48,581 nucleotides of DNA from Anaeromyxobacter soli (GTDB taxonomy: Bacteria; Myxococcota; Myxococcia; Myxococcales; Anaeromyxobacteraceae), in NCBI RefSeq assembly GCF_022808855.1, contig NZ_JAKZLF010000027.1, positions 28,424 through 77,004 of the forward strand. Direction: 5' to 3'. The notes under the pieces were generated by a model. It worked only from the letters and a program-made list of their open reading frames with translations. It made no database searches and was not told the origin of the DNA. Positions 1 through 48,581 of this stretch are shown here, piece after piece (the first letter of the stretch is position 1; every line of letters begins with the position of its first letter). Both the position numbers and the translations under genes were made by a program.

Positions 1-232
1 GCCCCCCAACCCGGGGTGTTGTTGGTCGATACCCCTGGGGTTCCCCCCACCCACGCCGTCGTTCAGCGATGTTAGAACGGGGGCTGCGCCCCCGCCCCGC
101 CGAGCGAAGCTCGTCGGGGCCCCACCCCTGCTCGCCGGGTCCCGTGCGCCGCCGCGAGCGGCTTCGCCGCTTCCGCTGCGTCGCCCCGGCGGGCTCGCTT
201 TGCTCGCCTGTTCGCGAATCATGATCGGCCGT
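1..232. repeat. GC-rich intergenic stem-loop cluster
   Basis: No gene is visible before the dnaX stop codon. The stretch is made of short G/C inverted repeats. One is a hairpin with a 6-bp GGGGGC/GCCCCC stem and TGC loop at about 79-93. Another is a set of gctcg/cgagc and gcggcttcgccgc elements at 100-210. The 25 bases at 75-99 recur exactly at 17559-17583. It resembles the stem-loop clusters at 2324-2425 and 47601-47745, so it may be a REP-like family or act as weak terminators. Confidence 0.45.
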
Positions 233-2026
233 TCAGAGCTCCTCGATCTTCTCGATGCCGCCCTCGAGGATGCGCGCGGCCTCGCGGATGTTGGGGTGGT
301 TCCGGGCGGCTTCACGGACGCTCGCGCTGCGCGCCTGGCGCTCGGCGGCCTCGGCCGCGGCGATCGACGCGGGGGGCGGCGCCGGGGCGCGCGCGTCCGG
401 CGCGGCCTGCGGCGCGTCGGCGGGCACCGCGCCGACCGAGATCGCGAGCCGCGCGGGGCCGCCGAGGAAGCGCGCCAGCACCTCCTCCACCTCGGCGCGG
501 CGACGCTCGACGCTCTTCGCGAGGAAGTCCGTCGGCATGACGATGGCGACCTCGCCGTCGCGGATGCCGCGGAGCGCCGCCTGCTTCAGCATCGGCGCGG
601 CGACCGGGCTCACCTTCTCCACCTCGTCCACCGCCGCGCGCCAGCGCTCCGCGTCGGAGCCGTAGGCGGCCGAGGCTGCGGCCGGGCTCGCGGGGGCGGT
701 CGCCGCCGGGGTGGGGGCCTCGGCGGGCGCCGTGACCGGGCCCGGCAAGGGCCGCCAGGCGGCGGGCTCGGACCCGGCGGCGCAGCCCGGCGTGCCGAAG
801 CTCGCGAGCTCCCGCGGAGCGGCGCCGCCCGCACTTCCGGCCGCCGGCGGCGGCGGGAGCGGCGCGGGGCCGGCGCGCGGTGGCGGCGGCGCGCCGCGGG
901 CGAGGGCCTCGAGCCGCGCCACGAGCTCCGACACCTGCGCGCCCGGGGCGAGGAACACGCCCGCGAGGAGGGCCACCTCGAGCGCGTAGCGCGGCTGCTC
1001 GGCGAGCTTCACGTCCACGACGGCGCGCTGGGCGAGATCGAACAGCCGCGTGAGCTGCGCCGCGTCCACGGCCGCGCCCTGGGCGCGGATCTCCGCGAGC
1101 TCGCCGTCCGGGAGGTCCATCGGCGCCGACGGGACGAGCTTCGCGACCACCACGTTCCGCAGGTGCCGCACGATCTCCTCGGCGACGCGCTTCATCTCGA
1201 GGCCGCGCGCGTGGAGCGCCTCGAGCTCGACGAGCATCGCGCCGCCGTCGCGCCGGACGAGCGCGCCGCAGATCCGAGAGACGGCCGCCGCGTCGACGGC
1301 GCCGAGCGCCTCGGCGACGGCTGCCTCGTCCGGCGTGTCGCCCGCCGCGGCGCGGACCTGGTCGAGCAGCGAGAGCGCGTCGCGCATCCCGCCCTCGGCC
1401 TGCCGCGCAACGAGCGCGAGCGCCGCGGGCGAGAGGCGCATCCCCTCCGCCTCGGCGACCTTCGCGAGCTGGTCGGCGATCTGCTGGAGCGTGAGCCGGC
1501 GGAAGTCGAACCGCTGGCAGCGGGAGAGGATCGTCTCCGGGACCTTGTGGACGTCGGTCGTGGCGAGCACGAACTTCACGTGCTCCGGCGGCTCCTCGAG
1601 CGTCTTCAGGAGCGCGTTGAACGCGCCCGTGGAGAGCATGTGGACCTCGTCCACCACGAAGACCTTGTAGCGGTCGCGCGCGGGCCGGTACTTCACCGCC
1701 TCGACGATGTCGCGGACGTTGTCGACGCCGTTGTTCGAGGCGGCGTCGATCTCCACCACGTCGACGGCGCGCCCCTCGGCGATCTCGACGCACGGCGTGC
1801 AGACGCCGCACGGATCGGCGGTCGGGCCCTTCTCGCAGTTGAGCGCCTTCGCGACCAGGCGGGCGGTCGTCGTCTTGCCCACGCCGCGCGGACCGGTGAA
1901 CAGGAAGGCGTGCGCGAGCTGGCCGGTCTTGAGCGCGTTGGAGAGCGTCCGGACCACGTGCTGCTGGCCGGACATCTCCCCGAACTGCTGCGGGCGGTAC
2001 TTGCGGGCGAGGACGAGGTAGTTCAT
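233..2026 (-). CDS. dnaX: DNA polymerase III subunits tau/gamma (DnaX)
   Basis: This is the clamp-loader ATPase of the replicative DNA polymerase III holoenzyme, 597 residues. Visible features in order are the N-terminal MNYLVLARKYRPQ opening, the P-loop GPRGVGKT (about 45-52), four zinc-binding cysteines (about 64, 73, 76, 79), Walker B VFVVDEVH (about 122-129), and a Pro/Ala-rich linker before a C-terminal tau-type domain. The reading frame stays open 35 codons further upstream, but that part overlaps the SRP RNA. The ATG at 2026 matches the family N-terminus and is chosen. I saw no A-rich slippery heptamer of the E. coli type, so production of a short gamma form by frameshift is not supported. 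The gene ends next to a repeat-filled spacer. Confidence 0.97.
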   Translation of the reverse strand: MNYLVLARKYRPQQFGEMSGQQHVVRTLSNALKTGQLAHAFLFTGPRGVGKTTTARLVAKALNCEKGPTADPCGVCTPCVEIAEGRAVDVVEIDAASNNGVDNVRDIVEAVKYRPARDRYKVFVVDEVHMLSTGAFNALLKTLEEPPEHVKFVLATTDVHKVPETILSRCQRFDFRRLTLQQIADQLAKVAEAEGMRLSPAALALVARQAEGGMRDALSLLDQVRAAAGDTPDEAAVAEALGAVDAAAVSRICGALVRRDGGAMLVELEALHARGLEMKRVAEEIVRHLRNVVVAKLVPSAPMDLPDGELAEIRAQGAAVDAAQLTRLFDLAQRAVVDVKLAEQPRYALEVALLAGVFLAPGAQVSELVARLEALARGAPPPPRAGPAPLPPPPAAGSAGGAAPRELASFGTPGCAAGSEPAAWRPLPGPVTAPAEAPTPAATAPASPAAASAAYGSDAERWRAAVDEVEKVSPVAAPMLKQAALRGIRDGEVAIVMPTDFLAKSVERRRAEVEEVLARFLGGPARLAISVGAVPADAPQAAPDARAPAPPPASIAAAEAAERQARSASVREAARNHPNIREAARILEGGIEKIEEL

Positions 2027-2050
2027 TCGACCGCCGATCGAAACAAACGA

Positions 2051-2155
2051 GCCGGCCCACAATCCCCGGGCGCACGGAGGACCACCTACCGTTGCTCCCT
2101 TCCGGGCCTGGCGGGGTTTGGCAACCCCCACGTCGCCCGAGGATTCTGGGCCGGC
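2051..2155 (-). ncRNA. ffs: Small signal recognition particle RNA (4.5S RNA)
   Basis: On the minus strand the conserved SRP tip is present: GCCAGGCCCGGAAGGGAGCA followed by ACGG. The ends form a long closing helix, with GCCGGCCCAGAATCC at the 5' end and GGGGATTGTGGGCCGGC at the 3' end. A length near 105 nt fits the bacterial small SRP RNA, which binds Ffh and targets membrane proteins to the translocon. It lies 24 bases upstream of dnaX in the same orientation, so the two could share a transcript. The ends are given by the helix and are approximate by a few bases. Confidence 0.93.
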
Positions 2156-2213
2156 TCAGCCGGCCTTGCCGCCGGTGCGGCCCCTTCATCTAACGAGAAG
2201 GGAGCTGCAGCGC

Positions 2214-2303
2214 TGGCGGAGAGGGTGGGATTTGAACCCACGGTACCGTTCCCGGTACACACGATTTCCAGTCGTGCACCTTCAGCCGCTCGGTCACCTC
2301 TCC
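2214..2303 (-). tRNA. tRNA-Ser (anticodon GGA)
   Basis: The minus strand folds as a class II tRNA. The acceptor stem is GGAGAGG/CCTCTCC, the anticodon loop CTGGAAA gives GGA, and the long variable arm is gtaccgggaacggtac. The T-arm GGGTTCAAATCCC is followed by discriminator G and an encoded CCA (2214-2216). It reads UCC/UCU serine codons. Confidence 0.97.
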
Positions 2304-2323
2304 GGATCTACTGGGGGATACTC

Positions 2324-2425
2324 GGTTCCCCCTTTGGCTTCGCCAGGGGGAACCTGCGCTCCCCCAGACCCCCTGCTCGCTCCGGTGCAGCCTCAGCCGG
2401 CTGCACCTGCGCTCGCTCAGGGGCT
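2324..2425. repeat. Intergenic hairpins between two tRNA-Ser genes
   Basis: The 251-base gap between the serine tRNAs has no gene. It holds a strong hairpin, GGTTCCCCC (2324-2332) with GGGGGAACC (2346-2354), and an inner TGGC/GCCA stem. A second hairpin is GTGCAGCC/GGCTGCAC at about 2392-2413. The second is close in style to a CCGCAGCC/GGCTGCGG hairpin near 47693-47714, where similar gctcgctccgg flanks occur. It may terminate or process the tRNA transcripts; that role is inferred. Confidence 0.5.
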
Positions 2426-2554
2426 TCAATCTTCGCGTTACTCCGCGAGGAGGGAACCTGGAGTCCGTTCCTCGCTTGAACGACTCGCCTGCCGACGTCC
2501 GCCGTTCCCGGTGCGTGCTTCGACCGGTAACTGCATAGCCTGCGGGCAAAAGTG

Positions 2555-2642
2555 CGGAGAGCGAGGGATTCGAACCCCCGGTACCGTTGCCGGTACACCT
2601 GATTTCGAGTCAGGCGCCTTCGACCAGCTCGGCCAGCTCTCC
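2555..2642 (-). tRNA. tRNA-Ser (anticodon CGA)
   Basis: The minus strand shows acceptor stem GGAGAGC/GCTCTCC, anticodon loop CTCGAAA (CGA), a long variable arm and T-arm GGGTTCGAATCCC with discriminator G. The bases after it read CAC, so CCA is not encoded, unlike the neighbouring tRNA-Ser(GGA). It reads UCG, a preferred serine codon in this G+C-rich genome. Confidence 0.96.
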
Positions 2643-2686
2643 GCCGGCGGATGTAACCGATCTCCGGCCGCGTGCCAAGCGGCAAC

Positions 2687-3196
<510 letters not shown>

Positions 3197-4003
3197 CTAC
3201 GGCGTGACCGGCGCGGCGCAGACGTGTCCGGCGCCGCAGAGCGCAGGCGCGGTGCAGTCGGCGTCCACCGCGCAGTGGCCCGCCGCGGTCGCGCACGTGT
3301 TCGTCGCCAGGTCGCAGCGCTGCCAGGTGATGTCGCAGTCCGCGTCGGCCCCGCACATGCCGGCGTCCGGCACGCACGCGTTCAGCGTCGGCGAGCCCGA
3401 CGCCAGATCGCAGTGCTGCCACGTCGCGCAGTCCGCGTCGCCCCCGCACATGCCGGCGTCCGGCAGGCACAGGTTCAGCGTCGCCGACCCCGAGGCGAGG
3501 TCGCAGTGCTGCCACGTCGGGCAGTCCAGGTCGGAGCCGCAGGCGCCGAACCGGATCCCGCAGGTGTTCGTCGCGAGGTCGCAGGCCTGCCACAGCTTGC
3601 AGTCGAGGTCCTGCCCGCAGCGCCCCGGATCCGGGATGCACCGGTTCACGCCCGCGGGGCACCGCTGCCACGACGCGCAGTCCCCCTCGCCGCTGCAGCG
3701 CCCGGGGAGCGGCACGCACGCGTGCTCGGTGCAGCTGTTCCAGGAGCCACAGTCGGCGTTGCCCAGGCAGGCGCCGGCCGCGAGGGCGCACCGGCCGCTC
3801 GAGCAGGAGGCCCACGCCGCGCAGTCGCGCTCCACCCTGCAGAGGGCCCCCACGTCGCCGGCGTTCAGGTCCGCGACGCAGAGGTCGCCGGAGCAGTGCT
3901 GGCCGGCGAGGCAGTCGGGGTCGCGGCTGCAGCGGCCTCCCGGCTCGAGCTGGCAGGCGGCGAGGAGCAGGAGGGGGACGAGCGCGAGGAGTCGGCGGTT
4001 CAT
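3197..4003 (-). CDS. Cys-rich repeat lipoprotein
   Basis: The 268-residue product begins with a lipoprotein signal (MNRRLLALVPLLLLAAC, lipidated Cys about 17) and is otherwise built from short cysteine units of the form C-x4-5-DC-x3-(Q/S)-x-C. Two central units of 31 residues are near-identical tandem copies (DNA 3353-3538) containing WQHCDLASGS and LPDAGMCG. The protein should be an outer-membrane-anchored or periplasmic disulfide-rich protein; no catalytic motif is seen. It follows the membrane protein gene at 4021-4878 after 17 bases, so the two probably form an operon. The same pairing, with a similar signal sequence, occurs at 12485-15132. Function unknown. Confidence 0.8.
   Translation of the reverse strand: MNRRLLALVPLLLLAACQLEPGGRCSRDPDCLAGQHCSGDLCVADLNAGDVGALCRVERDCAAWASCSSGRCALAAGACLGNADCGSWNSCTEHACVPLPGRCSGEGDCASWQRCPAGVNRCIPDPGRCGQDLDCKLWQACDLATNTCGIRFGACGSDLDCPTWQHCDLASGSATLNLCLPDAGMCGGDADCATWQHCDLASGSPTLNACVPDAGMCGADADCDITWQRCDLATNTCATAAGHCAVDADCTAPALCGAGHVCAAPVTP
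3353..3538 (-). repeat. 93-base in-frame tandem duplication in lipoprotein gene
   Basis: Two adjacent 93-base units (3353-3445 and 3446-3538) encode 31-residue copies that differ at only a few positions. The high identity suggests recent duplication or gene conversion inside the Cys-rich repeat array. Confidence 0.75.
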
Positions 4004-4020
4004 AGGGGCGATCTTCCTCG

Positions 4021-4878
4021 CTAGAACCGGCCCGACACGCCGACGCTGGCGCCGCCGTGCTCGGGGGAGAGCGTGGGCGCGAAGGTCCACATCGCGGTGC
4101 CGGTCGCCGCCGCGACGCCCCCCGCGACGAGCAGCACCTTCGTGGCGGCTCCGAGCCGATCGACGCGGTCGTATGCCGCCTGGTCGGACCAGCCGAGGGC
4201 CGCGCTGCGGTACTTCTCGTCGAGCACGTCCGCCTCTCGCTTGCCGAAGTAGGCGGTCACGGCGCTGGCCGCGACGAGCACCGCGGCAGTGCCGACGAGG
4301 CCCTTGCCCGCGGGCCGCATCCACGCGCCCGGCGGCGGGCCGGCCTCGGGCTTGAGCGCGAGCTGCGCGGTGGCCGCCGCCGAGGCCTTCATGGGCTTGG
4401 CGCGCGCCGGGGTCGGGCCGGCGGCGATGGCAGGCGCGCCGGAGAGGACGAGCGCCTCGAGGTCCAGGAGCGCCTTGGCGACCGGCTCGGCGTTGGAGAC
4501 GAACGCGTCCACGCCGACACGGACCGGGCCGAAGGCCCTCCCCGTCCCGTCCACCGCCTGGAGCGAGAAGACGAGCACGCCGCCGGACTCGCGCGCGCTG
4601 CCGGTCACCACGACGCCCTCGCCCGCGAGACGGCCGAGACACTCGGGCGCGGGGCGGAGGCCGCAGATGCGGCCGACCGTGAGCTTCTTGGCCGCGACGA
4701 ACGCGCGGGTCCGCCCGGGGAGGCGCAGGAAGGCGGACTCGACGAGCGCGCGCGCGTCGGCGGAGCCGTCGACGGGGTAAAGCTGCACGGGGACGCTCTG
4801 CGCCGCCGCGGGGACGCCGCAGACGAGCGCCAGCGCCGCCACGGCGGCGCGCACGCGCACCCGGTCTCGCTCCCGCAT
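4021..4878 (-). CDS. Secreted/membrane protein with C-terminal two-helix hairpin
   Basis: This is a 285-residue product of no recognised family. A signal peptide is visible (VRAAVAALALVCGVPAAAQS), then a soluble domain with two central cysteines (ICGLRPAPEC). A Pro/Ala/Lys-rich linker follows. Near the C-terminus two hydrophobic helices (GLVGTAAVLVAASAVTAYF and ATKVLLVAGGVAAATGTAM) are separated by about 30 polar residues. The ATG at 4878 has GGGAGGGG five bases upstream. The C-terminal hairpin resembles that of the PEGA/TPR protein at 14152-15132, and both genes precede a Cys-rich lipoprotein gene. A cell-envelope role is inferred. Confidence 0.75.
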   Translation of the reverse strand: MRERDRVRVRAAVAALALVCGVPAAAQSVPVQLYPVDGSADARALVESAFLRLPGRTRAFVAAKKLTVGRICGLRPAPECLGRLAGEGVVVTGSARESGGVLVFSLQAVDGTGRAFGPVRVGVDAFVSNAEPVAKALLDLEALVLSGAPAIAAGPTPARAKPMKASAAATAQLALKPEAGPPPGAWMRPAGKGLVGTAAVLVAASAVTAYFGKREADVLDEKYRSAALGWSDQAAYDRVDRLGAATKVLLVAGGVAAATGTAMWTFAPTLSPEHGGASVGVSGRF

Positions 4879-5027
4879 CGTGACCCCTCCCGTCCGCGAG
4901 CCGCACGGACGCGGGGACTGTACCAAACGGGCAGGCGGGCGAGCGACTTGCCGGCCGCTGGGACGGCGCGCCGCACCGCCCTTCTCCGCCGATGTGCGCG
5001 GGAGTGGTCCCCGGCGCCGGGCCGGCG

Positions 5028-6785
5028 TCAGCCGACGACCGGCAGCGCCCCCGGCTTCAGCTCGGGGTGGTCCGCGCAGGCGAGGCCGCAGGCGCGGCAG
5101 GTCTCCACCGCGCACTTGGGCGTGAGCCTCGAGCCCACGCCGCGGCGGAGCTCGCGGGCGAGGAAGGTCTTCGTGAGCCCCTGGTCGAGGAAGTCCCACG
5201 GCAGCCGCTCGTCCACGCCCGCCTCGCGGAGCACGAAGAAGTCGGGATCGTGCGGCCAGCGGCGGAGGGCCTTGCGCAGGTCGCCGCCCTCCTCGCGGTG
5301 GGCGAGCTCGAGGAGGTCCGCGCAGCGCCGGTCGCCGCGCGACATGAGCGTCTGGACGTAGGCCTCGCGCGGGCTGAAGAACTCGACGTCGATCCCCTTC
5401 GGCCGGAGCGTCTTCTCGAGCAGGCGCCGCTTCTCCTCCAGGCAGCCGCGCTCGTGCATGGGGAGCCACTGGAACGGCGTCCACGGCTTCGGCACGAACG
5501 GGTTCACCGAGAGCGAGATGCGCCCCATGCGCCCGCGCTTGCGGGCCCAGGGGAGCATCACCTCCTCGCGGATCCGGACCGCGATGCGCGCCATGCCGAG
5601 GACGTCGTCGTCCGTCTCGGTCGGCAGGCCGCACATGAAGTACATCTTCACGTGCTGCATGCCCTGCCCGAGGGCGTGCTCGGCGGCCTGCACGATCTGG
5701 TCGTCGGTGAAGTCCTTGTTGATGACGCGCCGCATCCGCTCGGTGCCCGCCTCGGGCGCGATCGTGATCGACCGCTCGCCGCCCGCCGCCATCCGCCCGG
5801 ACAGCTCCGGCGTGATCGCGTCCACGCGGAGGGACGAGGGGCTGAAGGTCCCGCCGAGCTCGCCGATGTAGCAGGTGAGCGGGTCGAGCCCGGTGTAGTC
5901 GGACGTGTCGGGGCCGACGAGGCCGAGCCGGAGCCCGCGCTCGACGCCCTTGCGCGCCTCGGCGCGCAAGGTCTCGAAGTCCACCTCGCGGTAGGGGCGC
6001 TGGACGAACCCCGCCGCGCAGAAGCGGCAGCCCCACAGGCAGCCGCGCGCGACCTCGGTGAGGAACAGGTCGCCGAACTGCGCGTCGGGCGAGTCCACGA
6101 CGCGCGAGGTGGGCTTGCCGCGCAGGTCCGGGACGTAGGCGCGCAGGACGCGCTCGGGGGCGCCGCCGCTCGGGGCGAAGCGCGTCACCCACGCACCCTG
6201 CGGAGCGCGGGTGTCGGAGTACGCCACGTCGTAGAGCGCCGGGACGTACGACCCGGCGAGCGCGGCGAGGCGCCGGAGCAGCGCGTCGCGCGGCAGACCG
6301 GCGGCGACCGCCTCGCGGGCGAGCGCGAGGAACGGCGGGACGAGCTCCTCGCCCTCACCGACGAGGAAGGCGTCGAAGAACGGCGCGACCGGCTCGGGGT
6401 TGATCTGGACGGCGATGCCCCCCGCGACCACCAGCGGGAACCCCTCCCCGCGGTCCTCGCTCCGCAGCGGCAGGCCGGATCGGTCGAGGATCTCGAGGAC
6501 GTGGCCGTAGTCCTCCTCGAACGAGAGCGAGAAGGCCACGACGTCGAAGTCGCGGAGCGGCCGCCCGGACTCGACCGTGCGCGGCTCCTCCCCCGCCGCG
6601 TCCGGCAGGAACGCGCGCTCGCAGAGGGTCCGCGGATCGTCGTTCAGGAGGCGGTAGACGGCGTGGAGCCCGAGGTTCGCCATCCCGAGCCGGTAGGCGT
6701 TCGGGTAGACGAGGGCCACGCCGAGCTTCCCGCCCGGCTCCTTGCGGATCGCTCCCCGCTCCATCGGCGCGTGCACGTGTTCCAA
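5028..6785 (-). CDS. B12-binding-domain radical SAM protein (TIGR03960-like)
   Basis: The product is about 585 residues. The N-terminal part (GVALVYPNAYRLGMANLGL) is typical of cobalamin-binding-type radical SAM proteins. It is followed by the [4Fe-4S]/SAM signature CLWGCRFC (C-x3-C-x2-C), MYFMCGLPTET and a GGERSITIAPEAGTERMR segment. A Cys cluster (CAVETCRACGLAC) lies at the C-terminus. It matches the N-terminal, catalytic half of the TIGR03960/YgiQ-like family. In some bacteria a second, DUF2344 domain is fused; it is absent here. A TTG at 6785 is preferred because GAGGA lies just upstream and homologues start near LEHV. A GTG at 6809 is the longer option. The substrate is unknown. Confidence 0.85.
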   Translation of the reverse strand: MEHVHAPMERGAIRKEPGGKLGVALVYPNAYRLGMANLGLHAVYRLLNDDPRTLCERAFLPDAAGEEPRTVESGRPLRDFDVVAFSLSFEEDYGHVLEILDRSGLPLRSEDRGEGFPLVVAGGIAVQINPEPVAPFFDAFLVGEGEELVPPFLALAREAVAAGLPRDALLRRLAALAGSYVPALYDVAYSDTRAPQGAWVTRFAPSGGAPERVLRAYVPDLRGKPTSRVVDSPDAQFGDLFLTEVARGCLWGCRFCAAGFVQRPYREVDFETLRAEARKGVERGLRLGLVGPDTSDYTGLDPLTCYIGELGGTFSPSSLRVDAITPELSGRMAAGGERSITIAPEAGTERMRRVINKDFTDDQIVQAAEHALGQGMQHVKMYFMCGLPTETDDDVLGMARIAVRIREEVMLPWARKRGRMGRISLSVNPFVPKPWTPFQWLPMHERGCLEEKRRLLEKTLRPKGIDVEFFSPREAYVQTLMSRGDRRCADLLELAHREEGGDLRKALRRWPHDPDFFVLREAGVDERLPWDFLDQGLTKTFLARELRRGVGSRLTPKCAVETCRACGLACADHPELKPGALPVVG

Positions 6786-7037
6786 GGCCGTCCTCTGTAA
6801 GGAGAGCACGGACGGGCCGCACCCTCAAACGGCCCAGGATCCCCCGCGAGCGGGCGAGCGCCGCCCCGGCGTGGGTCCGCGGCGCGGGCGCGAGGCGGGC
6901 GCCTTCGCGCGAGCTCGGCGGCTCTAGGGCACGGTCTTTCACGCTGCGTCATGGCGCGCAGGTGCCCCGGCGCCCGCTTGCCGGGCCGGGCGGCGCGGGG
7001 TACAGAGATCCGGTCCTCACCTCCCGCGGGAGCTCCG

Positions 7038-7976
7038 ATGCGCGCTCGACCGATCCCCCTCCTCGCCGCGCTCGCGGCCGCCGCCGCGATCTCCGCCTGC
7101 GCCGCCCGCTCCCAGAGCCGCCCCGGCGCGGCCGCAGCCGGGGCGCCCGCCACGTCCACGGCGCCCGCCAACGCCGACGATCCGAAGGCCGTCCTGCCCG
7201 GCGTCGATCTGGAGGGGCTCTCGCCCGAGCAGCAGCGGGCGGTGGCCGAGTTCGCGCTCGACGAGTTCTGCTACTGCGGCTGCCCGCACACCGTGTCGAG
7301 CTGCCTCCACGAGCACGAGAGCTGCGCCCACGCGCCGCGGATGGCGAGCCAGGCCGTCCGGCTCGCGCGCGGCGGCGCCACCAAGGCGGACATCCTCCGC
7401 CAGGTGACCGCCTACTACGCGGCGTTCGACCGGCGCGCGAAGCTCACCGTCGCGGACTTCGGCCCGGCGCTCGGGGAGTCCGCCGCGCCCATCGCCCTGG
7501 TCGAGTTCTCCGACTTCACCTGCCCCTACTGCCGCGCGGTCCGCCCGCAGCTCGAGGCGTTCGTCGAGCGGCACGCCGGCCGCGTGAAGCTCTTCTACAA
7601 GCCGTACCCCATCGAGAGCCACCCCTACGCCGCCGAGGCGGCGCAGGCGGGCGAGTGGGCCCGCGAGAAGGGCCTGTTCTGGCCGATGCACGACCGGATC
7701 TTCGGGGCGGAGCACGCCCTCGACGTCGACGGCCTCGCCGATCAGGCCAGCGCGCTCGGCGGCGACGCGGAAGACCTGCGCGCGGCCATCGCCGACGGCC
7801 GCTACCGCGCGCGGATCGAGGCGTCGCAGGCGGAGGCGCGCGACGCCGGCCTGAGGGGCACGCCCACGGTCTTCATGAACGGCCGCCTCCTCACGGATCT
7901 GTCCGAGGAAGGGCTCGAGCAGTCCCTCCGCGACGAGGAGGAGTGGTTGCAGCACCGCGGCTGGGCGCACGACTAG
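7038..7976 (+). CDS. DsbA-like thioredoxin-fold lipoprotein with N-terminal Cys-rich domain
   Basis: This is a 312-residue protein. The lipoprotein signal is MRARPIPLLAALAAAAAISA with lipidated Cys 21. Residues about 70-135 form a small domain with five closely spaced cysteines (FCYCGCPHT, SSCLHEHESCA). Residues about 150-310 form a DsbA-type thioredoxin fold with catalytic CPYC (about 162-165) and the cis-Pro region GTPTVFMNG. It should act as a thiol oxidoreductase in the periplasm. The ATG at 7038 has a GGAG five bases upstream; a reading frame open from 6951 would destroy the signal peptide. It is the first gene of an operon with the DUF4388 gene (12 bases on) and truD. The N-terminal domain recalls CcmH-type heme/thiol chaperones, but that is only a suggestion. 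Confidence 0.88.
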   Translation: MRARPIPLLAALAAAAAISACAARSQSRPGAAAAGAPATSTAPANADDPKAVLPGVDLEGLSPEQQRAVAEFALDEFCYCGCPHTVSSCLHEHESCAHAPRMASQAVRLARGGATKADILRQVTAYYAAFDRRAKLTVADFGPALGESAAPIALVEFSDFTCPYCRAVRPQLEAFVERHAGRVKLFYKPYPIESHPYAAEAAQAGEWAREKGLFWPMHDRIFGAEHALDVDGLADQASALGGDAEDLRAAIADGRYRARIEASQAEARDAGLRGTPTVFMNGRLLTDLSEEGLEQSLRDEEEWLQHRGWAHD

Positions 7977-7987
7977 CGGACCCGCTC

Positions 7988-9262
7988 ATGCCCCTCGTCT
8001 TCGACCTCGACGCGCACGGCCGGCTCGTCGCGCACTCCGACGACACCCGCCGCGCCCTCGCCGACCGCGCCGGCCGGTTCCTGCTCCTGCCCGCGGCGCC
8101 GGATCTCCTGGTCGCGCGCCGCACGCCCGCCGCGGGCGGCCCCGCCGCGCAGCCGCGCTGCATCCTCGCGGGCGACCTCTCCGGCTTCCCAATCGGCGAC
8201 TTCGTCGCCTTCATCCACCAGTCGCGCCTCTCGGGCGTCCTCACCGTCGCCTCGAGCGGCGCGGAGCGCTCGGTCGCGTTCAAGGACGGGGAGGTGCGCG
8301 GGGCGCAGTCGACCGCGCCGGGCGAGCGGATCGGCGAGGTCGCGGTGCGGCTCGGCTACGCCACCGAGGCCCAGATCGCGAAGGCGGCCGCGGGCGGCCG
8401 TCCGCTCGGGAAGGCGCTCGTCGAGCTCGGGTTCGTGTCCGCGAGCGATCTGTGGAAGTGCTTCCACGAGCAGGTGACCGAGGTCTTCCACGCGATCCTG
8501 CTCACGCCGTCCGGCACCTTCTTCCTCGTCGACGAGGACGACCCGGAGCGTCCGGGCGCCGCGCTGTCCGTGAACACGCAGTCGCTCCTCATGGACGGCA
8601 TCCGGCGCATCGACGAGCTGAGCCTCTTCCGCGCGCGCATCCCGGGGCCCCACGCGTTCCTCCGGCGCCGCGAGCCGCGCCGGCCCATCACGCTGAAGCC
8701 GCTCGAGCAGACGCTCCTCGGGCTCGTGGACGGGCGGCGCACGGTCGGGGAGATCGCGACCGCCGCGCACGCGAGCGAGTTCGACGCGACGAAGATCCTC
8801 TACCACCTCGCCGAGGCCGGCTACGTGGAGACGGTCGCCGAGCCCGCGGCGAACGTCGACCCCGCGGCGCGCTTGGAGGCGCTCGCGGAGGGGATGAACG
8901 ACCTCCTCCGCGCGACGGTGGCGGCGGTGCCCGCCTCGGGCCGCGCCGCGCTGCTCGAGTCGGTGCGGGGCTACCTCACCGACACCGCCGGCCCGTTCGC
9001 GCCGCTCTGGGCTCGCCTCGGGCCCGCCGCCGACGGCGCGCTCGAGGGCGAGGCCCTGCTCGGCAACCTGGGCGCGCTCCCCGCCGGCGTCGTCGCCGGG
9101 CTCGCGCCGGGCGGCGAGCGGACCACCCTCCTCCTCCACGCCCTCCGCGAGCTGCTCTTCTTCTACCTGTACCTCGCGGGCGAGCGGATCGACCGGGCCA
9201 CCGACGACGCGCTCGGCGAGACCGTGAAGCGCAAGCTCTGGCAGCTCGAGGAGCTCGCGTGA
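7988..9262 (+). CDS. DUF4388 (PATAN-type) domain protein
   Basis: The product is about 424 residues. The segment from about 60 to 170 (LAGDLSGFPIGDFVAFIHQS followed by GVLTV) is the DUF4388/PATAN domain, which is frequent in myxobacterial and cyanobacterial signalling proteins. It is followed by a region resembling type IV pilus assembly (PilB N-terminal-like) modules (GEVAVRLGYATEAQIAKA). A winged-helix-like segment (LLGLVDGRRTVGEIA) and a helical C-terminus complete it. It starts 12 bases after the DsbA-like gene and its stop overlaps the truD start, so translation is likely coupled. Its role is probably regulatory or protein-interaction, not enzymatic; exact function unknown. Confidence 0.82.
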   Translation: MPLVFDLDAHGRLVAHSDDTRRALADRAGRFLLLPAAPDLLVARRTPAAGGPAAQPRCILAGDLSGFPIGDFVAFIHQSRLSGVLTVASSGAERSVAFKDGEVRGAQSTAPGERIGEVAVRLGYATEAQIAKAAAGGRPLGKALVELGFVSASDLWKCFHEQVTEVFHAILLTPSGTFFLVDEDDPERPGAALSVNTQSLLMDGIRRIDELSLFRARIPGPHAFLRRREPRRPITLKPLEQTLLGLVDGRRTVGEIATAAHASEFDATKILYHLAEAGYVETVAEPAANVDPAARLEALAEGMNDLLRATVAAVPASGRAALLESVRGYLTDTAGPFAPLWARLGPAADGALEGEALLGNLGALPAGVVAGLAPGGERTTLLLHALRELLFFYLYLAGERIDRATDDALGETVKRKLWQLEELA

Positions 9263-10308
9263 CCGAGACGCCGCTCGTCACCGCGGAGCTGCCCGGCTCG
9301 GGCGGCGCGCTCCGCCGGGCGCCCGAGGACTTCCGCGTCGACGAGGTCCCCGCCTACCTCCCGTCCGGCGCCGGCCCGCACCTCTACGTGCGCGTCGAGA
9401 AGCGCGGCCGCACCACCCGCGACGCACTCCGCGCGCTCGCGCGCGCGCTCGGCGTGCCGGAGCGGGACGCCGGCTACGCGGGGCTCAAGGACAAGGACGC
9501 GGTCACGACGCAGTGGCTGTCGTTCCCGGTGGCGCGCGACCCCGACCCGCGCGCGCTCGAGTCGGACGGGCTCCGCGTGCTCGAGGTGTCCCGCCACGCG
9601 AACAAGCTCCGGGCCGGGCACGTCCGCGCGAACCGCTTCCAGCTCGCGGTCCGCGGCGGCGACCTCGCGCGCGCGCAGGGAGCCGCGGCCGCGCTCGCGG
9701 CGCGGGGGCTCGCGAACTTCTTCGGGCCGCAGCGGTTCGGGACGGAGGGCCGGAACGCGGCGGTGGGCCGCGCCCTCCTCCTCGGCGACGGCTCGCCCGA
9801 GGCGCGCCGCGCCGCGCGCGATCGCTTCATGCGCCGGCTCTCGATCTCGGCCTACCAGGCCCTGCTCTTCAACCGCTGGCTCGCGGAGCGGATGGCGGAC
9901 GGCCTGTTCGCGACCGCCATGGCGGGAGACGTCCTGAAGAAGCTCGACACCGGCGGGCTCTTCAACTGCGCCGACCCCGCGGTGGACGGCCCACGCGTCG
10001 AGCGCTTCGAGATCTCTCCCGCGGGGCCGATGTTCGGCCACAAGCTGCGGGCCGCCGAGGGCGAGGCGCTCCGGCGCGAGGAGCGGCTCCTCGCCGCGGA
10101 GGGCATCACGCTCCAGGACTTCGCGCGCGGCGGCGGCGAGGCGGAGGGGACGCGCCGGGCGGCGCGGCTGCGGGTCGACGTCTCCCTCGCGCCGCTCGAC
10201 GACGGCTACCTCGCGACGTTCGAGCTGCCGAAGGGCTCCTACGCGACGGTGGTCATGCGCGAGCTCATGAAGGCGGAGGCCGAGCTGCCCGAGGCGGACG
10301 AGGACTGA
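9259..10308 (+). CDS. truD: tRNA pseudouridine(13) synthase TruD
   Basis: TruD isomerises uridine-13 of tRNA-Glu to pseudouridine. The 349-residue product shows the family hallmarks: PEDFRVDEVPAY near the N-terminus, catalytic GLKDKDAVTTQ (the Asp-containing loop), FANxF-type FFGPQRFG, and the C-terminal LPKGSYATVVMREL. The GTG start overlaps the preceding stop in GTGA (9259-9262). It is last in an operon with a DsbA-like lipoprotein and a DUF4388 protein. That grouping is odd for a tRNA modification enzyme, and nothing in the sequence explains it. Confidence 0.95.
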   Translation: MTETPLVTAELPGSGGALRRAPEDFRVDEVPAYLPSGAGPHLYVRVEKRGRTTRDALRALARALGVPERDAGYAGLKDKDAVTTQWLSFPVARDPDPRALESDGLRVLEVSRHANKLRAGHVRANRFQLAVRGGDLARAQGAAAALAARGLANFFGPQRFGTEGRNAAVGRALLLGDGSPEARRAARDRFMRRLSISAYQALLFNRWLAERMADGLFATAMAGDVLKKLDTGGLFNCADPAVDGPRVERFEISPAGPMFGHKLRAAEGEALRREERLLAAEGITLQDFARGGGEAEGTRRAARLRVDVSLAPLDDGYLATFELPKGSYATVVMRELMKAEAELPEADED

Positions 10309-10397
10309 CGGCCGTCGCCGCCCGGGCCGTTCCCTGCCGCGCGGCGCGCGCCGGCGGCCTGCGGCGGGCGCTGCCGCCCGCGTGAGGCCCCGGCGCG

Positions 10398-11720
10398 CTA
10401 CTCCAGCGCGACGATCCGGAACTCCGTGCGCCGGTTGCGCGCGCGGCCGGTCACGGTCTTGTTCGAGGCGATCGGCTTCGTCGGACCGTACCCGACCGCC
10501 TCGATGCGCTCGGGCGAGATGCCCTTCGAGATGAGGTAGTCGAGCACCGCCTCGGCGCGGCGCTGGCTGAGCCGCATGTTCGCGGCCTCGGTGCCGACCG
10601 CGTCGGTGTGGCCCTCGATCGAGATGCGCATCTTCGAGAAGTCGCGGAGCACCTGGACGACCTGGTTCAGGAGCGGAAACGAGTCGGGCAGCACGCGGAA
10701 CTTCGCGGTCGCGAAGTGCACCTGCTGCTTGATGTCGATCTTCTCGCGCCGCACCTCGACGAGCGTGTACTTCTTCGGGCAGCCGTCGGGCGGCGGCCCG
10801 AACTGCGCGGGGCACTTGTCGAGCCGGTCCGCCAGCCCGTCGCCGTCCGCGTCCGCGTCGGGACAGCCGCCGTTCTCCTTCGTGCCGGCCTTCTGCGGGC
10901 ACTTGTCCTCGGCGTCGGCGATCCCGTCGGAGTCGGAGTCGGGACAGCCGGCGAGCACCTTCAGGCCCGCGACGTCGGGGCACGCGTCGGCGGGGTCCGT
11001 GACGCCGTCGCCGTCGCGGTCCTTCACCGGGCAGCCGCGCGCCTCGATGGGGCCCGGCTCGAGGGGGCACGCGTCCGCCTTGTCGACGATGCCGTCGCCG
11101 TCGTTGTCGGCGTCGGGGCAGCCGTCCTCGTCCTGGAACCCGTCGCGATCCTCGGGATCGAGCGGGCAGCGGTCGATGTCGTCGGGCACCCCGTCGGAGT
11201 CCGAGTCCTTCGCCACGGGGCAGCCCTGCGACGCCTTCGGGCCGGGTTGCGCCGGGCACGCGTCGTCCGCGTCGAGCACGCCGTCTCCGTCCGCGTCGGG
11301 GCAGCCGCCCGTCTCCGGACGCCCGGGGAGCTCGGGGCAGCGGTCGTCGACGTCCGGCACGCCGTCCTTGTCCGTGTCGGTCTTCTCGATCCGGACCGCC
11401 GGCTTCTCGTCGCGCTTCGCGATCGTGACCTGCGTCGGGCCGCAGCCGCGGGAGAGCTCGAGCGCGCGCTTCACGCTCGCCTCGGAGGCGTCGAGGTGCT
11501 CGCGCGCGCGTGCGCCGTGGCCGGTCGCGGTCTCCCGCTCCGCGAACTCCACGTTCGCCTCGGCGAGCGCCAGGTCCCGCGGCGCGCACTGCAGCGCCCC
11601 GGAGGCGCGGGCCTTCGCGATGTCGGCGCGGGCGACCTCGGCGTCCGCGCGCAGCTTGCCGCCCGCCGCGCACCCGGTCGCGAGCGCCAGAACGAGCCCC
11701 GCCGCCACCCGGCGGCTCAC
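10398..11720 (-). CDS. OmpA-family lipoprotein with thrombospondin type 3 repeats
   Basis: The 440-residue product has a lipoprotein signal (VAAGLVLALATGC) and a DUF4398-like helical segment (DLALAEANVEFAERE). About eight calcium-binding type repeats follow (DxDxDGxxDxxDxCP, such as DTDKDGVPDVDDRCP). The C-terminal OmpA/MotB peptidoglycan-binding domain runs from about 320 to 438 (ISIEGHTDAVGTEAAN, LSQRRAEAVLDYL). It should tether the outer membrane to the peptidoglycan, with a stiff Ca-binding spacer. The GTG start overlaps the stop of the upstream DUF4398 gene by four bases, so the two are coupled. Alternating cysteines between the repeats suggest further disulfides. Confidence 0.93.
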   Translation of the reverse strand: MSRRVAAGLVLALATGCAAGGKLRADAEVARADIAKARASGALQCAPRDLALAEANVEFAERETATGHGARAREHLDASEASVKRALELSRGCGPTQVTIAKRDEKPAVRIEKTDTDKDGVPDVDDRCPELPGRPETGGCPDADGDGVLDADDACPAQPGPKASQGCPVAKDSDSDGVPDDIDRCPLDPEDRDGFQDEDGCPDADNDGDGIVDKADACPLEPGPIEARGCPVKDRDGDGVTDPADACPDVAGLKVLAGCPDSDSDGIADAEDKCPQKAGTKENGGCPDADADGDGLADRLDKCPAQFGPPPDGCPKKYTLVEVRREKIDIKQQVHFATAKFRVLPDSFPLLNQVVQVLRDFSKMRISIEGHTDAVGTEAANMRLSQRRAEAVLDYLISKGISPERIEAVGYGPTKPIASNKTVTGRARNRRTEFRIVALE

Positions 11721-12016
11721 AGCGACTCCTCCGACCGGTTGGTCGCCGCGGACGCCTTCTCGCGCGCCGCGCGCGCGAGGTCGCGCGCCCGCTCCGCGTA
11801 GTCCGCGGACACCTCGTACTGGGCGCGCCCGGCCGCCTCCCGCGCCTTGTGCAGGTAGGTCTCGGCCCCCGTGTACTCGTAGGTCGCAGTCTTCGGGGCG
11901 CCCGCGGCGCGGGCAGCCTCGACGGCGACGTCGGCGTCGATGAGGGAAGCGGTCGACTGCACCGGACCGCAGGCGCAGAGGCCTGCGAACGCCAGGACGG
12001 CGGGGAGGAGCCGCAC
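11717..12016 (-). CDS. DUF4398-like lipoprotein
   Basis: This is a 99-residue protein with a lipoprotein signal (LLPAVLAFAGLCAC) and an alpha-helical body (ETYLHKAREAAGRAQYEVSADY) typical of DUF4398 proteins, which are found next to OmpA-like genes. The start codon is GTG. Its TGA overlaps the GTG of the OmpA gene. The OmpA protein itself carries a related helical segment, so the pair may form an outer-membrane complex. Exact role unknown. Confidence 0.82.
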   Translation of the reverse strand: MRLLPAVLAFAGLCACGPVQSTASLIDADVAVEAARAAGAPKTATYEYTGAETYLHKAREAAGRAQYEVSADYAERARDLARAAREKASAATNRSEESL

Positions 12017-12164
12017 GGGTGGAACCCCTTTCGCGAAGGCCGAGCGACGCTACCCGCGGGGGGCAGGCGAGTCAAGGAAGGGTCCCCCGGACCGCCGGCC
12101 TCCGGGCGCACGGGCGAGCCCGGCCGGGAGGCGCGGCCCTAACTTGCCGGCGAGGGAGGAGAAC

Positions 12165-12431
12165 ATGGGAATTCTGGCGTGGATCGTTTTCGGCTTCATC
12201 ATCGGCCTGCTCGCGCGCGCGGTGGTCCCGGGCAAGCAGGGGATGGGCCTCGTGATGACGACGCTGCTCGGCATCGCGGGCTCGCTCATCGGCGGCATCG
12301 TCGCGTCGGCGCTCACGGGCGGCAACAGCACCGGGTTCCACCCGAGCGGCTTCATCGGAAGCCTCATCGGCGCGGTGGTGCTGCTCCTCATCGCCGGGTT
12401 CGCGACGCGCCCGCGCCGGCGCGTGGCGTAG
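12165..12431 (+). CDS. GlsB/YeaQ/YmgE family membrane protein
   Basis: The product is 88 residues with three hydrophobic segments. The family motif MGILAWIVFGFIIGLLAR leads on to GMGLVMTTLLGIAGSLIGG, and the protein ends in a short basic tail (RPRRRVA). These small inner-membrane proteins, once called transglycosylase-associated, are linked to stress responses in other bacteria; their function is not established. The ATG has an excellent GAGGGAGGAG upstream. It stands alone, convergent with the beta-helix lipoprotein gene. Confidence 0.92.
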   Translation: MGILAWIVFGFIIGLLARAVVPGKQGMGLVMTTLLGIAGSLIGGIVASALTGGNSTGFHPSGFIGSLIGAVVLLLIAGFATRPRRRVA

Positions 12432-12442
12432 CGGCGCTCGTG

Positions 12443-12478
12443 CGCGGCGCGTCCCCGAGGCGAGGGGGGCGCGCCGCG
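12443..12478. terminator. Hairpin between convergent genes
   Basis: CGCGGCGC (12443-12450) pairs with GCGCCGCG (12471-12478), with further GTCCCC/GGGGGC pairing inside. It lies between the stops of two convergent genes and has no T tract, so it would be a weak or bidirectional terminator at most. Confidence 0.4.
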
Positions 12479-12484
12479 GAACGT

Positions 12485-14152
12485 TCACTTCGGGTCGGGT
12501 GAGCTGCAGTCGAGCACTGCGGGGAGCATGCAGTACCACGGGGTCCCGGCGAGCGACACCGAGCCCCCGAAGGCTTTGAAGTCCGTCGCTTGCGCGGGGA
12601 AGACCTGGCCCGAGCCCCACGCGATCCTGCTCGCGTCGGCGGGCGCGTCGATGACGACGAGTCCGCGGTACGAGACGATCGACCCCGAGGAGCTCGGATC
12701 GTAGCAGCCGAAGACCGTGGTGTCGGTGCTGGTCGTCCCGCAGGCCGTGGCGCCGAGCGGCCAGGGGCCGCTCGACGAGAGCATCACGAGCACCTGGTCG
12801 CCGCGGTTCGCGTAGACCCGGTTCCGCTCGAAGCGGAAGTCGCCAGCGGCCGGCGGCGGGGCGCCGATGAGCACGATCCCACCGCACTTTCGAGTGGTGC
12901 CCGTCGAGTTGACATAGGTCGGCGGACCCCAGACCGTGGCCGACGCGCCGATGCCGTTGCCGAAGATCGTCGAGTCGACGATGAACAGGCGCGTCGTGTT
13001 CATCGCCGCGATCCCGGTGTCGTCGTTGCGCAGCACCTTCACCGCGTTGAGCTCGAGGGCGGCGTCGTTGGTGGACGACCCGGCCTCGATGCCCATCCCC
13101 GCGTTCTCCTCGATGGTCACGCCGTCGAGCTTCAGGACGCCCTGCGTCAGGTGAGCGCCCCGGCCGCTCTGCCGGAGCGCCCCGCGGAGGAAGGTGGTCG
13201 TGACGGCAGGATTCGCCGCCTCGACGTGCAGCGCATCCGTCGCCATCCCCGCGATCACCACGTCGGCGGCGGTCACGCCGCACGTGTCCTTCACGCTCAG
13301 CCCACGCGCGAGCTTCTTCTGGTCGTCGGTCGCGGACGTCCCCCGCAGCGCGACCGATTGCAGATTCACCGGCGCGCTCGAGCCGTCGCACGCGAGCTCG
13401 AGGGCATCGACATCGCGCGTCGCGTCGCCCACGACGTTCTCGATCGCGAAGCCGGCGAGCGTCGCACCCGCGTGCATCCGCACCGCCGCAGTGGCCGCCG
13501 CGTCGTCGAGCAGGATCGCGTACTCCGCGCCCGAGCCGGAGGAGTCCGAGGTGAGGGTCACGCCGGCGGGGAGGTCGAGCGGCAGCACTTCGCCGGTGGC
13601 GCTGCCGAATGCGACGTGCTCGCCCGAGGCGCCGCCCTTGGCGATCACCGTGCCGCCGGCCGGGGCGGCGACGCCGATGGCCTCCGTCAGCGAGCGGAAG
13701 CGGCACTGAGCGGGCGTGTCTGCCCCCGTCGGTGCCGGGCCGCCTCCGTCGACGGAGCCCGGCGCGGCCACGACATACTGCGCCCCCGCGTTCGCCGGAC
13801 ACTCGCAGCTCGGGGCGCCGCTCTTCTCCCCGCACACGAGGCCCTCGGCGCACGTGGTCCGCGTCACCCACGCGCCGCACACGGGATCCCCCGTGGCGTC
13901 GCACTGCTGGATCTTGCCGGGTTCGCCCGGCGCCGTCGCCGCGGGCTGGAGGGGCTTGCAGCGGACCGCGTCCGGCGTGCAGAGCGCGCAGGAAGACGCG
14001 GCGGCGCGCTTGCTGCACCTCTGGTCGAGCCCGCAGCCCTGGCCTCCGGGACAGTCCTCGGTGGCCTGGCCGAGGCCGCGGCACGGCGCGCCCTCCACGT
14101 CGACCTGGCAGGCCGCGAGCGCGAGGAGGACGAGCGGGAGGAGGCGGCGCAT
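12485..14152 (-). CDS. Lipoprotein with Cys-rich N-terminus and right-handed beta-helix
   Basis: The product is 555 residues. A lipoprotein signal (MRRLLPLVLLALAAC) is followed by a Cys-rich segment of about 110 residues (CPGGQGCGLDQRC, CALCTPDAVRC, CECP). From about 150 to 430 there is a parallel beta-helix of the right-handed type with repeated asparagine/valine strands (LKLDGVTIEENAGMGI, LFIVDSTIFGNGIG, FRFERNRVYANRG). It is probably exposed on the cell surface. No polysaccharide lyase active site can be claimed. It is the last gene of the kinase-PEGA operon, overlapping the preceding stop by one base. The signal sequence resembles that of the 3197-4003 lipoprotein. Confidence 0.8.
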   Translation of the reverse strand: MRRLLPLVLLALAACQVDVEGAPCRGLGQATEDCPGGQGCGLDQRCSKRAAASSCALCTPDAVRCKPLQPAATAPGEPGKIQQCDATGDPVCGAWVTRTTCAEGLVCGEKSGAPSCECPANAGAQYVVAAPGSVDGGGPAPTGADTPAQCRFRSLTEAIGVAAPAGGTVIAKGGASGEHVAFGSATGEVLPLDLPAGVTLTSDSSGSGAEYAILLDDAAATAAVRMHAGATLAGFAIENVVGDATRDVDALELACDGSSAPVNLQSVALRGTSATDDQKKLARGLSVKDTCGVTAADVVIAGMATDALHVEAANPAVTTTFLRGALRQSGRGAHLTQGVLKLDGVTIEENAGMGIEAGSSTNDAALELNAVKVLRNDDTGIAAMNTTRLFIVDSTIFGNGIGASATVWGPPTYVNSTGTTRKCGGIVLIGAPPPAAGDFRFERNRVYANRGDQVLVMLSSSGPWPLGATACGTTSTDTTVFGCYDPSSSGSIVSYRGLVVIDAPADASRIAWGSGQVFPAQATDFKAFGGSVSLAGTPWYCMLPAVLDCSSPDPK

Positions 14153-15128
14153 CAGAACTTCTTCTCCACGAAGAACAGGGTGACGCTGGCCGCGGCGGCG
14201 CTGCCCGCCACGACGAACATCGTGTTGGCGCGGTGCGCGCGCGAGGTGGCGTCCGAGACGTGACCGGTCGCGACGGCCCCGTTCGCCTGGCTCATGCCGT
14301 CGATGGCGGACTCCGCCTGCCGCGCGGACCAGCCGAAGTAGCCGCCCGTCGCGGCGGCGGCCACCGCCGTGCCCGCCGCGATCCACGTGTAGATCCGCCG
14401 CTTCTCCCGCGGCTGCGCAGCTGCGGCGCTGGCACCCACGCCGAGGGACGGCCTGCGCGCGGCGGTCCGGGCGGCCTCGGGCCGCGCCGCCAGATCCGGC
14501 GCCGGGGTCGTCTTGGCGAGGGGCGGAGCGGGCTCGGCGGGCGAGACGGTCTTCGCCGCGGCGGGCGGCGGCGGCTGGGCGGGGCGGAGCTGCACGTCCA
14601 CCACCTGGGCCGCGCCGGCGCTCATCGCGATCTCCTGCTCGAGCCGCTCGTGCCCGGCGAGCGCGAGCGCCACGTCGTAGCTGCCCGGCGGCAGCACGAG
14701 GTGGAAGGGGGTCACGCCGCGGACGCGGCCGTCGATGCGAACCTCGGCGCCGGGCGGGTCGGAGTACACGATGAGCGGCTGCGCCCCCGTCGCGGCGAGC
14801 CGCTCCTCGAGCTTCTTCACCGCGGCGCGCACCACGGCGCGGTCGTTCGCGTCGGGCGCCTCGCGCAGGTAGTCGTTGTAGCTGCGGATCGCGGCCGGCC
14901 ACTCGCCGAGCCGCTCGCGGCACTGCGCGACGTTGTAGTGGATCGCCCCGGCGGGCTTCAGCCGGTACGCCTCCTCGAACTCCGCGATGGCCTCGCGATA
15001 CTGCCGGGCGCGGTACAGCTCGGCGCCCTTGCGGAACCGAGCCTTCGCGTCGGCGACCTCGTCCGCGCGGCCGGCGGCCGGCGGGGCGAGCACCGCGAGC
15101 AGGAGCAGGATGGCGAGGAGGCGGCGGA

Positions 15129-15132
<4 letters not shown>
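14152..15132 (-). CDS. TPR and PEGA domain envelope protein
   Basis: The 326-residue protein has a signal peptide (LLAILLLLAVLAPPAAGRA) and TPR-like helices (GAELYRARQYREAIAEFEEA, IHYNVAQCRERLGEW). A PEGA domain with IVYSDPPGAEVRIDG and a Pro-rich linker follow. The C-terminus has two hydrophobic helices flanking a polar loop. PEGA domains are surface or periplasmic adhesion/structural modules common in myxobacteria, often with kinases. It overlaps the upstream kinase by four bases (ATGA) and the downstream lipoprotein by one. Co-production and a shared envelope complex are inferred from that arrangement. Confidence 0.88.
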
Positions 15133-16560
<1,428 letters not shown>

Positions 16561-16562
<2 letters not shown>

Positions 16563-16587
16563 GACGCGTTCACGGGTAGGGTATCAT
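16561..16587 (+). promoter_or_regulatory. Possible promoter for the FHA gene
   Basis: A TATCAT hexamer at 16582-16587 fits a -10 element, with ATGACG (16561-16566) 15 bases upstream as a poor -35. It lies between divergent starts and would leave a leader of about 35 bases before the TTG at 16628. Only weak support. Confidence 0.25.
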
Positions 16588-16627
16588 GGAAGCGGCGGGC
16601 CGGAAGTTCGGCGCCGGGGGAGCGGCC

Positions 16628-17560
16628 TTGTCCGAGATCGTCGTGATGAACGGGGTCTGCGCGGGGACCGTCTTCGTGCTCCCCGACATCCCGACCGTCC
16701 TCGGCCGCTCGCCCGAGTCGCACCTCCAGATCGGCGACCCCTGGATCTCGAGCATGCACGCCATGTTCGAGCGCCGCGGCGAGGAGGTCTGGGTGATCGA
16801 CCTCGAGAGCCGCAACGGCACCTTCGTCGGCGAGGAGCGCGTCGGCGAGGCGCGGCTCGACGACGGCGCGGTGGTCCGCTTCGGGCGCACCGAGATCCGC
16901 TTCACGGCGCGGGCCGGCCGGGGGGCGCCGGCGCGCACTCCGCGCGAGGAGCGCATCCGTCCCGACGCGCAGCGCGACACCATCCGCTCGGAGGGGACGA
17001 TCTCGGCTCGGGTGCTGGCGGCGCGCGAGCCCGTGGCCCACGAGCCCGCAGTCGACCCGCACACGCTCGCCGTGCGGCCGGTCGTCGTGCTCCGGATGTC
17101 GCTCCACGCCGTGCGCATCGCCTCCTCGCCCGACGTCGCGGGCCGGGTCCGCGCGGCCGTCGACGCCGCCGCGAGGGCGGCGCTGAACGAGGGCGCGATG
17201 GTCGGGAGGCTCGCGTCGGTCGGGGTGCTCGCGCTCTTCGGCGTGACCTCACCGCGGGCCGACGACGCCGCCCGCGCCGTGCAGGCGGCGCGCACCGCCC
17301 GCGGCGCGGTGCGCCGGCTCGGCGGCATCGACCTCCGCGCCGCCGTGGACGCGGGACCGCTGCTCGCCGGCAACGCCATGGGGCCGACCGGCGCGGACAT
17401 CGCGGCGCTCGGCGCGGCGGCGGACCGCTGCGAGCGGCTCGCCGCCCTGGCGCTACCCGGCGAGATCCTGCTCGGCCCGGGCGCGGCGGGAGCCGCCGGC
17501 GAGGGCGTGACGCAGCGCGAGCTCGACGGCGCCGCCGTCGAGGTCGTGCGGGACGATTGA
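16628..17560 (+). CDS. FHA domain protein with catalytically dead cyclase-like domain
   Basis: The product is about 310 residues. The N-terminal FHA domain is complete (LGRSPESHLQIG, SSMHA, RNGTFVG) and should bind phosphothreonine peptides. The C-terminal half has the outline of a class III nucleotide cyclase (ALFGVTSPRADDAARAVQAA, AVDAGPLLAGNAMG, AALGAAADRCERLAALALPG). The two metal-binding aspartates are missing: the first strand reads VVVLRMSLHAV and the usual GD is in VGRLASVGV. It is therefore probably a regulatory pseudo-cyclase. The TTG at 16628 is chosen for its strong GGGGGAG; an ATG at 16586 sits inside the putative promoter. It lies between a divergent Ser/Thr kinase and the Ehr regulator genes. 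Confidence 0.8.
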   Translation: MSEIVVMNGVCAGTVFVLPDIPTVLGRSPESHLQIGDPWISSMHAMFERRGEEVWVIDLESRNGTFVGEERVGEARLDDGAVVRFGRTEIRFTARAGRGAPARTPREERIRPDAQRDTIRSEGTISARVLAAREPVAHEPAVDPHTLAVRPVVVLRMSLHAVRIASSPDVAGRVRAAVDAAARAALNEGAMVGRLASVGVLALFGVTSPRADDAARAVQAARTARGAVRRLGGIDLRAAVDAGPLLAGNAMGPTGADIAALGAAADRCERLAALALPGEILLGPGAAGAAGEGVTQRELDGAAVEVVRDD

Positions 17561-17583
17561 ACGGGGGCTGCGCCCCCGCCCCG
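17559..17583 (+). terminator. Hairpin, 25-base copy of an intergenic repeat
   Basis: GGGGGC and GCCCCC form a hairpin starting two bases after the FHA stop codon. The same 25 bases occur at 75-99. There is no T tract. It may attenuate transcription into the regulator genes or simply be a repeated element. Confidence 0.4.
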
Positions 17584-17617
17584 AAGACGGCTGAGCGACT
17601 GCCGTTCTTGCATTGTG

Positions 17618-17630
17618 TGCCGTTTCGGCA
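17618..17630. promoter_or_regulatory. 13-base near-palindrome upstream of regulator
   Basis: TGCCGTTTCGGCA lies 16 bases before the regulator ATG. Its exact reverse complement is at 19104-19116, at the 3' end of the same gene. An upstream ACTGCCG (17598-17604) also pairs with CGGCAGT (17626-17632). It is a candidate autoregulatory operator; function is inferred. Confidence 0.4.
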
Positions 17631-17646
17631 GTAGAAGGTCCTCTCC

Positions 17647-19119
17647 ATGCCAGAGCTCACTCGTCCCGGCGCCGGGAGCGCCTGTCTCGTCGTGGCGCCC
17701 GTGGGTGCGCCGGGGCTCGTGGACGTCCTCGCGCACGCCGGCTTCACGGTGGTCGCGGCGACGTCCGAGCGCGACGCGCTCGACGCGCTCGAGCAGACGC
17801 CGTTCGCGGCGGTGTACGTCTCCCAGTCCCTCGGCCTCCCGGCCCTCGCGCGCGTGGTCGCCGCCGGCGGGCAGCGGCTCGGCGAGGCGCCGATCATCGT
17901 GCTCGGCAGCTCCGGGACGGTCCAGGAGGCGGTCGACGCCATGCAGCTCGGGGCCACGGACTACGTCGCCCCGCCGTTCGACCCCGACGCCGTGCTCCGG
18001 CGCCTCGGCCGCGCGCTCGAGCGCTCCGTGCCGCCGCGCCGCGAGCCGTTCCCCGCCGGGCTCCTCGGCGTCGTGGGCACCTCTGCGGCGATGCGGCGGC
18101 TGCACGACTCCATCGACAAAATCTCGCGCTACAAGAGCAACGTCCTCCTCCTCGGCGAGAGCGGCACTGGCAAGGAGATCATCGCGCGGGCGCTCCACGA
18201 GCGCGGCCCGCGCCGCCAGCACCTCTTCGTCCCCGTGAACTGCGCCACGCTCGGGCGCGACATCCTCGAGAACGAGCTCTTCGGGCACGAGCGAGGGGCG
18301 TTCACCGGCGCGAACGAGCGCAAGAAGGGGCTGTTCGAGCTCGCCGACGGCGGCACCTTCTTCCTCGACGAGATCGCCGAGATGGATCTCTCGACGCAGG
18401 CGAAGCTCCTGCGCGTCCTGGAGCGCAGCGAGTTCCGGCGCGTCGGCGGCACCGCCAAGGTGAAGGTGGATCTCTCCATCATCGCGGCGACGAACCGCGA
18501 TCTCGAGGAGGCGATCGCCGCCGGCCGGTTCCGCGAGGACCTCTACTACCGCCTCAAGGTCGTGACGCTCGTGGTCCCGCCCCTGCGCGATCGGCGCGAG
18601 GACATCCCCCCGCTCGTGGACGCGTTCATCGCGGACTTCAACCGCCGCACGGGCGGGCGCATCGCGGGGGTCGACCCCGAGGCCCTCGAGTGGCTCGTCG
18701 GCTGCGACTGGCCGGGCAACGTCCGCGAGCTCCGGAACGCGGTCGAGGGCGCGTGCGTGCTCGCGCCCGGCGAGGTGGTGAAGCTCGCCGACCTGGCGGA
18801 GCGCGTCGAGCGCCGCGAGCGCCGCCCCGCGGCCCGCGCGCCCGCGCCCGCGCGCGCCGCCCCCGAGCCGGCCGCGGCCGTGCCGGGAGCCTCGACGGAC
18901 GGGGCAGCGCCGGGTGGCGCGCCGCTCCCCATCGGCGGCACCATCGTGATCCCCATCGGCTGCACGCTCGCCGAGGCCGAGCGCCGCATCGTCCTCGCGA
19001 ACCTCCGCCATTTCCGGACCCGCGCCCGCGCCGCGCGGGCGCTCGGCGTCGGCCTGCGCACGCTCTACACGAAGCTCGCCGCGTGGTCGAAAGACGGGGA
19101 GGATGCCGAAACGGCATGA
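17647..19119 (+). CDS. Sigma-54-dependent transcriptional activator with degenerate receiver
   Basis: The 490-residue product has three parts. Residues 10-125 have a CheY-like outline, ending GATDYVAPPF, but have no acidic pair after strand 1, no phospho-acceptor Asp in AAVYVSQSL, and Pro in place of the conserved Lys. The AAA+ domain (about 140-380) is intact: Walker A GESGTGKE (170-177), the sigma-54 contact loop GAFTGA (217-222), Walker B FFLDEI, and WPGNVRELRN. A Pro/Ala linker leads to a Fis-type HTH (about 450-485). It should remodel sigma-54 RNA polymerase, but control must come from something other than aspartate phosphorylation. AGAAGG precedes the ATG by eight bases. It probably controls the Ehr operon downstream. 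Confidence 0.93.
   Translation: MPELTRPGAGSACLVVAPVGAPGLVDVLAHAGFTVVAATSERDALDALEQTPFAAVYVSQSLGLPALARVVAAGGQRLGEAPIIVLGSSGTVQEAVDAMQLGATDYVAPPFDPDAVLRRLGRALERSVPPRREPFPAGLLGVVGTSAAMRRLHDSIDKISRYKSNVLLLGESGTGKEIIARALHERGPRRQHLFVPVNCATLGRDILENELFGHERGAFTGANERKKGLFELADGGTFFLDEIAEMDLSTQAKLLRVLERSEFRRVGGTAKVKVDLSIIAATNRDLEEAIAAGRFREDLYYRLKVVTLVVPPLRDRREDIPPLVDAFIADFNRRTGGRIAGVDPEALEWLVGCDWPGNVRELRNAVEGACVLAPGEVVKLADLAERVERRERRPAARAPAPARAAPEPAAAVPGASTDGAAPGGAPLPIGGTIVIPIGCTLAEAERRIVLANLRHFRTRARAARALGVGLRTLYTKLAAWSKDGEDAETA
19104..19116. promoter_or_regulatory. Inverted copy of the 13-base palindrome
   Basis: TGCCGAAACGGCA is the exact reverse complement of the site at 17618-17630. It sits across the last codons of the activator gene and the ATG of the next gene. 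It could be a second operator or chance within coding sequence. Confidence 0.3.
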
Positions 19120-19592
19120 TCCCTGGGCGGCCGCCCCGGAGATCCGCCCGGAACCGGGCGGATCTCGCGGAGATCGGGGCTGGCGCGCTTCCTGCTCTCG
19201 TCGGGGGCGTGTCCTCGAGAGCGCCGCCCTCCGTCCTCGTGCTCGCCCGTCCCGGGCCGGAGAGCGACGACCTGTTCGCCGACCTCTCGCAGCGGGAGGA
19301 CGTCTGCCTGCTGCGCGTCGCGACCGCGGCAGCGGCGAACGTGGCCATCGGGGAGCTCGCGGTCGCGCTCGTCATCGCGTGCCCGCAGATTCCGCCCCAC
19401 GCGATCGACTCGGTCCTCGCCCAGCTCGACGCGCTCCGCCCGGGGACGCCGGTGCTCGCCATCCGCACGCGCCAGGCGCAGGAGCCGGCCGCGTGGGGCG
19501 AGCGGGGCGTGGCGGTGCTGCGCCTGCCGCTCCTCGCCGGCGTCCTGTCGCGGGCGGTGGACGTCGTCCTCGGCATGACGGGCAAGCTCTAG
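19116..19592 (+). CDS. Receiver-like protein lacking phosphorylation residues
   Basis: The 158-residue product starts at an ATG overlapping the stop of the activator (ATGA, 19116-19119), so translation is coupled. From about 38 on it has a CheY-like alternation (SVLVLARPG, VALVIACPQIP, GTPVLAIRT, GVAVLRLPLL), but none of the conserved acidic pair, Asp or Lys is visible. I do not recognise a named family. It resembles the degenerate receiver of the activator just upstream, so it may have arisen from it or bind it. An internal GTG at 19208 would give a shorter protein starting at the receiver-like part. Confidence 0.7.
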   Translation: MIPGRPPRRSARNRADLAEIGAGALPALVGGVSSRAPPSVLVLARPGPESDDLFADLSQREDVCLLRVATAAAANVAIGELAVALVIACPQIPPHAIDSVLAQLDALRPGTPVLAIRTRQAQEPAAWGERGVAVLRLPLLAGVLSRAVDVVLGMTGKL

Positions 19593-19611
19593 GAAGGAAC
19601 GGCAAGAGAAG

Positions 19612-20310
19612 ATGCAGCTCACGACGCGCGACGCTTCCCGCCTCCTCGGCGTCTCGGACTCGACGCTCCACCGCTGGCTCAAGAGCGGCGAGCTCCCCTC
19701 CACCCGCGTGAACGACCAGTACCGGCTGAACCGGATCGACCTCCTGGAGTTCGCCGCCGCGCGGAACCTGGCCATCTCCGCCGAGCTGCTCGCGGAGCTC
19801 GAGACGGAGGCGCCGGAGCTGCCGAGCCTCGCCGACGCGCTCCGGGCCGGCGGGGTCCACCGCGGCCTCTCCGGCACGGACAAGCCGGCCATCCTGCGGG
19901 AGGTCGTCGAGCGGCTGCCGCTCCCGCGCCCCGCCGATCGGGAGCTGCTCCACCGCGTCCTCCTGGCCCGCGAGGCGCTCGGCTCGACCGGCCTCGGCAA
20001 CGGCATCGCGATCCCGCACGCCCGGAACCCCATCGTCCTCCGCATCGCGCGGCCGGAGGTGGCGATCTGCTACCTCGACACGCCCGTCGAGTTCGGGGCC
20101 ATCGACGGCAAGCCCGTGCACACGCTCGTGACCCTCGTGACCCCGTCCACCCGCGTGCACCTGCACCTGCTCGCCGTCGTCGCCGCCGCGCTGCACGACC
20201 CCGCGGTGCTCGCGAGGCTCGAGGCGCGCGCCGGCGCCGAGGAGCTGCTCCCCGAGATCTCCCGGGTCGAGGCGGCCATCGCCGCGCAGCGCGCCGGGAG
20301 CGCCCGGTGA
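19612..20310 (+). CDS. Excisionase-type HTH fused to PTS EIIA-Ntr domain
   Basis: The product is 232 residues. Residues 1-55 are a MerR/excisionase-type DNA-binding helix-turn-helix (TTRDASRLLGVSDSTLHRWL, then EFAAARN). Residues about 70-225 are a PtsN-type EIIA domain with the phosphorylatable His 136 in GNGIAIPHARN. EIIA-Ntr receives phosphate from PtsO/NPr and regulates nitrogen, potassium and stress functions. Here the phospho-domain is joined to a DNA-binding domain, so it may act as a phosphate-controlled transcription factor for the operon. Its stop overlaps the GTG start of the first hydrogenase-like subunit (GTGA). GAGAAG lies just before its ATG. Confidence 0.9.
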   Translation: MQLTTRDASRLLGVSDSTLHRWLKSGELPSTRVNDQYRLNRIDLLEFAAARNLAISAELLAELETEAPELPSLADALRAGGVHRGLSGTDKPAILREVVERLPLPRPADRELLHRVLLAREALGSTGLGNGIAIPHARNPIVLRIARPEVAICYLDTPVEFGAIDGKPVHTLVTLVTPSTRVHLHLLAVVAAALHDPAVLARLEARAGAEELLPEISRVEAAIAAQRAGSAR

Positions 20311-22313
20311 GCCTCTTCCTCGCCGCGCTCGTCGTCCTCGTGGCGGGTGGCGCCGCCGCGCTCGCCGCCTCCGCTCGCCCCACCGCCGCGCTCGCCATCG
20401 GCAGCGCGAGCGCCGCCGCGGGCTCCGCGATGGGGCTCCTCGCCGCCTTCCCCGCGCTCCGCGCGCCTCCGTCCGCCTGGGAGCTCGCCTGGGCGGTGCC
20501 GAACGGCGCGATCGCGCTCGGGCTCGATCCGCTCTCCGCGGTCTTCGCCGTCGCGGTGTTCGCGCTCGGCCTCGCCGCGGCCGTGTTCGGGGCGGGCTAC
20601 ATGCGCGCCCACCTCGCGCGGCGCTCGCTCGGCGCGTTCCTGTTCTTCTTCAACGTCCTCCTCGCCTCGATGGCGGTGCTCGTGGCCGCCCGCCAGGCGC
20701 TCCTGTTCATCGTCGCGTGGGAGACGATGACCGTCTCGTCGTTCCTGCTCGTCGGCCTCGAGCACGAGGCGGGGGCGGTGCGGATGGCGACGCGGACGTA
20801 CCTCGTCGCGTCCCACCTCGGGGCCGCGTTCCTCTTCGGGCTGTTCCTCACGCTCGGTCACGCCGCCGGGTCGCTGAGGTTCGAGGCGTTCGAGGCCCTG
20901 CGCGCCGGCTCCGCGGTCCCGGCGACGCTGCTGTTCGTCTTCGCCCTCGTGGGCTTCGGCACCAAGGCCGGCCTCGTCCCGCTCCACGTGTGGCTGCCGG
21001 AGGCCCACCCGGCGGCGCCGAGCCACGTCTCCGCGCTCATGTCGGGCGTCCTCGTGAAGATGGGCGTCTACGGCATCCTGCGGGTGCTCACCTTCCTGCC
21101 TCCGGCGCCCGTCTCCCACGGCCTCGCGCTCGCCGCGGTCGGGCTGCTCGGCGCGGTCGCCGCGCTGCTCCTCGCCCTCGGGCAGCGCGACCTGAAGCGC
21201 ATCCTGGCCTACTCCACGGTCGAGAACGTCGGGATCATCGCGTTGGGCCTCGGCGTGGGCCTCGTCGGCGCGGCGGGCCGGGCCCCCGCGGTCGCCGCGC
21301 TCGGGGTCGCCGGCGCGCTCCTCCACGTCTGGAACCACGCCCTGATGAAGGGGCTCGCCTTCATGGGCGCCGGCGCGGTGGTGCACGGCGCGGGCACCCG
21401 CGACGTGGAGCGGATGGGCGGCCTCCTCCGGCGCCTCCCGGTGAGCGCGGGGCTGCTCGTGTTCGCGGCCGTCGCGCTCGCGGCGCTCCCGCCGCTCAAC
21501 GGCTTCGTCTCCGAGTGGCTGCTCTACCTGGGCCTCCTCGACGGCGGGCAGGGCTCTGCCGCCGGGACCGCCCTGCTCGCCTACCTGTCCCTCGCCGTGC
21601 TCGCGCTCGTCGGCGCGCTCGCTGCCATCGTGTTCACCCGGCTCGTCGGGGCGGCGCTGCTCGGCAGCCCGCGCAGCCCCGAGGCGGCGTCCGCCCACGA
21701 GGGCGGCCCGCTGCTCCTCGCGCCCCTCGCCGCCCTCGCCGCAGCGAACGCCGCCGTGGCGCTCTTCCCCGGCCAGGCGGTCGCGCTCCTCACCCCGGCG
21801 GCCGCGATCGTGCTCCGCGTCCCCGCGGCGGAGCTCGCGGCGAGGCTCGCCCCCGCGCTCTCCGCGCTCGCCGGGCCGCTCCGCGCGGGGCTCGCGCTCC
21901 TCCTCCTCTGTGGCGTCGCGCTCGCCCTCGCCTCGCGGCGGATGCTCGCCCGGCGCGACGTGCGCGCCGCCCAGACCTGGGGCTGCGGCTTCTCCGCCGA
22001 GAGCGCGCGCGTGCAGTACACAGCCGCCTCGCTCTCCGAGCTCGCGCTCGCGGCGATCGCGCCGCGCGCGCTCCGCCCCGTCGAGACCCCGGCGCGGCCG
22101 GAGGGCCTCTTCCCCCGCCGCGTCCGCTACGCCCAGGAGGCGGACGACCCCGCCCGCGCGCGCGTGTTCGAGCCGGCGTTCCGCGCGGTGGGCGAGTGGT
22201 TCGGGCGGCTGCGGCACTTCCAGCAGTCGCGGCTCAACCTGCAGCTCCTCTACACGGTCCTCACCGTCCTCGCCCTCTCGGCGCTCCTCCTCTTCCACCA
22301 GCGCGGCCCATGA
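20307..22313 (+). CDS. hyfB: Hydrogenase-4/complex I-like antiporter subunit (HyfB type, copy 1)
   Basis: The product is a 668-residue polytopic membrane protein of the NuoL/Mrp antiporter family. Ion-channel residues are kept: the Glu in VAWETMTVSSFL, Lys in GTKAGLVPLHVWLPEAH, Lys in SGVLVKMGVYGILR, and Lys in ALMKGLAFMGAG. The C-terminal TWGCGFSAESARVQYTA segment identifies the HyfB/HycC branch. It should translocate H+ or Na+ in the membrane arm of the Ehr complex. The GTG start overlaps the EIIA stop and its own stop overlaps the next ATG. The next gene is a paralogue of similar length. Confidence 0.92.
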   Translation: MSLFLAALVVLVAGGAAALAASARPTAALAIGSASAAAGSAMGLLAAFPALRAPPSAWELAWAVPNGAIALGLDPLSAVFAVAVFALGLAAAVFGAGYMRAHLARRSLGAFLFFFNVLLASMAVLVAARQALLFIVAWETMTVSSFLLVGLEHEAGAVRMATRTYLVASHLGAAFLFGLFLTLGHAAGSLRFEAFEALRAGSAVPATLLFVFALVGFGTKAGLVPLHVWLPEAHPAAPSHVSALMSGVLVKMGVYGILRVLTFLPPAPVSHGLALAAVGLLGAVAALLLALGQRDLKRILAYSTVENVGIIALGLGVGLVGAAGRAPAVAALGVAGALLHVWNHALMKGLAFMGAGAVVHGAGTRDVERMGGLLRRLPVSAGLLVFAAVALAALPPLNGFVSEWLLYLGLLDGGQGSAAGTALLAYLSLAVLALVGALAAIVFTRLVGAALLGSPRSPEAASAHEGGPLLLAPLAALAAANAAVALFPGQAVALLTPAAAIVLRVPAAELAARLAPALSALAGPLRAGLALLLLCGVALALASRRMLARRDVRAAQTWGCGFSAESARVQYTAASLSELALAAIAPRALRPVETPARPEGLFPRRVRYAQEADDPARARVFEPAFRAVGEWFGRLRHFQQSRLNLQLLYTVLTVLALSALLLFHQRGP

Positions 22314-24274
22314 CGCTCGTCCCCGTCCTCGGCGCCATCGCCCTCCCCGCCGCGAGCGGGCTCGCCGCGGCCGCGCTGCGCGCGCGGCCGGCCGCGGGCC
22401 AGGCCCTCGCGTGCGCCGCGCTGTGCGCGGGGGCGGCCCTCGGCGTCGCGGCGGCGGGGACGGTGCTCCTCGGCGGGGAGCTCTCGGCGCCGGCGCTCGG
22501 GCTGCGCCTCGACGCGCTCTCGGCGATCTTCCTCTTGCCCATCTGCGCGGTCTCGGCGCTCGGGGCGGTGTACGGGCTCGGCTACTACCCGCAGGCCGAG
22601 CACGGCCCGCGCGCCGTGCGGCTGCAGCTCTTCTACGGGCTCGCCACGGGCGGGATGGTCCTCCTCGTCGTGGCGGGGCACGCCGTCGTGTTCCTCGTCG
22701 GCTGGGAGGTGATGGCGCTCTCCGGCTTCCTCCTCGTCCACACGGACCACGAGCGCGCGGAGGTGCAGCGCGCGGCGCTCGTGTACCTCGCGGCCACGCA
22801 CGTCGGGACGCTCGCGCTCTTCGCGCTCTTCGCCCTCCTGCGGCAGGCGGCGGGGTCGTTCGACTTCGCGGCGATGCAGGGGCTGCCCGGTGCGGGCCGG
22901 CTCGCGGCGAGCGCCTTCGCGCTCGCGCTCCTCGGCTTCGGCGTGAAGGCCGGCCTCATGCCGCTCCACTTCTGGCTGCCGGGCGCGCACGCGGCGGCGC
23001 CGTCGCACGTCTCGGCGGTGATGTCCGGGGTGCTCATCAAGACCGGCATCTACGGGCTCCTGCGCGTGACGGGGCTCTTCGCCGCGCCGCCCGCGACGTG
23101 GGGGACGGCGCTCCTCCTGCTCGGCGGCGCCTCCGCCGTGCTGGGGGTCGCGTTCGCCCTCGCGCAGCACGATCTCAAGCGGCTCCTCGCGTACCACAGC
23201 GTCGAGAACATCGGGATCATCGCCCTCGGCACCGGGCTCGCGCTGCTCGGCCGGTCGCGCGGCGAGCCCGGCCTCGTGGTGCTCGGGCTCGGGGGCGCGA
23301 CGCTCCACGTCGTGAACCACGCGCTGTTCAAGTCGCTCCTCTTCCTCGGCGCCGGCGCGGTCCAGCACGCGACGGGCACGCGCGAGCTCGACCTCCTCGG
23401 CGGGCTCGCGCGCCCGATGCGCGCGACCGCGGTGCTCTTCCTCGTCGGCGCGGCGGCGATCAGCGGGCTCCCGCCGCTCAACGGGTTCGTCTCGGAGTGG
23501 CTCGTCTACATGGGCTTCCTCTCCGCCCTGGAGCGCGGCGGGGGCGACCTCCTCGCCTTCGCGGCGCTGGGCGTGCCGGCGCTGGCGCTGGTCGGCGGGC
23601 TCGCCGCGGCGTGCTTCGTCAAGGTGGTGGGGGTGGTGTTCCTCGGCACCCCGCGCAGCGCGCACCCGCGCGCCGCGCACGAGGCGCCGCGGACGATGCT
23701 CGTGCCGATGGCGATCCTCGCCGCGGCCTGCGCCGCGATCGGCCTCGCCCCGGCCGCCGCGCTCCCGGCGCTGGTCCGCGCGGCGGCGGCCTGGTCGCGG
23801 CTCCCGCCCGAGCTCCTCGACGGCGCGGCGGCGCGCGCGGGCGCGGGCGCCTCGCGGGTGAGCGTCGCCGCGGCCGCGCTCCTCGTCGCGACGGCAGGCC
23901 TGGTCCTCCTCCGCCGTCGCCTCGGGGCGCCGCGCGCCCCCGACGTCGAGACCTGGGGCTGCGCCTTCTCTGGCCCGCTCCCGCGCGCGCAGTACACCGG
24001 CTCGTCCTTCGCCGAGCTGCTCGTCCGCCGCTTCTCGTGGGCGATCTTCCCGCGCGGCGCCGCGCCGCGCCTCGGCGGGGCGTTCCCGGCCCGCGCCGCG
24101 TTCCACACCGAGGTGCCGGACACGGTCCTCGATCTCGCGCTCGCCCCCGCCGCGCGCGGCTTCCGGTGGCTCGCCGCGCGGGCCCACCTCCTCTTCCTGC
24201 GCCGCATCCAGTTCCAGGTGCTGCTCGTCCTCGCGACGCTGCTCGCGATCCTCGCCTGGGGATTCGGCTGGTGA
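22310..24274 (+). CDS. hyfB: Hydrogenase-4/complex I-like antiporter subunit (HyfB type, copy 2)
   Basis: The product is 654 residues, paralogous to the preceding subunit along its whole length. It keeps the Glu in VGWEVMALSGFL, Lys in GVKAGLMPLHFWLPGAH, Lys in GVLIKTGIYGLLR, and Lys in ALFKSLLFLGAG. It also has the HyfB-type tail TWGCAFSGPLPRAQYTGSSF. In hydrogenase-4 the second antiporter subunit is HyfD, which lacks this tail; here a second HyfB-type protein occupies that place. Starts at ATG overlapping the previous stop, and ends overlapping the GTG of the HyfC gene. It is likely a second ion channel of the complex. Confidence 0.91.
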   Translation: MTLVPVLGAIALPAASGLAAAALRARPAAGQALACAALCAGAALGVAAAGTVLLGGELSAPALGLRLDALSAIFLLPICAVSALGAVYGLGYYPQAEHGPRAVRLQLFYGLATGGMVLLVVAGHAVVFLVGWEVMALSGFLLVHTDHERAEVQRAALVYLAATHVGTLALFALFALLRQAAGSFDFAAMQGLPGAGRLAASAFALALLGFGVKAGLMPLHFWLPGAHAAAPSHVSAVMSGVLIKTGIYGLLRVTGLFAAPPATWGTALLLLGGASAVLGVAFALAQHDLKRLLAYHSVENIGIIALGTGLALLGRSRGEPGLVVLGLGGATLHVVNHALFKSLLFLGAGAVQHATGTRELDLLGGLARPMRATAVLFLVGAAAISGLPPLNGFVSEWLVYMGFLSALERGGGDLLAFAALGVPALALVGGLAAACFVKVVGVVFLGTPRSAHPRAAHEAPRTMLVPMAILAAACAAIGLAPAAALPALVRAAAAWSRLPPELLDGAAARAGAGASRVSVAAAALLVATAGLVLLRRRLGAPRAPDVETWGCAFSGPLPRAQYTGSSFAELLVRRFSWAIFPRGAAPRLGGAFPARAAFHTEVPDTVLDLALAPAARGFRWLAARAHLLFLRRIQFQVLLVLATLLAILAWGFGW

Positions 24275-25194
24275 ACACGCCCATGCTCCTCCTGCGCACC
24301 GTGCTGCACCTCGCCGCGCTCCTCGCGCTGCCCCCTCTCCTCCTCGGCGTCGTGAACCGCACGAAGTCGATCTTCGCGGGGCGCGTCGGACCTCCGCTGC
24401 TGCAGCCCTACCTCGATCTCGCGAAGCTCCTGCGCAAGGGCGCGGTCTACAGCCGGACCACGACCTGGGTGTTCCGCGCGGGCCCGATCGTCGGGCTCGC
24501 CGCCGTGGCGTCGGCCGGGCTCCTCCTCTCGATGGGCGGCGCGCCCGCGGCGCTCTCCTTCGCGGGGGACTTCGTCCTGTTCGCGTACCTGCTCGGCCTC
24601 GCGCGCTTCGCGACCGCCCTCGCGGCGCTCGACACCGGCTCCGCGTTCGAGGGGATGGGCGCCGCGCGCGAGGTCACGTTCGCGAGCCTCGCCGAGCCGG
24701 CCCTCTTCCTGTGCCTGCTCGTGCTGGCGCGCGCGACGGGCACCCTCTCGCTCTCCGGCATGCTCGGCCCGGCGCTCCCGGGGGCGTGGGGCTCCGCCGG
24801 CCCGGCGCTGCTCCTCGCCGCCATCGCGGTGTTCGTCATCGCCCTCGCCGAGAACTCGCGCATCCCGGTGGACGACCCGAACACGCACCTCGAGCTCACG
24901 ATGATCCACGAGGTGATGGTGCTCGACCACGGCGGGCCCGACCTCGCCTTCATCCTGTACGGCGCGTCCCTGAAGCTCTTCCTCTTCGGGGCGATCCTCT
25001 CCCGCCTCGTCCTCGGCCGCGGCGACGGCGCGCTCGCCTCGGAGGCGCTGTTCTTCCTGGGCGTCCTCTGCTTCGCGGTGGGCGTCGGCGTCGTCGAGTC
25101 CGTGATGGCGCGGCTGCGCATCGTGCGCGTCCCGCAGCTCCTCGTGGGCGCGTCGGTCCTCTCCGTGTTCGCGCTCGTCCTCCTCCTCCGGTGA
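24271..25194 (+). CDS. hyfC: Hydrogenase-4/complex I-like subunit HyfC (NuoH family)
   Basis: This is a 307-residue polytopic protein of the NuoH/HycD family that joins the peripheral arm to the membrane arm and forms the quinone-site-like entry channel. Conserved signatures are GRVGPPLLQPYLDLAKLLRK near the N-terminus, an EGMGAARE loop, and ENSRIPVDDPNTHLELTMIH. The GTG at 24271 overlaps the previous stop (GTGA); an ATG at 24283 is a possible shorter start. The length and motifs are normal for the family. Confidence 0.92.
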   Translation: MNTPMLLLRTVLHLAALLALPPLLLGVVNRTKSIFAGRVGPPLLQPYLDLAKLLRKGAVYSRTTTWVFRAGPIVGLAAVASAGLLLSMGGAPAALSFAGDFVLFAYLLGLARFATALAALDTGSAFEGMGAAREVTFASLAEPALFLCLLVLARATGTLSLSGMLGPALPGAWGSAGPALLLAAIAVFVIALAENSRIPVDDPNTHLELTMIHEVMVLDHGGPDLAFILYGASLKLFLFGAILSRLVLGRGDGALASEALFFLGVLCFAVGVGVVESVMARLRIVRVPQLLVGASVLSVFALVLLLR

Positions 25195-25199
25195 CCGCG

Positions 25200-25847
25200 A
25201 TGGCCTCGTTCGTCGATCTCGTCTTCGTCCTGGTCGTCGTCATCGACCTGTTCCTGCTCGCCTCGAGCCGCCTCGGCGCCGCGATCCGCACCGTCGCGAT
25301 CCAGGGCGCGCTCCTCGCGGCGCTCCCGCTCCTCCTCGTCCGCGAGTCTCACAACCTCGGCCACGCGGTCCTCCTCGCCGGCGGCGCGCTCGCCATCAAG
25401 GGGTTCTTCATCCCCTGGCTGATGTTCCGGGCGATCCGCGAGGCGTCGATCCGCCGCGAGATGGAGCCCGTCATCGGCTTCGTCCCCTCGATGGTGCTCG
25501 GCGCGGTGGGCGTCGCGCTCGCCTTCGCGTTCTCGAGCCGGCTGCCGCTCCCCGACGCCGGCGCCCACGGCTTCCTCGTGCCGACCGCGCTCTCCACGGT
25601 CTGGACCGGGCTCCTCCTCGTCGTCACCCGCAAGAAGGCGGTGAGCCAGGTGCTCGGGTTCCTCGTCCTCGAGAACGGGGTCTACGTCTTCGGGCTGCTG
25701 CTCTCCGACGTCATGCCGGTCATGGTCGAGGCGGGCGTCCTCCTCGACCTCTTCGCGGCGGTGTTCGTGATGGGCATCGTCATGTTCCACATCAACCGCG
25801 AGTTCTCCTCGCTCGACACCGAGAAGCTCTCGGCGCTGAAGGATTAG
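25200..25847 (+). CDS. hyfE: Hydrogenase-4 subunit HyfE
   Basis: The 215-residue membrane protein has about six to seven hydrophobic segments and is similar to HyfE, a NuoK-related subunit. The C-terminal part LGFLVLENGVYVFGLLL is the NuoK-like core, with a Glu in the membrane helix; a second Glu lies in MVEAGVLLDLF. The ATG at 25200 has GGTGA five bases upstream. A GTG at 25191 overlaps the previous stop in the same GTGA pattern used by its neighbours, so it is a real alternative. It is predicted to lie between HyfC and the antiporter subunits. Confidence 0.9.
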   Translation: MASFVDLVFVLVVVIDLFLLASSRLGAAIRTVAIQGALLAALPLLLVRESHNLGHAVLLAGGALAIKGFFIPWLMFRAIREASIRREMEPVIGFVPSMVLGAVGVALAFAFSSRLPLPDAGAHGFLVPTALSTVWTGLLLVVTRKKAVSQVLGFLVLENGVYVFGLLLSDVMPVMVEAGVLLDLFAAVFVMGIVMFHINREFSSLDTEKLSALKD

Positions 25848-25855
25848 GGCGCGCC

Positions 25856-27289
25856 ATGCTCTTCGTCATCCTCGCCCCGCTCGCGCTCGCGCCCGTCGCG
25901 CTCCTCGTCCCCTCGAACCGCCGCCGGCCGCTGGTGCTCCTCGCGGGCGCGCTCCTTCACGCCGCCGGGGTGGCCGCCCTGTTCGCCTCGCCGCCGCCCG
26001 CCCGCGCCGGCGCGTGGCTCGCCTTCGACCCCATGGCGAAGGTGACGCTCCTCACGGTGACCGCCCTCTTCCTCGCCGCCGCCATCTACGCGCAGGGCTA
26101 CCTCGCCCGGCGTGCCGACCGCGACAACCGGATCTTCGTGGGCGGTCTCCTGCTCCTCCTCGCCGCGATGACCGTCGTCGCGCTCTCGCACCACCTCGGC
26201 CTCTCGTGGGTCGCCATCGAGGCGACCACGCTGGCGAGCGCGCCGCTCATCTACTTCAACCACAACGCGCGCTCGCTCGAGGCGACCTGGAAGTACCTCC
26301 TCATCTGCTCGCTCGGCATCGCGCTCGCGCTGCTCGGCACGTTCTTCCTCGCGCTGTCCGGCGCCGGGGCCGGGGGACCCCGCTCGCTCCTCCTCGACGA
26401 CCTCATCGCCGCGGGGCCGTCCCTGTCGCGGCCGTGGGTGCGCGCGGCCTTCGTCCTGCTCCTCGTCGGCTACGGGACGAAGATGGGCCTCGCGCCCCTC
26501 CACTCCTGGAAGCCCGACGCCTACGGCGAGGCGCCCGGGCTCCTCGGCGCCCTCCTCGCCGGCGGCCTCACGAACTTCGCGTTCCTCTCCATCGCCCGCG
26601 TCTTCCAGGTGACCCGCGCCGCGGGCGACGAGGCGTTCGCGCGCGACGCCCTCGTCGGCCTCGGCCTGCTCTCCATCGCGCTCGCCGCCGTGTTCGTCGT
26701 GGGGCAGCGCGACTTCAAGCGGATGCTCGCGTACTCGAGCGTCGAGCACATGGGCATCCTCGCCCTCGGCATCGGCCTCGGCGGCGGCGCGGCGGGCGGC
26801 GCGTTCTTCCACTCGATGAACAACGGCCTCACGAAGGGCGTCCTGTTCCTCTCTGCCGGCAACATCCACCGCGCGTTCGGGGCGAAGACCACCGACGAGG
26901 TCCGCGGCGCCGCGCGCCGGCTCCCGGTGTCGGGGCCGCTCTTCCTCGCCGGGTTCCTCGCCATCACCGGCTCGCCGCCCTTCTCCCCGTTCTTCAGCGA
27001 GTTCGCCATCCTGAACGGCGCCTTCGGGGCCGGCCGCTTCGTGGTCGGCGGGCTCTTCCTCGCGCTCCTCGCGGTCATCTTCATCGGCATGGCGACCACC
27101 GTCCTCGCGGTGGTGCAGGGCGACCCGGGGGATGCGCCGCGGGTGCCCGGGACGGACGACAGCTGGCTCACCGCCGCCCCGCCCTTCGCCCTCATGGTGC
27201 TCGTCCTCCTGCTCGGGCTCTTCCTGCCCCAGGGGCTCAGGGATCTCTTCGGTGCCGCGGCGCAGCTCGTCGGCGGCCGCTGGGACTGA
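25856..27289 (+). CDS. hyfF: Hydrogenase-4 antiporter-like subunit HyfF
   Basis: The product is 477 residues, a third antiporter-like membrane subunit, of the HyfF/NuoN branch. Channel residues are present: Glu in VAIEATTLASAPL, Lys in GYGTKMGLAPLHSWKPDAY, Lys in NNGLTKGVLFLSAGN, and the loop SVEHMGILALGIG. It starts nine bases after hyfE. With the two HyfB-type proteins the complex would have three antiporter-like channels plus the HyfC/E path, close to the pumping capacity of complex I. The ion (H+ or Na+) cannot be read from the sequence. Confidence 0.92.
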   Translation: MLFVILAPLALAPVALLVPSNRRRPLVLLAGALLHAAGVAALFASPPPARAGAWLAFDPMAKVTLLTVTALFLAAAIYAQGYLARRADRDNRIFVGGLLLLLAAMTVVALSHHLGLSWVAIEATTLASAPLIYFNHNARSLEATWKYLLICSLGIALALLGTFFLALSGAGAGGPRSLLLDDLIAAGPSLSRPWVRAAFVLLLVGYGTKMGLAPLHSWKPDAYGEAPGLLGALLAGGLTNFAFLSIARVFQVTRAAGDEAFARDALVGLGLLSIALAAVFVVGQRDFKRMLAYSSVEHMGILALGIGLGGGAAGGAFFHSMNNGLTKGVLFLSAGNIHRAFGAKTTDEVRGAARRLPVSGPLFLAGFLAITGSPPFSPFFSEFAILNGAFGAGRFVVGGLFLALLAVIFIGMATTVLAVVQGDPGDAPRVPGTDDSWLTAAPPFALMVLVLLLGLFLPQGLRDLFGAAAQLVGGRWD

Positions 27290-27291
27290 AC

Positions 27292-28839
27292 ATGACCGGA
27301 CCCATTCACGACGTCCGCCCCCGCGCGAGCGACCTCCTCGAGACCTGGAACGGCGAGGCGGTGGACGCCCGCGCCGTGCCCGTGCACCCCGTCTCGCGCT
27401 TCCGCGCGATCGTCCTCGAGGCCCTCGCGGGCGGCGGCCGGCTCGCCGCCCTCTTCGGGCGCCCCGCCGAGGGCCGCGTGCTCCTGACGGCCGTGCTCGC
27501 CGACGATCCCGAGGGTCGGCTCGCGCTCCTCTCCACGCTGGTCGACGGCGCCTACCCGGCGCTCTCGGCCGAGGTCCCCGCTGCGCAGGGGTTCGAGCGC
27601 GAGCTCGCGGAGCAGTACGGCGTCCGCCCCGAGGGGCACCCCTGGCTGAAGCCGCTCAGGTTCGAGCCGCCGCTGCGCCCGGTGCGCGACGCGTTCGGCC
27701 GGCGCGATCCTCGCGCGACGATCCCGGGCGAGTACCCGTTCTTCGCCGTGGAGGGCGAGGAGGTGCACGAGGTCGCGGTCGGCCCGGTGCACGCCGGGAT
27801 CATCGAGCCCGGGCACTTCCGCTTCCAGTGCCACGGCGAGCAGGTGTTCCACCTCGAGATCGTGCTCGGCTACCAGCACCGCGGCGTCGAGCCGCTGCTC
27901 CAGGGCGGCCCCGACCGCCGCTCCCTCGCGCTCGCCGAGTCGATCGCCGGCGACACCTCGGTCGGCCACGGGCTCGCGTACGTCAAGGCGCTCGAGTCGC
28001 TCGCCGGGCGGCCCCCGCCCGCCCGGGCGATGGCGCTCCGCGGCGTGGCCCTCGAGCTCGAGCGGCTCGCGAACCACGTGGGCGATCTCGGCGCGCTCGC
28101 GGGGGACGTCGGCTTCCTCCCGACGGCCTCGTACTGCGGCGCGCTGCGGGCCGAGTTCCTGAACGCGACCGCGGAGCTCTGCGGGAACCGCTTCGGTCGC
28201 GGCCTGCTCGTCCCGGGCGGCGTGCGCCACGACCTCGGCGCCGCGGAGGCGCAGGCGATCGCCGCGCGGGTGCGCGGGGCCTGGGAGAAGTCGCGCCGCG
28301 CGGCCGGGCTCTTCTTCGAGTCGCCCTCGGTGCGCGCCCGGCTCGAGGGCACCGGCGCGGTGTCGCGCGAGACGGCCCTGGCCCTCGGGCTCGTGGGGCC
28401 GGCGGCGCGGGCGAGCGGCGTGGACCGCGACGTGCGGCGCGACCACGCGTTCGGCATCTTCCGGTTCGTCCACGTCCCGGTGGTCACCGCGGACACCGGG
28501 GACGTGTTCGCGCGCGCCTGGATCCGGCTCCTCGAGGGCGAGCGGAGCGCGGCGTTCGTCGCGAGCCAGCTCGAGAACCTCCCCGAGGGCGGCGCGCGCG
28601 ATCCGCTCGGCCCGCTCGCGCCCGGGTCGCTGGTGGTCTCGATGGTGGAGGGCTGGCGCGGCGAGATCGCGCACGTCGCCGTGACGGACGAGGCCGGACG
28701 CCTCGCCCGCTACAAGGTGAAGGACCCCTCGTTCCACAACTGGTTCGGGCTCGCGATGGCGCTCCGGGACGGACAGATCTCGGACTTCCCGCTCTGCAAC
28801 AAGAGCTTCAACCTCTCCTACGCGGGGCACGACCTGTGA
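27292..28839 (+). CDS. hyfG: Ehr-type large subunit: NuoC-NuoD/HycE-like, lacking NiFe ligands
   Basis: The product is 515 residues. The first ~130 are NuoC-like (AAQGFERELAEQYGVRPEGH), the rest NuoD/HycE-like (HFRFQCHGEQVFHLEIVLGY, RGVEPLLQG). In NiFe hydrogenases the L1 motif RxCGxC holds nickel; here the same place reads ESIAGDTSVGHGLAY (about 217-230), with no Cys. The C-terminal DPCxxC is also absent; the protein ends FPLCNKSFNLSYAGHDL with one Cys at 502. There is no C-terminal extension beyond that site for maturation cleavage. It therefore cannot assemble a NiFe centre as in known enzymes. This matches the energy-converting hydrogenase-related (Ehr) group, between complex I and group 4 hydrogenases. 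Substrate unknown. Confidence 0.9.
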   Translation: MTGPIHDVRPRASDLLETWNGEAVDARAVPVHPVSRFRAIVLEALAGGGRLAALFGRPAEGRVLLTAVLADDPEGRLALLSTLVDGAYPALSAEVPAAQGFERELAEQYGVRPEGHPWLKPLRFEPPLRPVRDAFGRRDPRATIPGEYPFFAVEGEEVHEVAVGPVHAGIIEPGHFRFQCHGEQVFHLEIVLGYQHRGVEPLLQGGPDRRSLALAESIAGDTSVGHGLAYVKALESLAGRPPPARAMALRGVALELERLANHVGDLGALAGDVGFLPTASYCGALRAEFLNATAELCGNRFGRGLLVPGGVRHDLGAAEAQAIAARVRGAWEKSRRAAGLFFESPSVRARLEGTGAVSRETALALGLVGPAARASGVDRDVRRDHAFGIFRFVHVPVVTADTGDVFARAWIRLLEGERSAAFVASQLENLPEGGARDPLGPLAPGSLVVSMVEGWRGEIAHVAVTDEAGRLARYKVKDPSFHNWFGLAMALRDGQISDFPLCNKSFNLSYAGHDL

Positions 28840-29606
28840 TCGACATCCTCAAGTTCAGGCTCGGCTACGGCCGCCAGACGGTCGCGTTCCCGGACGGCCC
28901 GCCGAAGTTCCCGGCGCGGTTCCGGGGGCGCCCCGCCGTCGATCCGTCCCGCTGCACCGACGGGTGCACCGCGTGCGCGGAGATCTGCCCGACCGAGGCG
29001 ATCCTCGCGCCGGGGACGGCGTCGATGGCGGTGGACCTCGGCCGGTGCGTCTTCTGCGGCGACTGCGCCGCGGCTTGCCCGCCCGGGGCGATCCGCTTCA
29101 CGGACGACCACCGGCTCGCCGCGCGCGCGCGCGAGGCGCTCGTCGTCCGCGGCGACGAGCCCGTGCTCGCGGCGGCGCTCGACGGCGAGATGCGCCGCGT
29201 CCTCGGCCGCTCGCTCAAGCTCCGGCAGGTGTCGGCCGCGGGCTGCAACGGCTGCGAGGCCGAGCTCAACGCGACCGGCAACATCCAGTTCGACCTGGGC
29301 CGCTTCGGCGTGCAGTTCGTCGCCTCGCCCCGCCACGCCGACGGGATCGTCGTGACCGGCCCGGTCTCCGAGAACATGCTGCTCGCGCTCCGGAAGACCT
29401 ACGAGGCGGTCCCCGCCCCGCGGCTCGTCATCGCGGTCGGCGCCTGCGCCATCTCGGGCGGCGTGTTCCGGGAGAGCCCCGTGGTGAGCGGCGGCGCCGA
29501 GGCGGCGCTCGCTGGGATCCCGGTGGACCTCTTCGTCCCCGGCTGCCCGCCCCACCCGATCACGATCGTGGACGGGCTCCTGCGGCTCTTGGGGCGGCTG
29601 GGGTGA
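28836..29606 (+). CDS. hyfI: Ferredoxin-NuoB fusion subunit (HyfH-HyfI type)
   Basis: The product is 256 residues that combine two usually separate subunits. Residues about 38-85 bind two [4Fe-4S] clusters: Cys 40, 44, 47, 51 (C-x3-C-x2-C-x3-CP, one residue longer than usual at the first gap) and Cys 71, 74, 77, 81 (regular CxxCxxCxxxCP). Residues about 125-255 are the NuoB/HycG-like small subunit with Cys 137, 140, 204 and 237 for the proximal cluster (AAGCNGCEAEL, GACAISGG, PGCPPHP). It forms an electron wire in the peripheral arm. The GTG start overlaps the large-subunit stop (GTGA). It is the last gene of the operon, and no hydrogenase maturation genes follow. Confidence 0.91.
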   Translation: MIDILKFRLGYGRQTVAFPDGPPKFPARFRGRPAVDPSRCTDGCTACAEICPTEAILAPGTASMAVDLGRCVFCGDCAAACPPGAIRFTDDHRLAARAREALVVRGDEPVLAAALDGEMRRVLGRSLKLRQVSAAGCNGCEAELNATGNIQFDLGRFGVQFVASPRHADGIVVTGPVSENMLLALRKTYEAVPAPRLVIAVGACAISGGVFRESPVVSGGAEAALAGIPVDLFVPGCPPHPITIVDGLLRLLGRLG

Positions 29607-29696
29607 GGGAGAGTCAGGTCGCGACTCGGCTACACCCCCGAAAAGCAGCCACGCCACGCGATGATGGCCCGCCTCGCCGCCGCTGCCGTCGTCTCT

Positions 29697-30230
29697 TCAG
29701 AACGTGATGTCGATCGTGACGGTGTCCGTCGAGGCACCGCTCGGATACGCGACCAGGGTTGCGGTGAACGCGCCGTTCACGTCGTACTCCTGGGGCGACG
29801 TTCCCGGCTTCGCGGCGACGGCCTTGATGGTCAAGGAACCGGCGCCCATGTCCACGACCCCGGACCAACCCTTCGTTGCGAAGTACGTGACGGGCGCGAC
29901 GGCTCCCTGCGGCAATCATGGAATACGCATCTGAGACACTCGCATCCGACTGCTCACGAGTGCCTGAGCCATCCCCTCGCATGAGGCCGAAGACTTCACG
30001 AACGTGGCCTGCTGGCGAACGAGTTCGTCGAACGTCTGCATCAGCGGTCGCGCGCGCTCTGCGCGCATGCCAGGCAGGCAGTCGAAGTGGAACAGCCCCT
30101 GGTTGGGAGTGGGTCCGCTCCTTCGAGGTGTTCGCCTTGATCCGCCGGTCTTCCCCGACTGCCTCCCCGGCGGCACCGAGCAGCGTGAGCAGCGCAGCGG
30201 CGATGGCGCCGACCAGGAGGATCCGGTCAC
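29697..30230 (-). pseudogene. Decayed gene for a small secreted protein
   Basis: The minus strand shows good coding signal broken at several points. A signal-peptide-like stretch ([19 protein letters not shown]) is read from about 30225 in one frame. After a frameshift near 30118 ([17 protein letters not shown]) the body continues in another. An in-frame TGA at 29916-29918 splits QMRIP from [17 protein letters not shown]. The C-terminus [14 protein letters not shown] ends at 29697. Third-position G/C is high in the spliced reading, supporting a real former gene. I do not recognise the family. It may have been inactivated together with the neighbouring transposase. Confidence 0.5.
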
Positions 30231-30239
30231 GCCGCTCGG

Positions 30240-30299
30240 TTAGCCGATGCGCGTGTCGGTGAGCCCCATCCCGAAGCGCAGGTTCTTGAGGTGCCGCGC
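30240..30299 (-). pseudogene. Possible C-terminal gene fragment
   Basis: On the minus strand about 20 codons read [18 protein letters not shown] and stop with TAA at 30240-30242, immediately before the decayed secreted-protein gene. The rest would lie where the transposase remnant now begins, so this may be the tail of a gene cut by the insertion. Very short; weak support. Confidence 0.25.
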
Positions 30300-30991
30300 G
30301 CTCAAGCCGCGCCCGCCGCCTGCGAAGAGGAGCAGCCACCGCGCGCTCGTCGCTGTGGAACGACGCGCCGTGCTCGACGTCCTGCACGAGCCCCGCTTTG
30401 CGGAGCTCGCGCCCGCCGAGGTCTACGCGACGCTGCTCGACGAGGGCCGGTATCTCTGCTCGGAGCGCACCATGTACCGCGTCCTCGCTGAGAACGCGGA
30501 GGTCCGCGGGCGGCGGGACCAACTGCGGCAACCGAAGTACAAGGCGCCCGAGCTGCTCGCCATCGCCCCGAACCAGCTCTGGAGCTGGGACATCGCGAAG
30601 CTGCTCGGCCCGCGGATCATCCGCGAACCTGTGAACGCGAAGCATCCAGCGCGACCAGCTCACGGTCCACGCCGACCGTGGCACCTCTATGACCTCGAAC
30701 CCGGTCGCGCTGATGCTCGCCGACCTGGGCGTCACGAAGAGCCACTCGCGGCCGCACGTCTCGAACGACAACCCGTTCTCCGAGTCGCAGTTCAAGACGA
30801 TGAAACTCCGGCCCGACTTCCCGGAACGCTTCGGCGCCGTCGAGGACGGGCGTGCGCACTGCGCCGACTTCTTCGGCTGGTACAACACCGAGCACAGCCA
30901 CGGCGGGCTCGGGCTGGTGACGCCGCACGACGTCCACCACGGCCTCGCGGCCGCCCGCCTCCACGAGGAGACGAAGTCGTGCACGCGGTAG
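30280..30991 (+). pseudogene. IS3-type transposase (rve integrase) remnant with internal deletion
   Basis: Two frames hold parts of one integrase-type transposase. The first (to about 30615) contains [37 protein letters not shown] and the catalytic-strand motif [12 protein letters not shown]. The second (from about 30645) contains [16 protein letters not shown], then [20 protein letters not shown] and [13 protein letters not shown]. About 40 or more residues between the first and second DDE Asp regions are missing and the frame shifts at the junction, so the enzyme is inactive. No terminal inverted repeats were recognised. Confidence 0.82.
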
Positions 30992-31130
30992 GGGCGGATG
31001 GCCTGGTTGCGCATGAGCCCCGCACGATGATCTCAACCCTGCGGAACGTCTAGAACCGGCCCCATCCCATGACCGTGGGGATGAGGGGATCCGTCAGGGC
31101 TCAGATGCCTTCTGGAGCTGTCCGCCGTGG

Positions 31131-31382
31131 CTATGACAGACGTGACCCCTGGCGGGTTCCGTTGCCGCGCGAACGCAAGTTGAGTGCGAGACGCCCCATT
31201 ATGGTAACGAGTGATACTGATAAGAGGGTCTGCGTCACGGCATACCGCGTGATGTGAACGGAGCCGATCGCGTACTCATGTCGTCCTTCTGGCTCGAGGA
31301 ACATCCAGATCAGGGCCAGAGCCGCGGACACGACGGAGACGGTATTCAGAATCCGGCCGACTTTCTTCCATTGCACGCTCAT
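31131..31382 (-). CDS. Small two-helix membrane protein, hypothetical
   Basis: The 83-residue product has two hydrophobic segments (ILNTVSVVSAALALIWMFL and YAVTQTLLSVSLVTIMGRLAL) and a basic C-terminus. It lies in the lower-G+C segment with the FN3 protein gene on the same strand. The ATG has only a weak ribosome binding site. I do not recognise the family. Confidence 0.4.
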   Translation of the reverse strand: MSVQWKKVGRILNTVSVVSAALALIWMFLEPEGRHEYAIGSVHITRYAVTQTLLSVSLVTIMGRLALNLRSRGNGTRQGSRLS

Positions 31383-31702
31383 TGATCGGTCCGTTCAGTG
31401 CGATCTTCCGGGGTGCTGCGACACCCGGGGTACGATCAGCGAAGCACTTCGACCCAGCGCCGAGACTTCCGCTTCGTAGCAGCGACCGATTGTTATCGCT
31501 GGCCCGTAACGCCCATGACTGCAACAACACACCTCACTGTATGAGTACGCCTCCCAAGTCGACTGGTAATACGGTCCGCAAATCACCCGTCGAGCCGGGC
31601 AATACGAGCCCGGAGACGGTCATCCCAGAACCGAACGAGTTGACCGGAGGATCGGCGGCTGGCGGACGGACCCACGCTGCTGCCAGCGGGTCGTTTCATG
31701 GG
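31383..31702. other. Gene-free spacer in the lower-G+C segment
   Basis: A plus-strand open frame runs through these 320 bases (31382-31708), but its translation is low in structure and it has no convincing ribosome binding site or family signal. I see no RNA gene, repeat or terminator that I can support. Confidence 0.4.
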
Positions 31703-33958
31703 CTATAGTCCTTCGGGGGCCACCACGGGAATGACCTGCTGTGCGGCGCTTGCCCAGGCCCAGCCCGCGTAGCAGCGCTGAGATGTCCAGCTCAGACCAT
31801 CATCGCTCCACTGCCAGCAGAAGTCGCTGGGCGCCTCGCGGAAGTACCCGTCCTGCCGCGGCATGATCGCGATTTCCGTGATTGCTGTCGCGTTCCCCTC
31901 CCCGAAATCGTAGCGCCACCACACCGGGTTCGTTGTCGTGGCCCTCGTCGTCGAGGTGGTGAATGCCGTGCTGGTGGAGTTATCCACGGCTTTTCCCGCA
32001 TCCCAGGTGTTGTAGTGACCAGAGTCAGATGCCACCCCGGAACCGGTGAGATCAGGCCCTCCCGAGCGCAGTTCGATCTCGGCGAAACCCAAGTACTTCC
32101 CCGACGTACGAGTGCAAAGCAGGCGCCAGTACCGGTGAGAGTTCGGGGGCGGAGCGCTTGGATCGGTCGCCGTCGTCACCACCATTGCAGGCGATGCACT
32201 CCAATACCCCTCTGCGTTCAGGGCCCGCACTCGATAGTAGTACGTCGTGCTGCTCGCCAATCCCGAGTCTAAGTAGCTCAGCGCTGTCAGTCCAGCGGCG
32301 ACCGAGGCCCACGGGCCGGCTTCGGTCGTGCCGCGATCGACCGCGTAGCGTCCAGCTCCTCCGCTCGGCTCGGTCCAGCTCACTGTCAGCGACGTCGTGA
32401 GCACATCTTCGAATGTCGGTCCTCCGGGCGCGTTCGGCGCGGTCGTCACGCTGCTCGCATCCGAGTAAGGACCATCGCCTTGGCTGTTCGTTCCGCGCAC
32501 GCGATACCAGTACTCGGTGTTCGCCGCTCGGCCGCTGTCGATAAGCTGCGTTCCGTTCATACCGGTCGCGACCTCGCCCCACTCCCCCGGTCCGCCGCTC
32601 GCGTCCGGCGCCCGTTCCAGCTTGTAGCTCGTCGCGCCGGCAGCCGTCGCCCAGTTCACCTGAACGTCCGTCGCTGTGACGTTCGCGAACGTCGGCGTCC
32701 CAGGTACAAACGGCACCCCGACCGGACCGTTGCGACTCGCGAATGCAAGGTATTGCGCAACGACATCAGCATCGTGTTGCGCCCATTCGGGAGATACGAG
32801 AAGAGCCGGGAAGCTGCCCAGCGCCGATACACTCGCGGGGTTCGCATTCACCATCAACCCTTTCGCGACGTACCGTTGCGCCACGTCGTTGTAGTCCGCC
32901 GCACTAAACGACTGCAAGACGGATAGCTGGGCGGGATCGAGATTGTTGAGCCGGAGCCACAGGTTGAACTGCGCATCCTCCACACTCGCCTGATCGATCA
33001 CGACATCTTGATAGCCGGACTCGTACAACGCCGTCGCGACGGCTGCCCTCAACTCTGCGTCCCTCGCCAGCGCCGTGGCCGCCTCCACCGCATATTGCGC
33101 CGCGGCGCTCAACTGTTGCTGCTCCCAGTACCTGCTGCCCCCATCGGCCGCCCCCTGAGAGCGATTGATCGCGGCTATGAGCGCACCGATGTACCCCGCT
33201 TCGGTTCCCATGTTCGCCAACCATGCGTTGGTGGCCTCGGCTACGGCTTTACTCACGCCTGGGGTCTCAATGAATGGCGACAACTGCGGGAACACAGGAT
33301 CCGCGATAACCGTATAATTGTCGTCAGGCGGATCCCTTGCGAGCCTCGATCGCCACATTGCCATCCCAGTCATCGCCGCGGATTCCGTAGCGAACACCGT
33401 TTCCAGGGCGGGGAACCTGGATGCGCACCACCCGAACACAGCTGCGAGAGCCGTATCTGTCTCGGCCATGGCAGTGTATTCGTCTATCTCTTGCTGCGTC
33501 TTTTGGACCTTGGCCGCAATTATAATGTCGATGTCCGCGTTCTGGACACAGGGAGGGCATTCAAAACTGATATATGAAGAATATGGTTCGATCTGAGCGT
33601 TCAACACCTGATTATCGGCGGTGGCAACGAACGAAGCGGGCACGCAAAGGAACGGCTGGGTCGCTGCCGCCTCGAACCCATCGCTCCATACGACTACCCG
33701 AGCGTTTGTCCCACCGAATTCGCAGGTGTACCAGCATATCCCGAGATCCACCCTGTCCCCCGCATGCACGGGAAGCGTTAGTGACACCGGGGCTCCGGAG
33801 TCAAGGTGAATAGGTTCCATCACTATGGATGCCGCACTCGCGTGTCGCATGCCGAATATCGCGAGCGCTATAACAGCCATCCGCAGCAAGGGACAACGGT
33901 GAGCTGGGCGCGAGTGCGTGCGCCGCCGATCGGACGCTTTATTCACAATGTCTCCCAA
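31703..33958 (-). CDS. Large secreted protein with FN3 repeats and C-terminal discoidin-like domain
   Basis: The 751-residue product begins with a long N-region and a signal peptide (MAVIALAIFGMRHASAAS); the ATG of that segment is an alternative start. The N-terminal half (about 45-400) is unrecognised, rich in Ala and aromatic residues, and has several cysteines. Two fibronectin type III domains follow (TATDVQVNWATAAGATSYKL, NTEYWYRVRGTNSQGDGPYS; TTSLTVSWTEPSGGAGRYAV, TTYYYRVRALNAEG). The C-terminal ~130 residues look like a carbohydrate-binding discoidin/F5-8C-type fold (YWRLLCTRTSGKYLGFAEIE, WWRYDFGEG, WQWSDDGLSW). It is probably surface or extracellular. Base composition is much less G+C-rich than the flanks (the line at 33481 is 50% G+C), indicating acquisition. 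Confidence 0.8.
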   Translation of the reverse strand: MGDIVNKASDRRRTHSRPAHRCPLLRMAVIALAIFGMRHASAASIVMEPIHLDSGAPVSLTLPVHAGDRVDLGICWYTCEFGGTNARVVVWSDGFEAAATQPFLCVPASFVATADNQVLNAQIEPYSSYISFECPPCVQNADIDIIIAAKVQKTQQEIDEYTAMAETDTALAAVFGWCASRFPALETVFATESAAMTGMAMWRSRLARDPPDDNYTVIADPVFPQLSPFIETPGVSKAVAEATNAWLANMGTEAGYIGALIAAINRSQGAADGGSRYWEQQQLSAAAQYAVEAATALARDAELRAAVATALYESGYQDVVIDQASVEDAQFNLWLRLNNLDPAQLSVLQSFSAADYNDVAQRYVAKGLMVNANPASVSALGSFPALLVSPEWAQHDADVVAQYLAFASRNGPVGVPFVPGTPTFANVTATDVQVNWATAAGATSYKLERAPDASGGPGEWGEVATGMNGTQLIDSGRAANTEYWYRVRGTNSQGDGPYSDASSVTTAPNAPGGPTFEDVLTTSLTVSWTEPSGGAGRYAVDRGTTEAGPWASVAAGLTALSYLDSGLASSTTYYYRVRALNAEGYWSASPAMVVTTATDPSAPPPNSHRYWRLLCTRTSGKYLGFAEIELRSGGPDLTGSGVASDSGHYNTWDAGKAVDNSTSTAFTTSTTRATTTNPVWWRYDFGEGNATAITEIAIMPRQDGYFREAPSDFCWQWSDDGLSWTSQRCYAGWAWASAAQQVIPVVAPEGL

Positions 33959-34152
33959 GGCGACGCGAACAGCCGAGGCAGAAGCGTGGACGCACTGTAG
34001 GGCCGAGGTCGCACATTCACCTTCCGCAAAATGGGGCTGCGGCCTTTTGTGGCCTCCCTACGGGCCGTGCCGTCGCCGACGGCGTAGCCGGCGCGCTTGT
34101 GGGGTGTCCGTTCCTATCTGCCAGCTTTCATTAGCGGGACAGATTGTGGTGC

Positions 34153-34218
34153 ACGCGCGTAGCTGGTCCAGAGCGCCGGCTCGATATTCCGGAGGCCGGC
34201 TCGATCCCGGTTGCGCGT
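34153..34218 (+). other. Degenerate tRNA-like fold
   Basis: ACGCGCG (34153-34159) pairs with TGCGCGT (34212-34218) as an acceptor stem. T8/A9 and a GCT...AGC D-arm follow. A T-arm with GCCGG stem and loop CTCGATC is present, and the discriminator would be A. The anticodon arm is irregular, the variable loop is too short and CCA is missing. It could be a decayed tRNA at an integration boundary, or chance. Confidence 0.25.
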
Positions 34219-34265
34219 ACTCAGTCTCGGTTCAGGTACCGGAGGCTCTTCGCGCACCCATGGAC

Positions 34266-34317
34266 GACGACGTCTACTTCGCGACCGACGACGTCGACTT
34301 CGCGACCGACGACGTCG
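34266..34317. repeat. 21-base tandem repeat, about 2.5 copies
   Basis: Two full units (34266-34286, 34287-34307) differ at one base and a third is partial. A plus-strand frame would read DDV(Y/D)FAT repeats, so the period keeps frame. No host gene is supported. Confidence 0.7.
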
Positions 34318-34506
34318 TGCGTCGACGCTCGTCGCGCCGGCGGGGATGGAGCCCTCCCGCTATGTGGTCGATCCGTCCGTTGGGCGTGCCACGGACCATC
34401 TGAGGGTCGAGACGAGCTCCCGCTGACGGTGCGAACCGGCAGCGAGAGCCCGCTGGCGTGGGTGCCCGTTGAGCGCACGCGCGCGACCGTGCGCGGAGGC
34501 GCCGAT

Positions 34507-34836
34507 CTACCCGTGCTGGACCGCCTCGGGCTCACGCCGCTCGAGGTTCGCGGGCGGCAGGAGCGCGAGCGGCTCGAGCGGCATCGCGATCCAGAGCGCG
34601 ATGTACGCGAGCACGCCCCAGCCGCCGAACAGGATCGAGAGCAGGAACACCAGCCGGACGGCGGCGCAGGGCAGCCCGAAGCGGTTCGAGAGGCCGCGGG
34701 CCACGCCGGCGATGAGCCGGCCCTCGCGCGCCCGCGTCCAGTCGCGCACGGGCGGCCGCTCGACCATCCAGCTCGTGCAAGCGGCGCAGCGGGTCGCGCC
34801 GGGGGCGTTCTCGGTGCGGCAGTACGGGCAGAGCAT
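34507..34836 (-). CDS. PspC domain protein with N-terminal zinc ribbon
   Basis: The product is 109 residues. A zinc ribbon at the N-terminus has CPYC and CAAC pairs (MLCPYCRTENAPG, TRCAACTSWM). The PspC domain follows (RLIAGVARGLSNRFGLP and AVRLVFLLSILFGGWGVLAYI), with a membrane helix ending ALWIAMPLEP. PspC-type proteins act in the envelope stress response; the zinc ribbon version is common in high-G+C bacteria. It stands apart from its neighbour by 44 bases, in the same orientation. There are no other psp genes in view. Confidence 0.9.
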   Translation of the reverse strand: MLCPYCRTENAPGATRCAACTSWMVERPPVRDWTRAREGRLIAGVARGLSNRFGLPCAAVRLVFLLSILFGGWGVLAYIALWIAMPLEPLALLPPANLERREPEAVQHG

Positions 34837-34880
34837 CGTGTCGTGACCTCCGGCCCGATCGTACGCCGGCGCCCGGCTCC

Positions 34881-35510
34881 CTATTTCAGCGGGCGCCCGA
34901 ACGAGCCCACCCAGAAGCTCCTCCCGTGCGGGAGGGGGACCGTGTGCTCGCGGCGGAGCGGCATGCCGTAGTGCTCGAAGAGCTGCTCGAGCTCCTCGGG
35001 CGGGACGAGCCGCTTGGCTCGACCGATGAGCTGGAGCGGCTTGGAGGGGGGCGGCGGGCCGTCCCCCCCGGGGAGCTCCACGACCGCCGTGCAGCCGCCG
35101 CCGTCCCCGAGCCACTCCGCCACGCGCCGGACGAGCACCTCCGGAAAGACGTACTCGAAGAGGAGCGGCACGTGCACGAGGTCGAACGCGCCGGGAGCCG
35201 CGCGGAACTTCTCCGCCTCGGCGCAGTAGAGCTCGAGCCGCGGGCCGAGGTGGAAGAAGCGCTGCCGCGCGATGCCGAGGTACTGCAGGTTCACGTCCAC
35301 CCCGACGATCCGCGAGGTGACGGAGGGATCGACGTGGTCGAGGCCGTTGCCGGTCCCGCAGCCGAGCAAGAGGAGCCGTCCGGGTTGCGCGGCGAGGTAG
35401 GCCTCCTGGAAGACGGCCGCGAGCGGGGCGCGCTGATCGAGGCCCTCCGGCCCCATGTGCTGCTCGTAGTCGGCGGCCTGCACCACGGTCCACGGGTTCG
35501 GCGTGCTCAT
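34881..35510 (-). CDS. SAM-dependent methyltransferase
   Basis: This is a 209-residue class I methyltransferase with the SAM-binding motif LLLLGCGTGNG (about 48-58), the acidic end of strand 2 (VGVDVNLQYL) and a post-motif strand FDLVHVPLLFEYVF. The ATG at 35510 opens MSTPNPWTVV; the longer open frame upstream reads as low-complexity Arg-rich sequence and is rejected. It might act on a small molecule; the substrate is not visible. It lies upstream of the PspC gene on the same strand. Confidence 0.85.
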   Translation of the reverse strand: MSTPNPWTVVQAADYEQHMGPEGLDQRAPLAAVFQEAYLAAQPGRLLLLGCGTGNGLDHVDPSVTSRIVGVDVNLQYLGIARQRFFHLGPRLELYCAEAEKFRAAPGAFDLVHVPLLFEYVFPEVLVRRVAEWLGDGGGCTAVVELPGGDGPPPPSKPLQLIGRAKRLVPPEELEQLFEHYGMPLRREHTVPLPHGRSFWVGSFGRPLK

Positions 35511-35677
35511 CTGCCCTACCCTAGCCCAAACGCCCCGCGGGAGCAGCGCGTCGGCTCGCCTTCGACGCGGCGCCCGCGCGAGCGCGCCTCGCCTCGCCCG
35601 CGGGATCGTGACCGCGCTCCGGCCAGGAGAGGTGCGCCGCGCGCGCACACGCGCGGCGCGTGCTAGCGTCCCCGAGC

Positions 35678-36157
35678 GTGCGCGTCAGGCCCCTCACCGA
35701 CGCCGATCTCGATCGCTGCATCGACCTCTTCGAGGCGGTCGCGGCGGAGGGGCAGTGGCTCGCGACCGAGCCGCCCATCGACCACCGCGAGGTGCGCGCC
35801 CGCTGGCGCGCGCTCCTCGACAGCGGCGAGGGGACGCTGCTCGTCGCGGAGGAGGAGGGCGGCACCGAGCCGCTCGGGCTCGCGGCGATGGTGGGCCGCA
35901 CCTCGCCCGAGCTCGGGATGCTCGTGGCAGCCGGCCACCGCCGCCGCGGCGTGGGCGACGCGCTCCTCGACGCGGCCGTGGGGTGGGCCCGCGAGGTCGG
36001 CGCGCGCGAGGTGGTGCTGCACGTGTTCCCGCACAACACCGGCGCGGTGGCGCTCTACCGCAAGCACGGCTTCGAGGAGCGGGGGGTGCTCCGGCGCGCC
36101 TACCCGCGCCGCAACCACGAGCGGTGGGACGCCATCCGGATGGTGAAGCCGCTCTGA
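35678..36157 (+). CDS. GNAT-family N-acetyltransferase
   Basis: The product is 159 residues with the acetyl-CoA-binding motif AAGHRRRGVGDALLDAAVGW (R/Q-x-x-G-x-G/A) and the motif B region VVLHVFPHNTGAVALYRKHG. That ending (AVALYRKHGFEERG) is typical of RimI/PhnO-like enzymes. A GTG at 35678 is used; another GTG at 35660 would add six residues and neither has a clear ribosome binding site. The substrate is unknown. It is convergent with the methyltransferase at 36168. Confidence 0.88.
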   Translation: MRVRPLTDADLDRCIDLFEAVAAEGQWLATEPPIDHREVRARWRALLDSGEGTLLVAEEEGGTEPLGLAAMVGRTSPELGMLVAAGHRRRGVGDALLDAAVGWAREVGAREVVLHVFPHNTGAVALYRKHGFEERGVLRRAYPRRNHERWDAIRMVKPL

Positions 36158-36167
36158 CCGGGCGGGA

Positions 36168-36863
36168 TCACACGCGATGGCGCGGCTTCGCCGCCTCGAG
36201 CGCCAGGAACGCCGCGCCCGCCCGCGTCCGGCGGCCGAGCCACGGGTCGAGCGGACGGAGCGCCGCGGCGGCGAGGCCGAGCGGCGGGTGGTAGGCGGCG
36301 CCTCGGACCGCGCCGGGCTCCAGGCCCGCCCGGGCGACGAGCGCCGCGAGCGACGACTCGGTCCACAGGTGCGCGTCGCGCCACGGGCGAGCGCCGAGCC
36401 AGCCGCGGACGCGCCGCCAGGCACCCCACAGGCTGACCGCGCCGAGCTCGCCGAGGACGAGCCGGCCGCCGGGGCGCAGCACGCGCGCCATCTCGCGCAG
36501 CGCGGCGGAGGGCGACGGCACGAAGCAGAGCGCCGTCACCGACACGACGAGCTCGAAGCTCCGGTCGGCGAACGGGAGCGCGGCGGCGTCCCCCGCCGCG
36601 AGCGCGACGGCCGCGCCGGCGGCCCGGGCGTTCGCGCCTGCCCGCGCGAGGGCGGCGGGCGAGAGATCGACGCCGGTCGCCCGCGCCCCGCGCCGCGCCA
36701 GGGCGAGGGCGTACGCGCCGTCGCCGCACCCCACGTCGAGGATCCTCGCGCCCGCCACGCCGCCGCAGAGCTCCATCACCGCCGCCCGCTCGACGGCCTC
36801 GGTGGTCCTCCCGAGCAGGCTCCTCCGCCAGGCCTCGTAGGAGAGCGGCGTGGGCGCGGTCAC
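36168..36863 (-). CDS. Class I SAM-dependent methyltransferase
   Basis: The 231-residue product has motif I ILDVGCGDGAYALAL (about 41-55), the ATGVDLSPAAL strand, and the post-I DRSFELVVSVTALCFV segment with RPGGRLVLGELG, as in UbiE/COQ5-type methyltransferases. The GTG start overlaps the stop of the ArsR-rhodanese regulator (GTGA), so the two are translated together. In such operons the methyltransferase may act on a metalloid or sulfur compound, but that is inference from the partner only. Confidence 0.87.
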   Translation of the reverse strand: MTAPTPLSYEAWRRSLLGRTTEAVERAAVMELCGGVAGARILDVGCGDGAYALALARRGARATGVDLSPAALARAGANARAAGAAVALAAGDAAALPFADRSFELVVSVTALCFVPSPSAALREMARVLRPGGRLVLGELGAVSLWGAWRRVRGWLGARPWRDAHLWTESSLAALVARAGLEPGAVRGAAYHPPLGLAAAALRPLDPWLGRRTRAGAAFLALEAAKPRHRV

Positions 36864-37537
36864 GACCGGCCGGACCGCTCGACCCGGCGGCCCCGGGCCG
36901 CCCAGTCGAGGACGCCGTCGGACAGGCGAACCGCCTTGAGCCCCTTGCGACGGAGGAGCGTCACCGCCTCCACCGCGAGGACGCAGTACGGCCCGCGGCA
37001 GTAGGCGACGACCTCCTTGTCCCTCGGCAGCTCCGAGAGCCGCTTCGCGAGGTCCGGCAGCGGCACCGAGACCGCGCCGGCGATGTGGCCCGACTCGAAC
37101 TCCTCCGGCGGCCGCACGTCGAGGAGCGTCACCTCCCCGGCGCGCACGCGGCGGCGGAGGGCCTCCTCGTCCAGCGCCTCCAGCTGGTCCCGCTCCGCGA
37201 GGAACTCCCGCCGGATCCGCTCGACCTCCGCGAGCCGCGCCTCGGCGACGCCGCGCAGCGCGAGGAGCAGCGCGGGCACGGTGGGATCCGAGACCCGGCA
37301 GGTGACGAACAGCCCCTCCTTCGTCGCCTCGACGAGGCCGGCCGCGCGCAGCACCTGGAGGTGCTGCGAGGTGTTCGCGAGGCTCATGTCCGTGAGCCGG
37401 GCGAGCGCGTCCACCGTCCGCGGCCCCTGGGCGAGCAGCTCCACGAGCTCGATCCGGTGCGGGCTGGCGAGCGCCTTGGAGACGCGCGCGAACTGCTCGT
37501 AGATGGCGGTCTTGAATCGCCGCCCGGAGGTCTCCAC
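36860..37537 (-). CDS. ArsR-family regulator fused to rhodanese domain
   Basis: The product is about 225 residues. The N-terminal winged helix (about 10-95) is of the ArsR type (ALASPHRIELVELLAQGPRT, LTDMSLANTSQHLQVLRAAG). The C-terminal rhodanese domain carries the active cysteine loop YCRGPYC and the entry motif LLDVRPPEEFESGHIAGA. Such fusions are thought to sense reactive sulfur or metals, with the persulfidated Cys controlling DNA binding. The GTG at 37537 is preferred over the TTG at 37561 because the best promoter would begin transcription near 37566 and homologues begin shortly before the RRFKTAIYEQF segment. It is coupled to the downstream methyltransferase gene. Confidence 0.88.
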   Translation of the reverse strand: METSGRRFKTAIYEQFARVSKALASPHRIELVELLAQGPRTVDALARLTDMSLANTSQHLQVLRAAGLVEATKEGLFVTCRVSDPTVPALLLALRGVAEARLAEVERIRREFLAERDQLEALDEEALRRRVRAGEVTLLDVRPPEEFESGHIAGAVSVPLPDLAKRLSELPRDKEVVAYCRGPYCVLAVEAVTLLRRKGLKAVRLSDGVLDWAARGRRVERSGRS

Positions 37538-37557
37538 CGTCTTGCCGCGTCTCGTGC

Positions 37558-37599
37558 TCAAGCGAGATGTTGACTATGTGGCGGCGGGCGAGGCGTCAA
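37558..37599 (-). promoter_or_regulatory. Promoter and possible operator of the ArsR-rhodanese gene
   Basis: On the minus strand TTGACG (37599-37594) and CATAGT (37578-37573) are spaced by 15 bases, a plausible if tight promoter. A TCAA-N8-TTGA inverted repeat (37558-37573) abuts the -10, where an autorepressing ArsR protein would be expected to bind. Both are inferred from sequence alone. Confidence 0.4.
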
Positions 37600-37646
37600 G
37601 TGCGAGGCAGGGATGGCCCCCGCCCGCACCTCCGCCGGTGGGGCGC

Positions 37647-39122
37647 TCACCGCGGCGACCCGCGCCCCTCCAGCACGAGCCGCGCGCGGAGCTCGTGGAG
37701 CCCGCGCTCGAGCCCGACCGGGAACTGGTGCGGGTTCACGAACCGCTTCACGCCCGCGTGGAAGCGGCCGAGCTGCGCGACGGTGCGCGCGCGGAGCTCG
37801 GGGAGCGGCGGCGGGTCGTAGACCCGACGCCCGCGGCGGAACACCGGGACAAGGAGATCCTCGCCCGCGACGTCCGCCTCGATCTCGCGGCGGCGCAGCG
37901 GGTCGAGCGGATCGAGGATGACGGCCGGCGCGGGCAGCCCGATCCCCTCCTCGTAGATCGCGTCGGCGAGGAACTCCCCGCCGCGCAGGAAGCGGCGGAC
38001 CTGCAGCACCCCGGGCACGTTCGTCTTCGCGGTCTGCTCCGAGACCTTCACGCGCGGGAGCCACGCGCCCTCCGGGCCGTCGCGCACCGCGCCGAGCTTG
38101 TACACGCCGCCGAGCGCGCCGTCGCCCATGCCGGTCACGAGGCGCGTGCCGACGCCCCACACGGTGATGGTGGCGCCCTGGTCCTTCAGGCTCTGGATGA
38201 TGTTCTCGTCGAGCTCGTTCGAGGCGAGGATGACCGCCTTCGGGAAGCCGGCCTCGTCGAGCCGCTTGCGCGCCTGGATCGAGAGCCAGGCGAGATCCCC
38301 CGAGTCGAGCCGGATGCCGACCATCTCCTGCCCCTGCGTCCGCAGCCAGCGGCCGGCCTCGATGGCGTGGTCGATGCCGGAGAGGGAGCCGTAGGTGTCC
38401 ACGAGGAACACGCAGTTCGCGGGCAGCGCGCGGGCGTAGGCCATGAACGCCTCGCGCTCGTCGCCGTGCAGCATGACCCAGCTGTGCGCGTGCGTGCCGC
38501 GCACCGGGATCCCGTAGAGGCGGCCCGCCAGCGTGTTGGAGGTGGAGGAGCAGCCGCCGAGGTAGGCGGCGCGGCTCGCGGAGAGGCCGCCGTCGATGCC
38601 TTGCGCGCGCCGCAGCCCGAACTCGAGCACCGGCTCGCCGCGCGCGGCGATGCACACGCGGGCGGCCTTGGTCGCGACGAGCGACTGGAAGTTCACCATC
38701 GCGAGGAGCGCGGTCTCGAGGATCATCGCCGGGATGATCGGGCCCGCCACGCGGAGCAGCGGCTCGTGCGGGAACACGACCGTCCCCTCCGGAACGGCGT
38801 CCACGTCGACGTCCACCTCGAGCCGACCGAGCGCCTCGAGGAAGCCGCGCTCGAAGAGCGGCTCGCCGTCCGCGCCGCGCTGGTCCGCGAGGAACGCGAG
38901 GTCGTCCGCGTCGAAGCGGAGGTGCTCCACGAAGTCGACGACGTGCTCGAGCCCCGCCGCCACGGTGAACCCGCCCGAGAACGGGTTCTTGCGGAAGGAC
39001 AGGGTGAAGCACGCCTCCTTCCGCTCGAGGCCGCTCTTCCACGCCGCGTACGCCATCGTCAGCTCGTAGAAGTCGGTGAGCAGCGCGAGCGACGGGCGGT
39101 AGAGCTGCGAGGGGACGGGCAT
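37647..39122 (-). CDS. pncB: Nicotinate phosphoribosyltransferase
   Basis: The enzyme makes nicotinate mononucleotide from nicotinate and PRPP, a salvage step of NAD synthesis. The 491-residue product opens LLTDFYELTMAYAAW, a family hallmark. It also has KNPFSGGFTVAAGLE, EFGLRRAQGIDGG, the GTHAHSWVM segment that includes the His phosphorylated in the reaction cycle, and IRLDSGDLAWLS. The C-terminus carries VAGEDLLVPVFRRGRRV. The ATG at 39122 follows GGAGG; an open frame extends 42 codons further but is unlike the family. It is divergent from acnA across 218 bases. Confidence 0.95.
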   Translation of the reverse strand: MPVPSQLYRPSLALLTDFYELTMAYAAWKSGLERKEACFTLSFRKNPFSGGFTVAAGLEHVVDFVEHLRFDADDLAFLADQRGADGEPLFERGFLEALGRLEVDVDVDAVPEGTVVFPHEPLLRVAGPIIPAMILETALLAMVNFQSLVATKAARVCIAARGEPVLEFGLRRAQGIDGGLSASRAAYLGGCSSTSNTLAGRLYGIPVRGTHAHSWVMLHGDEREAFMAYARALPANCVFLVDTYGSLSGIDHAIEAGRWLRTQGQEMVGIRLDSGDLAWLSIQARKRLDEAGFPKAVILASNELDENIIQSLKDQGATITVWGVGTRLVTGMGDGALGGVYKLGAVRDGPEGAWLPRVKVSEQTAKTNVPGVLQVRRFLRGGEFLADAIYEEGIGLPAPAVILDPLDPLRRREIEADVAGEDLLVPVFRRGRRVYDPPPLPELRARTVAQLGRFHAGVKRFVNPHQFPVGLERGLHELRARLVLEGRGSPR

Positions 39123-39340
39123 CGAGCCTCCGGGGTCACTATTTCTAGCGCGGAGCGCTCCCGCGGTCTGCGTCGTCGCGGCGCACCCCGGCGGAGCCCC
39201 GACACGCCGCTTGAAGGACGGCGAGCCGCGCGTATGAAAGCTGCTCACCCAACGACCGGCGGGACGCCAGGGCGCGTCCCCCGGCCCGAGGCTCGCGCCC
39301 GCTCCGCCGGCGGCCGCGCGCGGCTCAGGCGAGGATCCCC

Positions 39341-42187
<2,847 letters not shown>

Positions 42188-42310
42188 GCGGCGCCTGTCG
42201 CTCGCCAGGGCGAGGGCGGTCGCCGGCGTGGCGGGGGCGAGCCCCGTGAGCCGATGTATGCGCGCCGCGTTCTTGCGCGGTCGCGAGGGGACGGCGTAGA
42301 AGCGGCGGGC

Positions 42311-42619
42311 ATGACGCTCCACGTCGCCCTCGCCGTCTCGGCCCTCGCCGCCTCCGTCCTGCTCGTCGCCTCCTCCGCGCAGCGGGTGCTCCCGGTGATC
42401 GCGCTCGTCGCGGCCGCCGTCGAGACCGCGGTCGCGCTCGGCTACCTGCACATCTCGGTGAGCGGGCTGCCCCTCGGGCTCATCCTCGGGCTGGCGCTCG
42501 CGGTGCCGGGGCTCATCGGCTGGCTGCGCGCCACCGCCAAGAGCTCCGTCTCCGCCGCCGCGCTGGTCGCCTTCACCGGCGTGCTGCAGGTCATCGTCTA
42601 CGTCGGGGCCCGGTTGTAG
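42311..42619 (+). CDS. Small membrane protein, hypothetical
   Basis: The 102-residue product has about four hydrophobic segments (HVALAVSALAASVLLVA, VLPVIALVAAAVETAVALGY, LGLILGLALAVPGLIGWL, ALVAFTGVLQVIVYVG). The longer open frame from 42254 has an Arg-rich N-terminus with no family sense, so the ATG at 42311 is used. It is convergent with the hybrid histidine kinase. Unrecognised family; function unknown. Confidence 0.6.
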   Translation: MTLHVALAVSALAASVLLVASSAQRVLPVIALVAAAVETAVALGYLHISVSGLPLGLILGLALAVPGLIGWLRATAKSSVSAAALVAFTGVLQVIVYVGARL

Positions 42620-42676
42620 GGCGAAGCAGCGCGGGCTCGCTCCCCGCTGGGCCGCACCCGAGCGGTGACGCAAGCC

Positions 42677-44854
42677 TCAGCCCGCCGCGCGCGCGCCCTC
42701 GCCGCCGGTCCGCGGCGGCTCCGGCGCTTCCGGGTTCGCGGCCGTGCCCTGCGGGCCGGCGGCGTCCGGTCGGCGGGTGTCGCGCAGGAGCCCGGCGATC
42801 GTCGCGTGCAGCGTCGCGGGATCGACCGGCTTCGCGAGGTGCGCGTCGAAGCCCGCCGCGAGCGCGCGCTGCCGATCCTCGGGGCGGGCGAACGCGGTGA
42901 GCGCGGCGATCGCCACGCGCCGCTCGCCGCGCGCCTCCTCGAGGCGCCGCAGCTCGTGCACGAACGTGAAGCCGTCCTCTCCCGGCATGGCGATGTCCGA
43001 CACGACGAGGTCCGGGCGCTCCCGGGCGACGGCGTCGAGCGCCTCGCGGACGGAGGCCGCGCCCTCCGGCCGCGCGCCCCACGAGGCGAGCAGCTGGAGC
43101 AGCACGTCCCGCGAGTCCGCCTCGTCGTCCACGACGAGCACCCGGGCGCCGCCCAGGTCGGGCCGGGCGCTCTCCGCCGCCGGCGCCACCGCGGGCGCGC
43201 GCGCGACCGGCGGCAGCACCACGCGGAAGGTGGCCCCGCGGCCGGGCCCGTCGCTCTCCGCCTCGATGGTCCCGCCGTGGAGCGCCACGAGCTGCCTCGT
43301 GATCGCGAGCCCGAGCCCGAGCCCGCCGTGGCGCCGCACCGACGCCCCCTCCGCGTGGACGAACGGATCGAACACGACCGGGAGGAAGTCGCGCGCCATT
43401 CCCACGCCGGTGTCCTTCACCTCCAGGAGGGCGCCCCCGCGCGACGCCGCGAGCCGCACGTCGACGCTGCCGCCCGGCTGAGTGAACTTCACCGCGTTCG
43501 ACAGGAGGTTCCACGCGACCTGGCGCAGGCGCGCGGCGTCGCCGACGACGCGGGGCAGCTCCGGCCCTGCGGTGCGGGAGAGCGCGACGCCCTTTGCGCG
43601 CGCCGTCGCGCGGACCGCCTCGACCGCGTCGTCCACCACCCCGAGCAGATCGACGTCGGCGTGCCCGACCTCGATCTTCCCGGCCGCGATGCGCGACATG
43701 TCGAGCAGATCCGACACGAGCTGCGCGAGCGTGCGGCCGTTCCGCTCGATGACCGCGAGGCCGCGGGCGAGCCGCTCCGGATCGCCGCCCGCGTCGCGCA
43801 GGAGGCCGGACCAGCCGAGGATCGCGTTGAGCGGCGTGCGCAGCTCGTGCGAGAGCGTGGCGAGGAACTCGTCCTTCGAGCGGCTCGCGGCCTCGGCGTG
43901 GACCCGCGCGTCCTGCTCGCGCGCCAGCGCGCGGGCGAGCTCCTCGCGCGAGGCGGCGTGCGCCTCCTGCGCGCGGAGCTTCGCGAGCTCCATGCGGTCG
44001 ATCGCGACCGCGTCCCGGAGCACCAGCACGACGAACAGCAGCGAGAGCACGACGACGAGGAGCGAGACGGCGAGCGCCCCCTCGCCCGAGGCGCCCGTCA
44101 CCGCGAGGGCGAGCCCGCCGAGGAGCAGGGGGAGGAGCAGGACGTAGACGAGCAGCCGGCGCGCGAGCGCGCTCCCGGCGCCTGTAGACGCGAGGTTCGC
44201 GACGAAGCCGCGGTCCGGACGGGCGCACAGGAGGCCCACGTCGAGCGTCAAGAGCGCGATGGCGGACGGGAAGGCGATTCCGGTGACGGTGGCCTCGCGG
44301 TAGAGCAGCGAGACGTCGAAGGTGTGGCCGACGACGCCGAGGAGCGCGATGGCCATCGCGACGATGGCGAGCCCCTGCGCGAGCCACGCGGCGCGGCGGC
44401 GCGCGTCGAGGCCCACGAGGACCGCGCCCGCGAGCAGGAAGCTCGCGGCGGCGGGCGGACCGGGCCGGCCGGGGAGCGTGACCGCGGCGCTCAGGCCCAG
44501 GCCCGGCACGAGGACCCGGTCGATGTGGAGGTCGACGAGGGCGAGGTGCTCGACGAGGGTGGCGGCGCCCAGGGCCGCGACGAGGACGCCGATCACGCGA
44601 GAGGCGATCCGCGCCCAGCGCGCGCCGAGCCCCGCGAGCGAGAGCCCGAGGGCGGCCGCGATGATGCCCGCCGCCGTGTTCGGCTGGACCTCGATCCCCC
44701 GGGCGAGGGTGCGGAGCCACGGGACGCCCAGGGGATGGCTGACCAGGGCGCCCACCCCGATACCGCCCGCGAGCGCCGCCGCGACCTGCGAGATGCGGTG
44801 CATCCGGGCGACGACCTTGGGATCGAGCAGGGGGATGTCCTTAGGTGCGTCCAT
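42677..44854 (-). CDS. Membrane hybrid histidine kinase with receiver
   Basis: The 725-residue product has an N-terminal membrane region of about eight hydrophobic helices (about 20-300), not a known named sensor to me. It is followed by a coiled segment and HisKA with the phosphorylated His in FLATLSHELRTPLN. The HATPase core shows NLLSNAVKFTQPGG, VKDTGVGMARD, and GGLGLGLAITRQL. The C-terminal receiver is complete: VLVVDDEADSRD, phospho-acceptor Asp in LVVSDIAMPGEDG and Lys in HLAKPVD. It probably starts a phosphorelay, with the partner encoded elsewhere. The membrane sensor suggests detection within or near the membrane. Confidence 0.93.
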   Translation of the reverse strand: MDAPKDIPLLDPKVVARMHRISQVAAALAGGIGVGALVSHPLGVPWLRTLARGIEVQPNTAAGIIAAALGLSLAGLGARWARIASRVIGVLVAALGAATLVEHLALVDLHIDRVLVPGLGLSAAVTLPGRPGPPAAASFLLAGAVLVGLDARRRAAWLAQGLAIVAMAIALLGVVGHTFDVSLLYREATVTGIAFPSAIALLTLDVGLLCARPDRGFVANLASTGAGSALARRLLVYVLLLPLLLGGLALAVTGASGEGALAVSLLVVVLSLLFVVLVLRDAVAIDRMELAKLRAQEAHAASREELARALAREQDARVHAEAASRSKDEFLATLSHELRTPLNAILGWSGLLRDAGGDPERLARGLAVIERNGRTLAQLVSDLLDMSRIAAGKIEVGHADVDLLGVVDDAVEAVRATARAKGVALSRTAGPELPRVVGDAARLRQVAWNLLSNAVKFTQPGGSVDVRLAASRGGALLEVKDTGVGMARDFLPVVFDPFVHAEGASVRRHGGLGLGLAITRQLVALHGGTIEAESDGPGRGATFRVVLPPVARAPAVAPAAESARPDLGGARVLVVDDEADSRDVLLQLLASWGARPEGAASVREALDAVARERPDLVVSDIAMPGEDGFTFVHELRRLEEARGERRVAIAALTAFARPEDRQRALAAGFDAHLAKPVDPATLHATIAGLLRDTRRPDAAGPQGTAANPEAPEPPRTGGEGARAAG

Positions 44855-44979
44855 CGGAACCCTGGCGGGAAGCTAGGGTCGCTCCGAGATGGGCGCCATG
44901 TGTGCGAGCAGGCGGTCGCGCGCTCCCGTTGGGGGGCACAGGATCGTGGCGGCGCGGGCGGGGTGGGGCGAAGCCCCGC

Positions 44980-45318
44980 TCACAGCAACGCCGCCGCCAG
45001 GAGCGCGGCTGCGATGAGCAGGGCCATCCAGCCGACCGTCCAGGAGCGTCCGCTCTCGGGCACCGGGGCGACGAGGTCGTCCTCCACGTCGGTCGGCGAG
45101 ATGGCGGGGCTCGCGAGGATCTCTCGCGCGCGGGGCAGATCGTGGGCCGGGACGAGGACGCGGATCGTCCGGCCGACGCCCGGCAGGAGCGCCGCGTCGG
45201 TCCCCTCGAGCACCGCGGCGGCGATCCCATCCGCCTCGAGCATCCCGCGGACGAGCTCCGCGTCGGTGAGGCTTCCGAACACCGCGACGGTCCGATACTC
45301 CGCTGAGTGCTGTTCCAC
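44980..45318 (-). CDS. DUF2007-like protein with C-terminal membrane helix
   Basis: The 112-residue product has a DUF2007/GlnB-like fold (TVAVFGSLTDAELVRGMLEADG, then VLVPAHDLPRAREIL) followed by a C-terminal membrane helix (WMALLIAAALLAAALL). The start is GTG at 45318. DUF2007 proteins are called putative signal-transducing proteins; no function is proved. The gene stands 125 bases from the hybrid kinase in the same orientation. A GGGGC-TTC-GCCCC hairpin directly follows its stop and could limit readthrough. Confidence 0.8.
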   Translation of the reverse strand: MEQHSAEYRTVAVFGSLTDAELVRGMLEADGIAAAVLEGTDAALLPGVGRTIRVLVPAHDLPRAREILASPAISPTDVEDDLVAPVPESGRSWTVGWMALLIAAALLAAALL

Positions 45319-45448
45319 TCCCCTTCCCCTCGTCGAATGCTCGCACTCGGCGCCGCGCCGGTCCAGTCGGCGCGCTGTCAGAGGGGTTCGCTACGGTCCG
45401 CCGGCCGTCCCGGATGGCCGGCATCCCGCAGCAGGAGGTCCTGGACCG

Positions 45449-45868
45449 ATGGCCGTGAAGGTGATGGTGGCGCCCGCGATCGCGAAGGGCGAGCTCGAGA
45501 AGGGCGGCCCCGTCGCGAAGCGCGCCGCGCCCGCCGCCGCGAAGCCGAAGAGGCGCCGCTCGTCGGTCTACGACGCCGACGGCAACGAGGTGTTCATCAC
45601 CCTCATGTGCCTCAAGTGCCACAAGATGCGGCCCCTCGCGCAGTTCGGGCTCCGCAAGATGGCGGACGGCGCGATTCGCAACCAGCCCTGGTGCAGGACC
45701 TGCCGCTCCGGCGCCGGCGCCGAGAAGCCCAGCCACGCCGTCGCCGCGGCGCTCCCCGAGCCCATCGTGCCCGACCTCGCGACCGAGGCGGCGGTCGGGG
45801 ACGAGCCGCAGGCGTCGCGGAACGTGGCGGCGGAGGTCGCGGCGGCGCTCGCCGCCGGCCGTCGCTGA
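45449..45868 (+). CDS. Small zinc-ribbon protein, hypothetical
   Basis: The product is 139 residues. The N-terminus is Lys/Ala-rich (GELEKGGPVAKRAAPAAAKP, then KRRRSS). The central segment has two CxxC pairs (LMCLKCHKMRPLAQFGLRK and PWCRTCRSGA) about 30 residues apart, a zinc ribbon or treble-clef. The rest is acidic and of low complexity. GCAGGAGG precedes the ATG. The basic tail plus zinc ribbon suggests nucleic-acid binding, but no specific function can be given. Confidence 0.7.
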   Translation: MAVKVMVAPAIAKGELEKGGPVAKRAAPAAAKPKRRRSSVYDADGNEVFITLMCLKCHKMRPLAQFGLRKMADGAIRNQPWCRTCRSGAGAEKPSHAVAAALPEPIVPDLATEAAVGDEPQASRNVAAEVAAALAAGRR

Positions 45869-45877
45869 GCCTTCCTG

Positions 45878-45906
45878 CGGGCGCGCGTCCCGCTCGCGCG
45901 CGCCCG
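45878..45906 (+). terminator. Strong hairpin after the zinc-ribbon gene
   Basis: CGGGCGCGCG (45878-45887) pairs with CGCGCGCCCG (45897-45906), ten bases after the stop codon. No T tract follows. It is likely a transcription pause or terminator in this high-G+C genome. The remaining spacer to gltA contains the promoter described next and no gene. Confidence 0.45.
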
Positions 45907-46109
45907 TCTCCCAGCCCAGCGCCGAGGTCAGCGACCGCTTGCGCTCGCCTGCGGCGGCTGGAGCGGTGTAGCTTGCGACAGCCGACCGCACCGGGACGGG
46001 CGAGGCCCTGTCGGAGCGAGTAGGCATCGAGGTGTGCGCCCGGGCGCGGGGAGCAGGGGGCCGGGTCGAAACTAGACTCGGCGGCTCCACGAGTTGTTCC
46101 CGATCCGGT

Positions 46110-46139
46110 TTGCCCTGGCCGAAATTCGCTGGGTAGGAT
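46110..46139 (+). promoter_or_regulatory. Probable gltA promoter
   Basis: TTGCCC (46110-46115) and TAGGAT (46134-46139) are spaced 18 bases apart. Transcription would start near 46146, giving a leader of about 60 bases. A TGTAG/CTACA inverted repeat (46163-46187) lies in that leader and might form a weak hairpin or bind a regulator. This also argues for the internal ATG of the gene. Confidence 0.4.
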
Positions 46140-46204
46140 TCGGCCCTCGGTTCAACGCGCTCTGTAGTTGCAGAACAAACCTCTACAAATGGCTGGGGTC
46201 GACA

Positions 46205-47533
46205 ATGGCTGAGACGCTCAAGCGGAAGCTCAAGGAGAAGATCGAGGCATTCCGCCCGCGCACGCAGAAGCTGAACAAGGAGCTGGCGGAGATCGTCATC
46301 GACAAGGTCACGATCGGCCAGGCCATCGGCGGCGCCCGTGACGTGCGCTGCCTCGTGACGGACATCTCGTACCTGGACCCGCAGGAAGGCATCCGCTTCC
46401 GCGGCAAGACGATCCCGGAGACGTTCGACGCGCTGAAGGAGCACGTGGTCGCCGGCGCGGAGATGCCGACGGTCGAGAGCTTCTTCTCGTTCCTGCTCAC
46501 CGGCGACATCCCCACGAAGGCCGAGGCCGCCGAGATCCAGGCGGACCTCAAGGCCCGCGAGGTGCTCCCGCAGTACGTCATCGACGTGCTCCGCGCGATG
46601 CCGCGCGACTCGCACCCGATGGCGATGTTCTCGGCCGGCATCGTGGCGATGCAGCGCGAGTCGGTGTTCGCGAAGCGCTACGGCGAGGGCAACCTCAAGA
46701 AGACCGAGATGTGGGACCCGATGTACGAGGACGCGATGACGCTCGTCGCGCGCCTCCCGGTCCTCGCGGCGTACATCTACCGCATGAAGTACAAGGGTGA
46801 CACGCACATCCCGTCGGATCCGAAGCTCGACCTCGGCGGCAACTTCGCCCAGATGATCGGGCAGAAGAAGCCGTACGACGACGTCGCCCGCATGTACTTC
46901 ATCCTCCACTCGGATCACGAGTCGGGGAACGTCTCCGCGCACACCGCGCACCTCGTGGCCTCGGCGCTGTCCGACGCGTACTACGCGTACTCGGCCGGCA
47001 TCAACGGCCTCGCGGGCCCGCTCCACGGCCTCGCGAACCAGGAGGTGCTCGGCTGGATCCAGCAGACGATGAAGAAGCTGAACAACCAGGTGCCCTCGAA
47101 GGAGCAGCTGAAGCAGTTCCTCTGGGACACGCTGAACTCCGGCCAGGTCATCCCGGGCTACGGCCACGCGGTGCTCCGCAAGACGGATCCCCGCTACACG
47201 GCGCAGAACGAGTTCGCGAAGAAGCACCTGCCGAACGACCCCCTCTTCCAGCTCGTGAACATGATCTACGAGGTGGCGCCGGGCGTCCTGACGGAGCACG
47301 GGAAGACCAAGAACCCGTGGCCGAACGTCGACGCGCACTCGGGCGTGATCCAGTGGTACTACGGCGTCCGCGAGTGGGACTTCTACACGGTTCTCTTCGG
47401 CGTCGGCCGCGCGCTGGGCGTGCTCGCGAACCTCGTGTGGGACCGCGGCCTCGGCTACGCGATCGAGCGTCCGAAGTCGGTCACCACGGCCATGCTCGAG
47501 AAGTGGGCGGCCGAGGGCGGCCGGAAGGTCTAG
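46205..47533 (+). CDS. gltA: Citrate synthase, eukaryotic/mitochondrial-type
   Basis: The enzyme condenses oxaloacetate and acetyl-CoA into citrate, the entry step of the TCA cycle. The 442-residue product is of the mitochondrial type: GLAGPLHGLANQEVL and GYGHAVLRKTDPR hold the two active-site histidines, and WDFYTVLFGV supplies the catalytic Asp. Its length fits the mature dimeric enzyme and not the NADH-sensitive hexameric enterobacterial form. The ATG at 46205 is chosen over an open frame from 46094 that would precede the promoter. Together with acnA nearby it supplies the first two TCA steps. A strong terminator follows. Confidence 0.95.
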   Translation: MAETLKRKLKEKIEAFRPRTQKLNKELAEIVIDKVTIGQAIGGARDVRCLVTDISYLDPQEGIRFRGKTIPETFDALKEHVVAGAEMPTVESFFSFLLTGDIPTKAEAAEIQADLKAREVLPQYVIDVLRAMPRDSHPMAMFSAGIVAMQRESVFAKRYGEGNLKKTEMWDPMYEDAMTLVARLPVLAAYIYRMKYKGDTHIPSDPKLDLGGNFAQMIGQKKPYDDVARMYFILHSDHESGNVSAHTAHLVASALSDAYYAYSAGINGLAGPLHGLANQEVLGWIQQTMKKLNNQVPSKEQLKQFLWDTLNSGQVIPGYGHAVLRKTDPRYTAQNEFAKKHLPNDPLFQLVNMIYEVAPGVLTEHGKTKNPWPNVDAHSGVIQWYYGVREWDFYTVLFGVGRALGVLANLVWDRGLGYAIERPKSVTTAMLEKWAAEGGRKV

Positions 47534-47561
47534 CCGCCGGCTCGCAGTCTCGTGAAACACG

Positions 47562-47594
47562 AAGGGCCGCCTCGCGAGAGGCGGCCCTTTTCTT
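47562..47594 (+). terminator. Intrinsic terminator of gltA
   Basis: A perfect 12-bp stem, AAGGGCCGCCTC (47562-47573) with GAGGCGGCCCTT (47578-47589) and loop GCGA, followed by TTTC, starts 29 bases after the gltA stop. The clearest intrinsic terminator in the window. Confidence 0.9.
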
Positions 47595-47600
47595 CGTGCC

Positions 47601-47745
47601 GGGGGGCGCAGCTACGCGCCCCCCGGACCCCCGGCTCGCTCCGGCGCCGCCGCATACCGCGGCGGCTGCGCGCGGGACCGATGCCCGGGGCCCCGCAGCC
47701 TCATCCGGCTGCGGCTGCGCTCGGGACGTATCCCGGGGACCCCGG
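47601..47745. repeat. GC-rich stem-loop cluster
   Basis: Inverted repeats fill the spacer between gltA and the peptidase gene: GGGGGGCGC/GCGCCCCCC near 47601-47624, GCCGCCGC/GCGGCGGC near 47645-47666, CCGCAGCC/GGCTGCGG near 47693-47714. Fragments such as ggctcgctccgg and ggctgcgctcg recall the cluster at 2324-2425. Likely a repeated element family, of unknown function. Confidence 0.5.
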
Positions 47746-47755
47746 TCTCAGACGG

Positions 47756-48581
47756 TCACGGCGCCGGGGCGGTGTGGACCGCGGGGACGACCGCGCCAGG
47801 CGCGGCGATCGCGCTGCCGCCGAGCGCCGAGTCGAGCGCGCCGCGGCGGACCTCGAAGGCGGGCCGGGCGGCCGCCACGAGCGAGCGGTGCTCGATCTTG
47901 TGGACCTCGAAGGGATCGAGCACCCGACCGCTCGCGTCCTCGAGCTGGTAGTGAAGGTGCGGCGCGAACGAGTGGCCGCTGTTGCCGGAGAGCGCGATCT
48001 GCTCGCCCTTCTTCACGCGGCGGCCGGCGATCATCTCCTTCGGCAGCACCTCGAGGTGCAGGAAGATCGCGTGGCGGCCGCTCGCCGGATCGAGGATGTC
48101 GAGGCAGTTCCCGTTTCCGCGGAAGTTCCAGTTGCGCCGCTGGATCACGCCCTCGAACGGCGCGAACACCGGCGACCCGACCGGCGCCTTGTAGTCGACG
48201 CCCTTGTGGCGGCGACCGTCACGCAGGAGCGAGGTGACCTGCTCGTACTCGCCGATGGGCGCGTCGACGATGTGCTCCTCGAGCTCGCTGCCGTCCTCCC
48301 GGTAGTAGCGGGCCCAGCGCGCCCCCTCGGCCTGGAAGCGGTAGACCGAGAACGCCTTCCCGAGCTTCTGGGAGACGTAGCGGACCGCCTCGACGACGGG
48401 CTCGGCGCTCGGCGGGAGGCCGGGAGCCGCCGGCGGGGACGGCGTGTAGAGGATCTCGAGCCGATCGCCCTTCCTGCCGTCGCGCGCGACCTGGAGGTCC
48501 CACACGAGCAGCCGGTTCACCACCTGCGTGAGCTGGTCGGCGATGGCCCGGTCCGCGGGAGGCAGGGCGCGCGCGATCGAC
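47756..48581 (-). CDS. M23 family peptidase (LytM-like), 5' end beyond the window
   Basis: The visible 275 codons encode a zinc metallopeptidase of the LytM/M23 type. The motifs are HKGVDYKAPVGSPVFAPFEG (first His and Asp zinc ligands), the central GNGNCLDIL, SGNSGHSFAPHLHYQLED (the HxH pair), and a C-terminal Ala/Pro-rich tail. The N-terminal part (AEPVVEAVRYVSQKLGKAFSVYRF) resembles the OapA/LysM-like partner region of such proteins. The reading frame is open to the edge (upstream residues SIARALPPADR...), so the start and any signal peptide are missing. It would cleave or remodel peptidoglycan cross-links in the periplasm. Confidence 0.92.
   Translation of the reverse strand, partial: SIARALPPADRAIADQLTQVVNRLLVWDLQVARDGRKGDRLEILYTPSPPAAPGLPPSAEPVVEAVRYVSQKLGKAFSVYRFQAEGARWARYYREDGSELEEHIVDAPIGEYEQVTSLLRDGRRHKGVDYKAPVGSPVFAPFEGVIQRRNWNFRGNGNCLDILDPASGRHAIFLHLEVLPKEMIAGRRVKKGEQIALSGNSGHSFAPHLHYQLEDASGRVLDPFEVHKIEHRSLVAAARPAFEVRRGALDSALGGSAIAAPGAVVPAVHTAPAP

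Follow-up and report, generated by a model that had tools for sequence, protein, structure and literature searches.

The locus considered here, in a window of 48,581 nucleotides of Anaeromyxobacter soli DNA (the window being the whole stretch that was analyzed), raises the question of what a hydrogenase-4-like complex does once its hydrogenase site is gone. Such complexes, known as Ehr, are widespread, yet the papers found assign no function to them, and one paper, of 2026, declares them non-functional; the first-pass annotation, too, had the family as described with its substrate unsettled, and the literature yielded no experiment on Ehr activity. What is new relative to the known family is evidence of four kinds: on the clade and its sister, on selection acting on the emptied pocket, on quinones, and on linkage to a gene encoding an HTH-EIIA protein. 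The analysis names residues of the large subunit, EhrL, to be mutated, makes a general quinone role unlikely and ties the operon to a phosphotransfer-type regulator, so that the function of Ehr becomes directly testable, with a bearing on substrate change in complex I-type pumps.

The gene cluster

Seven overlapping or closely spaced genes (20307-29606) encode the complex (Table 1). Pfam and NCBIfam calls identify two HyfB-like subunits, NuoH/HyfC-like, HyfE-like and HyfF-like subunits, and two fusions, NuoC-NuoD and ferredoxin-NuoB, and no family of the NADH module (NuoE, F, G) is found in the operon by the same calls. Neighboring genes overlap by 4 bases (GTGA/ATGA) at 20307, 22310, 24271, 25191, and 28836; the genes at 25856 and 27292 are set off from the preceding gene by 8 and 2 bases, respectively. 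The seven coupled genes of a hydrogenase-4/complex I-like assembly proposed in the first-pass annotation are all in place, but the operon begins earlier, at 19612.

Table 1. Positions of the Ehr genes and of associated regulatory genes in the window.
Feature	Position	Strand	Evidence
Sigma-54 activator that may regulate the unit (weaker linkage)	17647..19119	+	PF00158 3e-67
HTH_17 + PTS EIIA(Ntr)-type regulator, opening the unit	19612..20310	+	PF12728 1e-12, PF00359 3e-21 (77 bits)
HyfB-like antiporter-type subunit 1	20307..22313	+	PF00361 4e-48; NF005086 hydrogenase 4 subunit B 514 bits
HyfB-like antiporter-type subunit 2	22310..24274	+	PF00361 8e-48; NF005086 559 bits
HyfC/NuoH-like membrane subunit	24271..25194	+	PF00146 2e-30
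HyfE-like (NuoK-related) membrane subunit	25191..25847	+	NF008556 hydrogenase 4 membrane subunit 86 bits; PF00420
HyfF-like antiporter-type subunit	25856..27289	+	PF00361 6e-44; NF005044 hydrogenase 4 subunit F 307 bits
EhrL, large subunit (NuoC-NuoD fusion) lacking the NiFe cysteines	27292..28839	+	Families, alignment, AF2 model
EhrS, NuoB/HyfI-like small subunit with a fused 2x[4Fe-4S] ferredoxin domain	28836..29606	+	PF01058 4e-29, Fer4 families

The channel motifs VAWETM, GTKAGL, and NHALMKG are present in the first HyfB-like subunit, the second has the channel motifs as well, and in the HyfC/NuoH-like subunit the motif DDPNTHLELTMIHE is near-invariant among 70 sequences. As to the Fe-S subunits, said earlier to keep their clusters, the cysteines are indeed present, mostly conserved in at least 90% of 77 relatives, with the N2-type C137, C140, C204, and C237 all conserved, but both Fe-S parts belong to one fused protein, EhrS.

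A large subunit without nickel ligands

The L1 text of EhrL (ESIAGDTSVGHGLAY) and its C-terminus (FPLCNKSFNLSYAGHDL) read as quoted in the first-pass annotation, which had found the former without nickel cysteines and the latter without DPCxxC. In a structure-supported alignment with HycE and HyfG of Escherichia coli, the four nickel cysteines correspond to A219 and T222 in L1 and to S509 and G512 near the C-terminus (residue 1 being the ATG at 27292), none of the four positions being a cysteine, in keeping with an Ehr complex devoid of the NiFe site. Nickel-ligand cysteines elsewhere in the protein were sought by alignment, and none were found. A cryptic NiFe site has also been ruled out: C180, conserved together with C502 across the main Ehr clade, is absent from the deep branches, and position 511, a cysteine in approximately 80% of relatives, is an alanine here. 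C180 and C502 may serve some different metal site.

The AF2 model of EhrL (pLDDT 89.7, with low confidence in the loops around the site, 165-173 and 511-515) shares the fold of HycE of FHL over its whole length (Z 46), and that of NuoD at a Z of about 42. With the [NiFe] group 4 hydrogenases (FHL-1 HycE, Hyf, MBH) the complex has in common the fold, the subunit plan, the Fe-S route, including the small-subunit proximal cluster and the ferredoxin-type clusters, and R456 of the E-x-x-R-G motif. It differs from them in the replacement of the four Ni-Fe cysteines and in the lack of the C-terminal extension after L2 that is removed on maturation, EhrL ending at HDL directly after L2 where HycE and HyfG, in the alignment, extend approximately 32 residues further. 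A hydrogenase-4/complex I-like gene set, no CxxC...CxxC pattern and grouping in a clade of Cys-less large subunits are all found here, as expected of Ehr and as in Geobacter ehr and Nitrospira Ehr, from which the core does not differ; what sets the operon described here apart is a pair of HyfB genes and, upstream of them, the gene for HTH-EIIA.

The Ehr clade and its [NiFe] sister

More than 500 relatives were found, spread over many phyla. In the large-subunit tree the Ehr proteins (54 rows, the tree containing no reference sequence that a paper names as Ehr) are monophyletic with support of 100/94, apart from both the [NiFe] enzymes and NuoD. Their sister is a [NiFe] group 4 lineage with all four cysteines, found in two loci (L103/L111) and labeled here NKSF-type, and this position, one Ehr clade next to a cysteine-bearing lineage, fits a single loss of the Ni-Fe site. 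The sister retains CGVC...CYSC where Ehr carries GD...SYxG, and 21 columns are invariant in Ehr yet different in the sister, D221, D272, W455, S509, and G512 among them. The NKSF motif itself was dropped as an Ehr signature: the sequence DFPLxNKSF in L2 is common to both lineages, and thus is no mark of new chemistry.

A proposed mechanism and its alternatives

The reading that we favor, and hold to be somewhat better than an even bet, is that Ehr is an ion pump, linked to ferredoxin, that lost its NiFe site once, reuses the same cavity for a metal-free reaction on a small polar substrate, and is regulated by the HTH-EIIA protein. Electrons would be donated by reduced ferredoxin (or passed on to ferredoxin), traveling through the two [4Fe-4S] clusters and the one N2-type cluster of EhrS, and would meet a pocket in EhrL that, to judge by an alignment with structurally characterized enzymes, may be lined by D221, D272, E453, W455, R456, S509, and Y510. 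There the complex would convert a small, polar, redox-active substrate, in general something other than a quinone, and the reaction would drive movement of H+ or Na+ via the three antiporter-type subunits and the HyfC/HyfE connector.

The alternative that survives best, though we consider it unlikely, is that of a ferredoxin:quinone oxidoreductase, a complex I minus the NADH module, with menaquinone being reduced where the NiFe site once was. Core subunits and fold are indeed shared with complex I (NuoB, C, D, H, K and antiporter-type subunits), Anaeromyxobacter carries NuoD copies of complex I, and MqnA/D or MenD are found in 14 of the 30 Ehr genomes tested. Riflemargulisbacteria, however, carry Ehr while full quinone pathways are missing (PMC6349859), and 11 of the same 30 genomes, mostly MAGs of completeness not given, show no strong matches to UbiE, MqnA/D or MenD. 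UbiA (PF01040) was discarded as a marker, being uninformative because the family is broad (28 of 30 genomes possess it). Unlike complex I, Ehr has CxxC-type N2 ligands, and of the quinone-site residues of Thermus Nqo4, His38 is replaced by I171 (an equivalence read from a gapless alignment block) and Tyr87 by G220, while the NuoD proteins of the same genome retain both. The third residue, Asp139, is kept as D272, a point in favor of this alternative; as this position is Asp in Pyrococcus MBH as well as in complex I, it does not single out any particular substrate. Given the loss of two of three quinone-site residues, along with the genomes devoid of markers, the general acceptor is probably something other than quinone.

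Less probable still is reduction of sulfane sulfur (polysulfide) with ferredoxin, after the manner of Pyrococcus MBS/Mbx. MBS possesses the same three-cluster electron route and has likewise lost its NiFe ligands. Antiporter-type subunits are also common to the two systems, and the MBS chain 6u8y_L is a relative. However, MbsL is more distant in sequence, with HycE, MBH, and several NuoD chains all ranking above it, the conservation of all four N2-type cysteines of EhrS speaks against this role, and Ehr is also carried by nitrifiers, whose connection to sulfur is not obvious (PMC12342949). MBS/Mbx and Ehr are probably of separate origin.

We give slightly less weight again to a separate soluble dehydrogenase as the source of electrons in place of free ferredoxin, for example a formate dehydrogenase with NuoEF-like subunits, as proposed for Riflemargulisbacteria and Saganbacteria, whose genomes contain both fdhA and nuoEF-like genes (PMC6349859). 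Clustering of the flanking ORFs of 80 loci reveals no recurring dehydrogenase family, the commonest recurring families, a SulP transporter among them, being present in only 7 of the 80, and the idea that the flanks encode a conserved partner enzyme was dropped on these low frequencies. As had been noted, no formate dehydrogenase is recognized in the window and no hyp gene lies nearby, the hypD of this genome being on another contig, where the large subunit of a true hydrogenase is encoded approximately 3.5 kb away.

The last alternative is a dead hydrogenase, retained by chance and decaying, as supposed for Ehr of Geobacter sulfurreducens, said to be non-functional, in which missense changes appeared over 17 years on electrodes (PMC13194489); the missing catalytic metal site agrees with it, but we give it hardly any credence, and for Anaeromyxobacter it is already contradicted by the substitution pattern. 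The dN/dS values of the Ehr genes versus A. terrae are 0.08-0.22 (those of the first HyfB-like gene versus L001 and L002 are unusable, as the gene is truncated in these two and the match is another HyfB-type gene), D221, S509, G512, D272, and W455 of EhrL are near-invariant across phyla, and entire operons are intact in most full-length loci. By these sequence comparisons the empty site is not decaying and is under purifying selection, and the pocket conservation together with the dN/dS values argues against the claim of 2026.

A phosphotransfer-type regulator

The HTH-EIIA gene, a conserved part of the locus, had gone without mention in the first-pass annotation, and no link between it and Ehr was found in the literature on Ehr. 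It precedes Ehr in 53 of the 61 evaluable loci (directly upstream in 52, plus L013), and all 23 of the Myxococcota genomes with a full-length HTH-EIIA protein also possess Ehr. H136 and H183 are invariant among 52 sequences of the protein, H136 being the phosphorylatable histidine of the EIIA_2 domain, in GxAIPHxR, and phosphotransfer enzyme I is present. A parallel is offered by PtsN (EIIA-Ntr), which acts on K+/H+ antiport (YcgO of E. coli; PMC11808508): in both cases an EIIA with an invariant active-site histidine is found beside cation/proton translocating proteins, though here it is fused, unlike PtsN, to a DNA-binding domain. The phosphorylation state of the HTH-EIIA protein may set the expression of Ehr, and perhaps its activity. 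We tentatively extend the favored reading, with clearly less confidence than we place in its general form, to a ferredoxin-driven pump of the complex I type whose metal-free, quinone-free pocket would act on a polar metabolite and which would be switched by HTH-EIIA reporting the PEP/pyruvate (perhaps K+) state.

No sigma-70-like promoters were detected upstream, and a search for sigma-54 promoters (-24/-12) returned 4 matches in the window, one of them at 19181, versus 4.0 expected, and so gives no evidence for such a promoter. The sigma-54 activator encoded ahead of the unit is a possible regulator of it, homologues 56-63% identical adjoining the Ehr operons in four other loci (L004, L098, L099, and L108).

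Identity of the Complex and the Lost Ni-Fe Site

The seven coupled genes described in the first-pass annotation lie tightly packed in the window (part of contig C20 of a 5.3 Mb Anaeromyxobacter assembly), with 4-base overlaps at five boundaries, and their products were rightly assigned there to an Ehr complex, an already known kind. In the alignment proposed there for the large subunit, EhrL, at L1 and L2 (the segments bearing the NiFe cysteine positions), with Escherichia coli HycE, HyfG, and NuoCD and three NuoD proteins of the same genome, the four cysteines are replaced by A219, T222, S509, and G512. EhrL ends directly after L2, and HycE and HyfG continue with an extra C-terminal stretch, which is removed once the metal is inserted. 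The AlphaFold model of EhrL (mean pLDDT 89.7, with 62 sequences from the window and the loci as input) matches HycE of FHL with the whole length covered (Z 46.0, 496 residues, 2.9 Å), compared to Z of about 42 for the NuoD proteins. The closest among the relatives fetched is EhrL of A. terrae (97% identity). Further Ehr literature reportedly includes Marreiros 2013. Ehr complexes without NiFe ligands, of unknown or unproven function, have been described (PMC6349859, PMC7304191, PMC10284858, PMC10432482, PMC12342949), and Coppi 2005 is cited in these papers and in PMC13194489. In Nitrospira moscoviensis, H2 gave no rise in Ehr expression (PMC12342949).

Selection, Electron Route, and Ion Path

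In the EhrL alignment, G220, D221, S509 (99%), G512, and the motif SDFPxCNKSF show no or almost no variation, and 21 columns, D221, W455, D478, S509, G512, and D272 among them, are similarly conserved in the main Ehr clade and differ in its [NiFe] sister. The two cysteines lost from L1 flank D221, W455 replaces the Pro of E-A-P-R-G, and D272 is aligned to the quinone-site residue D139 of Thermus Nqo4 and to an Asp in Pyrococcus MBH. The dN/dS values between the window and A. terrae are 0.08 (L), 0.09 (C), 0.10 (F), 0.14 (E), 0.15 (S), and 0.22 (HyfB-2). Judging from the sequences, the empty site is still in use. Ehr has been called already non-functional (PMC13194489), which does not fit Anaeromyxobacter, because of the conserved site and these dN/dS values (0.08–0.22).

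The earlier claim that the Fe-S clusters are kept holds, as EhrS possesses two ferredoxin-type cysteine sets and four N2-type ligands (C137, C140, C204, C237). The ferredoxin-linked MBH has the same three-cluster layout. Family models recognize no flavin- or NAD-binding subunit in the operon, and we infer that the electron partner of Ehr may be reduced ferredoxin. Of three quinone-site residues in complex I, His38 and Tyr87 correspond to I171 and G220 in EhrL, and the NuoD proteins of the same genome retain both His and Tyr. Among 30 Ehr genomes, MqnA/D are present in 10 and MenD above cut-off in 5, with both in one, and strong UbiE is the only quinone marker in 5. All of these are missing in the remaining 11, nearly all MAGs without stated completeness, from Treponema (L050), Ozemobacter (L063, L076), Kiritimatiellae (L022, L036, L042), Lentisphaerae (L032, L064), and Omnitrophota (L029, L062, L068), the absence being repeated across related genomes. 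A lack of full quinone pathways has also been reported for Riflemargulisbacteria (PMC6349859). Ehr would not generally be a quinone enzyme, and in quinone-making carriers it could use quinone.

All three antiporter-type subunits keep both lysines of the K-G-L-x-P-L-H and N-H-A-L-x-K type motifs and the acidic residue of the WE/IE motif, making ion pumping by Ehr plausible. EIIA-positive Ehr loci have one HyfB copy in 33 cases and two in 19.

A Proposed EIIA Regulator

The first HyfB gene begins within the last codons of the HTH-EIIA gene. HTH-EIIA immediately precedes Ehr in 52 of the 61 loci with readable upstream DNA, and at L013 it precedes a further HyfB gene (53/61 in total); its active-site H136 and H183 are invariant (n = 52). 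In a raw count of 195 Myxococcota genomes, ignoring relatedness, 45 encode EhrL and 23 full-length HTH-EIIA (E < 1e-40), all 23 also encoding EhrL. This linkage is not background, as the window's genome has only two EIIA_2 genes; it also encodes Enzyme I proteins. Unphosphorylated PtsN of E. coli binds the K+/H+ antiporter YcgO and inhibits it (PMC11808508), likewise an EIIA paired with an antiporter-type protein, so that an EIIA adjoining an antiporter-type complex makes sense. By this analogy, HTH-EIIA may control Ehr. No report of an Ehr-PTS/EIIA link was found in the literature searched, most subscription journals being outside its reach. There is now a concrete, testable case for Ehr as a living enzyme, metal-free and in general independent of quinone, that is served by its own dedicated EIIA regulator.

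Spread and Origin

The large-subunit family has at least 555 confirmed relatives, carriers among the matches listed including Myxococcota, Geobacter relatives, Verrucomicrobiota, Planctomycetota, Acidobacteriota, Omnitrophota, Elusimicrobia, Treponema, and others. A midpoint-rooted PMSF tree (65 rows) places the 54 Ehr large subunits without the cysteines in a single clade (100/94), sister (100/100) to two four-cysteine large subunits (L103 in genome G192, L111 in G239) that share the L2 stretch DFPLxNKSF with Ehr. This monophyly with a four-cysteine sister is consistent with the Ni-Fe site having been lost once, and the L103/L111 lineage is a good outgroup to trace that loss. The deeper branching order is unsure, given the midpoint root and the long branches between groups flagged by the tree program. 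Deep-branching Ehr-like large subunits with different L1 texts (e.g., SGTASVAH) are seen at L104, L105, and L112, possibly separate subfamilies. In two Anaeromyxobacter-genus genomes (L098, L099), two divergently oriented Ehr operons flank one sigma-54 activator, the second EhrL being about 46% identical to that of the window.

Flanking Genes

Features of the window and of a comparison locus
Feature	Position	Strand	Remark
PEGA/TPR protein	14152-15132	-	
Ser/Thr protein kinase	15129-16562	-	
FHA-domain protein	16586-17560	+	
Open frame, about 148 aa	19146-19592	+	between sigma-54 activator and HTH-EIIA genes
HTH_17 + PTS EIIA fusion	19612-20310	+	domain match; missed in first-pass annotation
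Ehr membrane genes: two HyfB-type, one HyfF-type, one HyfC/NuoH-type, one HyfE-type	within 20307-29606		family models
Other Ehr genes: NuoC-NuoD fusion (EhrL), ferredoxin-NuoB fusion (EhrS)	within 20307-29606		family models
Integrase core domain (rve_3) fragment	30689-30991	+	just downstream of Ehr operon
Aconitase	39341-42187	+	downstream, same strand as Ehr
Citrate synthase	46094-47533	+	downstream, same strand as Ehr
[NiFe] group 4 large subunit, sister to all Ehr	L103:6780-8420	-	CGVC and NKSFELCYSCTDR; likewise L111

The kinase, FHA, and PEGA/TPR genes lie upstream of the sigma-54 activator. The open frame has no Pfam match and is receiver-like by eye; the rve_3 fragment is likely an IS remnant. 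No evidence links aconitase or citrate synthase to Ehr. A SulP-family transporter gene occurs in the Ehr flanks at seven loci from several phyla (L041, with STAS; L060, L065, L067, L074, L011, L025), sometimes with an ArsR-type regulator alongside.

Follow-up and report, generated by a model that had tools for sequence, protein, structure and literature searches.

A helix–turn–helix–EIIA fusion encoded beside Ehr operons in many unrelated bacteria suggests phosphotransferase control of a complex I-like ion pump

Introduction

Energy-converting hydrogenase-related (Ehr) complexes, of which GSU0739-0745 of Geobacter sulfurreducens is an example, have to our knowledge no established function. Control of transcription by the phosphotransferase system (PTS), on the other side, is familiar from the MtlR/LicR/LevR-type activators, which are DNA-binding proteins with one or several PTS-phosphorylated domains. 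This trait is predicted for the fusion protein analysed here as well, which differs from these activators in having no PRD, EIIB or AAA domain, in carrying a small HTH_17 domain, and in having an ion-pump operon as its putative target. Class II EBPs also count among the PTS-regulated transcription activators (PMC3162934). With EIIA-Ntr (PtsN; structures 1a6j, 3urr and 4gqx) the fusion shares the EIIA fold, the phosphohistidine motif and the partner histidine; it differs from it by an added N-terminal helix–turn–helix (HTH), by scores under the equivalog cut-offs and by linkage to Ehr genes instead of rpoN. The closest described domain arrangement is that of Chlamydia ptsN_2 (Cpn0061), for which we know of no Ehr link. 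This protein is annotated as a PTS IIA protein with an HTH DNA-binding domain (PMC5723314) and is the same domain pair, the likeness being one of annotation only.

The bare HTH plus EIIA pair is therefore already known from the Chlamydia annotation (PMC5723314), and PtsN and Ehr are known too. A link of an HTH-EIIA protein, or of the PTS, to Ehr was not reported in the part of the open literature covered by our search, and a 2026 review of PTS-Ntr (PMC13104625) mentions neither hydrogenase, fusion, DNA-binding nor helix-turn-helix. If such a link is true, PTS control would reach beyond sugar, nitrogen and potassium into complex I-like energy conservation, and a conserved regulator devoted to Ehr, with PTS phosphorylation as its readable input, would help to find out when and why the Ehr pump is used by cells.

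Results and discussion

The window analysed here is a stretch of 48,581 nucleotides from Anaeromyxobacter soli; coordinates are those of the window, and all genes, domains and promoter elements given below lie on its forward (+) strand. The fusion gene (19612..20310) starts with ATG, stops with TGA at 20308-20310 and encodes 232 amino acids. Residues 3-51 (19618..19764) match HTH_17, an excisionase/BldC/MerR-like DNA-binding domain, with an E-value of 1.1e-12 that exceeds the Pfam cut-off, and the excisionase-type HTH exceeds its NCBIfam cut-off too. Residues 82-216 (19855..20259) form a PTS EIIA type 2 (Ntr-like) domain (PTS_EIIA_2, PF00359; E 2.6e-21, 76.5 bits against a gathering cut-off of 27), so that an earlier note on this DNA was right to propose an excisionase-type HTH joined to an EIIA-Ntr domain. 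The match to the PtsN family (nitro_reg_IIA in NCBIfam, 1.3e-20) lies under the equivalog cut-off, the scores being 73.7 of the 138.7 bits required for TIGR01419 and 67.8 of 221 bits for NF008145, and the fusion does not have the status of a PtsN equivalog. It is a real gene and no chance open reading frame, because dN/dS among congeners is 0.1-0.4 in the HTH and EIIA domains alike, indicating purifying selection, and because homologues occur in several phyla.

Within the EIIA domain, His136 (codon 20017..20019), the predicted phosphorylation site, sits in the motif GIAIPHARN and is thus intact, as the earlier note had read it. Conservation of this histidine in our first homologue set was set aside since one of the search patterns itself contained GNGIAIPH, and it was retested on sets found by profile and not selected by motif. 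In these sets His136 and His183, which are predicted to be the phosphorylatable active-site histidine and the second conserved histidine of EIIA type 2 domains, are invariant (24/24 Myxococcota and 31/31 Desulfobacterota-type fusions), while residue 130, in the same motif as His136, varies. An AlphaFold2 model of the fusion built from 18 homologues has a mean pLDDT of 91, and its EIIA part matches the PtsN structures 1a6j, 3urr, 4gqx and 2a0j. The HTH modelled alone (pLDDT 81) matches SoxR-DNA, RacA-DNA and BldC-DNA complexes and phage Xis, with Foldseek E-values that are weak (0.006-0.04), though the hits are all of one kind; several BldC chains can be superposed on it at about 1.4 A, and a sequence profile search finds RacA (6.4e-5) and BldC (0.009). 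The domain is thus an HTH_17 with a wing and has a predicted fold like that of DNA-bound members of the MerR/BldC/Xis-like group. Because of this likeness to RacA, BldC, SoxR and Xis in both sequence profile and predicted fold, DNA binding by the fusion is likely.

The stop codon of the fusion gene overlaps the GTG start of the first hydrogenase-like gene, hyfB, at 20307 by four nucleotides (GTGA, 20307..20310), as had been noticed before, and the same overlap recurs in at least 12 loci, which suggests that the two genes are translationally coupled. The operon continues with genes for two HyfB-like antiporter-like subunits (20307..22313 and 22310..24274), a HyfC/NuoH-like subunit (24289..25194) and a HyfE-like subunit (25194..25847), the starts of these last two being approximate, a HyfF-like antiporter-like subunit (25856..27289), a HyfG-like (NuoC/D) large subunit (27289..28839), and a HyfH/I-like protein in which a 2x[4Fe-4S] ferredoxin is fused to a NuoB-like small subunit (28836..29606). 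The fused ferredoxin/NuoB-like protein retains 12 cysteines. The HyfG-like subunit has only four cysteines in all and no CxxC, hence none of the NiFe ligand motifs, and for this reason we call the operon Ehr and not a hydrogenase operon: it combines a group-4-hydrogenase-like large subunit devoid of NiFe ligand cysteines with antiporter-like subunits. This gene set fits the Ehr complexes as described (PMC6349859, PMC7894505), which in Geobacter proteomics rise on formate (PMC7894505). The likeness to GSU0739-0745 lies in the subunit set and in the loss of the NiFe ligands, and the difference is that an HTH-EIIA regulator is not part of the accessible published descriptions of Ehr complexes.

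Linkage of the fusion to Ehr was measured by searching the same 195 Myxococcota genomes with a profile built from 18 fusions and with the Ehr large subunit. A full-length fusion is present in 23/195 genomes (E 1.3e-54 or better), the other matches listed being PtsN-like except for one divergent fusion in a genome that we call G102. The Ehr large subunit is present in 46/195 genomes, which include G102 and all 23 fusion genomes; accordingly, the fusion is found in 0/149 Ehr-free versus 23/46 Ehr-bearing genomes (Fisher p 1.8e-17, uncorrected for relatedness). In 22 of the 23 genomes hyfB lies directly 3' of the fusion, the remaining fusion being at a contig end. Conversely, 23 of the 46 Ehr-bearing genomes have no fusion (22 if the divergent fusion of G102 is included), and the fusion is thus not essential for Ehr. 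The 297 Geobacter-phylum genomes searched include 43 with a full-length fusion, 61 with the Ehr large subunit and 32 with both (p 4e-17, uncorrected); 31 of the 33 fusions in these 32 genomes are no more than 10 kb away from the large subunit gene, the other two being on different contigs, and an Ehr gene lies at most 1.5 kb from the fusion in 29 of 30 loci examined, the remaining one being at a contig end. Eleven fusion genomes of this phylum have no detected Ehr large subunit; most of them score lower, and most may belong to other clades. A pattern scan of genome contigs also found fusions that neighbour Ehr genes in Geobacter, Desulfuromonas, Desulfobacteraceae, Gemmatimonadaceae, Phycisphaerales, Omnitrophota, Goldiibacteriota and Spirochaetales. 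Failure of the fusion to be conserved beside such operons had been named in the earlier note as one outcome that would speak against it; the search found the opposite in Myxococcota, in the Geobacter phylum and in further phyla.

The arrangement of the linked genes is not constant. In Geobacter-phylum loci the fusion can be codirectional with Ehr genes, convergent, beside hyfG or between Ehr genes, and some fusions are divergent from the operon, a placement typical of regulators. Geobacter sp. AOG1 has two Ehr operons, each with its own fusion, the second of which is divergent (L202 9080-17870). That the linkage persists through rearrangement speaks for a functional connection between the fusion and Ehr, and the presence of the fusion beside Ehr in many unrelated bacteria suggests that the PEP-driven phosphorylation state of the cell may control the Ehr pump. 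It is conceivable that the linkage is instead one inherited ancestral gene order and that the fusion has its role elsewhere, for instance as a second EIIA-Ntr of general function, and indeed the Ehr-linked fusions form one clade, so that the statistics above partly reflect shared ancestry. We nevertheless hold this explanation to be very doubtful, as orientation and immediate neighbour change while the linkage is kept, a second clade is independently linked to Ehr in G102, no Ehr-free Myxococcota genome retains the fusion, and both the HTH and the EIIA domain are under purifying selection.

In the tree, the Ehr-linked clade comprises 35 rows, 34 of them Ehr-linked, with support 97/91. Its sole non-Ehr member, on a Planctomycetota contig (L011 8001-8672), shows no Ehr gene in its 8-kb flanks. 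The sister clade consists of L019 and L021-L023. Three of its fusions adjoin CLC chloride channels with CBS domains (L022 5163-10430, L021 8001-10377 and L023 7983-10398), and the one in L022, from Desulfospira, adjoins trkA-trkH as well. A third HTH-EIIA group, made up of L025, L026, L030 and the G102 fusion, stands on a weakly supported branch (93/56). In L026 (877-3844) the genes after the fusion encode another EIIA, a CBS-like protein and a CitMHS/ArsB-type transporter. The G102 fusion is divergent beside its Ehr operon and is an independent association of fusion and Ehr, with the reservation that its branch is weakly supported (93/56).

CorC/RCK-type docking domains are known from PtsN targets. 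The main rival to a transcriptional role is a docking role, in which the unphosphorylated EIIA domain binds the antiporter-like subunits of Ehr and gates ion transport, the HTH serving autoregulation or some other function. In Escherichia coli, PtsN in its unphosphorylated form binds to the K+/H+ antiporter YcgO and inhibits it (PMC11808508); the sister clade adjoins CLC channels and TrkA/TrkH; the recurrent 4-nt overlap is with the gene of an antiporter-like subunit; and the variable orientation relative to Ehr could mean that co-presence alone matters. The position in the operon and the translational coupling fit a protein partner as much as a transcription factor. A docking role leaves the conserved DNA-binding-type HTH found in every Ehr-linked member in need of a separate reason, and we regard this role as unlikely, while giving it serious weight. 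A broader and slightly more doubtful proposal would combine the two functions: the HTH-EIIA family would have diverged into clades that each serve a single ion-translocating machine (Ehr for one, CLC/Trk for another), and would couple the PTS state both to transcription and, via docking of unphosphorylated EIIA, to activity, Ehr being tuned by PEP/pyruvate.

Phosphoryl donors, with a complete EI-HPr set, are encoded in the genome. One cluster contains HPr kinase, mannose-family EIIA/B/C/D, HPr and EI, a second EI is encoded elsewhere, and a canonical EIIA (PtsN), separate from the fusion, is encoded near rpoN. Among the 24 Myxococcota fusion genomes, HPr is found in 24 and EI in 23. The earlier note had assigned the fusion to the nitrogen phosphotransferase chain, and here it has to be amended: neither of the two EIs found in the genome (599 and 583 aa) shows a GAF domain, for which reason a PtsP-type (EI-Ntr) chain is not evident, and the gene for HPr shares its cluster with a mannose-type permease.

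The explanation that we favour, and consider rather probable, is that the fusion is a DNA-binding regulator responsive to PTS phosphorylation, with an affinity that depends on the phosphorylation of His136 and with Ehr as its main target. The N-terminal HTH would bind DNA at or near Ehr promoters, His136 of the EIIA domain would receive a phosphoryl group from HPr, and the PEP/pyruvate state of the cell would in this way alter DNA binding by the fusion and hence transcription of Ehr, the fusion being co-produced with Ehr, often via translational coupling. We infer this role, that is DNA binding, phosphorylation, the target site and the direction of the effect, from features that were found directly by computation, namely the two domains, the intact histidine, the conserved linkage and the PTS donors.

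Upstream of the fusion lies a gene for an NtrC-like sigma-54 activator (17647..19119; Sigma54_activat 3e-67, and homologue alignment), with an intact GAFTGA motif and a degenerate, Asp-less receiver that does not qualify as phosphorylatable: it scores 24.8 bits against Response_reg, under the cut-off of 30.2, and in the homologues whose N-terminus was read, the acidic pocket is absent by inspection. A palindrome is present 5' of this gene (TGCCGTTTCGGCA, 17618..17630) and again at its 3' end, upstream of the Ehr part of the locus (TGCCGAAACGGCA, 19104..19116). The form TGCCGNNNCGGCA occurs at 17618 and 19104, with 0.22 occurrences expected in the window, and TGCCGWWWCGGCA has exactly two copies in the 5.3-Mb genome, both flanking the activator gene. 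The palindrome is present at 8/8 examined loci with a close activator homologue, three of which are Ehr loci without fusion, and absent from 14/14 Ehr loci without such a homologue. A sigma-54-like -24/-12 element (TGGCGCGCTTCCTGCT, 19181..19196), a candidate promoter by consensus match only, is conserved in six Anaeromyxobacter loci, and similar elements lie in four divergent intergenic regions. The palindrome tracks the activator and not the fusion, and the clearest promoter signal of the locus therefore belongs to the activator; together, the palindrome and the sigma-54-like element resemble the operator–promoter pair of an activator dedicated to Ehr, at fusion-free Ehr operons as well. We had considered the palindrome as a site for the HTH-EIIA protein and rejected it, since it is missing from fusion operons without activator and is found next to the activator in operons that have no fusion.

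It counts against the regulator reading that the only conserved operator at the Ehr operon is that of the activator and is kept where the fusion is absent. No operator tracking the fusion was found, either by inspection or by a search for exact dyads shared by the regions 5' of the fusion in other operons. A TTGACA-type promoter is enriched upstream of fusion operons without activator (13 observed versus 3.6 expected from mononucleotide shuffles), and the sigma-70-like promoters seen have spacers of 16-17 bp, in a scan that admitted only 16-18 bp, the MerR-type spacer being 19 bp. If the fusion is nevertheless a DNA-binding regulator, in A. soli it would act alongside a sigma-54 activator that has a palindromic site of its own.

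Between the activator and the fusion is encoded RECx (19209..19592, start uncertain), a small receiver-like protein with no Pfam match, a homologue of which adjoins the activator in L006, L155, L156, L164 and L168. The EIIA domain could pass the PTS state on to the activator, via its Asp-less receiver, or to RECx, in place of a histidine kinase input. Such a relay would suit an activator that by inspection has no phosphoacceptor pocket, yet appears to control the same operon via the palindrome, and in several loci fusion and activator are next to each other. However, the activator is missing from many fusion operons and the fusion from several activator operons, so that neither needs the other, and we judge the relay to be very unlikely. 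Further upstream, 5' of the activator, is the gene of an FHA-domain protein (16586..17560), and a related gene recurs upstream of Ehr operons of this family, with and without fusion (L159, L160 and L167). Finally, in two genomes (L164 1328-17915 of G033 and L165 1235-17636 of G034) a sigma-54 activator gene lies between two back-to-back Ehr-like operons, with no HTH-EIIA fusion.
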